From positions 5,128,188 to 5,192,187 of the forward strand of contig OY987249.1 in the NCBI GenBank assembly GCA_963920765.1: a stretch of DNA of 64,000 nucleotides, written 5' to 3'. The notes beneath the pieces were generated by a model. It was not told the DNA's origin. It made no database searches and saw only the letters and a list, made by a program, of their open reading frames with translations. Of the stretch, positions 1 to 64,000 are shown piece by piece (position 1 is the stretch's first letter; every line of letters starts with the position of its first letter). The DNA is from Ulota crispa. Lineage: Eukaryota > Streptophyta > Bryopsida > Orthotrichales > Orthotrichaceae. The position numbers and the translations under genes are program-made.

Positions 1-3000
1 CTTGGTACTTGCCCTTGTCTAGTACCTGGTCCAAAAGTTCTCCGCCTGTGACACTGCCCCTCTTTTCTCTATTATATTTGCTCACACCTTCACATAGAAA
101 AAGACACCTTTCCAATAAAATCCCAAATTTGAAACCTTGACTCATGGTTAAGGAAAAAAAAAAAAAAAAAAAAAAAAACCTACAGCTCCGTGATCACATA
201 CACATGCTTCCTTGTGAAATAGCATTCTTTGAAACTGATGCAGTACGGGTGATGCACCTGAGTTCATAAACAATAACAAATCCTTACTCATGAATAATTC
301 CTCTCTAGTTAAGAAAAAAGTAAAAAGAAACACTGTGGTTCTAAAAGTTGAGTGTCTACTTTCATAGTTTAGCATGATGGTCTTGGATAGGGTAATGCTT
401 GGCAAAGAGGGCGTTTTGCAAGAAGTAACGGTGACAAGGAAGGCAATGCCCACCAAAGAGGGCATTTTGCCTACTGCCGGGTGAGCTGAGTATTAACTTA
501 GGGGTGGTTTGAAAGTCCTGCCTCACTAGGAGATCCCAATTTAGTTGGGTCATCAATGGCAAAAATATATATATATTAAAAACAGCCATAAATATTTTAT
601 GCAAGAATGTTAGAAGGACTTAGGTTGAAAGTTGGGTTTAGCAAAATGGTTAACACAAACTTTGAGTGAAGTATCACCTTTTTGGCGTCAAAATTTTCAA
701 AAAATGCTACTATGTAAGCAATTGGTATGGGGACTTGGGACAAAGTGTGCAGCTTCAAGTCCCAACTTTTAACTTTACATCAATTAGATTCTCAGATTTT
801 TAGATTTCAATGATACGTGGAACATAGTATGAACCACCCCTTACTTGATGTAAACTACCATAAGGGACGTTTAGGGATGAACAAAAGTTGTCAATGGATG
901 AAAAATACATAAAACGCATTATTCGTTAATTTGGTAAAAACATGGATACCATTTTGTACCTCACCTGAATCTAAAAATGCCTCCTGAATTTGAATTCAAG
1001 AGGTAACTTGAATCCTAATGGATGAACTTTGTCCAAAATTTCAAGAGTTAACAATCTTTCTATCCAAAAAGAGCGTATTTATGGATGATATGAATGATTT
1101 ATATCTCATTTCATTGGAAAACAGTCAATAGATTCCCAATCCAATGAATATGGCGTTCTCTAGAAAAAAAAGCCAAAAGTCTCACTTTGTACACTTTTTA
1201 CCAAATTAACGAATAACGGGTTATAATGCATGATTCTCCTTAAAAGTTTGTGTAGTGCCACTCAAACTCCATTTTCTTGCAACACAATCGACATCATAAA
1301 TGAAGGGTATAGTCCCCCTCCCCAATTGGTTGGTTACACGTTGAAAGAGAGTTGTAAGAAAATAGTGGGTTTGGAGAGATGAGGAATACCTTGTCTAGTA
1401 CTAAAACCTCGGCTTCCAAGCTCCCATCATTGGGATCGTACTTGGATCGGTCGATGACCTTGATTGCCACGTCTTGTCCTGTTGAAATATGTTTCCCTTT
1501 TTTCACAATTGAAAAACCTGAAGGAGAGTATCGATCTCCCCACACGCTGTTAGTGTAAGGAAACTTTGCCTAAAATTGTAAAAGTAAGTGGACAAAGAAA
1601 ACCAATTTTATTTACTACTTGTTTCTGTGGATACAAACGAATAAGTTACGAAGTTTTGAGATGGTGTACCCAAAATCAACCCTAACCTTTAAACATCCTC
1701 TGGGCATACTAGATACATTGTTATACATTGGTATTTACTATCGTCAAGAAGTTTTAATTTGGGGTCTTAAATTACTCACTAAAATCACATTGATCAATAT
1801 TTCAATTTCTTTGTTGATCTCAAATGTAGTAAAGAAGTATATTCATTTCAAATACAAGAAAAACATGATGTTCACAAAGGTGTACATTTTTGGGAATAAT
1901 CTCCATGACTTGGTTATGCAACTAGACTTTGTTATATTATTTACTAACAGCAACCCATCTATTCATACATGTGGTTGAAATTTCTAGGAGATTATATAGA
2001 CTCATGTTACCAATAGCAATTCAGATATTCATACTCCTGGTTTGATAAGTTAGCAAGTAATGTATGTGTGACTTATGTTTGTTGTCACTCATTTGCATTT
2101 AAATTATGGAAATGGGGTTATCTGGGGTTGTTCACTTAAAATGGTCTAGAACCTCTCTTCTTGAACAAATGTATAACAAAGCCATAGTGATTACACGCTT
2201 GATCTCATCAAGTTTGGCTACCGGACATGAGTGGCTAAGTGTGAACTCTTCCTATCAAAAATTGCACTCACATATATAAGTATGTTAAAACACTTAAAAT
2301 GATGCAAATAGTATCCCTCTCCTACTTATCTCCTTCTTTTTCTTCTTGACACACCATGATTCCTTGACTATGCTACGATTTTAGCTAAATTACATGAAGC
2401 TCAATGGTTTTTTTTGTTTGTAAATTACAAGATTTCAAAGTTTAAAAAGAATATTACCAAAAACCTAAGTTATCTAGCTTATGAAAAAAACCCTTTTTTT
2501 TTTTGTTGCTGGAAATAAAATTTCACAACATAGTTACTTTTTAAGACCCTAGGGCAGTAATGCACTCGCATAATCATGCATGGTTGGAGGGTACCTAGCT
2601 CCCAAAGATCTCACTCGTGGCAACATGCTCACAAGCTTTAGTTTTCCTTCACTTACTTTAGGTGAAAAAAGTAAACAACATAATCACCACGTCAAGATAT
2701 TAAACTATTTTATCACCTATTAAACAAAAGGTTTTTTCTTTGATTAAATTTGCAAGGTGCTATTTTTATTATTACGTTTTTCTATCATTCACTTTGATAC
2801 CCCTGTTAAAATGTGCAATGTGCAATGATAAGTATAGAAAGCATAAAAACAGTGATGATTGGATAAGGTCCATTCCTCTACCCAGAAAGAATGTTGACCA
2901 TATTCAAACATGGGAAAATTTTGTGGATACCCGTAAAGTTTGCAATATTTACATAGATATCACTGCTTTTTCAGAAATTACACAAATATCCTTGGACCAA

Positions 3001-3612
3001 AATTCTCAAACATTTATTTGTTGTGCTTGTACTTCCTTCATGACCAATGTTGAAGAAGGGAATGTAATGAAACAAGAAAGAAGCAATGTACACACTAAGG
3101 AAGAAGGGAAGTGGCATGTGCAACAAAATAAACGCTTGAAAAGTTTGGTCCAAAGGTATTTGTGTAACTTCTGAAAAAGCCAAGATATCTATGTAAAGAT
3201 TGCAAACTTTAGGGATATCCATGAAATTTTCTCTTCAAGCACTAATTGTAAACAAACACTCCATATGAATGGGGCCCAAAGTACAAAAAAGAAAATGAGA
3301 CCCTGACACTATACAAAATGTTGTTTCTCTTACAAGGGTTGACCTTGTCTAAGCAAGCACCACTGTATGTAGTGGAGTAAATATACCTCCAACACCGATG
3401 GTTTTCTTCACTTTGTACAACTTGTGGAACTCTTCTTCCGAGGTTTTCTTGAAATTAGGGTTTTTCTCGAACTCGTCCATTTGGTCGTCACCCCAGCTGG
3501 CGGACCTGGAGCGCCTGCACGCCTTCAACAGCGCTCCGAAGCAGCTCCCATTCTCCCTGCACGCCTGGCCCTGCGATGCCGGCGCCGACGACGAGAAGCA
3601 CGACACCGGCAT
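1..3612 (-). CDS. CAMK-like Ser/Thr protein kinase, 5' part, runs off left edge
   Basis: Three minus-strand exons are visible. Exon 1 (3612-3387) starts at ATG 3612 and encodes a Cys/Ser-rich, basic N-terminus of about 60 residues, then LYKVKKTIGVG, the beginning of a kinase glycine-rich loop; it ends at a GT donor in phase 1. Exon 2 (1535-1390) fits that phase and gives DRYSPSGFSIVKKG, then VAIKVIDR with the ATP-binding Lys, then the alpha-C region; it ends in phase 0. A third exon at about 54-1 encodes VTGGELLDQVLDKGKY, typical of the hinge region of Ca2+/calmodulin-dependent-type kinases. The exon expected between these (the HPNI.L region, about 20-25 residues) was not found between 60 and 1390, so it is either hidden or lost. 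The catalytic loop and any calmodulin or EF-hand region lie outside the window. Kinase identity is secure; the subfamily is inferred. The introns contain MITEs. Confidence 0.72.
152..178. repeat. Poly-A tract (A/T homopolymer)
   Basis: A run of about 25 A residues inside a kinase intron. It generates a spurious poly-Phe reading frame on the minus strand. Confidence 0.9.
913..1222. mobile_element. MITE, family with TIR AACGCRTTATTCGTTAAWTT
   Basis: The left end AACGCATTATTCGTTAATTTGG is mirrored near 1200-1222 as CCAAATTAACGAATAACGGGTT. Other copies lie at 36635-36898 and 44311-44567; all three share the phrase 'aaaaa-gtacaaagtgggactttcaag' or its complement near one end. It sits in an intron of the kinase gene. 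There is no coding capacity. Confidence 0.7.
1700..1930 (+). repeat. Copy of a dispersed ~230-bp TTAA-MITE repeat
   Basis: The segment containing 'cattgatcaatatttcaa...ttgttgatctcaaatgtagtaaa' matches copies at about 54603-54830 (+), 63162-63400 (+) and 57110-57350 (-). The ends of this copy are too degraded to place exactly. It lies in an open reading frame of 119 codons that is not a gene. Confidence 0.6.
2912..3233. mobile_element. Mutator-type MITE (GGGAAATTTCATGGATACCC family)
   Basis: An imperfect inverted-repeat element of 322 bp. GGGAAAATTTTGTGGATACCC at the left is mirrored by GGATATCCATGAAATTTTCTC at the right. Flanks ttcaaacat and ttcaagcac are 7/9 identical, consistent with a decayed 9-bp target duplication. 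A sister copy at 40428-40755 has a perfect 9-bp duplication. Open reading frames on both strands across it are products of the inverted repeat, not genes. Confidence 0.8.
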
Positions 3613-6600
3613 GATGGTTTCCCTCCTCTCTTTTTCCCCCTTTCCTTTCCTTTCCGTCCTTTTCTTCTATTTCGTTTTTTCACAACTACCGACCGAGGCT
3701 CACACTTTCACTCCTTCATGGTATCAATGAAAGCTTCAACCTGCAAACCCATTGATTGTTGCCCCTTTTCTTTCATGCACTTGCTTAGTTAACATAAATA
3801 TAAGTTTCCAACTAAGGTAGGTAGCTCGAAAAGCTGACAGTTTAAGGGCTGATCTGCTTTTTCATGGCCTTTCTAAGACATGAAGATTTTCTATCTAATT
3901 TTTAGACAAAGAGAAATAGATGCTAAGGTAGTCTGCTCATAAACCGTCCAAGGCATCTAAACCACCCACCTTTTCAAATGTATTCTGCTAGACATGCTTT
4001 TTTTCATAGGTTTTCAAAATGTACAAATAGTGTGTATTTGAGGAGGTGGGTGGTTTTAGAGACCTATGGCCTTTTCACTTCAAAATTTTATAACTAATTC
4101 CACAAAGCTCTAAAACATATGAAATAACTTGGGTTAGATGTCAATTTTTCTTGTCTTTCAAGAAAAATTTACTGCAAAATAGTTCAAGAAGTTTCACCTC
4201 CCCAAAATTCAGTTTCAGCCCTTAGATGGACGGTATATGAGCACACTACCTTACATGTAACACAATTTTTTTCATTTTTTTTGAAGCATTATTGAATTGT
4301 TGATAAATTTTCAAATGTTTTTCTATAGTAGGCACCTATTTGTGATTCTAAGTCTCTCATAAATTGTACCCTGCATCTTGTGAATGGATGAGGTGAAACC
4401 AAGAAATAAGATTAGCTCTTGTAATAAAATACACCTTTTCTTTTAAAACTAAGAAGGATCCATTCAAAAACCACCTCATATTAATTCTTGGGCTACCTAT
4501 GGGACACATTATCTCTGTGGGGATGCAATTTGAGCTACCTACCTTAAACGCATTCAATATTGCAACATACATACTGAAACCACCGCAACTTCTTTGTGTT
4601 TGAAAACCCTTCTACGTTTTTGTTGGGACGCCAAATGCATAATAAATTACAAATTTTCAAAATGCTGATTGTTGAATTTATGGGTATGGATTGCAATGTT
4701 ATGTATGCAGCAGCAAGGGCGCGCCAAGTCCAGTAGGTTTTACTATGATTGGTATGGTAGTTCAGTTCCTTGCATCGGACGTTGTCAACATTTTTTTGTT
4801 CTGTTTTTTTTGGCTTTTTGGTGATTTGTTAAAACTGGCCACGCATTGGGAATTTGGCTCTAATTGTACTAGATCTGCCCTGCAGACCACTGTTGTTGTT
4901 GTTGACGATGCAGGAACAGAGCTGATAACTAAGTTTGTAACAGCAAAAACGAAACATAAGCTTAACCATGAAACACACACCACGCGATTTGTGTAGAGAG
5001 AAGTCAGGGAGTTTCTTGCAAATCTGCAAGAGAACAAGGTATAATAACTCCATTTGAGGGAAATATGTCACGCTTGTGTTTTTGAATTAACTAAGGGTCT
5101 CGCAACTTGGCTGAGCCCAACAAGCATGACTTTGCCAAATTAAATTTCTTTTGCAGTGGAAGGTCCAAGGGGATGAGGGACTGAAAAATAAAAGATGTGT
5201 GTACTGGTTCTGTTACTTTGTGCAAAAGAAGACCCGATCTCTTTGCGGAGTGACAGTTACATATGTGCTCACCGTTTTCTTTTCTCTCTGGCATTGACGA
5301 AGTATGGATGGTTGGTTGGAATATTAGAGCATCACCACCGTTGCTAGTCACACCTGGTTTGGCTTGTTCAAAGGTTTCCAGCTATTATTTTTGAAGGGCC
5401 CCCTCAGATTCCTTGATCTCCACCCATGCCTTTCAAAAAAGTGGCCCTTGCACTTCAATGTGTCCCACAAATAGTCATTTGACCATTCATCAGAGGAATA
5501 TAAGAGAAAGCTCACCAAACTTAAAATGAATAATGTCTTGGAGGACCAATATTGCAAGGCACGCTAGGATGAAGTGCTTTGAGAGGGGTTTGAAAGGACT
5601 TGGAGCACTTCTCATCCAATTTTGGCAAGAAGGGCACTTGTGGAGATGCTCTTAGGGGGTAGTTATACCTCCTCTAAGAATGAAACTTTTATGAAGAATG
5701 AGAAGTTCTAGAGTGGAAATAGGTGTCAATGGGAGCACTTCTCCATGAAGAAGGTGTAACTCCCATTTTGTGAGTGATGGAGAATGGAGAATGAGTTTAC
5801 TAAGTAAATGGTGATGCAATAAGAAAGCAAGTTGCATTTGCCATTCAATTGAGGTCTCTAACTACAAGGAGAGTGAAAGCATTAAGAGTGAGATGAAAAA
5901 AAGACATACATTGGTAAAATCTTCACATGTTAAAATCTCTTCATGACCATTCTTCTCCTCTATAGGTGAAGAAAAAAACTTCAATCTTCAAAATAAATGA
6001 TGTCTTTGCAAATCAAAGAGTGCCTCATCTCCATTCTTTGAAAATAGAGAATGGGGGTGAAGAAGGTGTGACTACCCGTATTGTAAGGACCAAATTTCTA
6101 TATTCTTCCAAAGTTCGACGTTGGTAAAGAACATTCCCACGTTGACCAAGAACAAAAATTTTGATAATCATTTCAATATGAATGGGGTATTTTAATGACT
6201 AGGCTTCTAAGTCCAAATCTTATGCTTGTGTGCAACTCAACCTGATCTTGTCAGATTGAAAAAAAGGGTGAATAAACTTGTACCTCCTTATTGTATAAGA
6301 GTACAATTAGTCCATCTAGATATGTTTCAAGCGTGGTGGAGAAAACCTTTTTATAGAGATTAAGCACAAGGTTGCAAAGTTGAGAGCATCTTCACCCATA
6401 TTGTAAAACAAACAGGTTAGGGAGATTTTTGGATGAAAAGCAAGCCATTCATGCATGTACATATTAAAATATTCTTCTTCATATGATATATATATAGAGC
6501 AAAGCAACTCCTTCAAACACTATATTTTTTGAAGATTTAATATGTTGAATAATCAACAATGGAGAATCTTTTTGCTTCTGCAAACATGAAGGCTTGTTAT

Positions 6601-7299
6601 TGGCTGAAAATTACTTCACGTAATTAGACAGGTGAGGGAAGCGAGTGGTCAACTTTGGAAATAAGAAACATTGCGCTTCCCAATGATGAGATTTTTGAGG
6701 TCAACTAGAGATGTTGTGAAAGTAATTGTAAAGATGAAAGAAGAAAATAAGATCACATAACACAAGCTCTTCTTGATTGGCCTCCTATTGAAGAGCAGGC
6801 AAGGAAAGTTGAAGAATCATGAATAACTCCTTTGTTATTTTGAAGTACACAACTCTTGATTTATAGTGTATGATAGTCAATACACTTGGAATTACATTAC
6901 AATAGTGTGTTGAAAGCATGTGTAAATGTTGTAGACCGATGGAACCTTCTGTGAGCACAACTAATAGCTTGATTGGTTACTCAAAAAAGACCCTTCAATT
7001 CAACATATTGAATCTAAGGTGAGAATAAGAAACTAAATCAAATGAGCAAAGCTTTTGGACAACACTCTTCTCTTTATAGTTTAAGAGAAGACATCATCTT
7101 GAAGTTACTTCAAGTGATGTCACCTTTATCTCATCATCATTACAATCAGGATTTACCAAAGAAATAACTACTCACATATTTTTACACAGTGTACATATTG
7201 ACAATGCGATATTGTGATGCCCAAATGAGGTGCATTTTGTCCCAATTAATTTTCTAGCCAGACGGTATACAATATAACTATAGTACCTTGTAGGACTTG
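3613..7299. other. Intergenic, no supported gene
   Basis: AT-rich DNA with only short, unconserved reading frames. 3613-3800 is presumably the promoter and 5' leader side of the kinase gene (pyrimidine-rich on the plus strand near 3630-3670). I see no RNA gene or intact element here. Confidence 0.5.
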
Positions 7300-7720
7300 A
7301 TCGAGGTCTGCCAGTGTGTCCTGTAAGTAGACTATAGTATTATCGGCATCAGAAACGTCCCTCGAGATTTTACCTTTTGAAAGCTCAAAACCTTCTATTC
7401 CAAAGCATGGGTCACTTAACACTGATATAGATTGGGGAGTCTCAGACTAAGATGAAAAGGAAGGGGGCAAATGGGCAACCCTGCCACACGGATCTAGTCA
7501 GCTCAAAGATCTCTCCTTGTTCTCTATTAATTATGACTACCAGTACTGAAGAGGTGTTTTGGTACCAAGCCTTGGTGCTTCTGATGAGATCTTCGTGGAG
7601 GCCCTGCTTATATAACACAGCCTCCATGAAAGCCCAACTAATCCGGTCATATGCTTATTTTTCAAAATCAAGCAAAAGTCATGTGAGATCCTGCCTTGAG
7701 TTTTCAGCGCGGTAGATCGA
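7300..7720 (-). pseudogene. LINE (non-LTR) reverse-transcriptase relic
   Basis: Reading the minus strand gives three reverse-transcriptase landmarks in order. LLLDFEK*AYDRISWAF (about 7690-7640) corresponds to the motif-A LDFEKAYDR of plant L1-type RT. GEIFELTRSVWQGCPFAPFLF (about 7510-7450) corresponds to the RQGCPLAPLLF block. DADNTIVYLQDTLADLD (about 7350-7300) corresponds to the FADDT catalytic block with the second Asp replaced by Asn. Several stops (for example in DFEK*AYD) and the absence of the rest of ORF2 show that it is dead. Confidence 0.85.
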
Positions 7721-8991
7721 CTCTTGGACCAAAAAGATGTTGAATATGCACCTCGACTAGGCTCTCCAACCCAATGGGACTAGAAGGGGGCAAGTCTTGG
7801 AAAGGAGGCATCAGCTTTTAAATTTTTAGCAAATTTTTGTTTACATCTTACTTCAATTTGGGATTGGCTATGGTAACATTAGAAAAATTGGGTGAAAATG
7901 AATGAAATCTCTAGGCCCCTCCCCAAGCAAACACAAAATTTGCAAAAATTTGGATGAAAGATACTAAAATTAGTATATTTTATGGATAAATGTGCACAAG
8001 TTGTTGGTCCTATCTATTTCAGCAATTTTTTTTGCAATGGAGTTGAACGGTAATTCTCTTTGTGCCCTCACTTAACTCCTAAAATTCTTTTGTGTTTAGA
8101 GGCCCAAAACTGCTTCAAAATACTAGTCCCCAAAGCAAGGTCAAAATCTTCAATGAAACTTACTTTTTAACAAATCCAACCGTAGGATCCTTTGGTTGAC
8201 TTGCACAAGTACATTGCCCCAAAATTTCAAAATGAATATCCCCACCAATTGCAAGATCAATGCACCTAAACTTCAAAATGTAGGCTTTTCTAGTCCTTCC
8301 CTAAGGTGAAGTTTGGTTTTTCAAACTTTTTAGAGAAAAACACGTATGTTGTATTTCTTGTGCAATTTTGGCAATATTTTGGAAAATGGGTTGAAAGCAT
8401 ATATGAAAAAAAAAACTAACCAAACTTTTTTTTGGATTCAATTTTACAAAAGTTGTAAAGTGAAAGGTATTGATGAATGAAAGATATAACCAATATGCTA
8501 ATAAGTTTTGGAAGAATTTGAAAATTGTTAATCCCAATGGTAAGAATGCTCAAATAGGCAATTAGTAACTTTAATTTTCATTTTCATTTGAAAATTTTCA
8601 AAATTGAGAGTAAAAGATAACTTTATATGTTTTTTCTACCCTCTTCCTACCTTCATTGCCCACAAAATAAAACTCCTTTTAACTTTTACCTCATTATTTG
8701 GAATTGAGTGATTCAATTTTTTTTGAGTAGGTATCAATCTATACAATTCTATAAATAAGAAAAATATACAATTTAGAATATGTTTTTTGCTACCCAGTTT
8801 GACATTGAAATTGAAAAACCTTCTAACTTTTACATTACGTATTGGAATGACATGAAATAAAGCTTCACATGTAGATTATGATGAGTAGCATCCATCCTAA
8901 AAATTTCATGAAAATATTCCAAATTATGAAGTCAAGAGAGCTTGCCCGAGTTCTCATAAAGCCCAAAGTGGGCTCCTTGGCCCTTTAGGGG
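7721..8991. other. Intergenic AT-rich DNA, possible degraded TTAA element
   Basis: No gene is seen. TTAACTCCTAAAATTC near 8074 and the GGCCCTTTAGGGGTTAA end at 8979-8995 may be the two ends of a degraded ~0.9-kb member of the TTAA family, but the left end is weak. Confidence 0.35.
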
Positions 8992-9239
8992 TTAACCCCT
9001 AAGCGCCCAAGGGGCCAAAATATGGCCTCTTGGTTTTGAATAATTTCCTTCTTTGACTGTTATAATCCTTTCAATGGTATGGTGAACGGACGTGTCCTTT
9101 TCCTTGGAGCTCTGAACCTATATTCACTACCAATCCGTATGGTCAATTTTTGTGGATCTCTTTTAGGTGATAATTTGATTGGAATTAGTTTCAAAGGGTT
9201 TGGATTTTAGTGAACTTGTGCTAGACGCTCAGGGGTTAA
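8992..9239. mobile_element. Short TTAA-flanked MITE (248 bp)
   Basis: TTAACCCCTAAGCGCC at the left and GACGCTCAGGGGTTAA at the right form terminal inverted repeats, with TTAA on both sides. Its left TTAA is shared with the end of a neighbouring element whose terminus CCCTTTAGGGG abuts it, giving the short palindrome TAGGGGTTAACCCCTA. It is almost the same length as the element at 56117-56363. Confidence 0.65.
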
Positions 9240-11424
9240 GAGGAGGAATTTTAGAGGGCAACTCAGTGGCTTATTTGGAATCTTGGAAAGTCAAATCTAA
9301 CGTTTAAATGCCAGAAAAGGACCCTGATCTGTTTCTATCCAAACATTTCTAACCTGCTTGCATACAGTAGTGCCTCTTTAAGATGTACTTTTATAAGAAA
9401 AATTGCTTAGCTAAGATGAAGGAAATGACTGTCCCTGACTATAGGGGAGCTATAGGAGATGTGTTTGATTACAATAAATACTTTCCTTACATGAAATGAA
9501 TATGTTGTCCAGATACCTTCATCTTATTGAGGTACCACTGTAGTTGGGTAACTTGGGTGCCTGTCGCACGACCAACTAAATAATAAAATTTCAAGGCTGG
9601 GAGGCATGGACTGATGGACCGCACCTGCAGCCACTCTGGCTCGACCCTGGAGTTGTGGGCAAAGACAAGCCCTAAATCCGGAAAGAAGCATAGATTTTGA
9701 ACCCCAGAATTAGTAAAATCACAAATGCTCTGACTCTCTCAAATTCATTGCGAAAGCCTGGTTTGGCAGATGCTCATTCACCAATGCACTCCCCATTTGG
9801 GGGATGCCAGGAAGGCATGGTGTTTTGCATTACTGCACATACGTGTTTGTAGGGCCAGGGTGGAAAGGCTCAGACTTCCCTACATACGAGGGGGAAATAG
9901 TAAAGAGCTGCCCGTATTATGTAGTTGGTCAAATTTATCTCCTTTAACCCTTTTCTTTAACCTTTAGGGTCGCTTGCTTTCCAAGCTGGTCATTCTTTTG
10001 GAAAAATTAATTGCTCCAAATTTTATAGCAATTAATTCAGATGTAAAAAGCACAATCTAATTGTATCAATGTAAATTACGGTCTTGGAGGATAAGCACGT
10101 AAATTTTTTGGACTATCTACTTATGATATGTGCTGCATCGGTTAAGTGAAAGGTGGTGCATTAGATTAAGTTTGGATTGTAAAAGTTCAATGAGCAACTA
10201 CCGTAGAATTAGATTTTGAAATTGTGCACTTTTCTTATATGTGATATGTTGAAGGGCTTGGACTTAGGGTTTTGGGAAAAAATTGTACCATTTGTTGTAT
10301 TCAATGAAGGAAAGGCATGGGTGGTTAGGGTGCAAAAATTGTGGAAAAGATAATGAAATTTTAATTATTTTTAGAAAAATGAGATTTGCATGGTTAGAAA
10401 ATCCAACCGAACAAGTTGTTTGAATAGTACTGATATGCGACCATGTGTTTTTTCAAAAGAAGTGTGATAATATATAAGTGATTTTGACCGTACAACTCTA
10501 AAAGGACTAAAATGCTCAAGTAGGGGGTACAAAGCCAAAGAATAATTGGATTGGTTGTTGTCACGGCACTATTTACTTGGTCCCTATAGACATTAGGTGA
10601 CGTCATCCTCTTGTTGATGTTTCAATGAGTGATTTGTACTAAACACTCAAATTTTCTGATACCTTTTCTAATGAATCACTCTTTCTACAACAAGATGTCA
10701 TTCGAAACTTTGATCAAACAAGTACTTGTGAAAATAGACTTCATTCTTACATGTTTGTAATTGGTCAACCCATGATCCAAAATTGCTCACACACCCTACA
10801 TTTCATTTCAAAACCTAAGAAGGCAGTTTCTGCCTCCTTTGGCCCTAAGGGGTTAATGACTCTAGTCTAAATTTAGGCACCTAAATCTAAATATGAATTT
10901 AAAATCCAACCGATTGTTTTTTGCCAAGTGAAAAATTTGAGCTTTTCTACCATGGGCCCACAAATACATGTGCAGTAGAAATTGGGATGAATTGCCTATC
11001 AACACAAAATTAACCGATATAAGATAACCGCACCCATACCTAAGCGTTTAAGGGTTTAGGGTACTTCAAAGTCTTGAAAAATTTAGAACTTTTTTTGTAG
11101 GATTAGCCTTTCAACAAGCTATCATGGAACGAAATTTTTGTGGAAAAAAGTATTGTAGATTATTTTATAATAAAGGGCAAAGTTGAGCTCATAGGGTCCC
11201 TATTAACAGCTCTAGACTACCCTTGAAACTATTTTGATGTGTTCCTATACATGTGCTTGACGGTCCCAATCCCAACCATCTAACAGCAACTTAGCAATTG
11301 ACATGTGGCAAGATCTTCTTGTGCAAGTGATATTCACTGCTCCACTTTGGGTTCATAATGAGTGGTGAACACCCCAAAATTAGTGCTCCACTTTGGGGAC
11401 TGCTCATGTATGGGTGTTGTTACC
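9240..11424. other. Intergenic, no supported gene
   Basis: Only short unconserved reading frames are present. CCCTAAGGGGTTAATG near 10840-10860 is another isolated terminus of the TTAA family. Nothing else is recognised. Confidence 0.45.
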
Positions 11425-11661
11425 TTAACCCTTAAGTGCCCCAACCACAGGATCTTGTCGTTGGAGCCCACAACTTTATCTCACTTTTTCTCTTAATTTG
11501 TACGGTGAAAACAATCATGGCTAGTCCCCATTAGCAAAGAAGGTAGTCCTCTTTCAAATCCTGCGGTCACTTTTTCTGGATGTAATTTACCAAGCTATGG
11601 TGGCCATTAAATCCCCATTTTCTCCTAAATTCTAAAATATCTCTGGGAGCTCAGGGGTTAG
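11425..11661. mobile_element. Short TTAA-type MITE (237 bp)
   Basis: The left end TTAACCCTTAAGTGCCCC and the right end GGGAGCTCAGGGGTTAG are inverted relative to each other. The right TTAA is mutated to TTAG. Size and ends match the 8992-9239 element. Confidence 0.5.
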
Positions 11662-11852
11662 TGACAAGAAAGTCCAGCCAAGTACTTAACAAATTGTGAT
11701 TGTAATAAACCATGTTATAATCATTGAGAACATCTCTTGCATGCCTGCAGAAAAATGGATGAAATTGGGAAATTCTGGACTTTGGCGAATAAAGCTCAAA
11801 AGTCTCCCCAAATGCTGATGTGCAATCTACCAAGTCTTTACAAATAACTTTC

Positions 11853-12382
11853 GGGGATTGATATGTGTACACTGAGTGTTTGTTATATGTACTCCGGGGT
11901 CAAATTGCACCAATCACTAGCCAACCCTCCCTTTACCCTTTCCTTTTCCATTCTTTCTTCCCCTTCCTTCTTGGCTCAATGTGTTGCACATATGTATTTG
12001 TGGAGGTTAGGATGGAGAAGCTTAGTTTTTTCAAATAAGGGTAAAAATAACAATCTCTCTATTATATTGGCATTGTTTAGTTGTATCTTTCTTTATCTAT
12101 ATTAGGGTTTATGAATCCAAATGTGAACTTAAAATTCTCAAATTCAATTTCTTGATGGTAAAAATCTAAAGTTATATTTTTGGGATAAAAAGCAAAGCAC
12201 TTCCACCTTGGCCCTACATCAACGTATGTGTAAACCACAAAAAAGAAGGGAGGAAAGAATAGAAAGGATAGAGCGGGGAGGGAGGATTAAAGATTAGTGA
12301 TTGGTCAATTTGACCCTAGTGTACATATAACAAACAAACGGTGTACATATAACAAACACCCAATGTACATATATCAATCTCC
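11853..12382. mobile_element. Foldback element with terminal tandem repeats
   Basis: GGGATTGATATGTGTACA at the left is mirrored by TGTACATATATCAATCTCC at the right. The inverted arms continue inward ('ggggtcaaattgcaccaatcactag' against 'tagtgattggtcaatttgaccc'). At the right end the motif GTACATATAACAAAC is repeated in tandem before the terminus. The 42513-42970 element has the same kind of GATATGTGTAC terminus. Confidence 0.75.
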
Positions 12383-12489
12383 TAACTTTATATTATCCAA
12401 TGATTTGTGAAAATGTTGTCTTCACTAGAGCAGTGGAAACCAAACAATTGGCTCCGTTGGGACCCTTTTGCTTCTCCAAAGCAGTGTAC

Positions 12490-13380
12490 AGTGCCTTGAA
12501 GAAAAGATACATATCGCCTTGTTTTGGGAATAAAAGAACGTGCATAAAATTTCCATAGAATAAAGTATAATTGACATTTTTTGTAGTGCATCACAATTTT
12601 GTATTTTTGATGCAATCTTAAAGAAGCATACCAAATTTTAGTTTTAGGAAACCTAAACTCCATTATTGATGAATTTTTTTGTATCAAATTCATAGTTTGT
12701 ACGTGATAATTGATTGAATAACATTGGTGATGAATTTTTGAGATTTGATTGCATGGGTAGGTAAGAAACATTCATACACACATCTTCTATGCTAAAAAAG
12801 ACCCCCTTAAGTAACAAAATTTTGATCCACAAAGTTTTTAATGTGACTTGTAATATGTCAAAAATCTTGTAAAACATATGTTTTTATAAAATAAATAAAT
12901 CTATTTGACTCATACATTGTGACTAAGTTTGTACTTTTGAACATGATATTATGTTTACGTGGCAAAAAAAATGGTTAAAAAACAAAAACATATGTTTTAC
13001 AAGATTTTGGGCATATTACAAGTCACACTAAAAACTTTGTGGATCAAAATTTTGTTAATTAAGGGGGTCTTTTTTAGCATAGAAGATGAATGTTTCCTAC
13101 CTACCCATGCAATCAAATCTCAAAAATTCATCACCAATGTTATTCAATCAAGTATCACGTACAAACTATGAATTTGATACAAAAAAATTCATCAATAATG
13201 GAGTTTAGGTTTCCTAAAACTAAAATTTGGTATGCTTCTTTGAAATTGCATCAGAAATACAAAATTGTGATGCACTACAAAAAATGTCAATTATACTTTA
13301 TTCTATGGGTATTTTATGCACATTCTTTTATTTCCAAAACAAGGTGATATGTATCTTTTCTTCAAGGTACTGTACAATGT
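12490..13380. mobile_element. Long-armed foldback element (~0.39-kb arms)
   Basis: About 395 bp at 12490-12885 recurs as a reverse complement at about 12985-13380, separated by a ~100-bp unique loop. The mirrored reading frames at 12388-12771 (-) and 13090-13347 (+) give almost the same peptide, showing that the arms are very similar. It has no transposase and would form a long hairpin if transcribed. Confidence 0.85.
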
Positions 13381-13464
13381 TCACCATTGAACAGTCTCAA
13401 TATTTGCAAATCCAGTAAGGGTGCCCTCATGGAAAACACCCTTTCCAAAATTGCCATACATTTT

Positions 13465-13866
13465 GGGACCAACTAGGTGGGCACCCGCCAATTGCTACGC
13501 GGACACCTCCATAGCCAAATCTATTAAATTTGAGATTATTATTACGGTGAAATATGAAATAAATCAAAGCAATACTTTAGCGTACATCTGCATCTATAAG
13601 TGTTGCAAACACACAACAAATTTGCCTCATTTGTGACACGGTTAGGAGTTAGACCAGCTGCTTCCTTCATTTATTGGTTTGACCCTTGACCAAGTCACAA
13701 ATGAGGCAGATTTGTTGTATGTTTGGAGCGCTTGTAAATACAAATGTATGCTAAATTATTGCTTTGATTTTGTTTCATATCTCATTGTAATAGTAATCTC
13801 AAATTTAATAAATTTGGCTATGGGGTGTCCACGTAGCAATTGGGGGATGTCCACCTAGTTGGTCCC
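13465..13866. mobile_element. Foldback MITE with GGGACCAACTAGGTGG ends (402 bp)
   Basis: GGGACCAACTAGGTGGGCA at the left is mirrored by TGTCCACCTAGTTGGTCCC at the right. The arms are about 185 bp each and meet around 13655 ('caaatttgcctcatttgtgac' against 'gtcacaaatgaggcagatttg'). There is no coding capacity. Confidence 0.85.
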
Positions 13867-15232
13867 TACATTTAATGAAGTGGTTGGAATCAAAGTTCAG
13901 GGAGAAATTTCAGCTCTTTAATTTCTGTTGTTTAGAGCATCTCCACGGGTGCCTCCAACACGTTCAATGAGCGGGGTTGGAGGTTACTTTTACATTTTGG
14001 ATCTCCACCGGTCACTTGCCCCGCTCAAACTTCAACGTGGCCTTGCCACATTTGCCTCTGGGGACGGTGACCTCCTGAGACATTTTGCGTTTGTAGCAAG
14101 CTGATTTTTTGGTTGATTTTGAGCATGCATCTATTATTGACTCAAGATTGTATCGGGATGCCTTGCGGTTGACCTGGCTTTTGCCTTGCTTGCCTGCATG
14201 GCAGAGAATTAATCGTCACCGTGAAGAGAGCTCACCCAGATAACTCCTAGCTAGTCTTCCGGAATCTTGTGGCACATTTGTGCCAGCGTCAATCGGTGGA
14301 GAAATCGTGACTTGCCCTAGGAAACCACCTTGCGAGGGCCCCTCCAAACAGGGATGACGAGTCTCAAATCCTCCAAACCGGTGGAGATGCCCTTAGAGGA
14401 TTCAATCAGATTTAAAAACATGACCAGCTTTAGCAGCAAATCCACAATATTTTCTGGTCATTTTCTTCTTACATTATTTTAAAATTGGCTGATTTTTTTT
14501 TGTCTTAAAACATTTTATCAATCAAAATTTGTTTTTGTTAGGAAACAATTGATCAATTTTTGCAAAGTATTCAAACTAATTGAACCGAGCACAATTCTTC
14601 ATCATGAAAGGTCAAGGATTCTCCCAACCCTAAAAAATAGAGATGGGATTGAAAACATTTTTTTTAATAAATCAATGTAAAAACTATAGTTTATAATTAT
14701 TGCTTTCATCACAAGCAAATCATAAATTTCCTCCAAGATGTTTTTCAAGATTTTAAACTAAATATCAAAAGTTGTTGCATTCTTCCACAAATCAATTGAT
14801 TAACTAATATACTATTGCAATCAGTTGGCGTCCCCTCTATAGCTACATGCATAACGTAAGAAGTCCAAAAACCTACCATTTAAGCCTACCTAACTCATCA
14901 TTGACAGTAATAGATATTTAAAGGAATATGTTGCTTGTTACTAGAGTGTGCACGCAATTAAAACTTGAGCAAAATTTGAACCTCCTACTTTAGCACTTTG
15001 TACATTTATGGTGATCATACAATTGTATTGCTTTTGTTTAATGTTATTACTGCACAAAAAAAGCATTTTCACACATGGTTGTACTCACACATTGACATGT
15101 ACTCACATAATATATAGCATATACCTATTTTACAAAGAATAAGCAAATAAACATACTTCAATTTCAAATCCTTGGGGATCAGTGTGAAAAAATAGTAAGG
15201 GGATAGGTGTGAACATCAAATATTTTTTAAGG

Positions 15233-15235
<3 letters not shown>
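13867..15235. other. Intergenic, no supported gene
   Basis: A GC-richer patch at 13930-14400 has no open frame or motif that I recognise. The rest is AT-rich. No RNA gene was recognised. Confidence 0.45.

Positions 15236-15279
<44 letters not shown>
15236..15279. repeat. (TA)n microsatellite, insertion site of the 15.3-kb element
   Basis: About 44 bp of TA repeat directly abut the left terminal inverted repeat of the large element. TATATATA also follows the right terminus at 30622-30629, so an 8-bp target duplication in TA-rich DNA is possible but cannot be proved against the microsatellite. Confidence 0.9.
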
Positions 15280-15282
<3 letters not shown>

Positions 15283-15323
15283 AATTGCTAAAGCCACACC
15301 CAAAATTGCTAACGCCACACCCC
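15280..15323 (+). repeat. Left terminal inverted repeat of the 15.3-kb element
   Basis: Starts GGGAATTGCTAAAGCCACAC, continues with ATTGCTAACGCCACACCCC, and pairs with 30578-30621 (3 mismatches in 44). Internally it holds two similar half-repeats (ATTGCTAAAGCCACACC and ATTGCTAACGCCACACC), as expected for paired transposase binding sites. Confidence 0.92.
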
Positions 15324-15829
15324 CTATAAGTATGTATTTTGCAAATTTAATGTTTTTTTTTTATTCAAGTGGTCCATCATTCATTTAATCAAAGCATTAC
15401 CATCTTCTTGAAAGAAAGAAAAACATTTAATTTTTTTGTTGAACTTTTATTGCACCATTGCTATTTTTTGATATTTTTTTGCTTTAAATATTTCAAAAGT
15501 CTTGTGTTTTTAGTTTCAAATTCAAGCACCTTTAATTTTTTTGAACACAACATTAGAACAAAAAAGATGAAACAAATTTCTTGATCCAAATTTAAAAAGT
15601 CAACATTAAATTCTCAATGACGCTAGCATGCAAGCCTCGAGCGTGTAATTCATGAGCAGGGGCCCAAAACCAGAATTTTGGTTATAGATTTGACTTTTTC
15701 AATTGATGATTGATAATATTTATACTTTGGAGGTGGAAGTTGTTGTCAAAAAAAGTTGCAGGACCTATTACTGCGGGTTAGGGGTTAGACCCAAGATCGT
15801 GTAGGGCTCATGGGTTCATGGTAAACGGT

Positions 15830-16225
15830 TTAAATTTTACAGTTTTATAGGATCAGTTTAAGGTACAACTAATTTGGATTTAGGGTAGAGTTTAGGGTGG
15901 TTTAGGGCTACAGGGTTTAGGAATTTGGGTTTAATCTATGTTGGAGGGATCTCTAATGGACATTTGCAATTCCAAAGCAATTTAGGATTTTAGGGTTTAA
16001 AATACAAGGGTGAAAGAGTGGTTTGGATTTAGGGTTTAGGATTTAGGGATAAGATGATTTTGGATAAAGTCAAATGTACAAGCACATACAGTAGACAGAC
16101 GTAGAGATAGAGGATGGTTCAAACATGTACTAAATTACAAATTCCCAGAGGGATTTTTGGTTCTAGTGTTAGGGTTGCAAACAAAAAGGTACATGTGTAG
16201 TTTAGGATTTAGGGAGAAATCCCAA
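15830..16225 (+). repeat. Degenerate TTTAGGG (telomere-like) motif cluster
   Basis: At least eight TTTAGGG or GGGTTTA motifs are scattered over about 400 bp (for example near 15890, 15900, 15918, 15993, 16030, 16043 and 16206). They lie between the left terminus and the 3' end of the transposase gene. They are not in exact tandem, so this is not a true telomere array. Confidence 0.7.
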
Positions 16226-18182
16226 TACTAGTTTTGCTAACTAGAGAAAATTGGGTACATACAGAAACTCTAGGGTATGATAATCCAATTCCATATAATT
16301 ATTATCCTCAAACTTAGTGCACTAGAACATGCTACAATATGTAGAGACACCTTTTATAAATTAGCGCAAAACAACATGCTAATACTGTAAGGTTGTAGGG
16401 TCATCTACTTTGTGATCTTGATGGAACCTGCCTGTATGAGTGGAGCCTTAATTTTTGAGAAACTAAAGGTTGGCACATGAATAAACTTGTCCTTTTGAAG
16501 ATCCATCTTGCACATGTATCGAAAAAGATAATAGAGGTGCTTGCAGTTTACGTACCGATGTCGACCTCCAATGGAAGAAACACCCATATCCACAAAATCA
16601 GGACAAGTACATGCTGGAAAGTTACCAACAACAATCTTGTAGACATTTCTCTGCTGCTCAAATCTAAGTTCAAGAGACACAATTGCACCAAAACTAGGCA
16701 AAGGCAGCAACATAACTCCAAGTACCTTCCCTCTTACATTTGCACCACTCTCCCATTTATTACGTTGCTCGGGTGTAGGGACATTGGTAACATGGCGCAC
16801 AAAACAATTTTGCCTCTTTGTTGGATATGCATCTGGATTGGAGGGGTTCACTTCGTCAAACACAATGCATTTGAAGTTAGCTGAGTCTCCAAACAATTGA
16901 TGAGGAGATAATATTGGTTTAGGTTGTAAATAGAAACCAACATGTTGGAGCGGGATTGATTCTTCATGTGTGAGGGCTCTCCCTAATAGGACCGGCCAAA
17001 CATCTGGAACCAATGGCTGGTCAATTACCCAAGTTTGTTTAGTGCCTTTCACACAACATTGGATGTCATTAGAGCAAAACCAAAACTGTGCCATAACTTC
17101 ATTGCAAGAATGAAAATCAACCTTCTTTCCATGGTATGTTGGTGCAGGAGTACCCTTCAATCCTCTCCCTACCTTAGCAGTACACTTAATATTTGTATTA
17201 TGCTGCTGCGCATGGCACTTCACAGTTGACTTAGCTTTCAGCCGTGCAATATGCCACCTGGAAGTGTCGCATTCACTTTCATGAGGCACCGTTACGTAGG
17301 GTGAACCCTCATTAGTTGGCAAAACACTTGGCCCACCTTCAGCGTCTACAATAAGTGTAGTTGACCTTCTTTTCACTTGTGGTCTAGAGAAATTAACCTT
17401 GTCCGGACGATGGGAGTCTCCTTCATCTCCTATAGGAGTATCTGGTTTTCTCTTAGAACTTCCAAAAACCTCTTCACCCTCTAGATGCGGAATGCGGGTA
17501 CCAAGATTCTCAGCTCCAGGCAAATGGTTTAGGGCGTCTGCAATCATCTTGGGATCACCACTTTGTCTAGCAGCCTTGAGTCTCAATGCATCCTTATTTG
17601 GACCAGATCTCAAAGCTTGACCATGTAAGTTCGCCCGGATTTTTGTCATCTGCTGCCACGCTCTAATGTTGTTGTTGCATGTGACTTCAAACAAGTTTTT
17701 CCCCCAATTTTCCGACATCTGGAGCCACTTATTGTGTACTGTCTCTGATAAATTGTAGGTAGGCATATATGCCAGCTCATCCACATTCAAAATTCAGCAA
17801 ATCACCATAACAAAATGCACAATTCAATAAACATACCTATACATTGGAATGCACTTATGGATGCTACTAGAATAATCAAAACTCTGTCCAAAACTACTCA
17901 AGCATTGGAAGTACACTTGATACTGCAAATGTTACGGTCAAAAAGAAATTTTTAGAACAAGCATACACTTAGCCTACATTCCAAATAATTTCCAACCCCA
18001 ACAACAACACCTAGAAGGATGCAGTCATAAAAGATCATCAAATTGAATAACTATCACATTTGAAAAGACACCTACTCCACTTGCTGATCTTATGCATATG
18101 CACCAATGATATAGAACTACTGTGATTCTCAGATGGATCTATCCAAACTAGATTAAGTTAATAGGTACGAAGAGAGCCAAAG

Positions 18183-18204
18183 GCACCTTTGTCCACAAAG
18201 GTGC
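18183..18204. repeat. Solitary palindrome in a transposase intron
   Basis: A perfect 22-bp palindrome GCACCTT-TGTCCACA-AAGGTGC centred at 18193.5, inside the 1.2-kb intron (17776-18977). It has the same core as the array at 18598-18685 and the one at 25927-26728. Confidence 0.9.
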
Positions 18205-18597
18205 ATTGACATGCAAGAAGAACCAAAATTTGTCACTTCATCATAACAGCAAGACCACCAATTTAGGTATGATATACTCCAGGAAATAATGAGCATCAAG
18301 TAGCCAATTAAGCAATGATTATTAGGTCTTCATCCCTCCTACAATAAGTACTTTCTGCAACATGAGAATAACTACCAATTGTTCTATCATGCACAATTGT
18401 GCGTTGTGGATCACCTAAGTTCAAAAGGAATAAGCACGCAACAACAACTTAAAGCATTTTCTGAACAGACATCCGTGGTTGAGTAAATGAAAGTCAAGCG
18501 TAGAGCTATCCATCAAATAACAATCAGTAATTTTGGTGGACGAGGTACATCTCCTAGGTCAAACAAAACAAATGTCAAAATCTTGGCCAACCGGGGA

Positions 18598-18685
18598 ACA
18601 CCTTTGTGGACAAAGGTGCTCTGGCCGGGGCACCTTTGTCCACAAAGGTGCTATGGCCAAGAAGCACCTTCTTGGACAAAGGTGC
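18598..18685. repeat. Three closely spaced palindromes in a transposase intron
   Basis: Cores centred at 18608.5, 18640.5 and 18674.5 (spacing 32 and 34 bp), each of the form (A/G)CACCTT-N8-AAGGTGC with inner bases TGTGGACA, TGTCCACA or CTTGGACA. They lie in the same intron as the solitary copy at 18183. Confidence 0.9.
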
Positions 18686-21190
18686 TGCGGCTGGGTGTAC
18701 CGACCGTTAAAAATGTTCCATTTTTATGAGAGAATGAGTACAAAATCAAAAATAAGTTGCACCGGACATCCAAAATTTCGGTCTTCAGGTGATACAAGCC
18801 TACTCTGTATTCAACACAGCCTTGAAATTTGTCTCAATCAATGAATATAACCTATTACAAACTGCAAAAATTTCTTCAGGAGAGGTTTACAACATTAAAA
18901 AGAATTGAAAACTTCTAATGGACAGCAAGTACCAAAAATATAAAGTTTTACATGAAATACTGTAAATATATACATACCATTTGCAGGGGACCTCTCCATT
19001 ACCAATATCAAAAGTGCCAGAATGCCAACCAGTGATTTAGATGGCACAAAGTGTCTTCTGATGCAGCTCTAGATGATAACCACTACAAACAAATAGCAAG
19101 GTACCGTGTGTTTGCATCATCCATCATCTTTGAGTCTTTATACTGTTTGCACAATTTCATATGCTGCTGCTGGAATGACTCTTTGATATACTTCTATGTG
19201 TGTTTCAACATAGAAAAGCTCCAATGAAAAAGGCATGTCCTTTCTCTATTATGCATGACTTTGTCAGAATTTCTCGACCCAAATACAATTCGCATAGCTT
19301 TCCAATTAGCCATGGCACTATCTGCCATGAACCCCTTGAAGTTTGGTTGGGCAATTCCAAACCAAGCCATCACTGCACACAACAACCTCCAAAACTGCAC
19401 TTGGATTTTGGTATTCTCGGATTGCATGTCACATGTAGCAATAGTCATGACCTTCTTATAACCAGAGTCATAAAGATGACATGCCATAGTTGTCCAGTCT
19501 TGCAAGCGTTTGACATGATAAAATGTTATCCAAGAGAGCTGCAAATTACCGCCTACATGCATCCTCTTCACTAGATCGACCCTACTACCAGGACCCTCCG
19601 TTAACATCTTAAACAAATACACCTTCTCCTTCCCCTGACTTGGAAATACATTGTTGTGTATAAACTCCAATAATGACAACCTTTTCATGGTCATGATATT
19701 ATCAATAACGCCTCTGTGATTATTTGACCTTAATGACAAAATCATGTTCCAAATGTTGGAACTACTCAGATATTGGAACCTATCCATTATCTCATTCCTG
19801 CCATTTGCATTTAGCATTGACTTCTTGCCATCACCATTGTGGTACAAATGAGTAGCAAGGAAGTGTTTAGTAGCTGCCAAAGCAATAGCCAAATTGGTTG
19901 CTTGCGGAGTTTTTGCAACTTCTGCAGCTATGAGATTTTGAGTTTGCTTTGCAGAATCCCTATACAATCCTTTGGCCACAGGATGACTGTGGCACCCTAA
20001 ATGTATAGCTGCCCTAGTCATACTGCTATTGTCGCTATAAACATAGTAAATCCAGGCTGAGCACAAACTCACGTAGGTAGGAGACTGTTTGCAAACCTTA
20101 CAGACGACTTGTACAGTCTTTTGGTGGTTCAGTTCCAATTGCAAATGCAAAAGTCATGCTCCTTGACCACTCCGTCTCATTCCTTTAGGTGGCTCTCCCT
20201 AAATAATTACAGTCATGGTTGTCACATGCAAGATGACCAACACAAACAGCCTTGCAGAACTTCAAGTTATTCTCATTATGTATGTTGGTTACCAACTTAC
20301 ACCAAAAGTGTTAACCTTACCTTTTGTCCATCCTTTCCAAATTCTTTGTAGCTGACGCAAATGCACTAGATTTGTAGGGCGGGAGTTCAAACAAAACATC
20401 CCCATCAAATACAGGTGGAAGGAAATCGACACGGTGATGTAAAATTGAGGAATAATCAAGCAAAGACAACTCGTTTCTACTCCGGTGCATAATTGATAAC
20501 TTCCTCAGGTATTCCATTATACTCAGTTGGTTAATAGATGTTGGATATATAGGAGGGCAAGAACTTCCCAAAACTATTTCAATTTTCAACACAATCATTT
20601 GCTCAGACTGCCCAACACCTGTACTGTCACTCGCGCACAAGGATGGTGTGACTCTAGTATTTACAATTGCTTTTGAGGCATCCATATTTGATCCATTCGA
20701 CAACTCTAGGGCTAGAATCAAATTTTCTAGCTTCACAAATTTGAGAGGGATCACAACAAGTGTATGATGTTCCATTGAATTAACAAGAACAACTACAAAG
20801 GAAACTAGAATGTCTGGCATACCAACACTAGACACACTAGACTGATGATGCGCTCTAGGATTTGAGAGGGTGGGATTCACAAAAGGAAGACCATAAACCC
20901 GAAATGAACCAGCATACAAATTCCAAAATGCACCGGAATTGTCTACAGATTTCACAATCGAAATGCAATGAACCAAATTCCCTTCTCTTGATCTTTTCTC
21001 TTCTTCAATTTAAACTAAAGACTCAGAGAAGCAGAAGCAAATGTGCAAGAGATGATTTGATACTCTTGCATGACCGTCATTGTCTATTGGAAGAACTAAA
21101 GGAACTTTGTTTTCGTCATCACGAACAAATGCCATGGCAACACGGGCAGAAGAAAGTACTACTCTACAAAAAACTAAGCATGTGCATAGC

Positions 21191-24130
21191 AATACAAAGA
21201 GAACAAGAAAAAAGCTAACTAAACAAAGTGGTTACATCAGAAGCTGTGATTTGGGATTGGAAATAGAATGACAAAATGAGGACGATTTGATATCCGCACA
21301 ATGGCTGGGGAACCCTAACACACTCGGCCAGTACAAGCCACTGGCCGATGCAAGTGCCAATATACTTTTACGGATAATTAATTATCACATACTAGCGGGG
21401 AGGTTGTGTAACAATTACTAAGAAATGTTGGTGAGATATTGTGTAAGGGCAAAATCCAAGTCATGAAGGTAAGTCTCATGTACAATCCACGCTGTCATTG
21501 CATCAGCCATAAAAAGGTAAAACACATTGGTAAATAGATTAATACTATAGTTATGCAGATTGTGAACTACCAAAACATAATTAACTTGATGGGGAGTGAT
21601 ATTTTGAACTTTTGGTGGTTACTTAACTATAAATTGAAATTTGAACAAAATTTGACAATGATTGAAGGTGTAAGGAAATCTGATAGAGATAAAAATTAAA
21701 TCACCATTGGAGACAGCAATGCATGACAAGATGGCGGCCAAATGGTGTGTTAATTCACCAGTAGTTGGTGGCAGCATCCCTAAAACCTGACATAGTGCAG
21801 CCTCTTTTAAAAGGGTGATACTACAGAATTGATGGCCATCCACCGCATCCAAAATAGATTTGTGCAATTCAATTTTTTGGATTATCAAGTACTAGAAATC
21901 AAATTCATATTTACATTCTGGGATTTTTGTAAGTGCCTTATGAATTTCATGGATAAATGTGGAGGCATTTTTGGTCAGTCAATATCATGTCATTGAACCC
22001 CCAACACCGCCATCTCCAATTAACTCATTGAAGTAGCTGAAATGTTGACACTTGGAGCAATCACCAGAGCACATACTTCACTCAGTCAGCATTTCCCTAA
22101 TTGTCAATCCAAGGGATTTCTTCATAGTTACTGTAAGTTACAATATCCAAAAATACAAATTGAATACTAGATAAGACGAGAGGTCCAAGAGGAAGTTAGT
22201 TAATCTTACTTTTCATTGAGGTATTGCTAAAGAATGAAGAGACGGACAAAGCTGCTGACAAAGATTTTAGACTCTTGTGATAGAAAACATAAAGCATTGG
22301 CTTTTCGGGAGCTTCAAGGAGAATTAGAACATGCCTCTTTGTTTGTTCAAGCACATAGCGTAGAGAAATATATGAACGTGGTCTGCCTTACATCAATCTC
22401 TCGTTCCTCAACTACGGAGTAGCAGAACCTTAAGGTAAGTATTGTTCCTTGATTTTGTTATTATTGGTTCCAAGAACGTTGTGTTAGTTTGATCATAAGT
22501 GAATTGGGAGTTTGGTACTAATCAGATAGACACCATACACACTGCGGTTTCACCTGTTTCATCAAGAAGTGCCTTGTTGTTTGTCATTGCAATTAGAAAT
22601 TGAATAACTAGTGTGTGTTTGATGATACATATGTAAAATAGTTAGGAAGCATATGTTAGACGAGGTAATGAGAGAATTTGCGTACCTCTTAAGTGATAGT
22701 AAACTCAATCTCCCTAGTGAAAAGAGAATGGAAAATGTGCGTCCGAATTGAGGCAACATTGTATGGGTGAATCGTGCGGATGCTTTCCCAACAAAACCAA
22801 AAATCCCAAACACACTTCAAAATTTGTACTCCTTTGGTTCAACGTGCAATGATTCAAATTTGTTGCCCTAATTAAGTATGTATTAGAATCCATGTATGAC
22901 ATCCAAAAAAAGTGTTAGAAACACAAAACCTACAATTGATGTAGAAGGTCCAAGATTTTCCTCGTGACACTCTAATACAAAAAGTCTGTTTATTACTAGC
23001 GTAACCAGCATCACAAAATTTGTTATTTGTCGTGGAGGATTAGAAGGGTAGTGTTCCAATGTTAGTCGTGGAGCAGAGCTCAACCTTCACGTGAAAACCG
23101 CTAGCGGCAATGACGAGTAGTAGAGTCTTGTTCAACCCTCTTGCATGGGGCTACTACTGCAAACTTCTCGCTAGGGTTTGGAAAATGCCATAGCATGAGT
23201 GGAACCACCGTGGCGTCTATGGTAGAGGGGTCACCAGCACCACCCGCTCTTGAGTGACAATGTTTTGAACCTAGCACCACCCACCCTAAACAGTCCAATC
23301 CTTTATGATCCGTTTCATCTGAAGTCAATCGTGTCCTAACCTTGGGCGGTGGTCGTCGTTCTCTGAAAGTTGAGGCGGCCATATTTTGGTGACTCCAACT
23401 TACAAGTTTCGCATTTAGGATTGCGCGCTTGGAACATCCACAACATTAGGTGCCGATTAGTGGGTGCTTGGATTGGTGGCAAACTCTAAAATCGTGTTCA
23501 GAAATAGTTGATCTCCTTGCGCGTGAAGCGGTAATCCACAAAACAAAGCTTTGTTATCCCCTTTTTTGTTTGGTGTTTGCAATGTCATTGGAGACTTTAG
23601 GGCGCAAACTCTTCCAGCCAGCACTTGTTGAATGTGAGATACTGCTACATTGAGATTGGAATTCTGTGCAATGAGAAGCAATCCCTATGTAGAGTGATCC
23701 TGCGCAACTTCAAAGATAGGGAGTCGCCTAGCCTCTAAGAACATGGTTATAGAGTGATAATGTGTAAAGGGGCAAGCTACTACCATTGACATTGTTGTCA
23801 AAGCTTCGTTTCAATTTACTATTCTAATATGCTGATTTTCTTAAGTTCTGTGCAAGTGCATAGAGAGCCAGCAGAAATGGCCAATACGCGGAGGTCGAGG
23901 AGGTAACATGGTTTTGGAGTTAGAGTAGGAGGAGGAATGACCTCACCGTTAGCCAATTATTCCACCAAGTATTACTATAAGTTGAAGCCGCTAATTCTCA
24001 TTATCATTGTACATGTAGACTACGAAAGTTGAAAATATCACATTGGAAGTGAATAGAGTGCTTAGTATTCTGGAACTTAAATTATCATTCGAAATGGAAA
24101 TTCTAACCGTGATGGCCCCAATTGCTGCAG
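21191..24130 (+). promoter_or_regulatory. Divergent intergenic and 5' region of the element's two genes
   Basis: Between the presumed transposase start and the first exon that I can place for the second gene there is about 2.9 kb. A 62-codon frame at 22234-22419 (KLLTKILDSCDRKHKALAF...) could be an upstream exon of the second gene, but no splice link was established. The shared control region of both genes is likely to lie near 21100-22200. No specific promoter motif is claimed. Confidence 0.4.
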
Positions 24131-25926
24131 GGACTGACTACCCTTGCTTCATTGTCTGGCACCACTCTTGATGGTCTCCTTGATTCAGTAGATCAAGAGA
24201 TGCCGACAACAATGGAGAATTTTCTAGCAGCCGGTAGCCTCAATTCAACAACTGGAACTAACAAGGTTGTTAGTTTGGACGATATGGAATAGGTAATATT
24301 TTTTCTGGAACCATAACTTCTAAGTTTATTGAAAATGCAATGGCAAAGGCTAGAAACCTTGATTGCGTTTATGTGGTAGCAAGTTCCTTCAAAAACCTCA
24401 CTCCCTCACGTTCATCGGAATTCACAATGCAGAACTCTCCGGTGAACCTAGGCAAAAATGCACAGACAATCAAGAATACATTTGGGACAGACAATAGTTC
24501 ACAGCCAGACTTTGGTGAGGGAGACAATGAGGACATGCCTGCAGAGAAAGAAGAGACCGGAGAGGACGCAAAACTTATGGAGCAGGACTTGCGTAGGTTG
24601 CAAAAGGTGGATGTGATGAAAATGATTACGAGCTTGCGTATGAAACTGGAGTCTCTCTACCAATTGAGAGTGCCACTCATCAAACTTGTGGGGATGCCTA
24701 TGGTAAGGCCAACGCTTTCATCGAACTTGGTGTTGCTAGAATACAAGTTTGCTCATGGTTATTGGGATGGATCCCCCGTATTCTACCTATCCACGACAAA
24801 TGAAGATGGCGAGACAGCTATTTTAGTGAAGACAAGATGAAGACATGGGGCAAGCTATGGCAGGAAGAGAACTAGTCTTTCCTTCAGTCAATTGTTTGTC
24901 ATCCAGAGCTGTCACATTTGAGAACATAGAAACTATTTGTTTGCGACGGCAACCACAGGCGGCTTGCGTGGATGAAACATATCCAAACGCATCATCCATT
25001 GGACCCCTTGTGGCATATATTGGTCAAATCCATTATATTGGAAATAAAGGGGAGCAATTAGGTTTTAATGGAAGTAATGTACAACATTAACAAGTCAGCG
25101 GCATATTTATTGCATATGATAGTTCTAAATTGAGTGACTGAATGCAATTATTGATTTGATTAGAGTTGATATGATCTTCTTCACTAATTATTTGCATTTT
25201 CTCTGTGGGCACACAGAGGACTTCCACGTCAAGACCAATCTTGTTCACACATTATACCAAGTACTGAAGTACGGCCTGCTACCCATTGAGAAGTTCAAGG
25301 AGTTCTTGCAACCTTCTGAGATGACCCAATGCATGAAGACATCTACCAGAAAAACTTGGTACACAATGCTTGTTGAGGTTCTGGCGTCATTCATATTTCG
25401 GGTGAGTATCAAGTCACTGCTTTTTATAGTTGTTAAATTGTGAGAATTGGATATGCGGGGGTGCTTGGGCAATGATCCAATGAAGAGCCCAGACAACTGA
25501 ATATGGTGTCATGCAAAACTATAATTGTACCATTGCTGAACGCATCGGTCAACAATCTCCTTCAATTGACCATCCTCTGAGCTTAGCGCCAATAGAAACT
25601 GTCGGAAACAAGTTGGGTGAGTTTCCGTGAACATTTTCATTGATTTGTAGGAGCTGCAATTGATGCGCGTCCAACCACAAAATCCAACTCCAGAACAGTT
25701 CTGTGGGTGGAATTTGCATTGATGGCTCTTTCTAAACTAAAACATTAGGGAAGTTGCTTGACATTGAGTATTCAATATAACTAGCGCGGCTACGTATTCT
25801 ACCGTAATTGCCTTCGCGTCCGAGGGTGCTAGGGACGAGTCCACACGCAGCACCAATTTCAATTTCTAGAAGTAGCTTCTCCTCTATATAACAAACAAAG
25901 TCTTTGTTAATTTTTCACAAGTCAAT

Positions 25927-26728
25927 GTGGCGCGTTTAGTGCATCCCCCACGAGCACCTTTGCCGGCAAAGGTGCTTGCGGGGGATGCACTAAACGCGCC
26001 ACTTTGTTACTTGCAATGGAATTTGGTGGAAGGTGGCGCAGTTTGTGCATCCACCTGGAGCACCTTTGGCGGCGAAGATGCTTCAGGCAAATGCACAAAG
26101 CATGCCACCTTCCTTCAATAGGCAACCTTATACGGACAAGCAGCACGTTTAGTGCATCCTCTGGGAGCACCTTCGCCGACGAAGGTGCTTGCGGGGGATA
26201 CACTAAACCCGCCACCTGGTTTATTTGCAGTGGCAGTTTGCGTAAAATGGCACGGTTTGTGCATCTGCTTGGAGCACCTTCGTTGCTAAAGGTGCTCCCA
26301 ACAGATGCACAAATCGTGCCACTTTGTTATTGACCAAGAGCAATTTGATTTGAGTGGCACGGTTAGTGCATCCGCCTGGAGCACCTTTGACGGCAAAGGT
26401 GCTCCCGGCAGATGCACAAACCGTGCCACTTTACGCAAACGGTGTTTGCAAATGACCAACTGGCGGGTTTAGTCCATCCCCCGTGTGCACCTTCAGCGGC
26501 AAAGGTGCTCGTGGAGGATGCACTAAACCTGCCAGTTGGTAATTTGCAAACACAGTTTGCGTAAGGTGGTGCGGTTTGTGCATCCGCCGGGAGCACCTTC
26601 GGCGGCAAAGGTGCTCCCGGCGGATGCACAAACCGTGCCACTCCCTTGGAAACCAAAAGCAATGTGTTTCCAGTGGCTTGGTTTGTGCATCCGCCTAGAG
26701 CACCTTCAGCGGCGAAGGTGCTTCAGGC
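25927..26728. repeat. Regular array of eight long palindromes, period 106-107 bp
   Basis: Eight palindromes sit in the 1.47-kb intron 25402-26871. Centres are at 25964.5, 26070.5, 26177.5, 26284.5, 26391.5, 26497.5, 26603.5 and 26710.5, so the steps are 106, 107, 107, 107, 106, 106 and 107 bp. Each has a GCACCTT-N8-AAGGTGC-type core and arms reaching about 38 bp, with no loop. The first (25927-26002) has only 2 mismatches between its 38-bp arms. Arms are of two types, TTTAGTGCATCC and TTTGTGCATCC. The last unit is truncated on its right side. Reading frames across the array are repeat artefacts. Confidence 0.95.
26433..26562. repeat. Extended ~130-bp palindrome nested in the array
   Basis: Around the sixth centre (26497.5) the pairing runs past the usual arm: ACGCAAAC.GTGTTTGCAAAT at 26433-26453 is mirrored at 26542-26562. 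The neighbouring units 26354-26429 and 26566-26641 are themselves mirror partners, so three units form one larger palindrome. Confidence 0.8.
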
Positions 26729-29700
26729 CTTCCTTGCGGTTCTTGACAAGGACTTTGTTTTATGTTGCAAATGTTTGGTCAATTGGTTTCTAGTTGTGGT
26801 TCATGAATGAGTTTGTTTTTTGGAGATTTAGTTTTCTGATTATTGCGTGTTTTTGTTGTGGAATTTTTCAGCAAGAAGTATTAGCTGCAGCAGATCAAGC
26901 CTTGTGGAGGTTTATTGAAGTGACTCTTGTAGAAGATAGGACCACAAAAGCCATGGCAGATGCTATGCGAGCGGGTGCAAGGGAGAAGGAAGGAAAGCTT
27001 CTACCCAAGACTACAAAGCTGTTGACTGTGGCTAGCCCATTCAACGGCAAGGAGTTCATCCAAGAGGTACAATTCTTTTGTTACCAATTCTATTCTAATT
27101 AAATTTTGATATATTGGTGCATTTTGCTAACATGTGAGATTTTGAGCATAAGGTTGAGAAGCACTACAGCTTGAACAAAGAGGTGGAGATGAGTTTAGAG
27201 AAACTTCAGATAGTGGAGATGTGTCATACTATTGGCTACCACAAGACAAAGTTTCTAAAGTGGTGGAATTCTTCCTTACCCTCTCAAGAAGCCAGGCGCT
27301 TTCCTCCTCCACCCGTTGCTGATGATCCACTTAGGGATTTCCTAGGAAAGTGTGTCTGGTATGCGGGGGTAAGTTCAATGATACTTATTTGAGCTGCAAT
27401 TCTGTACCCCATATGAAGTCTGTTTCATCATATTACTTATTCTGTGAGGTTAGTTGTCATGAACTTATGTCTGTTTTGCTTAATTATTGCAAATTTAAGA
27501 TGTACCACTGTAGCCAGAGACACTACCAGAGTACATTGACGGGTGGCGTTGCAAGATATGGGATCAGGGGTTCCTAACTTATCTGAAGGGACTGCGTACC
27601 TTCAAGAACGGCGATAATTTCAGCACTTTCAAAGGTTCAAAATTTGCTGTTTGACGGGTATTGTTCAGGTATGAGTGTTGATCACGCAATAGTACCTTTG
27701 CACGTGTATTTATGACTTTTTTTTGTCACTATGCATATTTTGTTTTTGTCGTGGCTCAAGTTCATGACTTTATTTCGTTGGTGCTACTGGCTATTGTGTA
27801 CTGCGTTTCTTCACTGTATCGAAACAACTATTCTTTGTATTTACTTTGTAAAATTCAGAGCGTCGGCTGCATTATGATTGCAATTGCGTTTGCGGTAGCA
27901 CGCGAGATTTCTAAACGTGTGTTTGTGTTTGGATTTGCAAAATGCTGTGAGTTAGATACTTTAAGTTGGAACTTCTTGGCAAGGCAGCTGTCACTCGCAA
28001 CTCTCTACCTCCTTTTTTATCAAGTTGGCTAGACTGGACCTCTGCTGAATGTATGTTCACCGCGCACCAACTGAAGACCTACACTACTGCACAATTAGAT
28101 AGCGGTGGCTAGTTCTTAGAGTGTAGTATTGCCTTTACTCACCCTTCAGAGATGGCTCTGCAAAAATCTCTTGAAGGGAAAGGGGTGATTGATTTGGATG
28201 TGCACAAGTTTGCTGGTATGGACGAAGAAACAAAGGCTAAAGCTATTGAAAAGTGAGCAATTGTTAACACAAAGAAGGAATTGAAGGAAGCTAGCATCAT
28301 CAAGCAAAAGGTGCTCAAGGAGGCTGAGAAGATGAAGAAGGCTGCTGAGCGGGCAGTCGAGAAAGAGAAGGGATCAAAAGCTCGAGGAAAAAATTCAAAG
28401 ATAGCAAGTGTTGCAACTATTGACCCTCCACTCCATTCACATTCATCTAGATTCCACATGCAGACCCACTCCCAACAAGCCCTTAAGCGGAAGAGCACCT
28501 TGATTGAAGTCACTGATGAGGAAGATAACATCCTTCAGTGCTCGAATATTATCCCTTCAGATGCTATTGCTGACTCAAATGTGGAGGAGTTGATCTTGAA
28601 CATGTCCATGTCCGATGTGGTGGACAACATGGAATTACAGGGCCCAAATAACTACACCAAAGTTTTGAAGTTTCTGCAAAAGGTATGTGTTCTGTTTGTA
28701 CTCTCTTGTACTTTGTTTTCAGTTAGACCCCCCACTTGCATTTCTCATTCTATATGTCAATGTTGTTTCATGTTTTGGCTACTCTAGGATTTGCTTGTTT
28801 GCGTTTTTAGGTTGCCGGAAACAAGGAGTGGCGCATAGGAGGAGAGCTGGACAGCAACGCTGTTGTAGACCTCCTCCTAGTGGATTGTCCGGAGAATCTT
28901 ACCGTACCTATGATCTCAACATCTGCGACGGATATCCCGCCATGGAACTTGGACATGAAACATGAGCTACTGAATGCAACAATGGCATTTGCCGAAAAAC
29001 AAGTGCATGACAATGAAGCAATGATTGTCTTGCATTTCTACAACGTAAAGTCGAAGTCATGTATTGTTGGATTTTGCAAAATTTATGCTATAGTTGTGCG
29101 AAAGGAGTGGCAGGGAACTAATACACTTCATTTGGCTTCTGCTATTGACTTATCTAACATTGTGAATGCCTTCTGCTCTTTTATAACCCTCTTTTCAATT
29201 TCAAGTTCTCTTTGACTTAGTACTATATGGAACTTTTGAGGACCATTTTTGTTCATTGCAGACTCAGAAATTTGGAGTAACTTTGTTGGTGAAAGACCTT
29301 GGGAAGGTCAGGCACTCAAACTTTGTATTTCATTATATGGAGACTATGGACAAATTGGGTGCCAGAGATGTTGGGCGCAATGACATGCTCCTCAATCTCT
29401 TTGGTTTGAATGATTTAAAAAAAAATGGCTCCATCCCTTGGAGAGGACCGCGAGAGAAGGGTGCCCGATTTTACTAGACCTTTATTGAAGCAGCTTCGAT
29501 GCATGGAGATGTGGTGGTTGATTGTACTGCGTCCATAGGTTAGTTTCAACTTCATTATTGTAATTTTCTCTGGATTTGTAATGAAAGTTATGTGCTTGTA
29601 TTTAATGTTCTAAAATACTTTTTTTAGGGGCGTCCATTGTTGACTGTCGTGCTAGTGACCACAATGTGCTGGCAATGGAGGCGGATGACGCTCTATTTGA

Positions 29701-30200
29701 CGCTGTCCTTCAACTTATGATCTAGGTTTCACAAGCTGCACCTGTTGCTATTTGGACAGAGTCAATTTTGGAGATACCAATATCTCAGGATTCGGATGTA
29801 GCTATTATAGTTCCAATGGAGTTTGTCTGCAAAACTAAACCTAGTAAGTGTTTATCTTATTTTCTATCCTTGTATGGCCACAAGTTTTATTGAGCTTGCT
29901 CTAACATATTATTTCTTGTTTTCTTCTTTCAGCAAAACAGAAGTGAGGCTTAGGAAGAAATCCAAGAGCAAGACCATATCTGATGTATGGATTAGCCCGG
30001 ATAAGACGTACTTCTATCCATCTTATGCACAAGAAATGGGAAATACTTTCGAGTGATTTGGTACAAAGAAGTCTTCTCTAAAAGCCCCTAAATACTCTAG
30101 CAATGTATTAGAGTTCATGGATGTAATGGCAATTGAAGGACGTACGACTTCCTTGGACCATATTACTAGTGACTCTAGTGCTGAGTCTAGTAAGACTTAG

Positions 30201-30577
30201 CATTTTGGATTCTTCATTTATTTAGTGGAGTTACCTATCTACTCAACTTTGTTCATTTCAAGGAAGCTTGGATATCGTTGTTGCACTTAGTGCACACCTG
30301 ATCTTTTTGTTGTTTTTTTATTTTCATACCAACATACTTGAAAACTTGTCTACCATACGGATGCATGTTTATATTGTGTTTTGAAATCTTATACCCCTAA
30401 CTATATACTCTTTTTGTAATCGTTTACACTATTGTCCATCCTCTTAGCCATTTAGTACCCACGGTCATAGGTACCCACTTGTTATTTTCAAGAAATAAAT
30501 TTCACGCTCACAGGCTCACAGGCTTGCCTGCTAGCAACCCTGTTAAATTCTCATAGTTTTTGTTCAAAGAACACATT
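30201..30577 (+). other. 3' region of the element's plus-strand gene
   Basis: AT-rich DNA between the last stop (30198-30200) and the right terminal repeat. It presumably holds the polyadenylation signals. No gene is seen. Confidence 0.5.
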
Positions 30578-30621
30578 GGGGTGTGGTGTTAGCAATATTG
30601 GGTGTGGCTTTGGCAATTCCC
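30578..30621 (-). repeat. Right terminal inverted repeat of the 15.3-kb element
   Basis: Read on the minus strand from 30621 it starts GGGAATTGCCAAAGCCACAC and matches the left terminus at 41 of 44 positions. TATATATA follows at 30622-30629. Confidence 0.92.
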
Positions 30622-30629
30622 TATATATA

Positions 30630-32805
30630 GAGATGGGGACACAAAGATCCATTCCTCAATCACAGCCCTCCCACATCATCAATACTTCACTAAATCTAAA
30701 ATTTAAAATTACATATTTTGAAAGCTCTAGTAATGAGGTGAGAATGTATTGGTTTTAAACTGATGGTGAACTTGTAATGATTTTAAAGCATTTTAATCAG
30801 AATTTGATGCTTTTTCTAAATGATTTTTAATTAACACTTCTCCTAATTTGATTCATGTTAGATTTTAGTGCATTGTGTCCCTCTTTCTATTTACAAGAGG
30901 CTTACTTGAGTTGAGGCAATTTCAAGCTCTAAAAGGTGGTTAAAAGCTAAAAATTTGTTGAGGGAAGACTAAAAGTTGATGAATGTAACGTATTTGATAG
31001 TGCAAAATTGCACTTGGCATGGGTTAAAGGCATGGAGTTGGAACACTCTACTTTTCAAAATTTAACCCATGTTCTCCCCCTTTACAAGCTTTTAAAAGAT
31101 GTTATTGGTTTAAGATTTGATGAAGAATTGATTACATGGAGAGGGTTTGAGTGAGAAATGGATCTTTTTATCCACATCTCCATATGTGTATATATATATG
31201 TATGTGTGTGTGTATATATTTTTAAACAAGCTATTGTTATATAATTTTCTACTTTGGGTTATTAGAAAAGGGGCTTGCATTACTTATAATTCTAAATTGA
31301 TGTGAATAAGTGATATGGTAGTTTAGATTTAAAAAAATTCTAGTACATTTTTTGTAATACATTAAATTTCTTTCAAACTTTTTTTTCCCATTAATGGCTA
31401 CTTACAACTAGAACTTAATAGAAAAGCGTTGTCAATACTAATATTGTATCTGTAGTAAAAATTGTCAGTGACACTCATTTACTAGGAAGGTATAAAATTA
31501 TTGAACACTTTGAATATGCCACTCACAAGGCAACATCATTTAATACTTTTGGCCAATAAAAAGACAAAAAGGAGGATATCCTAGGTCTAATTTTTTTCTA
31601 ATTGGAGCAGTTTTTCTATACCCCATAGTAGTTTGAAGACATGTCCCGGCATTTTTGTACCCTATAGTATAAACAAAATTATAATCTTTATCTCAAATGT
31701 TTTTTAGGCACCCTATCATTTGTTTGCACATAGTTTCCTACTTCTATTGCTCATTGCCCTCTCCAAGTTCAAATCCTTAATTTTAGCCAATTGCTTATTC
31801 TAAAAAGGACACGTATTTGGTATTTTAAGAAATGGGCAAGCATAAATCCCACGACAAGAAAAAATTTCCAAATTAACATGTCCAAATTGACTAAATGTAT
31901 CCAAAATGACAAAAAAAATCTAAATCAACATGGCCAAATGACAAAAATTGTCCAAATTTACACTGTTCCCTTGAGATGGATATCTACCCCTTCATAATAT
32001 CAACCGGATAAGTTTCTTATTACTATTTCCTTTTACAGGTTGATTTTTTATCTTTATTTATTTCTGTCCAATTTTACGTCTCTAAACTTAAAATTTAACC
32101 GGTTTTTTTTTTTTTTTTTTTTTTGCTATACTAACGGGTTGAAAGTACACCAATTGATTGTTCTTTTCAATCAGCGGTTAGAATTTATCAAGAACCCTTC
32201 ATAAATCAATCATTGCTAAAATTGGTTCTTCAACCCTCACTTAATATTGTGGTATATTAGGAAAATTTTGAGCCCTCAAAGAGGCCCCTCCAAAGTCTCG
32301 AAAAGGATCCTAAGATATATACTTATTGCAATAAATAAATCACAAATTTCCTATTTTTGTTCACTTTTTGAGTTTGAAACAATTATGAAAGTTATATTGT
32401 TGTGCCATCCCAATTGGACAAAGACGTGGGTACAAGAGAATCATTTTTTTCTATTTCACTCTATTTGTATGAGTGAAGTACTGAATAGTAACTAGTGACT
32501 TTATACCCCTTTCATTGGAAAGATAATGCAAAGAGAATTTTGGAGAGCCACAAAGCAGGTCAATTAAAGTAGCGGCTTCACAATTTTCAAAACATTCCCA
32601 TTGCACTCACGCTAACCTCTAACCCCTTGTTGTTGTTAGAACCTTTCAACTTCTTCTCTCGAACACCTTTCAACTATATTAGAGATTTTAAGTCCTTCCG
32701 TGAGTTCAAGCGTCTAGCATGAACAAGAATGTCCTCCACAACGGCATGGATGGAAGCTTGTACCAGCTCTCCTTCTTTGAAAATTTGTCTGCAATAGCAA
32801 TACTC
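30630..32805. other. Intergenic, simple repeats only
   Basis: No supported gene. It contains a mixed (TA)/(TG) microsatellite at about 31186-31222 and a poly-T run at about 32103-32124. The remainder is AT-rich. Confidence 0.55.
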
Positions 32806-34240
32806 TTAACCCCTAAAGGATCAAGCCCCAAATTTTCTATGAAAGTCCCTGAAAACTGCCACTTCTGGGGGAATGAGTAAAAAGGTAGGAAAAAACATTG
32901 TTTTTGGAAATCCAATTGTAGGATTTTGCCGTAGACTATGGAGAGTACTTGTGGGAAAAAATGAGCTCATTTAGAAGTAGAGGACTAAAATATTGACATT
33001 TGAAGTGCAAAAAAAAGTATTTTTCCTTGCTACCCAAAAATTTCAAGAGCCTTTGATTGCTCCAATATCAAAAAAATTGCTCTACGCAAATTTGAGGTTT
33101 GTTTTTTCCATGTAGAAGACCAAGTTAGGCAAGTATGAAAGAATTTTCAAATGAATTGGAGGTGTGAATCATACATTGTAAAATCTTGCAATGCTGTAAG
33201 GCCATGAAATTTGCATATATACTAGGCAAAATTGGAGGATTTATGTAAAATTCAAAAATTTGAATTACTTTGATCCAAATGGTGAGAACCAAGGAATCTT
33301 AGTCTACTACAACTTGGAAAAAAAAGTAAAAAACAAATTAAAGTGCCAAATTTTACAAGAGGTAAAAGGAATGGAGGTTTGGGAGTCCCATACGGTCCCA
33401 TACCTACCCGCAAACTAAAACTTCTCACTCATCAATCAAAATTGAATGATTCAAAACTTTCCACATATGTAAAAATCTAAAGAATCAAATTCAAAATTTT
33501 TATTTAAAAAAAAAAGTTTTTGGGGCTACCCAAAGCCCTGGATTGCTTGCCCTCCCTCATTTTCTAGAAATTCATGCATAACTTCTTCAACAATTGTTGG
33601 AATGAAGAAAAAATTAGATGCAATGTGCGGGGAAATTTGGAGCTTTTTCAGCTAAAAGCCTACATTTATCATTTTCATCCGGTTTTTTCAATGGATGCAC
33701 CGGCTATTCTCCATATACCTACAACACAATATTCATTAATTTGGGAAAAGACAATTCCCAATTTGTATGTCTCCATAATCTAAAACTCTCATCTTAATCT
33801 TGTTTGGCACACCTGTGAGAAAACAACTGATACTTTACAAATACTTTACAGATGACAGATGTCTAGATCCAAATTAGTCATGAAGAAGTGGAAATAAAAT
33901 GGGTGTGGCATGAAATGAAAATGTGGCCAGAAGTCCCAAAATGTGTTGGAATTCCCAAATTAATGAATATTGTGTTCTACACTACAATTGGAATTTTTTC
34001 AAAAACTCAGTCGGTTTTTAGCAGATTTATTACAATTTCAATCGATTTTTTGCACATTTCATTTGGCTGACTTTCTATTGTTTTTCGGCTATCCTAGTTC
34101 ATTGATTAGATGAGCACATACATCCTTGAATTCCCTACCACCCTCAAAAGTTTCAAAATTTTATAAAACTGATTTAGTCATAGGTACAAGCCTGAGGTCC
34201 ATTTGTCTCTACAGTGGACAGCTGACCCTTTAGGGGTTAT
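32806..34240. mobile_element. TTAA-type non-autonomous element (1.4 kb)
   Basis: TTAACCCCTAAAGGATCAAGCC at 32806 and GACCCTTTAGGGGTTAT at 34240 are inverted ends of the same kind as 45681-46643 and 55199-56120; the right TTAA is mutated to TTAT. No coding capacity was recognised. Interior phrases resemble those of the other large copies ('ttgctacccaaaaatttcaagagc'). Confidence 0.6.
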
Positions 34241-35662
34241 GCTTTCAAGGGTCAAAAGATATGAAAATAAATACACAAGAAGAAAAGGAGAAAGGCTAGT
34301 AATGGGAAAAGCCCCTTACATGAAAAAAACACCGGAACGTCCGGAGATTGTTACGGAGTACGAGTTTTGTTTCATCATTGATTTACAAGAAATATAGGGG
34401 GTTTATATCTCCAATGAATAGCGGATCCTACAGTTTTACCAAATATTGGTTTTTCAGTGATCCATTGAGATTTGAATGAACCAATACTCTAGAGCTAATA
34501 AATCTTGTATCATCAACCCTGGGAAACTGATGTATGGCTCTCCAGGTTGCAAGACCAAAGTGAATTGTGGCTGTCCAGGCTTTTGATCCGGCTATTGATT
34601 AAATCTTTTACTGCATCGATGAGTCCAAATGAACCATATTATGTAACATCTAAAAATATCCCATGGATGATGGCGATATACATATTGCAGATTCTTATTG
34701 GAGAGAGGCTAGTAATGACAACAAGAGCATGCTGCTGACGGAGCTCGTAGCAGCGATGCAGCGAACATGCCACGGGACTGAAGACAGTGGCAGTTAAGAT
34801 CGTCGCCGCATATCAGCGAAGTCAAGGTTCGCACCTCCCTGCTTTGTCGCGCCTTCACTGCCCTTTTCCGTCTTCCTTCACTCCAAAGCTTCTCTGGACA
34901 CACAACGAGCAATCAAGCTTCTGCTTTTCCTTCAAAAAATGAGGATGTGTCATTAAATAACGAAGGAAGGTGAACTCCAGAGGAGTCCAACTCCCGAGAT
35001 CCCGAGGGCGATGATGAGTAACAACGGAAACGGTGCACCTCACAGGATTTCGTTGCAAAGCCAAGCTGAGTGGCATTAATGACTGGATCCAAGGATGACG
35101 GAATCCTTACACCGAGGTATGAATCTTGCGAGGCGTGCGTGCTTCACAGGTTCGGGATTTCGACCCTCAATTCTCAGCATGGTAACTATATTGCACCATC
35201 CTGTCTGTCAGTCTGATCTGCTACTGACGTTGTAGAGTGAGTGTCGGTTGCGCGTGTCACTTGCTGCTCGACGTTTCTCTGGTGCCCTATTGACTTGGAA
35301 CCCGGGGACCAAGAGCTGGGAACCATTGGACAGTGAGTGAGAGAAAGAGAGGTGATGGCGTTCCGGGCTGCAGAATCGTGAGAGTGAAGTCGCACTGAGT
35401 CGGTGAGTTTTGTATCAAGAGCTAGCTAAGGATGGCAGCACTCGGCGTCGAAGTTTGAGTTCTAGGTAGAGGAAGTCAGTAAAAATTTTGGGAGACAGTT
35501 CAATTGCGTGACGATGCGGACAGCACTATATGCCATTGATGCGTGAGTGACTTCGCCGGAATGTCGGGAATGCTGCAGCTGTATGCCGGGAGGCTTGCTT
35601 GGTGACGACATGATCGACAGCTAGCAACTTGGAATGCCAAGCTCGTGCTGGACGGATTGATC
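34241..35662 (+). promoter_or_regulatory. Upstream region of the DUF641 gene
   Basis: 34735-35660 is clearly GC-richer than the surroundings, with no long conserved frame. It is probably the promoter and 5' leader of the gene that follows. No specific element is claimed. Confidence 0.35.
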
Positions 35663-38600
35663 ATGACTCCGCAACGCGAGTATCCGACTTCCATCCATCC
35701 CGTAAGCTCCTTCTCCTAGATCACGCAGCAGCTCAATTCCCAGCTCCATTCTGGACTCAGCCCAATGTAGTCAATGAGTTAATTTTGGCTTGGCGTAACG
35801 AATGTGTGAGCTCAAACTGTCATGTCACAATTTTTCGGCACCCGATGCAAGCCGTGAACGGGTAGACTTACTTGCTTCTCTTCCGAAATGCATGCTTTGT
35901 ATTCTGATTCACCTTATAATGCACGGTGCCTCGCTGATTTTAGATCTGTATGATTCGAAATTTGCTATGGCCTCGGTCCATTGCTGAGAGGCTGAGTCCG
36001 ACAACGAATATGTGTTGTGAAAGCAGGGCTTTGGGGAATTGGGTGTGCCAGTCGTCGGGAGCAGTTCCGACCAGAACCGAACGAGCTTCCGAGACGCAGA
36101 TGGGCAAGGAATCTGGAAGGAGATTCACACTGATTCCGGCGGGCAGTGTAGCAGCGGGGGCGGCTCCGTCGCCACCAACATCCTCACGCCCAGCAGCCGT
36201 GAGCAATCGCCAAGGCCAAGGCCAAGCCACTCTTCTAATAACAGCGCCTACGTGGAGCCGCCGACGGTTCTCACGAGCCCCTCGAACCACGCCGTGGGGG
36301 GTGGTGGGAGATCAATCGCCGTAAACACCACAAGCAGCAAAAACTACTACTACAGGCATGGAATGTTGCGCGGTGGCCCAAAGGTTCCGCATTCCACCCA
36401 AAACGTCAACATTCTAAGTCCCCAGCAGCTGCGACCGCTGGAGAAGAGCCCTAATAAGGGCACGCTGCAACTCCACGTCACCAATCCGCGGGTAACCGAG
36501 GAGCTCACCCCGAGTCCGGAGCAAGGTGCTGCAGGGCCAGCGTATGATCACGATGTGGAACAACTGCATCATACGAGTATGCTTCCACAGGCAGCTGCTG
36601 CGCGATCTCCACACCAGGTGAGCCAGGGACTCAGAACACCATATTCGTTAAATTGGGAAAAACAGAGGTACCATTTTGTACTCCACCTTAAACCCAAAAA
36701 GTTACCTTAAACCAGATTTGAATTGAAGGTATCAGATTTAGTATGAGCCACTAAGATTTTTTCCATTGCAAATTTCTCTTTGCAAGTGAGGGTACGTGTA
36801 CCAAAAAAAACGTTGCAAGCTTGATTTTAGGTGGCCACCTAAAATTTTTGAAAGTCCCAAAATGTATTGTTTTTCCCAATTTAACAAATATGATGTTTCA
36901 GGATTACCTGCTTTTGCTCTAATACCACATGTTTGAATCATGGTTGTCACATTGGGCAAGTCTTGGCTGTTGAAGAGGATGGATGGACAGACTGGTTCTT
37001 CATGCTAAAATCAGGGTGCAAACATCAGGGAGTGATTTTAAGGTTACTTTGGTGCCCATAGACAAAAAAAATTGTTTGTGTTTGCACCTCGATCGTTTCG
37101 TTTGTGTGTGCGTGGGATAGACGGACTGTTTAGGGTTGGTCCAATTTGATAACCATGGTTTGAATTTTCAACTCTACAATGTTTATTATTTAAATTCAGA
37201 TCTTAATGTTGTTATGACTGATGAATGTAAATAGGCTTCAAATCCTGGGTCTCTTCAGTTCTCGACTAGATCTGCGAACTGACCAACCACGCGTAATTAT
37301 GATTTTAAACTTCAGTCGGTTTTGGTCCGTAGCATCTAAACAAGGTCGACGATATATATGGCAGATCCTGAGTGTATTAAGTATCTTAACCAGCGCAATT
37401 TGATTTGAACTTTGTTTATTTGTAATTTTAGACACCGTGATTATGACTAGCGACCTTGCAGGTGACACTAAGTAGCCCCGTGGGGACGCCGATGAGCCCC
37501 TCTACTAAGCCGAAGGAGATGGTGAAACCCAGCCGGGTGAACCAAACGCCTCGACGTCCTTCGGTTTCCAAGGACAGGTCGCCCGATCGCTCATGGAAAA
37601 GCTCCTTTCGGGCGGTGTTGCCGGCCGTGGCGGCGACGGCGACGACCTTGCAGAACCGGGGCATGAGGCGAGAGTTGAACAGTTCGTTCCAAGGAAATAG
37701 TTCTGGGCGAGCAGCCGCTGCGGCGTGTGTGAATCTGAAATCTTCGTCGGTCCCGAGATGGCGCGGTTGTGGCGATAGCGGGGCTCCAGCGATGGCGGCT
37801 CCTGTTCGTGACCACCGGGAAACCTGTCAAGGTAGGTACCAAGCATGGTTGTCACATTGCACCGTGTGTCCATTTGCTTCACCGTTCGCCCAAAATACTC
37901 AATTGAGCTCATGTCTGTGCACTGCAATGGTGATACTCATTGTTGTCAAAATGAAGCTAAAATGTGGATTTAAAATCATATCATGTCATTAAAACGAAGA
38001 ATAGTAATTTGATTCTTCCAATTTTAGATCAAAAGTTCTAAAAAAAATTCTAAAACGCGGATGGACATGTCCACATGTGCCATCTATTTGGTACGTCCGC
38101 TTGTCTTTGTTTGACAAGCAAATACTCTTGGGCAATAGCCAAATCTCTAATGAGACAACTATGGTACCAAGTAATAGACCGGTGGTTTGTGCACTCCCTT
38201 GTGTCCCGAAAATAATAATAATCCAACTGCAGTTTCCATAAGTCTGCAAAAAAGTGTTTGATGCAAAATAAAAATCTTCGGCAAAAGTAAGCTTACTCTT
38301 TGTAGAGTTTGTTCTATCAGCTTAGTTTACGACGCTTGATTCTATGATTGTCGCCATATGTGTAGGTATCAGTGGGCTCCAACAACTAAGAACTAACAAG
38401 TCACTTGTATAATTACTCAGACACTGCTCATTTGTTCGATTGAACTTCTGTTACCTACCAATTCATGCAATTGGTTCTCTGTAAACCATTAAACGGATGT
38501 CAAGTGATATCATCGAATATTATTGCTAACTTTACAAGTGGGGTAGCCTAGAATTGAACCAAAAGCAACAACTAAAGTATCCCAAAGAAAAGTAGGACGG

Positions 38601-41409
38601 TTCTCACTAGAGACTGGGACTTCACATTAGTGTTTGAATAGTCATTAAATATTTGAAATCAGAGCACAAATTTAGAAAAGTCAACTTTTGACTTTGCCCT
38701 CAATAATACATGATTTTCCTGGTTGTTACTTTTGGGCAAGATTTAGCTTTTGGATAGCAGAGGTGGATGAGAGACTGACCTCTTGACCTCTTGACTATTT
38801 AGGGCATTTTTAGGGTTTTTGACCTAAAATAAGAAGAATCAAATCTTGATATGGCTATAAACCTACATTTTGACTTCATGTTGGCAACAATGAGTGTCAC
38901 CAACAAATATAAAGTCTTTTTTTTGTCATTTTTTATCATTTTTGGAAGTCAACTTATAGTTGACTACATCAAATGGACCATGTTCAATTGGGCACTTTGG
39001 GCGTACTGGCTAGCAGACGGACAGTCCAATATGACAACCATGATGATTTGTACACAAATGTCAGTTTTGGTTTGGAAGTAGCTTTCGCGTACGTATGTGA
39101 CTGAAAACGCAGAAAATCTTTTCTCGATTCCCGGTGAGTTCAGTATTCCCTGGTGTTTCCCATGGTTGGACTAGGAAACACTGGGGACTCACTGGGAATT
39201 CTCTCACGGGGAATCGAGAAAAGTTTTCCGGAAATGTGTTTGATCGGTGAGGTGAACATACTTGCAAACTCGTGGATGCAGGAGATCTTTCAGGCGAACT
39301 GGAGCGACCAAGCGTGCCGCATAAAATAGTGGGAGGCAAGCAGAAGCTATCATCATCATCTACCCCGAAATCAAGCTCCTACAACATTTTCAGTCTGCTG
39401 AGCTGGGGCAAGAAAAAGCCGAGTACTGGGATCACCACGGTGTCGACGAAGCGTCAACCGACGGCGACAGAGTCCCGCCTGGAGTACTCCGACGACTACT
39501 TCGGGGCCGCGAAAGCTGACTCCGACTCCATCAAAGTGCTGGACTACACCATCAAGACGTTACGCCACAAGCTCGAGCAAGCCAATCAGAAGCGCGCGAC
39601 GGCACTCGACGAGGTCTGCGCCTTGCAATCCACGCTGGAAGCGTCGGAGGAGAAGTGCCGGCAGTTGACCCGACGGTGCCTGGACTTAGAGCTCCAGTTC
39701 AGCGCGCGCAGCAGCGGCCTCTGGGACATGTCGGGACCGGAGGAGCGAACCAACAACGCCGACACGTATTTTGTTGGTCGACGGAGAGAGCCTAACCCGG
39801 CGCTACACGTCGCCGCTACTCTGTTCCCCCGGCCTTCTCATCAGGAACTACTCACTCCCGAGCAGTTCCTGCAAGTGTTCGAGGACGCCATCGCCAATCT
39901 GCGAAAACTGGCTTCCGCCATTTGTCACCACATCCGAGAGAACGGCGAGTCCGCTACGCAGGTGATCACCGCCCTCCTGGAGCAGCACAAGGTTGGACGC
40001 GCCGTCGCCCGCATGCCCCGCAACGTCACCATCCTCTACTTCGAATCCTTCCTCAACCAGGTATGTACACCAAATAGTGCATTTTGGTTTCCCACACTAA
40101 TGGTTGACCATGATTGGATTTCACATGATTTACAACTTGAACTTTATTTGTTTTTCAGGTAGTTTTGTAGTGGTTGCAAGACCCTTCAAATTTTGTTTTT
40201 TTGCAGTAATTAGTAATTAGTAATTAGTGATGAAAATCACTTTTACAGCAATAAAAGTGTAAGAAATGAGAATTAGTGTGGGGCAACCTAATTGCACTAT
40301 TTGGTGTAGTTGCCAATTGATTCCAAAAAGTTGACACGTGTTGAAGACATGTTTTGTTGTGAATTCTATGCCAAATGTATGTGAATCTAATCTAATGATT
40401 CAATTTCTTCTATGGTCATATATATTAGGGGAAATTTCATGGATACCCTTGAAGTTTGCCAAATTTTCATAGATATCCTTGCTTTTTCAAAAATATCACA
40501 AATACTTTTGGACCAAAAAATTTAGGCATTTGTTTTGTTGTGCATGTCGCAGTTTCCCTTCTTCCTTTATGAGCATGCACAACAAGAAAGAAGTAGATTT
40601 ACACATAAAGGGGAAAAGAAGTGACATGCACAACAAAACAAACGCCTGAAATTTTTTGGTCCAAATGTAGTTAAGGTACGTTTGAGAAATTTCTTAAAAA
40701 GCAGGGGTATTTATGAAAATATTGCAAACTTCAGGTGTATCTATGAAATTTTCCCTATATATTATAGATGTGAGAGGTTCTAGTCGAGAGCTTAGTTGCG
40801 CAAAGGTGAGAGTTTCTTGGCAGTGTGCGAATTGTGCTCGTGAATTATATATATAGTATGCGGTGTGCATGCATGCAGGTCATGTTTGAGAGCTTCGAGA
40901 ACGTGAGCTTCGAGCCAAACGGCGCGTCGTCGATCTTCTGCCCGGAGACGCTGAAGCAGCAGTCGTTGCAGGCGCTCCAGAGCCTGAGAAGCGTGGAGTG
41001 GAGTGCGATCGAGAAAACAGTACTGCTGGGCAAGCCGGGCGCTGTGGTGGTGAACGCGAGCTTCCACAGATTTTTCGTGGTGCGCATGCAGCTCATTCTG
41101 TCGCAGCTGGGCAAGCTGGCGGAGATCGAGCTGTCGCTGGCTCTCATGGCGGCGTTCTTCGACGCCGTGAAGGCCGTCTGGCTCGTGCACCACATGGCCT
41201 TCGCCTTCGACCACCCCGTGTCCATCTTCCGCGCGTCGCCCGCTTCGGAGTTCGACGCGCGCTTCATGGAGCTGGTGACGGCGTTTGAGGAGGACGAGCC
41301 GCCGCAAGTGGGCGTCCGGTCGAAGATCAGCATTATGTTGAACCCGGGCTTCATTGTCAGCCGACAAATCATCAAGTGCCAAGTGTACTGTAGTAGCAGG
41401 GATGAGTAA
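35663..41409 (+). CDS. DUF641-family protein, GIL1-like (five exons, ~769 aa)
   Basis: Proposed CDS: 35663-35701, 36027-36617, 37462-37831, 39282-40060 and 40879-41409; all junctions are GT-AG and keep frame (2310 nt). The first short exon (MTPQREYPTSIHP) is inferred, because the second exon opens at an AG acceptor and has no usable ATG. The N-terminal ~400 residues are Ser/Pro-rich and low-complexity. From about residue 415 there is a coiled coil (LDYTIKTLRHKLEQANQKRATALDEV). The C-terminal half matches DUF641: FLQVFEDAIANLRKLASAICHHI, ILYFESFLNQ, VMFESFENVSFEPNGAS, and the ending GFIVSRQIIKCQVYC. Family members such as Arabidopsis GIL1 and IRKI act in phytochrome-dependent loss of gravitropism and in root receptor-kinase signalling. 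The N-terminus is longer than in Arabidopsis GIL1 (about 470 aa). Family confidence is very high; the start is uncertain. Confidence 0.88.
36635..36898. mobile_element. MITE in an intron of the DUF641 gene
   Basis: AACACCATATTCGTTAAATTGGG at the left is mirrored as CCCAATTTAACAAATATGATGTTT at the right. It is the same family as 913-1222 and 44311-44567. It starts only 17 bp after the exon donor at 36617. Confidence 0.75.
39117..39232. repeat. Intronic hairpin just upstream of a splice acceptor
   Basis: CTTTTCTCGATTCCCGGTGAG near 39118 is mirrored by CTCTCACGGGGAATCGAGAAAAG near 39205-39227, with inner arms TCCCTGGTGTTTCC and GGAAACACTGGGGA. The fold would end about 50 bp before the exon that begins at 39282. 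Confidence 0.75.
40428..40755. mobile_element. Mutator-type MITE with perfect 9-bp target duplication
   Basis: A 328-bp element with ends GGGGAAATTTCATGGATACCC and ATCTATGAAATTTTCCC. Flanks 40419-40427 and 40756-40764 are both TATATATTA. It lies in the last intron of the DUF641 gene, about 120 bp before the final exon. Its sister copy is at 2912-3233. Confidence 0.9.
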
Positions 41410-42512
41410 AGGCGGAGTTTCCAGTTTCCACGGTTGCACCAGGCCTTCTCATTGATATCTTAGCCTGAAGCCTGACCCCTCTCCCACCTCCATTCATCAG
41501 ATTGATATTGGTATCTTTGGATGTCGCTATTTGCATTAAACGGGCCACAAACAGATTGATTGATTTTTCAGATTCCGTATTTCACTAGTAGAGGTATACA
41601 GAATTTGCTCACCAATCGAGGAAACGACTCTTTGCTTACAAAGAGAAGCGCAGAAAGAAACGAATTTCCCTCTGAATTTAGTGGGCTTTGAAACGCTAGT
41701 GGATTACTACAAGAAGTTGGTGTCTTGTGTCTAGAGAAGCTTTAACGCCATCGAGATTTTTGTGCAAATCCTGGGCAAAGTTGAAGCAACCTTGTGCCAC
41801 TTAAATGGCCTTCAGGAAGAGAAGATTTGAATCGGCTTGAAGAATTTGCAAGGAAGTGTAACAGAAGAATGGTAGTTGTAGGATTTGGTGTTTTGTGACA
41901 CTCTGTTTTGAGGTGTAGGCAGTGATTCTCAAAACCAGGTTTGATTAGGGCCGCTTTACACTAGGTATCAAGGCCATGGAAACTTGAGGTCGTGTTAACT
42001 AAGATTTCAGCTCAAATGATGTCGAGAACGGACCTAAGGGTAGGATGTGGGAACACCCATAAGCGTCACCTCTAAAATCTTGAAAAATTTGTAGAAGAGA
42101 TGTAATTACAAGGATGTATTATAACATGTGAACATGAAATTTTAGTGTTGGTTATGGGTACAATGACAGTTTGCTTTTTAAAATTCACAGCTTATTCTCA
42201 CAAGAATCAAATAATACAAAATGTTTATTATTAATAGTCATCATGTTCAAAACCCTTAAACTAACGTTTATGGGTGTTCCTACCTTAAGAGCAGCCTTAA
42301 TGGGCATGGCATGTGGACTCCATATCACTAAACTAGAGGAATTCAAAAAAAAAAACGACCCAATGGGAGCACTACTCAACACATCAAGTTGGAGTACGCA
42401 CCAAAAAGAGAGCCTTCAAGCATTATTTTGCAACTAGTTAGAGTGCCACTCCAAGTTAAGCAAAAAGGTGTAATTAAGAGGGTCATGATGACAACTACCC
42501 TTATTCAATAAA
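41410..42512. other. 3' flank of DUF641 gene and intergenic DNA
   Basis: Presumably the 3' UTR followed by AT-rich spacer. No gene or RNA is recognised. Confidence 0.45.
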
Positions 42513-42970
42513 GGGAATTGATATGTGTACCACACCTTTTGAACTACTGTACCACACACTAGGGTAAATTTTAGATTTCTACCATCAAAAAGCTAAATTT
42601 TAGAATTTGGAATTCAGATTTGGACCTAGAGACTATGATTTAGTCTAGAACCATAAAGAAAGTTGCAATTCAACAGCACCCACTGAAAAAGTTTAGCTAG
42701 TGAGAAAAGCATTACTTTTACTTTTGTTTGAAAAAAAATGATAAGTTGTTTCATTAGGTGTTGTTGAATTGCAAATTTTTTTGTGGTTCTAGACTAAATC
42801 ATAATCTCTAAGTCCAAATCTGAATTCCAAATTCTCAAATTCAGCTTTTTGATGGTAGAAATCTAAAATTTACCCCGAGGTGTGGTACAATAGTTCAAAG
42901 GGTGTGGTACAATAGTTCAAAGGGTGTGGTACAATAGTTCAAAGGGTGTGGTACACATATCAATGCCCTA
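42513..42970. mobile_element. Foldback MITE with triplicated 22-bp terminal unit
   Basis: AGGGAATTGATATGTGTACC at the left is mirrored by GGTACACATATCAATGCCCT at the right. The arms ('aaattttagatttctaccatcaaaaagct' and its complement) continue inward. The right arm carries three tandem copies of a 22-bp unit containing GTGTGGTACAATAGTTCAAA (42880-42945), where the left arm has one. Confidence 0.85.
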
Positions 42971-44310
42971 AAGAAAATGGAAGAGCAACCACCTAAAGTG
43001 ACCTCATCCCCATGCAAATTCTTAAAGTGACCCCTACTTTATGTCAAATGATAGCATTCTTATTCTTTAACCTAGAATCCCAAGCTCTACAAGTAATTAA
43101 TGCAATATTTACTGCATCAAAATATAAAGTTTCCATTGGGAGCCTCAACCTAGCAAATGGCTCTCCACTATCGGGAGGCCAGTAAGGTTGCTCTAAGTGC
43201 CTATTATATCATGAGTATAAGGGGATCAATTCTCTTGTGTGTAAAAGCCTTAAGGGCATAAAGTTGAGAACATTAGAGCAAATTTTGAAAATTTCAAGAG
43301 AAAAGGGATAAAAATAAATTAAATCAAGGAGAGCCATTGATGTTTTTATTCCATCCTATGGTATTGATTATCTTAAAAGAATTTTTTTTATTTAAATAAT
43401 AATATTTTAATAAGATCTAACAAGGGTCAAGAATTGACTTCCCAATAACCCATTTTTTGAAGTTGGAGCAGTGTTAGATTTTGTCATTTATATGTTAAAA
43501 TATGTTCAAAATATTTAACTTTGACTTACAATATAGAGGCATTGAAGTCATTTTCAGAAAATCAACTAATGAGAACCAAGCGTTGGGGTAGCTAAGGTTA
43601 GATGGCATGCAATTTTGGTGGGCCAAGGTAGATATGCTTTTAGACTTTGTGTGCAAAACATATGGAGATTTTGGATGTTTTGCACACATCTCCCGATTTT
43701 CTATGCAAGTCTCTCACAGTGCTTTGCAATTGTTAATAGACTTTTGCTTAGTCCCAATTTGGTAAAAAGTGACAAACCTTGTAGATCTCCAAATATGGGA
43801 TAATCTTTTGCATGTAATTTTCCAAAATTTTGCATTTTCTGGTTATTTGAACATATCTCATGATATTTTCCAAATATATCTTCCAACTTTTTGTAGACCA
43901 AAACTATTTTTAAGTTTTTATTTATGAATTCTGAATAGTCCGTATTTAGTGCAATGTGGTATTAATTCAAGAAGTTACAATTCAATTTAATAACAAGTGA
44001 TTTAACTTGTATAGAAAAAGAACGACAAATCACTTGCTTAATTATTTCCAAGTGCGTGTAATGACAATTTAAGCATGAAAAATCAAAAATGACACCGATC
44101 CGTTTGATGATATTGACTAGACATCAAGAGTAATTGAACAAAAGCAAGAGTATACACGCCAAGTAATGAGAATTTGTCATTTGTTTACTCAAGGTAAGCC
44201 ACCCTCATGACTGCACCAAAACAAGGCAACCAAGACTTGGGCTTCCATTCTTGTTTTACTTTGGTGAAGTCTCAATGGAGCCAAGCGTCTTATAATTTGT
44301 TACTACTGTA
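42971..44310. other. Intergenic, no supported gene
   Basis: AT-rich spacer with only unconserved short frames. Confidence 0.45.
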
Positions 44311-44567
44311 AACGCGTTATTTGTTAAATTGGGAAAAACAGTACAAAGTGGGACTTTCAAGAATTCAGGTGATCACTTGAATTCCAGCTCACAGCGTTTT
44401 TTTTGTACACGTGCCCTCACTTGAGAGGAGGAATTTGCGAGGGAAAAAATCTTAGTGGCTCAAATTGAGTTTGATACCTTTAAATCTGGTTTAAAGTAAC
44501 TTTTTGGGTTTCAGGTGAAATACAAAATGGTACCTACGTTATTACAAATTTAACAAATAACACGTTT
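44311..44567. mobile_element. MITE, AACGCGTTATTTGTTAAATT family
   Basis: AACGCGTTATTTGTTAAATT at the left is mirrored by AATTTAACAAATAACACGTTT at the right. It is the third copy of the family seen at 913-1222 and 36635-36898. Confidence 0.75.
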
Positions 44568-45007
44568 GTAGGTTGGGAGCAGATTTGGCAGGTCTCTGCC
44601 AAATCAATTATTTTTTGAAAAAAACCCAGTTGGGCATCTAATTTCATAATTAAACAAGATTAGGCACTTTCAAAAGAAATTTTTAGTATTTGGCATGCAA
44701 CCAAATTTTTTAGTAGAGTTAAGCCTTTTTTAAAGCATCTTTCACTATCTAAAATTAGCCTTTGGTATAAAATTTGTAATAGATTGAGCACTCTTGGAAT
44801 CAACCTTGACCTTCCATTGTTAATAAGCTTAATACCTTTAATAATATTTGACATTTCAATTTTTTGATTTGTTTGACATTGGGCATTTTTGGAGAATAAT
44901 TAGGCAAAATTTTGGGGAATTATTTTATGCCAAATCTACCATCAACCTACAGTAATATATCTAAACAAAGTACTATTCATCCTCTACAAGAATCTTTGTA
45001 ACATACG

Positions 45008-45400
45008 TACTAGGTTTGTTATATGTACACCCGAGGGGTGATAAATCTTAGATATTTACTTGGATATTTACCATTAACAAGTTGCATCTGGAAACTCTGA
45101 ATTTACTTTTGGATTTAGAGATCTTAATTTAGTCTATAATCCCAAAGGAGGATACAATTGAACAACACACACTAAAAAAACTTAGTTTCTTTTACAAATA
45201 AAGGTAAAAGTAATAATTTGCGCCCTAGTTAAATGTTTTCACTGGGCATTGTTCAACTATGTCCTTCTTTGTTATTCTAGAGTAAACCAAGATTTTTAAA
45301 TCCAAATATGAATTCAAATTTTCTAAATTCAACTTGTTCATGGTAAACATCTAAAATCCACCCCCTAGTACATTTAACAAACCCTAGATGTGCATATACG
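45008..45400. mobile_element. Degenerate foldback element related to 42513-42970
   Basis: GTTTGTTATATGTACACCC at the left and its complement-like 'tagtacatttaacaaaccctag' at the right bracket inverted arms that share phrases with 42513-42970 ('gattttagtctagaaccataa'-like). The ends are approximate. Confidence 0.55.
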
Positions 45401-45680
45401 AGACATACTACAATGGTACCTTGATAAGATGAAGGTATCCGGATAGCTTATTCATTTTGTGTAAGGAAAGCATTAATTGTAACCAAACACATCTTTTGTA
45501 GCTCCCAACCACCAGGAATAGTCATCTCCTTCATCTTCACTAAGCATTTTTTCTTATAAAGGTTCATCTTAAAGAGGCACTACTATACTAAAATCACAAG
45601 GACCTTTGTAATATCACATCTTGGTCCCTAAAGTATCACATCTTGACCTTTATAGTATCACATCTCCACTCTTTGTGATA

Positions 45681-46643
45681 TTAACCCCTAAAGGACCAAG
45701 GGTGTTTTTTGAGAAAATATCTCAAAAATTGTCAACTTTTAGTGCATTGCCCAAAATTTAAAATAAAAACCTTTTTTCTCAATTCCAACTGTAAAAAAGT
45801 GTGTTAAATAGATAAGTTAATGTGTGCAAAAAAATTCAGCCCATTTGACCCCGCGGATTGTAAGATTATAACATTTGAAGTGAGAAAAATAGTTATTTTT
45901 CATTCCTGCAAAACAAGGTCAGCAGACTTTGACCCTTCCTAGAGTAAAATTTTTGCTCTACACAGATTTGAGCTTTTTGACCATTCACAAGTATATGATG
46001 TTAGGTTCACTCATGAAAATTTTCAAATGCAAATATAGAATCTAGCTTATTCTAAATCACCCTCCAATGCAAGGAGGTTTAGTGAATTGGCAATACATTA
46101 GTCATTCTTTCATGATTTCTTGTGCAATGTGGAAGTTTTTTATTTGAAATCTGAAAGGTGAAAAGTTGGAGACAAACATTTGGGATACGTGAAAAAAAGT
46201 TTCAAGAGCTTTAGATTTATAGATTGAAAGATAACAAGGCTTGAAGTTAGAGGAATTTTTTTTTCTTGAAGTTGCCCAAACTTAGTTAACAAAGTTTGAC
46301 TCCCTTTAGAATGTGATGTGAGTCCTCAATTTATTTATTTTTTTGACAGTTGTATACCATGGTTTTTTAGTTACATACTTGCCAAATTTCAAAAGTTAAT
46401 GAGAGTTTTAGCATAAGATTCTCCAAAGATGCTCAAACTGCCCAAACTGCCCAATTTCTTTTGGGCAACATAACTTTTGAACCAAGCATCCGATTGGGGA
46501 AAAAAATTAGATTTCCACTTGAGAGATACATATTTGCACCTTGTGTAACAATTTTGAGAATATCCAATAAAAATTAACTCCATATGACCCTACCCAAGTT
46601 CTCAAGTGACTATTGAACATCCACTTGGTCCTTTAGGGGTTAA
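45681..46643. mobile_element. TTAA-flanked non-autonomous element (~0.96 kb)
   Basis: TTAACCCCTAAAGGACCAAG at 45681 and its inverse (CTTGGTCCTTTAGGGGTTAA) at 46624-46643 are near-perfect terminal inverted repeats with TTAA on both outer ends. The interior is AT-rich with no transposase. It is the best preserved member of the large class. Confidence 0.85.
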
Positions 46644-47086
46644 CACCTAAATAAAATTTTAAAACTCACTAAAAATTTTACTTTACATTCTATCTAACAT
46701 ACAGAAATCCTAATAAAATTCTAATGATAAATGCGTACGCAACAAGCGCCAATCGCTAGTTCCCTCCAAAAAAAAAATGTATATATTTTTTGGTTCACAA
46801 AACAAACACTTTTAGGTTCATACAAGTTCGCCGTCCTCTCGTCCACCATCTTTTCCATCATTCTAAGAGCACCACACAAGCACACATGATTCCTTCCAAA
46901 CAATGAAACCTTTCAACGAGTTCAAAAATGTTAGGCCGACAATACTAATGCCATAGAACTCCATATAAGCACATGCGCTTTGTGTGCCTCCGCTGTACGA
47001 TATTGAAGAGGTCCTGAAGCTCCGGAGAACGTTTTCTGCCAGCAATTGTTTAATCGCTTTCTGTTGCATGTTGTGGGTATTGTGGG

Positions 47087-47203
47087 TTTTGTGAAGTTGT
47101 GGGTTTTAAGAACTTTGTTGGTTCTTGAGAAATCTGTGGATTTTGTAGGTTTAGTGGACGTGGTGAAGTTTGTGGAGTTTGTGGAGTTTGTGGAGTTTGT
47201 GGA
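47087..47203. repeat. GTGGAGTTT minisatellite upstream of the deacylase gene
   Basis: A perfect 9-bp GTGGAGTTT unit repeats 3.5 times at 47172-47203, preceded by degenerate copies back to about 47087. It lies about 140 bp upstream of the start codon at 47346, in the likely promoter or 5' leader. Confidence 0.85.
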
Positions 47204-47345
47204 TGAGTGAGTGAGTGGAGTCATCTGTGATTCTGTGGGTTACTGGGCCTTGCAGCTGGTTCACAGTTTGGGGTGTGCAGCAGCACTCTGCACTTTGCGA
47301 GTCAGGCTGGGGTGTTTTTTTTTTTTGCTCTCAAAGCGCACCATC

Positions 47346-50157
47346 ATGAGGGCTGTGGTGCAGCGGGTGACATCTGCGCGCATCGAGGTTTGTTTTCTTG
47401 TCCACTCTGGCACTCCCGCAGCTCCCTTTTAACAAATTCTTGCCCGCATTGAACTGCTTTACAATAGCAAAGATTACAACTTGTGGAGAACTATCATTTG
47501 GAGAGTTAGACAACATCCGATTTGCATTCAAACGAGAGAGGCCTTCGACCGGATGATGCTATATTTTGTGAGCATAAACCGGTGAGCCAAGATTCTGTGA
47601 GACTCTGAGATCAAAATCAATGAAAAATCTTTAAAAATGCCAACTTTTTAAGCGGTAAAAGTTTAAAATGCACAATTACAGGACCCTATGTATACTGTCA
47701 TAAGTGAAATTTAGTATTCTGATAAAAAAAATCCAACCTCATAGCTCACAGATCCCAGCTCATGGTATAGCATTTCTGGTCTTTGACTGCATGCATTTTA
47801 TAGAGATTGCAAAGGAAGATGCAATCATGGATATCTTACATTGCATTTGCACCGTCTTTCTTAGATTTCCTACTAAAATCAATAAACCTCGGCTTTCCAA
47901 TATCCACAGGCCTTCATATTTGAAATTAGGGTTTATGGGTGTTGGAATGACAGGTGGATGGTAAGACAGTATCAGAAATTGGGCATGGGCTGCTGGTACT
48001 TGTGGGTCTTCTCGACTCCGACGCCGATGTAGACTCGGAGTACATGTTCGTCTCGTTCTCGGTCACTTCTCTACTATTATTGCTTAAGGATTTAAGGATT
48101 TCATTTTAGGGTTTGTCATTGTTTGCAACTACTTATTTGCAACTACCTGTACGTATGCTATGCTAGTAGTATAAGAAGGCTTGGGATTGAAATATAGGCT
48201 GCTTTCAAGAAGTTTGGATTGAGGGCTAATAGATGGTTCAACTAAATAGTTGGATAGATGATTGGATTTCTCTAACTACATGTGTTCAAGTGCTTGGAAG
48301 TACTTATAATTTATAGAAAGATGCACCTTGTTGAGAGTTTTTCATTTCTATATAGATCTCAAAACGTGCTATTTTTAGATACCACGCCTTCCTACCACAG
48401 AACATTGTTTGAATGTTGATGATCAGAGAATCCTTGTGTCCATGAGTGAGACATTCTTTGCAAAGTTAGCATCTAATTTTGATGTTTTGGAAAGTCTCCA
48501 GCTGCCGCAAGATCCTCAACATGCGTCTCTTTCAAAACGAGAAGACCTGCAAACCCTGGGACCAGAACGTGAGGCTCCTCGACTTTGGGCTTGGTCACTC
48601 TGAGATTTAGGTCTTTTCTTTTCTTCTTGCTTCTTTCGCATATCCAGTCTACCCATGTAGTAAACCCTAATTGAGCGGCAGTATTATCCAATTTTCTCTT
48701 GTGTTCGCTTAATTGTTGTCATACTAATTTTCCGATTTTATATTGCAATGCAGGTGATGCAAAAGAACTTTGAAGTCTTGCTTGGTAAAATTCTCTCCAC
48801 TTCAATTTTGCATTTTTTAGCTTGAAAATGTTCCTGGTATTGAGCCTCTGCGCACTGCCTGAACCTGATGAAATCCGGCTTCAGGTGGGCAAGTTGTCGC
48901 ATATAGATTATCTAATAAAACAAGAATTAATCTCTTCAGCAGTAATTGATTTGTGAACACCACTTTCATATTCTTTTGAAGATTATTGAACTCTTGGATT
49001 TTGGAGGTTTTGCACCAAAAACCACAAGTAAATCTTCCAATAACTAAAGAAGACCTAGTGAAGCCTACAACTGAGAGTTAATTCAGAAGAAGGGATAAGA
49101 CGAATTGCGTACATCTTTTATAGGCCTTTTGGGTGCTATTTTTGGAAACTCAGGGAGTTCACTCTCACGCATATTTTTTAACTCAGAGGTGGTATACAAT
49201 GCAGTCAGTCAATTCACTTTGTACGGCGTGTTGAAAGGCAACAAACCGGATTTTCATGTTGCCATGCCCCCACAGCTTGCCAAGCCATTTTACGAGTCTC
49301 TTGTGCAGAGAGTGCGCCGAGCTTACAAGCCTGATGCTGTCAAAGGTACAACCAAACTCACTATCCCAGTGCCTCCAGAATGTTCTACAATCTCCCCATA
49401 GTAAGCATTGCATGAGAAATTGTTACATTGTGGTAATTTTTTTAGATCTCAAGCAGATTTGGCTCTTGTTACTTAAATATTCTCTTCTGCACAGCTCTAT
49501 ATGTCAAAAATAAGTACAAGTGACGTAAATAATATCCTCTATTTTACTTCGTGTACAATACTCAACTAATTATGGACAATCCACAGTTCAAAAGTAAGTT
49601 TTGCCAAAATATGTGGCCCTCCATGGAAAGATCCCTTGATAGGGAGATACGTAAGTCCATGCTTGAAGAGTTTTTAGTTTTACAGGATGTGCATGACATT
49701 GGAGTATCTCCCAATCACCAAAGCTGGCCCCATGTATGCGTAGTAGTCTGTCAAATCTAGAACGAGTTAAATATGACATACCGGTAATTGCAGTATATGA
49801 TTTTTTTCTTATTTTTGTCTTTATTTTACGTATGTTTGAGTACTTGATCTGTTTAGTTAGCAAGTCAGGGTCTCATTGCAGTGGTTGTTGTACTCTTGCA
49901 GACGGAGTTTTTGGGGCAATGATGCAGGTTTCCTCTCAACAGAAAGCTTTTAAAGATCTCTCACTTTTTTTCCAGCAAAATTGCAATGTGCGACTGATTG
50001 GAAAAGAGACCATGCAAAGTGATGGGTTTGTAAGAAGGGGCTGTTGCTTGCTGTGCAGGTACACCTGATAAACGATGGTCCCGTTACCATGAACCTCGAT
50101 TCTCGCAGAGTTTCCACTTCTGAATCCAACGTTTCAGATGACTCTTTGAAAATGTGA
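47346..50157 (+). CDS. DTD: D-aminoacyl-tRNA deacylase (DTD family), seven exons, 165 aa
   Basis: Exons: 47346-47387, 47954-48045, 48502-48568, 48754-48784, 49205-49345, 49902-49927 and 50059-50157. All are bounded by AG and GT and keep frame, giving 498 nt with stop. The protein starts MRAVVQRVTSARIEV and includes GLLVLVGLLDSD and CRKILNMRLF. The active-site motif SQFTLYG comes at about residues 79-85, and the chirality-checking Gly-cisPro motif NDGPVTM lies near the end. The enzyme hydrolyses D-amino acids (and Gly) from mis-charged tRNA, probably in the cytosol. The length is close to the family norm of about 145-150 plus a short Ser-rich tail (about 20 residues) that is usual in eukaryotic homologues. 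It is intact, and the motif set leaves little doubt. It is unrelated to the archaeal-type DTD2/GEK1 also found in plants. Confidence 0.93.
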
Positions 50158-53100
50158 GTCTTGGGGCGGGTCATGATGGTCAGTTGCTACTCTTTACTGT
50201 AAATTTCATTGATATTGTCAAGCTCCTTACGTTTGCACATTCAGTAGTATTAGTAGGGGCTTCGAAGTTTGGAATTTTTTTTATCACCAAAGAACACGTG
50301 CGCAATCTATGCACAAATATTTATTATGATAAAACCAAAAAAAAATGTTGCGGAAATTCAATTTCACCATAAAAGTTGATGTTTTGGACCCCGAGGCAAT
50401 AAACATGTCATCATAGTTAGGCATGTTTAGTATTCCTCACTGAGAAATCTCGCTTGTATGAGGTTTGGCAAGCACTTTCTCTTAGAATATGTGGACAATA
50501 AATTCATGTTCTTGAGGTGATTAGCATTAGGTTTTTCAATGATAAAATTTGCATTATATAAGGTTTTTCCTTTTTATCTTAACTTAGAACTCTCATACTT
50601 GTTGGGTACTATTCACATGAAATGGTCGTATGATGGTCCTATGCACATGACACACTCTCTAATCTGAACTTGTAGCAGTACATTGAAAAGAGTTCTTTAA
50701 ACTTGTCACATTCTCAACCAAACATTAATCTTGGGGAAGTCTCAATGTGACTCTTGCTAACATTTTGGCGGTGGTCCCCAAGAAATTTTCTCATTTTTTT
50801 TGCACAACTTAACCGCAAAGATTATTGTGTGCAGATCACCTGAAAAAAGTGCTGTTTCGAAGCAAGAAAGGGTTAACTCTCATAAGGTATCACAGGCAAC
50901 GGTATCCCTGAAAGTTCATAGTTTTGGTGCTAGAATCGGTGTCAGGAAAGGGTTCACCATCTCTCCTGTCTTTCCCCGTATGCCTCTTAAGGGTTGTTCA
51001 AATTATTCTTTGTGTGGCATATTGAAATCAATAGCTTGATCCACCCATGAAACCAGAGGTGGTATAATCACATTCTAGATCCTACTCCTGTTCCATTTGG
51101 AAATTCATAATGAATTTTCTTTGTTGCTCTCTCACAAAATGTATATTTTCACATTTTAGAGGTGGAGAATCTACGCAAATATTCTTTATATGACACGTTT
51201 AACTATTTATGAACTAATGTAATTATGGATTTGTTGTGTTCCTAAACTTTTGAGATTTTTCTATATTTTGTATATATTTTGTCTAAAGTTTTGTATGCCT
51301 TATGACTTGGACATATCTCTTGATGTTTGATTTGCAAACTAGAGCAATTTGAGGTTACAGTACTACTTTTGGACTTTGATTAGTTCATATTTAGTTAAAT
51401 GTGGCATTTATATTTGGATTGGTTTAGTTACCTAAATTAATGCTTATACGAAAAACAAACAAAAAACAAAAAACAAAAAAAACTTTATATGTTAGGGAGT
51501 TTTTATCAACAAAGAAGTATGTGATTTGACAAATACTTTATTTTGACATGAACTTTGTTGTGGAAATCAAATTGCATAACTTAGCTTAATGTTTTAGATT
51601 CTTGGGGCAAGAACATGCCATCCTGATTATGCTTATTTAGAGATCCTCCCTCTTAGTGATCTTGCTTGTTATAACACCAAGCAAATGTTGTCATGTACTT
51701 TCCCTCACCTACCATAGATAGCAAAAAGTAGGTAATAAAACCAAGTGATTTTATTGAAATCACCTAATAAGCAATAAGGTTTCCTTGATATAATTTGCAT
51801 GATATTTGGTTTTTTTCTCCATACCTTGAAACCCTTTGTTACCTACTACAACACCTCAATGCCATTTTTAACTAAATCTAGCTAATCATGTAAGTTTCGA
51901 CTTCATTCCCAAGACATAAGGAAGTCTTCCAATGTTGAGTTGCATAAATCTCTCTATGTTTAAACAAATTTCCTAATGTCTTGTATAAAGGATATCTTCT
52001 AGCTTGACCCTATATAGGAACCAATATGTTTCTTCTCCAATGAAATTCTTTTGTTCTCATGTAATAACAAGGTCATTTGACCTCACCAGAATTGGATGCA
52101 CCATGATGGTAAGCACCTTATCAAGGCCTAGGTTTGAACTCATGATCACCTCATGGCTGTAACAAGGCCAAGGGCATTGTATGAGAAAACAATGAGCTAT
52201 GGAGACTTTTAATGAAAAAGGAAGCAACTAATGCATGAACCTTCCAAAATGATTTACTTGGCACCACAAAAATTACATTTTCCTTGCTCAGAGCAATATC
52301 TTCACGTACATCATTTTCTTTTGCAAAATTAAGTAAAATAATCAATGATGAAGAATCTACTTATTTTTGCAAACATGGAAACTTGTCATTGATTGAATGT
52401 TAAATTACCTAAACAAGTAATCAACGTTGAAAACAAAAAATAATTATGTTTCTGGTTTTTGAGGTCAATTGCAGATGCTCTACATTGAATATTGCATTTA
52501 CATTGCCTTGACAATTAGGTCGTCTTACCTTGGAAAGTTACCTCATGACTCATTGTTTGGCCACTTGGAAACACATGCAACTCTCTAGATTTAGAATTTC
52601 ACATGGCTTACGTTGTGAAAGTTGATAATTTGTTTTTTTGGAGCATCATTAATGTTGCTAGGCCCATTAAATTTTGTTTATTGCGGTAATTATTGATGAA
52701 AGTTAATGTAGCAGCAGTAAGTATTTATACATTGTAAATTGTCAAGATATTATTCTAAAGGACAACCTAAATGCAGCATTCATTGTAAGGGCATCCCCAA
52801 TCTAGCCATGACCAAGGCACCCTACATGTTGTCAGACCATGTCTAACTGCGGGGTAGTGAAAGGGCAAGGGCACTTGCTAGCTTGCCAGCCCTAATGCAA
52901 AAGAGGCTTCTAACACTCAAGAAACACAGCTGTTCATTTTTTATGCATTTTCTAGTGGAAATTTATTGTACTAAGTATTTTATGTGCAGAGATTCATGCC
53001 AAAAACATTGTATATTGGCGTCATGGTATGCTCAGAAAATCACAAACTTTGATAAATTATTCAAGACTCTCTAAAACGTGCTAAAATGCTAAAATGCAGG

Positions 53101-54602
53101 AGCAAAGTTCTTATGTGGGGAGGCTTACAAAATGCAGCTGCAAAAAACAGCTGCTAGAGACCGATTTAACACTCTTTTACCACCTTTCCCGTGCCTAGGT
53201 CACTGCTGGATTGGGGATGCTCCTAGTAACTCAGAAAATGCAAATTATACTGAGCACAACTTCTCACATCTTTTTGTTTTGCCTGGTACATTTTTTTTCT
53301 CACTTGCCGACTCATTCCTTGTGCACTTCATTTAATGTCGCCCACAAATATCGGGTTCCTCGGTGTAACTTTGATTGTACATGGGGGTACTTGTCGCAAC
53401 ATGCAACAAACGTACCCATGAAGACCAATCACAATCCGACACATGGCCTGCAACTAAGTTAGTAACTCTAGGAAGTGGCAGAAGGGGACGTAGCTCCAGT
53501 ACTGCAAAGTGAGAATGTCCTACCAAAGTGTCTGAGCTAGTGAGCTGGAGATGAAAATTCACGTCCAGTTCCAAGTACGCCCTACTCCCGAGGTCACCAC
53601 TCACCAGTCACTACTCGCCACAGACCACAACACCGGCTGCCCCTGATCATGTCAAGCAGTGCCTTTGCCATGATTTTCCATTATGGTTGGGAGTTGGGAA
53701 CTTGGGACAACTCAGAGCAGTGACTGTCCACTCCCCCCCTCTTTGGGCAAGGTCATGCTACTACAATTTATGACCAATTTTTATTAAAAAATTTCAAAGG
53801 TAGAGTTTTGCAAGAGTTACGTGAGAAAAAAACATTTATTAAATTCTAATTTATAATTCAAAAATTATAAGGATAAACATGTGAATTTTAGTTGGAGGGG
53901 TAGCTTGGGCATGCCATTTTTGTTGACTTCTCCCAAAGAGAACCAATGAAGGGATGACACTTCATTGGAATCTATCCCAAGCAATAATGTACTAATTAAA
54001 TAAATACATTATTGTATTTGATAAATCCATTAACTTTTGAATTGCAATAGCTACTAGAGGTTTGGTTTTTTTTTCCAATTTCCTTTTTTGTGATTGTTAA
54101 TAAAGCTAAACTCTTCCAATTCACCACTTGGATTTTCAGTTTTTAATATATCTGTAGAAAACTTGGTTGGCCAAAAATCTCAGTGTAGTGTGAATTTCAA
54201 GCACATATTTGCAATGCAAGGCCATGGAGATTGGAGGGTGTGTTCCATGTCTAGTTTGGTCACAGAAACTTGTAGAATTATGCCTAACATGGTTTAGGGC
54301 ATGTCGGACAAATCTCTTCAACACCTATAGTGAAAAAATTGATCACCACATGTGGTTGAAGGAACATGAAAATTTTGGGCAGTGGTAAAAAAAACTTCAT
54401 GTACTTCCTTCAAATGATCATATCTTTCAATATGTACAGTCAAACTTCACAAAACTTTCATGGTATTTTCTTGAATGAGTCTACTATAAGATTTTTTGGT
54501 TAGATTTAAACTTCTTTTTTTAAATTTGTTTTTGGGATCAAATCACTAGAAATGACATTTTTGAGTATTTTCTAAGCAAAAATGTGCTTGGTCCTTTAAA
54601 GG
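50158..54602. other. Intergenic, no supported gene
   Basis: 3' flank of the deacylase gene, then AT-rich spacer. A somewhat GC-richer stretch near 53330-53750 has no conserved frame. GGTCCTTTAAAGGTTAA at 54590-54606 is a terminus of the TTAA family whose partner end was not found. Confidence 0.45.
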
Positions 54603-54830
54603 TTAAACAACCATAGGAAATAGTATTTATGCTACCATAAAGTTGGCATTTGCTACCAACAAGAAATTTTAATTTGAGATTTTAAATAGCTCACTAGAAT
54701 TGCATTGATCTATTCTCCAACTTTTTTGTTGATCTAAAATGAAGTAAAAGTGTCAAATACAGAAAAAACTATTTTGTGTTGTATTGGTCACAATGGCACA
54801 CTCAGATGTTTAAGGGTTAAGGGCACATTT
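54603..54830. mobile_element. Short TTAA-flanked MITE, ~230-bp family
   Basis: TTAA at 54603-54606 and at 54827-54830 bracket the dispersed repeat with 'catttgctaccaac' and 'gcattgatctattctccaactttttt'. It is homologous to 63162-63400, to the 57110-57350 copy (reverse) and to about 1700-1930. Confidence 0.7.
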
Positions 54831-55198
54831 TGAAAGTAATCACAGATAGCAGCACAATTATAATCCCACTGTAGTGTTATTTGTTGTTGTTCAATACCTA
54901 TCTATTGTCTAATAAGCTTTTGGACATATAACGTTTGCTTTTAGAGTGGCAAAAACCAGTGTAAGAAAAAATCAAGTGTGACATAGGAAGTACAACAAAA
55001 AGTGACATAAAGTTGACACATGTGAATATAAATACCCATGAAAGGTTCTTAGTGCCTAGTTCTATGGGGGCAAGACGATAGTTGGACACCAGGTCCTATA
55101 TTTTTATGATGGTGGGATCAAAACTAAACTCCTCTAATGTTTATCTCTTTCGTTTGAGCGATGTACAATGGATTGGAGGATACTCCTCGTAAAGCATA
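54831..55198. other. Intergenic, nothing recognised
   Basis: AT-rich spacer between two TTAA-type elements. Confidence 0.4.
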
Positions 55199-56120
55199 TT
55201 AACCCCTAAAGGACCAAGCAAAGTTTTTACCAAAAACTCTTCAAAACTGTCATTTTTAGAGCATCAACCAACTTTGAAAATAAAAACATTTTTATGCATA
55301 TGTGACTGTAGGATCTTGTAGAAGAATAGTTTTAGGAGATGTGGAAAAAAATTCAGAGTTTTTCACCACATGGACTAGAAGTTAGAATGGTTTGAATATT
55401 CAAAAACGTCTTGTGAAAAACCGGGTAGCTACCTTTCAAAAGGTGAAATTCCTAAGGAAAAAAGGTCATGTGGGTGGTACTTCTCTAAATTCCTTATTCC
55501 ACCTAGGTAAAGTACATGTCCAAAAAATTTCAAATCATTTGGAGTTGTATAACATATGGAAAAAAAATAGTAAGTAAAAAGAAGTAGAGAATGATTCAAA
55601 ACACTAAATTGTTAATAATTTAATTATGGAAATGAAAAATGCCAATCCCAATGGTCATAATGTTGCAATAAACAATCTACATCCTTTGGTTTTGTTTTTT
55701 TTCCAAAATGTTGAAAATTGAGTAAAATAAAGGACTTCAAAGTTTATTTTAGAGTAGAGAATCCATAATTGCCCGCAAACAAAAAATCCTCATAACTTTC
55801 ATCTTGTTGATTAAAATGGAATGGTTCAAAGCTTCCTACATTCACATAAATCACCTAAACCAATTTTAAAAAATTGTTTCTGAAAAAAGTGATTTATAAA
55901 AATTTGCCCAAGTTGCCCCTCAAACATAAAAAGCAACATATTAGGCCATAACTTTTTACTCATTATTCTAGATGTCATGAAATTTAGTGCATATGAAAGA
56001 TAAACCTCGTCCCCACATTCTATTAAAATTTCAGACTAAAATGTGAAAAGCTCCAATCACAGGTACCTGCCCAAAATTGCTATGTTTCTAAAAAAGGGGG
56101 CCTGGTCCTTTAGGGGTTAA
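55199..56120. mobile_element. TTAA-flanked non-autonomous element (~0.92 kb)
   Basis: TTAACCCCTAAAGGACCAAG at 55199 pairs with CTGGTCCTTTAGGGGTTAA ending at 56120. No transposase is present. Its right TTAA is the left TTAA of the next element. Confidence 0.85.
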
Positions 56121-56363
56121 CCCCTAAAGGATGTTATTGTATTGTACACACTCTCTTGTGTTGTATATGTATGAGGTATTTGGGTAGCATACAAATCCCA
56201 TTGGGATTGTGAATTTTAATCCAAGTCATGAACATACTACTAATCACCTAAGATTTTTTGGGGAATTTTTGGCATTTGTCATAAAGCCATTTCTTCAAGT
56301 ACTAAATGGTCCTTGTACTCATACAACCAACACTTTTGGTAAGCAACATCCTTTAGGGGTTAA
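56117..56363. mobile_element. Short TTAA-flanked MITE (247 bp) abutting the previous element
   Basis: TTAACCCCTAAAGGATG and CATCCTTTAGGGGTTAA are near-perfect inverted ends. It shares TTAA 56117-56120 with the 55199-56120 element, as expected if one element jumped into the target duplication of the other. Confidence 0.85.
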
Positions 56364-56438
56364 CTTTGAAGTTGGGCCTATTGTTGTAATTGCCCACTAC
56401 AATAGTGTGGTTCATGCTCACACATTTCAATACTACTA

Positions 56439-56850
56439 GTGTGGCCCTGTGATGCTGGCCCAATTTTCACCCTCCATCCCCCCATGCCCCTACACCATCT
56501 TCTCATGTCACTTGTGGTTAAACTAGTACTTTACCTTAATTAAACTTGTACTCGGCTTTCTTTTTAAGTGGACATATAAATTTTACTTTAGTTAAACTTG
56601 TACTCTACCATATTTTTACACAGAACTTGTTTTCGGCCGGTTAATAATTTTCTAAATCTTTTAATCCATAAAAAACTTTGAAATTCAATAACTTTCCCAT
56701 TGTATGCCCAAATGCCACCAAACCAAGCATGGGCACCTCTCCTTGCCAAGAGCTATCCAAAATACCAAGCGCGCAACATGAGGACACACGGTCTGGAAGA
56801 TCTCAATGTGACAAACATCCAAACAAACAACCTAATTTAAGGTATAGATT
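56439..56850 (+). repeat. 0.4-kb dispersed repeat, copy 1
   Basis: It runs from 'agtgtggccctgtgatgctggccc' to 'aaacaaacaacctaatttaaggtatag'. Two further copies lie in tandem at 62066-62463 and 62467-62868. There are no inverted ends and no open frame. Confidence 0.85.
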
Positions 56851-57109
56851 TTCCAAAATTGCATAAATCAATATTGCATACTATTTTCATGAAAATTGCA
56901 AAAAAGGCAGCAAGGGAACTAACATCACCTTTGTGGAAACATCCCACAATTTGGATTACCTATGAGTGCATTTAGTGAGATTATTCTTTACAACTATGTC
57001 TCTAGTCACTTTTCAAAAAAATGAACAAATGAAAAACAACTCTTTTTTCATCTTGAAAGTGTTTTTTGGTCATCCATCCAAGACAATGTCCACACCAACA
57101 TTGAAGGAT

Positions 57110-57350
57110 TAAACCTTAAATGTCAAGAAGGCCCTTTGCAACTAGTACAACATGGGATATTTTTCTTGTATTTGGAATGAATCCACACCTCTACTACATT
57201 TGAGATCAACAAAGAAATTGGAATGTAGATAAACAGAGTTCTAGTGAGCTATTTGAAATCCCAATTTAAAATTTCTTATTGGTAGCAAATGCCAAATATA
57301 CAACAATGTATCTACTATGCCCTAGGAAAGGGCTCCTTACCATATATGTG
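57110..57350 (-). repeat. ~230-bp TTAA-MITE repeat, reverse copy
   Basis: The complement of 57130-57310 matches the 54603-54830 and 63162-63400 copies ('tttctttgttgatctcaaatgtagtagaggtgtgg'). The ends are degraded. Confidence 0.65.
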
Positions 57351-58170
57351 TTTTCCCAAACACTAAACTAATGCTCCGCACTTATCAAAACAACTTCAAT
57401 TTGCCCGACTTCAATTTGAGGATTTTCTAGAAAAGTCAGTCAATTCCTCGTTCTCGAGTTTAGTTTACACATGGAAATGAGGGCACAATCTCCGACCTCC
57501 AATTCACCCTCTAACTCGGCCCATAGAGATGAGCCCATAAGAGATCCAAAGGATCAGCATGAAGAAGCAAACAATGGGCAAGCAGCGCTAAGTGACAAAT
57601 GAAGGGCAAACGACAAGCTCTGAACATAGAGAAGTGTGCAGCATTGTGAACAGTAAGCAACTGTAGCATTATTGTAGGAATGTCAGTGCGCGCTTATCCT
57701 GCGATTATTCTGGAAATTACTGTCGTTGCTTGTAAACTCCCTTAAAAATATATACATATATAAAACAACTGACACTATCATAACGCAAATGACCGAGCAT
57801 ATGTCAGCAAAGCTGTTATTTTCATTCCCAACACGGTGTACAATACAGAGGGGTTGGGGAGGTGGGGGAAGGGGCATCAGCATCGTCTCCTTTCAATGAG
57901 CTCCCATGGAGAAAAGCAAAGAATGGAGTAGTGGCTGCAAATTTTTGCAGACAATGGCGAGGCCAAGAGCTTTTGTGTCTCAGCCTGTGATGGCGCGCCC
58001 TCCCTCGAGTGGGAGCGAAATGGACTGCCACTCTCTCACTTCAGAAAGGAAAAATGGGATCAAATCATCTGAGCCTGCTCCACCGATTTACATACAAACA
58101 TCACCAGCTCTCTCTCTTTCTCTGTGTCTCTCTCTCTCGGATCGTAAATTCTGACACACAGGCACAAGCT
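57351..58170 (-). other. 3' flank of the KCS gene
   Basis: Probably includes the KCS 3' UTR near its stop codon; a CT-rich simple-sequence stretch lies at about 58105-58140. No separate gene is supported. Confidence 0.4.
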
Positions 58171-59739
58171 TCAACGAATGTGTTGAACTTCTTCCAGATG
58201 TTGAGGATACTCGTCAATACAATGCGCCCATGGTGACTGCTGCGAAGGCTTGATGTGCCGCAGAGCCTGCCACACAGCGCTGTTGCACTTGAACCCACTG
58301 CCGAACGCAATTTGCCAGACGCGGTGGCCGCGCCGCATGCGGCCCTTGGCTTCCATGTAGGCCAGTTCGTACCAAATAGAGGAGGAGGAGGTGTTGCCGA
58401 ATCTGTGGAGAGTCATGCGGGACGGCTCACAATGCTCAGGCGTCAGTTGCAAATTCTTCTCCAGCTCATCGATGACAGCGCGGCCACCGGCGTGGATGCA
58501 GAAGTGGTCGAAAGCTAGCTTGAAATCCGGAATGTAAGGCTTCACCTTCATGTTGAAGACTTGGCGAGCGACGAGCGTGCTAAAAAACAGCAGCTGCTCC
58601 GAGAGAGGGAGCACGAGAGGGCCCAGAGTGGTGATGTTCGCCTTGAGCGTCTCGCCGGCTATGGCCATGAGATCCTTGGACAGCGCCACGCCCATGTTGC
58701 CTTGCTCGTCCTGCTCTTGGTACACGCAGCTGTAGCACTTGTCGTCGGCGCCTTTGTGCGTCCTCACGACGTGGTTGAGCTTGTACTTGGCCCGGCGCCG
58801 GTCTTTCTGCTTGTTGGATAGCAAGATGGCGGCGCCGCCGACGCGGAAGAGGCAATTCGGGAGCAGCATGGAGCGGCGGTTGCCGAAGTACCAGTTCTGG
58901 GTGATGTTCTCGGTGCTGACGACGATGGCGTACGTGTTGCGGTGGACTTGCAGCATGTCTTTGGCGAGGTCGACGGCGATGACACCCGCGCTGCATCCCA
59001 TGCCGCCGAGGTTGTAGGTGCGGATGTTGCCACGCATGCGGTACTTGTTCACAATCATGCCGGATAAAGATGGCGTGGGGTTGAAGAGGGAGCAATTCAC
59101 CACGAGCACGCCGACGTCCTTGGGCTTGATCTTGGTCTTCTCGAAGAGATCGTCCAGGCATCCGAACATGACCTGCTCCGCTTCCTCCCGCGCGGCTTTC
59201 ATGTTGGGGCATGGCGGCAGCGCGTGCATCGCCTCGGGGAGATAAGTCCGCGACCCCAGCCCCGACCGCTCCAGAATCTTCTTCTGGAACTCCACGCTCT
59301 TCTCGTCGAAGAACCCCGACATGCGCGTGCGCTCCATGAACAGCTGCACTGGCACCTGCAGCTTCTCATCCGGCAGGTGGCACGTGAAGTCCACCAAGAA
59401 CACCGGCCGCGGGCGCGACATGAAGTACACCGTCGCCACGAACACCAGCAGCGCGGAGCACGTGATCACGCTCACCAAGTTGAACTGCAGATTGTCCCAC
59501 AGCTGGCGCAGATCGTCGGGCCCCATGCGCCCCGCTTCCAGCACGATGCCCAGCAACAGCGGAATGAAGAGCAGCGTGAACAGGTGCGTGATCAAGTAAT
59601 GGTACCCCAGCTTCACGTACTTCAAGTTCACCGACTGCAAAAAATCCGGCAGGCGACGCCGCGGGGTAATCTGCACCGTCACGCGCTCCTCATTCCCCAT
59701 CATCGCCGATCCCCCCCTGCTGCCTTCCATGGCCGCCAT
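58171..59739 (-). CDS. KCS: 3-ketoacyl-CoA synthase (fatty acid elongase condensing enzyme)
   Basis: One intact, intronless frame of 522 codons starting at ATG 59739. The enzyme condenses malonyl-CoA with long-chain acyl-CoA, the first and chain-length-setting step of very-long-chain fatty acid synthesis in the ER (cuticular wax, suberin, sphingolipids). Two membrane segments lie at about residues 48-66 and 85-107, followed by the FAE1/CUT1 thiolase-fold domain. The catalytic triad is visible: Cys249 in GGMGCSAG, His416 in CIHAGG and Asn449 in RFGNTSSSS. Other family blocks are [19 protein letters not shown] and [12 protein letters not shown]. Length fits plant KCS proteins (about 490-530). 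An internal Met at residue 4 is an alternative start. Exon GC content is well above the flanks, as for the other host genes here. Confidence 0.97.
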
Positions 59740-60300
59740 GGTCGCCGTCTAGATTTCACTCCCTCACAGAATCTTCAACAACAACACCAACACCAACAAC
59801 AACAGCTACAACATCAACAACGTCAACAACACGCACAGAATGAGAGTGGCCAGAGCAAAGCACCGCAAGCATCGCTTGGCAATCTAGGGTTTCCCCAACA
59901 CCCAACGTCTCCAGAACATCTGCTGCTACAAACACTTCTCGGACTCCAGCGACTCCAGATCTGCTTCTCCGAACACCCCACCCCAGAAACCACTCCAGCG
60001 ACTCTAGATCTGCTTCTACTAAGTTAACACTCACTCCCAGCCACTCCACTCCACTCACTTCAGGGACTTGAAGGACTTGAGGGACTCTCTAAGCTTAGAA
60101 CAGAGAAGAGAGTTCGCAAGTGCCGTTTCGAAGAATGTGGGGGATGGGGTGGGTACGAAAACGACAGCCTTGGCTGCTGCTGGCTGCTCATATGAGTGTT
60201 TCTGGAGTGCTTTTTGAGCTTCTTTTTTGGGCAATCGCATATTCCGATGGCTGGTTCAGGTTATTTTTGTCCATGCAAAGTTGCAAACGTGCTCTGCCTC
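59740..60300 (-). promoter_or_regulatory. KCS: KCS 5' leader and promoter region
   Basis: Directly upstream of the start codon, 59770-59835 is a (CAA)n-like run on the plus strand, so the transcript leader would be GTT-rich. Up to about 60120 the plus strand is CT/CA-rich. No TATA box or binding site is claimed. Confidence 0.4.
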
Positions 60301-61327
60301 TGCGACCGTCAGTCACGAACAAACAATTACACGAGAAAGAGCTCTGGTGTATGTGTCATGGGTGGCACGCAGCCCCCGATAACCTCTCTGCCAGCTGTCA
60401 TGCAGGCGTGCTCTTGCACCCCACGTACTGGTCAACGTGGGTCACTAGGGTAGGGTTGGGTAGAGGGTCCGGGAAATATTTGAGATTTTTCGGTAGATTT
60501 CCTTCGATCTCTGTATTGAACCGGTTTATCAATGAGCTCTTTCAGTTACTTTCTATATTTCACACTATAAATAAAAAATTTAAAGATTTTTGATCGGTTT
60601 TTAGCTGATATTTATGAATTGTAGACGGTTTTTTCTCATTTCATTTGGCTAGCATTGAACTAGTGGTCGGTTCTTCCCGGACCTTGGTTGGGTAAACCAA
60701 GAGTATAGTAAAACAGGGGTAGGCACCAGTCACTAGTCACTAGTCACATCTTCTCCTACAATGAAACTTCTATAAAAGAATGAACAGTTGTGGAGTGGAA
60801 ATAGGAATTCATGGGAGCATTATTCTATGACAAAGGTGTGACTCTCTTTTTGTGGGCGGTGGAGAATGAAGAAGTTCATCTAGAAAATAATGATGTGGTA
60901 AGAAAGAAAGTTGCATTCACATAGTCAATCAAGGTTTCCAATTACAAGGACGGTGAAAATAAGAAGTGCAAGACAAAAAAGAGATATGCATAGGTAAAAA
61001 ATTTACATGCTAAATCTTCTTCACGGCTATTTTTTTCCTTTGGAGGTGAAAGAAGAAAATTTCTTAATCTTTAAAAAATGGGTCTTCTACAAATGAAGGA
61101 GAGAATGTCATGTCCCCATTCTTTGAGAGATTGAGAAAGGGGTGAAGAGGGTGTGACTACCCCTAATGTTGTGTAATTGAAGAATTAGACAAAAATTAAT
61201 TCTTAAGCATTTACTTCATCTATTTTGTACAATTGTAAGCCTTTGGAAACACTCACTATCCACCCCATAAATATTGTCTCTTAGAGGTTAAAAAAATGGT
61301 TAGTAAATTCACACAAAAAATAACTTC
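60301..61327. other. Intergenic, no supported gene
   Basis: AT-rich beyond 60500. 60750-61160 contains a segment similar to 5660-6080 ('gaatgaaacttttatgaagaatgagaagttctagagtggaaataggtgtc'), a two-copy dispersed repeat. Confidence 0.5.
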
Positions 61328-62056
61328 TTAACCTCTAAAAGATTGGCTATCCATTCGAGGGACAAATGGGATTTTGGGCATGTACCTATGGCTAAACTAC
61401 TTTGTGTGATTTTTTGAAACTTTTACGGAAGATGGGGAATTCAAAGATTTGTATGGGGCATCTAAATTTTTCTTCATTCCAACATATTTTGAAGAAGTAA
61501 AAAATGGATTTCTGAAAATTTGGGGAGGTTAGGCAGTCCGAGCAGCCCAAAAACTTTTTTAAAATTTACACTTTTTTAAAATAAAAATTTGAAATTAGTT
61601 CTTTAAGTTTCCATATACGTGGGAAGCTTTGAATCACTCATTTCCAATAAATGAGATGAAAGGTATGAGGACTTTTAGTTTACTGGTAGATATGGAGCCA
61701 TATCTACTAGTAAACTAAAAGTCCTCATACCTTTCATCTCATTTATTGGAAATGAGTGATTCAAAGTATATGTAAACTTAGAGAACTAATTTCAAAATTT
61801 TATTTTAAAAAAAGTGTCAAGTTTTAAAAAGTTTTTGGGTTGCCCAAATTGCCTAACTTCCCCAAATTTTCAGAAATCTGTTTTTTACTTCTTCAAAAAA
61901 TGTTGGAATGAAGAAAAAATCAGATGCCCACATAGATTTTTGAATTCCCCATCTTCCGTAAAAGTTTCAAAAAAGCACACAAAGTAGTTTAGCCATATGT
62001 ACATGCCCAAAATCCCATTTGTCCCCTAAACAAATAGTCAATCTTTTAGGGGTTAA
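61328..62056. mobile_element. TTAA-flanked foldback element, ~0.36-kb arms
   Basis: TTAACCTCTAAAAGATTGGC at the left and CAATCTTTTAGGGGTTAA at the right are the ends. The whole element is an inverted repeat centred at about 61697 ('agtttactggtagatatgg' against 'ccatatctactagtaaact'), with a loop of only a few bases. Its transcript would be a nearly perfect long hairpin. Confidence 0.9.
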
Positions 62057-62065
62057 TATCTACTA

Positions 62066-62463
62066 GTGTGGCAATGTGCCGTTGGCCCAATTTTCACCCC
62101 CTCCCATGCCCCCCATGCCATCTTCTCATGCCACCTGTGGTTAAACTTATACTTTACTTCAATTAAACTTGCACTATGCTTTATTTTCAAGTAGACATCC
62201 AAATTGTACTTTAGTTAAACTTGTACTCTACCCAATTTTTACATAGAACTTGCCTTTGGCCAATCACAAATTTTTAATCCATAACAAACTTTGAAATTCA
62301 ATAACTTTCCCATTGTAAACCTAAACGCCCCCAAACCAAGCCCGTGCACCCGTCTTTGCCAAGAGCTTTCCAATGGTATCAAGCACGTGACAAGAGGACA
62401 CACACTCTAGGAGATCTCAATGTGGCAAACATCCAAACAAACAACCTAATTTAAGGTATAGAT
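62066..62463 (+). repeat. 0.4-kb dispersed repeat, copy 2 (tandem)
   Basis: Homologous throughout to 56439-56850, and directly followed by copy 3. Confidence 0.88.
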
Positions 62464-62466
62464 AGA

Positions 62467-62868
62467 GTGGCCTTGTGCTGTTGGCTCAATTTTCACCCCC
62501 CCCCCCATGCCCCCCATGCCATCTTCTCATGTCACTCGTGGTTAAATTACTTTAGTTGAGTTAAACTTGTTCTCTACTTTATTTTTAAGTGAACATCCAA
62601 ATTTTACTTTAGTTAAACATGTACTCTACCTTGTTTTTACTCATAATTTGTCTTTGGCCAATTAGTAATTTTCTAAATTTTTAATTTGTAAAAAACTTAG
62701 AAACTCAATAACTTTCTTACCATTAGCCCAAATGCCATGAAACCAAGCCCGTGCACCCCTCCTTGCCAAGAGCTTTCAAGCACATGACGAGAAACACACA
62801 ATCCGGGAGATCTCAATGTGACAAACAAACAAACATCCAAACAAACAACCTAATTTAAGGTATTGATG
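62467..62868 (+). repeat. 0.4-kb dispersed repeat, copy 3 (tandem)
   Basis: Starts 'agtggccttgtgctgttggctc', ends 'aacaacctaatttaaggtattgat', and carries a run of nine C near 62500. Confidence 0.88.
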
Positions 62869-63161
62869 TACAAAATTATTCAATCTACAAAATTATTCTA
62901 TTTTGAGGCATTGAAATTAGAATAGGGTTTTAGAAAGCATGTCAATTGATTTTTGCTTCTTTTAACTTTTACACATGATCTTCATAAGTTATTTTGAACT
63001 TCACAAATAGTTTCCCTCTTGAGTATATATATTTCTTTATTCCTTATCCCATGTATATGCTACTTTTGAATTGGGACAGGGAAAGCAACAAGCTTATCAA
63101 TACTCAATAGAGCCAAAAAAAAAATTGTTAGTTACTCCAATAGTACCGGTTGCAACAAAGG

Positions 63162-63400
63162 TTGACCCTTAAAGGACCGCTCTACATATTACATAGTAAA
63201 TACGCTGCCATATAACTGGCATTTGCTACCAATAATTTTTTTAATTTGGGATCTTGACTAGCTCATTAGAACCGCATTGATCTATATTCTAACTTCTTTA
63301 TTGATCTCAAATGTAGTAAAGGTGTGGATGCATTCCAAATACAAGAAAATATCAAATCATGTATTGGTCGCAAAGGGCTCCTCAGTCCTTTAAGGGTTAA
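63162..63400. mobile_element. Short TTAA-type MITE, ~230-bp family
   Basis: TTGACCCTTAAAGGACC at the left and AGTCCTTTAAGGGTTAA at the right are inverted ends (left TTAA mutated to TTGA). The interior matches 54603-54830. Confidence 0.75.
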
Positions 63401-64000
63401 AGTGTCTGTTGTACCTTATAATTATTATTAGTTTTCCACAAGTTCAACAGCTTGGATGGAGATTGGATATTTTGAGCACTTTGAAGTGCATGTATTTGAT
63501 TCTTATTTTTGTTTTTGAGTGATGAGAACTTAAAAGCAAGCTAAATGTTCCCTATTTCAATAAAAATTAAAATAATTTTTGGTAGCCTTTCAAAATCCAC
63601 CCTTAGTTTGATGAAATTTCTGAACTACCTTGCACAAGCAATTTGTTAATTTCGTATTGATAAACGTATCCAATTGCTCTAAATATTTTACACATGCGCT
63701 ATTTCATAATTGCTATATAATCCCAAGAGGTACAAGTCACAGGTGCACATAATTTCTAACACACTTTTACAACATAAATTCCAAGAAGTACAAATCATAT
63801 GTGCACATAATTTAGACTTGCAAGCCTCCAAAAAAATATTCCTTTTTCAAGAGGCACCCAAAAGCTAAAAAGTATCATCTTACATGTTTGTTTTGTCAAT
63901 GCCAAAAGTTAGAGAATTTTAAGTGTTTTTTTGTTAGCACTTTTGTTAGCACTTAATAGTAATCAATTATGAATTCAAGCTTGCAAAATCTACAAAAAAA
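63401..64000. other. AT-rich intergenic right edge
   Basis: A short direct repeat, 'caagaagtacaaatcatatgtgcacataattt', resembles 63724-63756. No gene is seen. Confidence 0.5.

Follow-up and report, generated by a model that had tools for sequence, protein, structure and literature searches.

Our analysis of a 64,000-nucleotide stretch of the Ulota crispa genome, hereafter the window, revealed a DNA transposon of MULE-like appearance that carries, divergently from its transposase, an accessory gene for a protein predicted to combine a ParB/sulfiredoxin-type domain with a domain of the beta-class DNA methyltransferase fold. We hold the identities of the two domains and of the accessory gene to be close to certain. 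The explanation that we judge best, to which we give a probability of about 0.5, is a MULE-like family with a divergent transposase and a ParB-fold and methyltransferase-fold accessory protein that would act as an element-specific DNA-binding factor. In this protein, the ParB-type domain probably binds a nucleoside triphosphate and acts as a clamp on the element's DNA, for which the accompanying palindrome arrays are possible sites. The methyltransferase-fold domain has E, K or D instead of the base-stacking aromatic residue of motif IV and would more likely recognise or hold DNA than methylate it. Such a protein might single out the element's DNA for transposition, or keep host silencing off it. 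A DNA-binding, non-methylating role has in our view somewhat less than an even chance of being right.

The transposon and its two genes

The sequence-only reading of the window had proposed a 15.3-kb element bounded by inverted repeats at 15280 and 30621 (49 of 52 positions identical). We rejected these repeats as element ends, for they are the two ends of one MITE, interrupted by the real element at 15615-30542 (Table 1). The empty site is preserved in the intact MITE copies L084 and L085, which have TTAAATTCT once, whereas the window has it on both sides of the element. A second copy of the element, on contig C6, measures 15,290 bp and is flanked by ten identical bases.

The surroundings are rich in repeats. 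At 15279-15616 lies the first part of a repeat that is 85-94% identical at 39 other scored places (40 of 1,916 first candidates were scored). The halves of the split MITE occupy 15280-15614 and 30552-30621, and, over 66 bp, its left end matches other places in the genome at up to 100% identity. It is adjoined by another MITE-like repeat with inverted ends (~30625-31184, about 560 bp), which is 86-91% identical to 39 other scored places. The window also contains an inverted repeat at 12482-13379, with 294-nt arms that are 96% complementary, and open frames at 36021-40162, one of 303 aa, with weak Pfam matches below curated cut-offs, several of them to coiled-coil families; these frames are possibly a host gene.

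The 9-bp target-site duplication, a SWIM-type zinc motif and a CxxH motif fit a MULE-like carrier. The transposase ORF at 16405-17793 has the SWIM-type motif CTCPDF..NCKHLYYLF, the ORF at 19194-20153, with at least 126 genomic matches, has ADSAMANW and CLFHW, and the N-terminal part lies in the ORF at 20317-21009. Among the copies, the SWIM-type motif was seen in the window and in L082, and CLFHW or CLLHW (CxxH after ADxAxANW) in several; we take the SWIM-type CxC..CxH and the CxxH motifs to be marks of MULEs. The partnership with a transposase that had been proposed holds at 88 of 127 places (see below). The duplication and the SWIM motif are compatible with its MULE type, but Pfam gave no MULE match for the broken transposase pieces. 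KDZ and Sola1 elements were also considered as carriers; the 9-bp duplication speaks for a MULE and differs from the 4-bp target-site duplication of Sola1.

The accessory gene on the plus strand at 24131-30200 is real. Protein matches by tblastn between the window and five other 8-kb genomic copies are collinear along the whole gene except for the repeat arrays in one intron, and the reading is therefore not a chance one. When the conceptual proteins of the window copy and locus L038 are aligned, 726 of 1,116 places (65%) agree; the protein has about 1,110 residues, and about 450 residues separate its two domains. As the sequence-only reading had it, the DGNHR-bearing LFVCDGNHRRLAW is encoded from 24933 on this strand, and VVDLLLVDCPENL, HGDVVVDCTASIG and, after an intron, ASIVDCRASDHNVLAMEADD follow downstream. 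The exon set was built, as then proposed, from GT-AG junctions, with joints read by eye and conservation by tblastn. The window copy is a pseudogene: its ParB exon is frameshifted, and in-frame stops interrupt the gene in at least eight places (EEN*SFL, LRT*KLF, GSN*VLM, GG*FLE, EK*AIV, FY*TFI, LMI*VSQ and FE*FGT). Because this copy is broken, the accessory gene must be judged from its family.

Table 1. Features of the window copy (window positions; accessory gene joints are read by eye as GT-AG on the sequence, some borders being approximate)
Feature	Position	Strand	Basis
Transposon copy, 14,928 bp; short imperfect terminal inverted repeats CA..GCTAGC..GCAAGCC	15615..30542		alignment of copies (right end sharp) and empty site
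Left 9-bp target-site duplication, TTAAATTCT	15606..15614		doubled in window, single in L084, L085
Right 9-bp target-site duplication, TTAAATTCT	30543..30551		same comparison with L084, L085
Transposase gene, broken and split	16405..21009	-	ORFs; copies aligned
Four similar palindromes, 0-2 mismatches, between transposase ORFs	18182, 18597, 18629, 18663 (18182..18686)		
Accessory gene, first conserved exon seen	24125..24292	+	tblastn conservation with L038; donor by eye
Exon with most of the ParB/Srx domain, VPLIKL..VRPTL..LFVCDGNHRRLAW..MEVMYNINK; frameshift and three stops	24427..25093	+	
Exon closing the ParB-domain region, HVKTNLVHTLY..KTWYT; 5' border provisional	25192..25401	+	
Intron with eight palindromes	25402..26871	+	
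Eight palindromes of that intron, 0-1 mismatch, spacing 106-107 bp; array 25953-26722	25953, 26059, 26166, 26273, 26380, 26486, 26592, 26699		
Middle exon, QEVLAAADQALW..FIQE	26872..27066	+	tblastn conservation
Middle exon, VEKHYSLNKEVEM..FLGKCVWYAG	27153..27368	+	tblastn conservation
Middle exon, PETLPEYIDGWRCKIWDQGF..; borders approximate	27518..27668	+	tblastn conservation
Long middle exon, charged, coiled-coil-looking stretch; two stops; 5' border approximate	27951..28682	+	
Methyltransferase-fold exon, motif IV place VVDLLLVDCPENL	28811..29161	+	relatives P0121, P0122
Methyltransferase-fold exon, motif I place HGDVVVDCTASI at its end	29262..29538	+	
Methyltransferase-fold exon, remaining motif I and motif II place, GASIVDCRAS..VLAMEADD	29628..29843	+	
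Last exon, stop TAG at 30198-30200	29933..30200	+	

Folds and catalytic motifs of the accessory protein

The DGNHR segment had been assigned to the ParB/sulfiredoxin fold. The structure predicted for the domain supports this assignment, which did not stand by sequence profile alone. A Foldseek search of the predicted domain against the PDB gave no match at E ≤ 0.001, and profiles of the ParB alignments (A2 being made of 17 of 33 rows, picked by eye) found no ParB among PDB sequences. No ParB-superfamily sequence profile was significant: DndB (0.0057) and DGQHR (0.019) were each matched by 2 of the 17 members, PF14072 weakly (0.013) by one of 17, and the best PHROG ParB-like value was 0.21. We therefore file the domain under the ParB/sulfiredoxin fold, not under the ParB sequence family. 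The single L038 conceptual protein gave no match at all in a Pfam scan and nothing at E ≤ 0.01 in the protein database, so that alignments were needed to find relatives.

The signature itself is well conserved. Among 101 database relatives (alignment A3, from 164 relatives of which 120 were listed), DGNHR is present in 83, its R in 90 and its N in all 101, in agreement with the P-motif G-x-x-R and DGxHR signature. It is very improbable that the domain is a sulfiredoxin-like or serine-kinase-like small-molecule enzyme and not a DNA clamp. These enzymes belong to the same superfamily of folds, the structure matches include sulfiredoxin and SbnI, and weak DUF1015 matches (best 0.057) occur in 3 of the 101 members. 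Yet ParB, Noc and KorB score above both in the structure comparison, a link with DNA is suggested by the methylase-fold partner and by the location on a transposon, and the invariant N stands where sulfiredoxin has the cysteine of GCHR.

The second domain matches profiles of the beta-class N6/N4 methyltransferase fold, as had been predicted. A profile of 21 of 29 methylase rows (A1; eight with misplaced joints, frameshifts or stops were excluded) was compared with 177,635 PDB sequences; its top two matches were DpnA-type adenine methyltransferases (E 2.8e-4 and 3.1e-4), followed by two unrelated chains and then CcrM at 1.3. Within this alignment, 8 of the 21 members match PF01555 (best 2.1e-4), 6 match CcrM, and up to 14 match PHROG methyltransferase families, for which the lowest values were 2e-6 and 1.5e-6. 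The ParB alignment, a natural control, matches no family named methyltransferase, and one methylase relative alone as query found no match among PDB sequences. An AF2 model of half of the domain, from three rows, had a mean pLDDT of 41 and was not used.

Could the protein be an active enzyme, methylating adenine at N6 or cytosine at N4 in the transposon's own DNA, either as a self-mark or to disturb silencing? We consider this unlikely, if the most serious of the alternatives. The motif order, IV and then I-II, is that of beta-class enzymes; it is collinear in the alignment with 5hfj, where the motif IV part by itself scores no more than 4.3 bits, and is seen in the exon order of the window. 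Purifying selection acts on the methylase exon (see below), and the available text of PMC12477816 predicts N4C or N6A activity for a similar protein. At the DPPY places of 29 aligned copies, D is kept in 27, C is found in 27 and P in 18, and the following N is invariant (29 of 29). However, the fourth place is E in 20 copies, K in 8 and D in one, the exact DCPENL occurring in 9 of 29, and the first glycine place of the motif I FxGxG is S in 22 of 29; the second G, at the exon joint, was seen in 11 of 29 rows. The database relatives P0121 and P0122 also have DCPENL, and the divergent copies L073, L074 and L075 have DMPEN, DMPKG and NMPEN, such that none of the sequences compared has an aromatic residue at the fourth place. 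Since the change is family-wide, it is not the decay of single copies, and the earlier caution that the catalytic motifs depart from the canonical ones is strengthened. For lack of this aromatic residue, we file the domain as a methyltransferase fold and not as a proven methyltransferase. The conservation of the D-C-x-x-N loop makes a remade site possible, and it could reflect altered catalysis rather than its loss.

Pairing, selection and palindromes across the family

The family is large. In the 275-Mb genome, the methylase exon of the window has at least 61 places at E ≤ 1e-4, and, at E ≤ 1e-3, the ParB exon of L038 has at least 146 matches and the methylase exon of a database relative at least 150. 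The same genome has six above-cut-off matches to PF01698, the LEAFY SAM domain, which was found in none of 14 control genomes; this agrees with a streptophyte. Among the matches listed, merging gave 127 ParB, 109 transposase and 61 methylase places. A transposase match lies within 15 kb of 89 of the 127 ParB places, at a median distance of 5.1 kb, and in 88 it is divergent and upstream; random placement, with assumed lengths for contigs 2, 5 and 7, gave a mean of 2.0 and a maximum of 7 in 200 trials. A same-strand upstream ParB match accompanies 49 of the 61 methylase places.

Median dN/dS over pairs with finite dS was 0.20 for the methylase exon (30 loci) and 0.15 for the ParB exons (33 loci), values that are indicative, since most pairs have a saturated dS (finite values in 175 of 435 methylase and 74 of 528 ParB pairs) and pairs share ancestry. 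In every pair compared, for both, pS exceeds pN. Many copies are decaying, with at least one stop in the compared exons at 29 of 33 ParB loci. The sequence comparisons thus show an accessory protein that purifying selection maintained and that stayed with its transposase while the family diverged deeply; over most of the element's history, the gene was a functional component. They leave hardly any room for passive cargo, that is, a host or foreign gene caught once by the transposon and never used. Pack-MULEs do carry genes (available text of PMC12477816), and the window copy is broken, but the fixed pairing, the low dN/dS and the retention of DGNHR in most relatives disfavour this scenario.

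Among public proteins, the ParB alignment retrieved 164 relatives at E ≤ 0.1; their names are uninformative, and several lie on contigs that are hundreds of kilobases long. Three exon fragments were retrieved with the methylase alignment. As far as tested by sequence identity, these relatives do not appear to come from the genome of the window: P0121 reached at best 51% against the whole 275-Mb genome, and 123 database proteins at best 63% against the fetched loci, none at 90% or more. Five relatives (P0061, P0067, P0070, P0082 and P0097) have WDGNHR-like motifs (FIWDGNH, YVWDGNL, FIWDNNH) after an N-terminal LRVNSVQ-like stretch, which suggests a second deep branch of the family. A scan with the ParB alignment gave 111 pattern matches in viral contigs and 27 in prokaryote genome contigs, none of which was confirmed, and no donor is therefore identified.

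The accessory gene is accompanied by near-perfect 24-bp palindromes of the form AGCACCTT-N8-AAGGTGCT, eight in one of its introns and four between the transposase ORFs, the latter presumably also in an intron (Table 1). At up to two mismatches, the 64-kb window has no others than these 12. Genome-wide, we counted 254 forward matches with at most one mismatch, against one for a reversed control pattern, and perfect-arm palindromes over 33 loci numbered 58, against 7.0 in shuffles. At least one palindrome was found in 8 of 30 fetched ParB loci, and four or more in 6 of 30, including the window's own; many copies thus lack them in the stretch compared.

The first 50 of the 254 sites, all on contigs 1-5, form 18 clusters, which we compared with the methylase matches listed for these contigs plus three from the search with the window exon. 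A methylase match lies within 12 kb of 13 of the 18 clusters and within 5 kb of 11; random placement of the clusters gave a mean of 0.21 and a maximum of 3 in 2,000 trials. In all 13 methylase-linked clusters, two of which belong to one element, the palindromes are on the 5' side of the methylase exon. The other five clusters (C1:18086714, C3:10249694, C4:13556415, C5:6574779 and C5:15062279), for which no methylase match is listed within 12 kb, may be remnants or other elements. As the clusters are tied to the methylase exon, the palindromes belong to the accessory gene or to its element. Either the ParB-like protein or the transposase may bind them, or they may be a repeat that the family does not use.

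These arrays bear on two further readings. The protein might be a second transposition protein that acts on internal or subterminal repeats to aid the transposase, without any link to silencing. The fixed divergent pairing, the palindromes placed in the window between the transposase ORFs and in the accessory gene intron, and their genome-wide link to the methylase exon are all consistent with such a helper, which would leave the retention of two nucleic-acid-enzyme folds without explanation; we regard it as improbable. The other is a partition-like system, in which a ParB-type NTP-gated clamp is joined to a converted methylase domain and the palindromes serve as parS-like sites for its loading. 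From there the clamp would spread along the element and mark its DNA as self, so that silencing is kept off or the transposase guided; the conserved D-C-x-x-N loop would be an active or reading site that has been rebuilt. The tie between 13 of 18 clusters and the methylase gene led us to raise this reading from a long shot to a minority one, if still a little less probable than the transposition helper.

Relation to known systems

Through transposons with DNA-modification genes, the conflict of mobile DNA with silencing can be observed directly. The ParB-methylase gene is now found in a streptophyte, on a MULE-like carrier, at more than 100 recognisable places and in fixed pairing with a transposase. 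If its second domain no longer methylates, the interpretation of such proteins as epigenetic writers needs revision, and the palindrome arrays, with their link to the methylase exon across the genome, provide a concrete and testable candidate binding site. We know of no report of a ParB or methylase fold in the anti-silencing proteins of Vandal elements. Plant Vandal MULEs have such proteins (available text of PMC12730594), which we set beside the accessory protein by description alone.

Other eukaryotic transposons likewise carry DNA-modification genes, from unrelated enzyme families or on unrelated carriers. According to the passages available, fungal DNA transposons carry TET/JBP genes (PMC12730594), dinoflagellate and charophyte retrotransposons carry DNMT genes, and DIRS elements carry Dam-like methylases (PMC5890265). 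Closer in domain content are phage and prophage proteins that fuse a ParB-CTPase fold with an N6_N4 MTase (Kaljevic et al. 2025, PMC12704722), thus sharing both domains in one mobile-element protein. Of 28 purified ParB-like proteins in that study, 11 bound an NTP, and substitution of the P-motif arginine abolished binding. Its main text has neither "plant" nor "transpos". Unlike the phage fusions described there, the accessory protein has about 450 residues between its domains, introns in its gene and a motif IV without the aromatic residue. The curated sequence families nearest to its ParB-type domain, below significance, are the DndB and DGQHR proteins, and DndB is called ParB-like and nucleotide-binding in the same text.

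The closest system is the ParB-MTase accessory protein (1,104 aa) of the Ectocarpus transposon Sola1-1_Ec32 (Dinatale et al. 2025, PMC12477816). By its description in the available text, it also has ParB-like and N4C/N6A methyltransferase domains in one protein encoded on the strand opposite to the transposase; N4C or N6A activity is predicted for it and a self-mark or anti-silencing role is suggested. Its carrier is a 21.5-kb element of a brown alga, as compared by description with an element of about 15 kb and a 9-bp duplication in a streptophyte. The same text reports similar proteins in green and red algal transposons (citing Iyer, Abhiman, Aravind 2011; Petroll et al. 2025, for Bostrychia), and names giant EnSpm elements for red algae. 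Our literature search, mostly of non-subscription and best-ranked publications and weak as evidence of absence, found no land-plant case of the combination and, within the same scope, PMC12477816 as its sole description in a eukaryotic transposon. The combination, which the sequence-only reading had called unusual for a plant MULE-type transposase, had already been described in algal transposons. The case described here departs from those in its carrier and host group, in the linked palindromes and in a change of the catalytic loop that is documented throughout the family.
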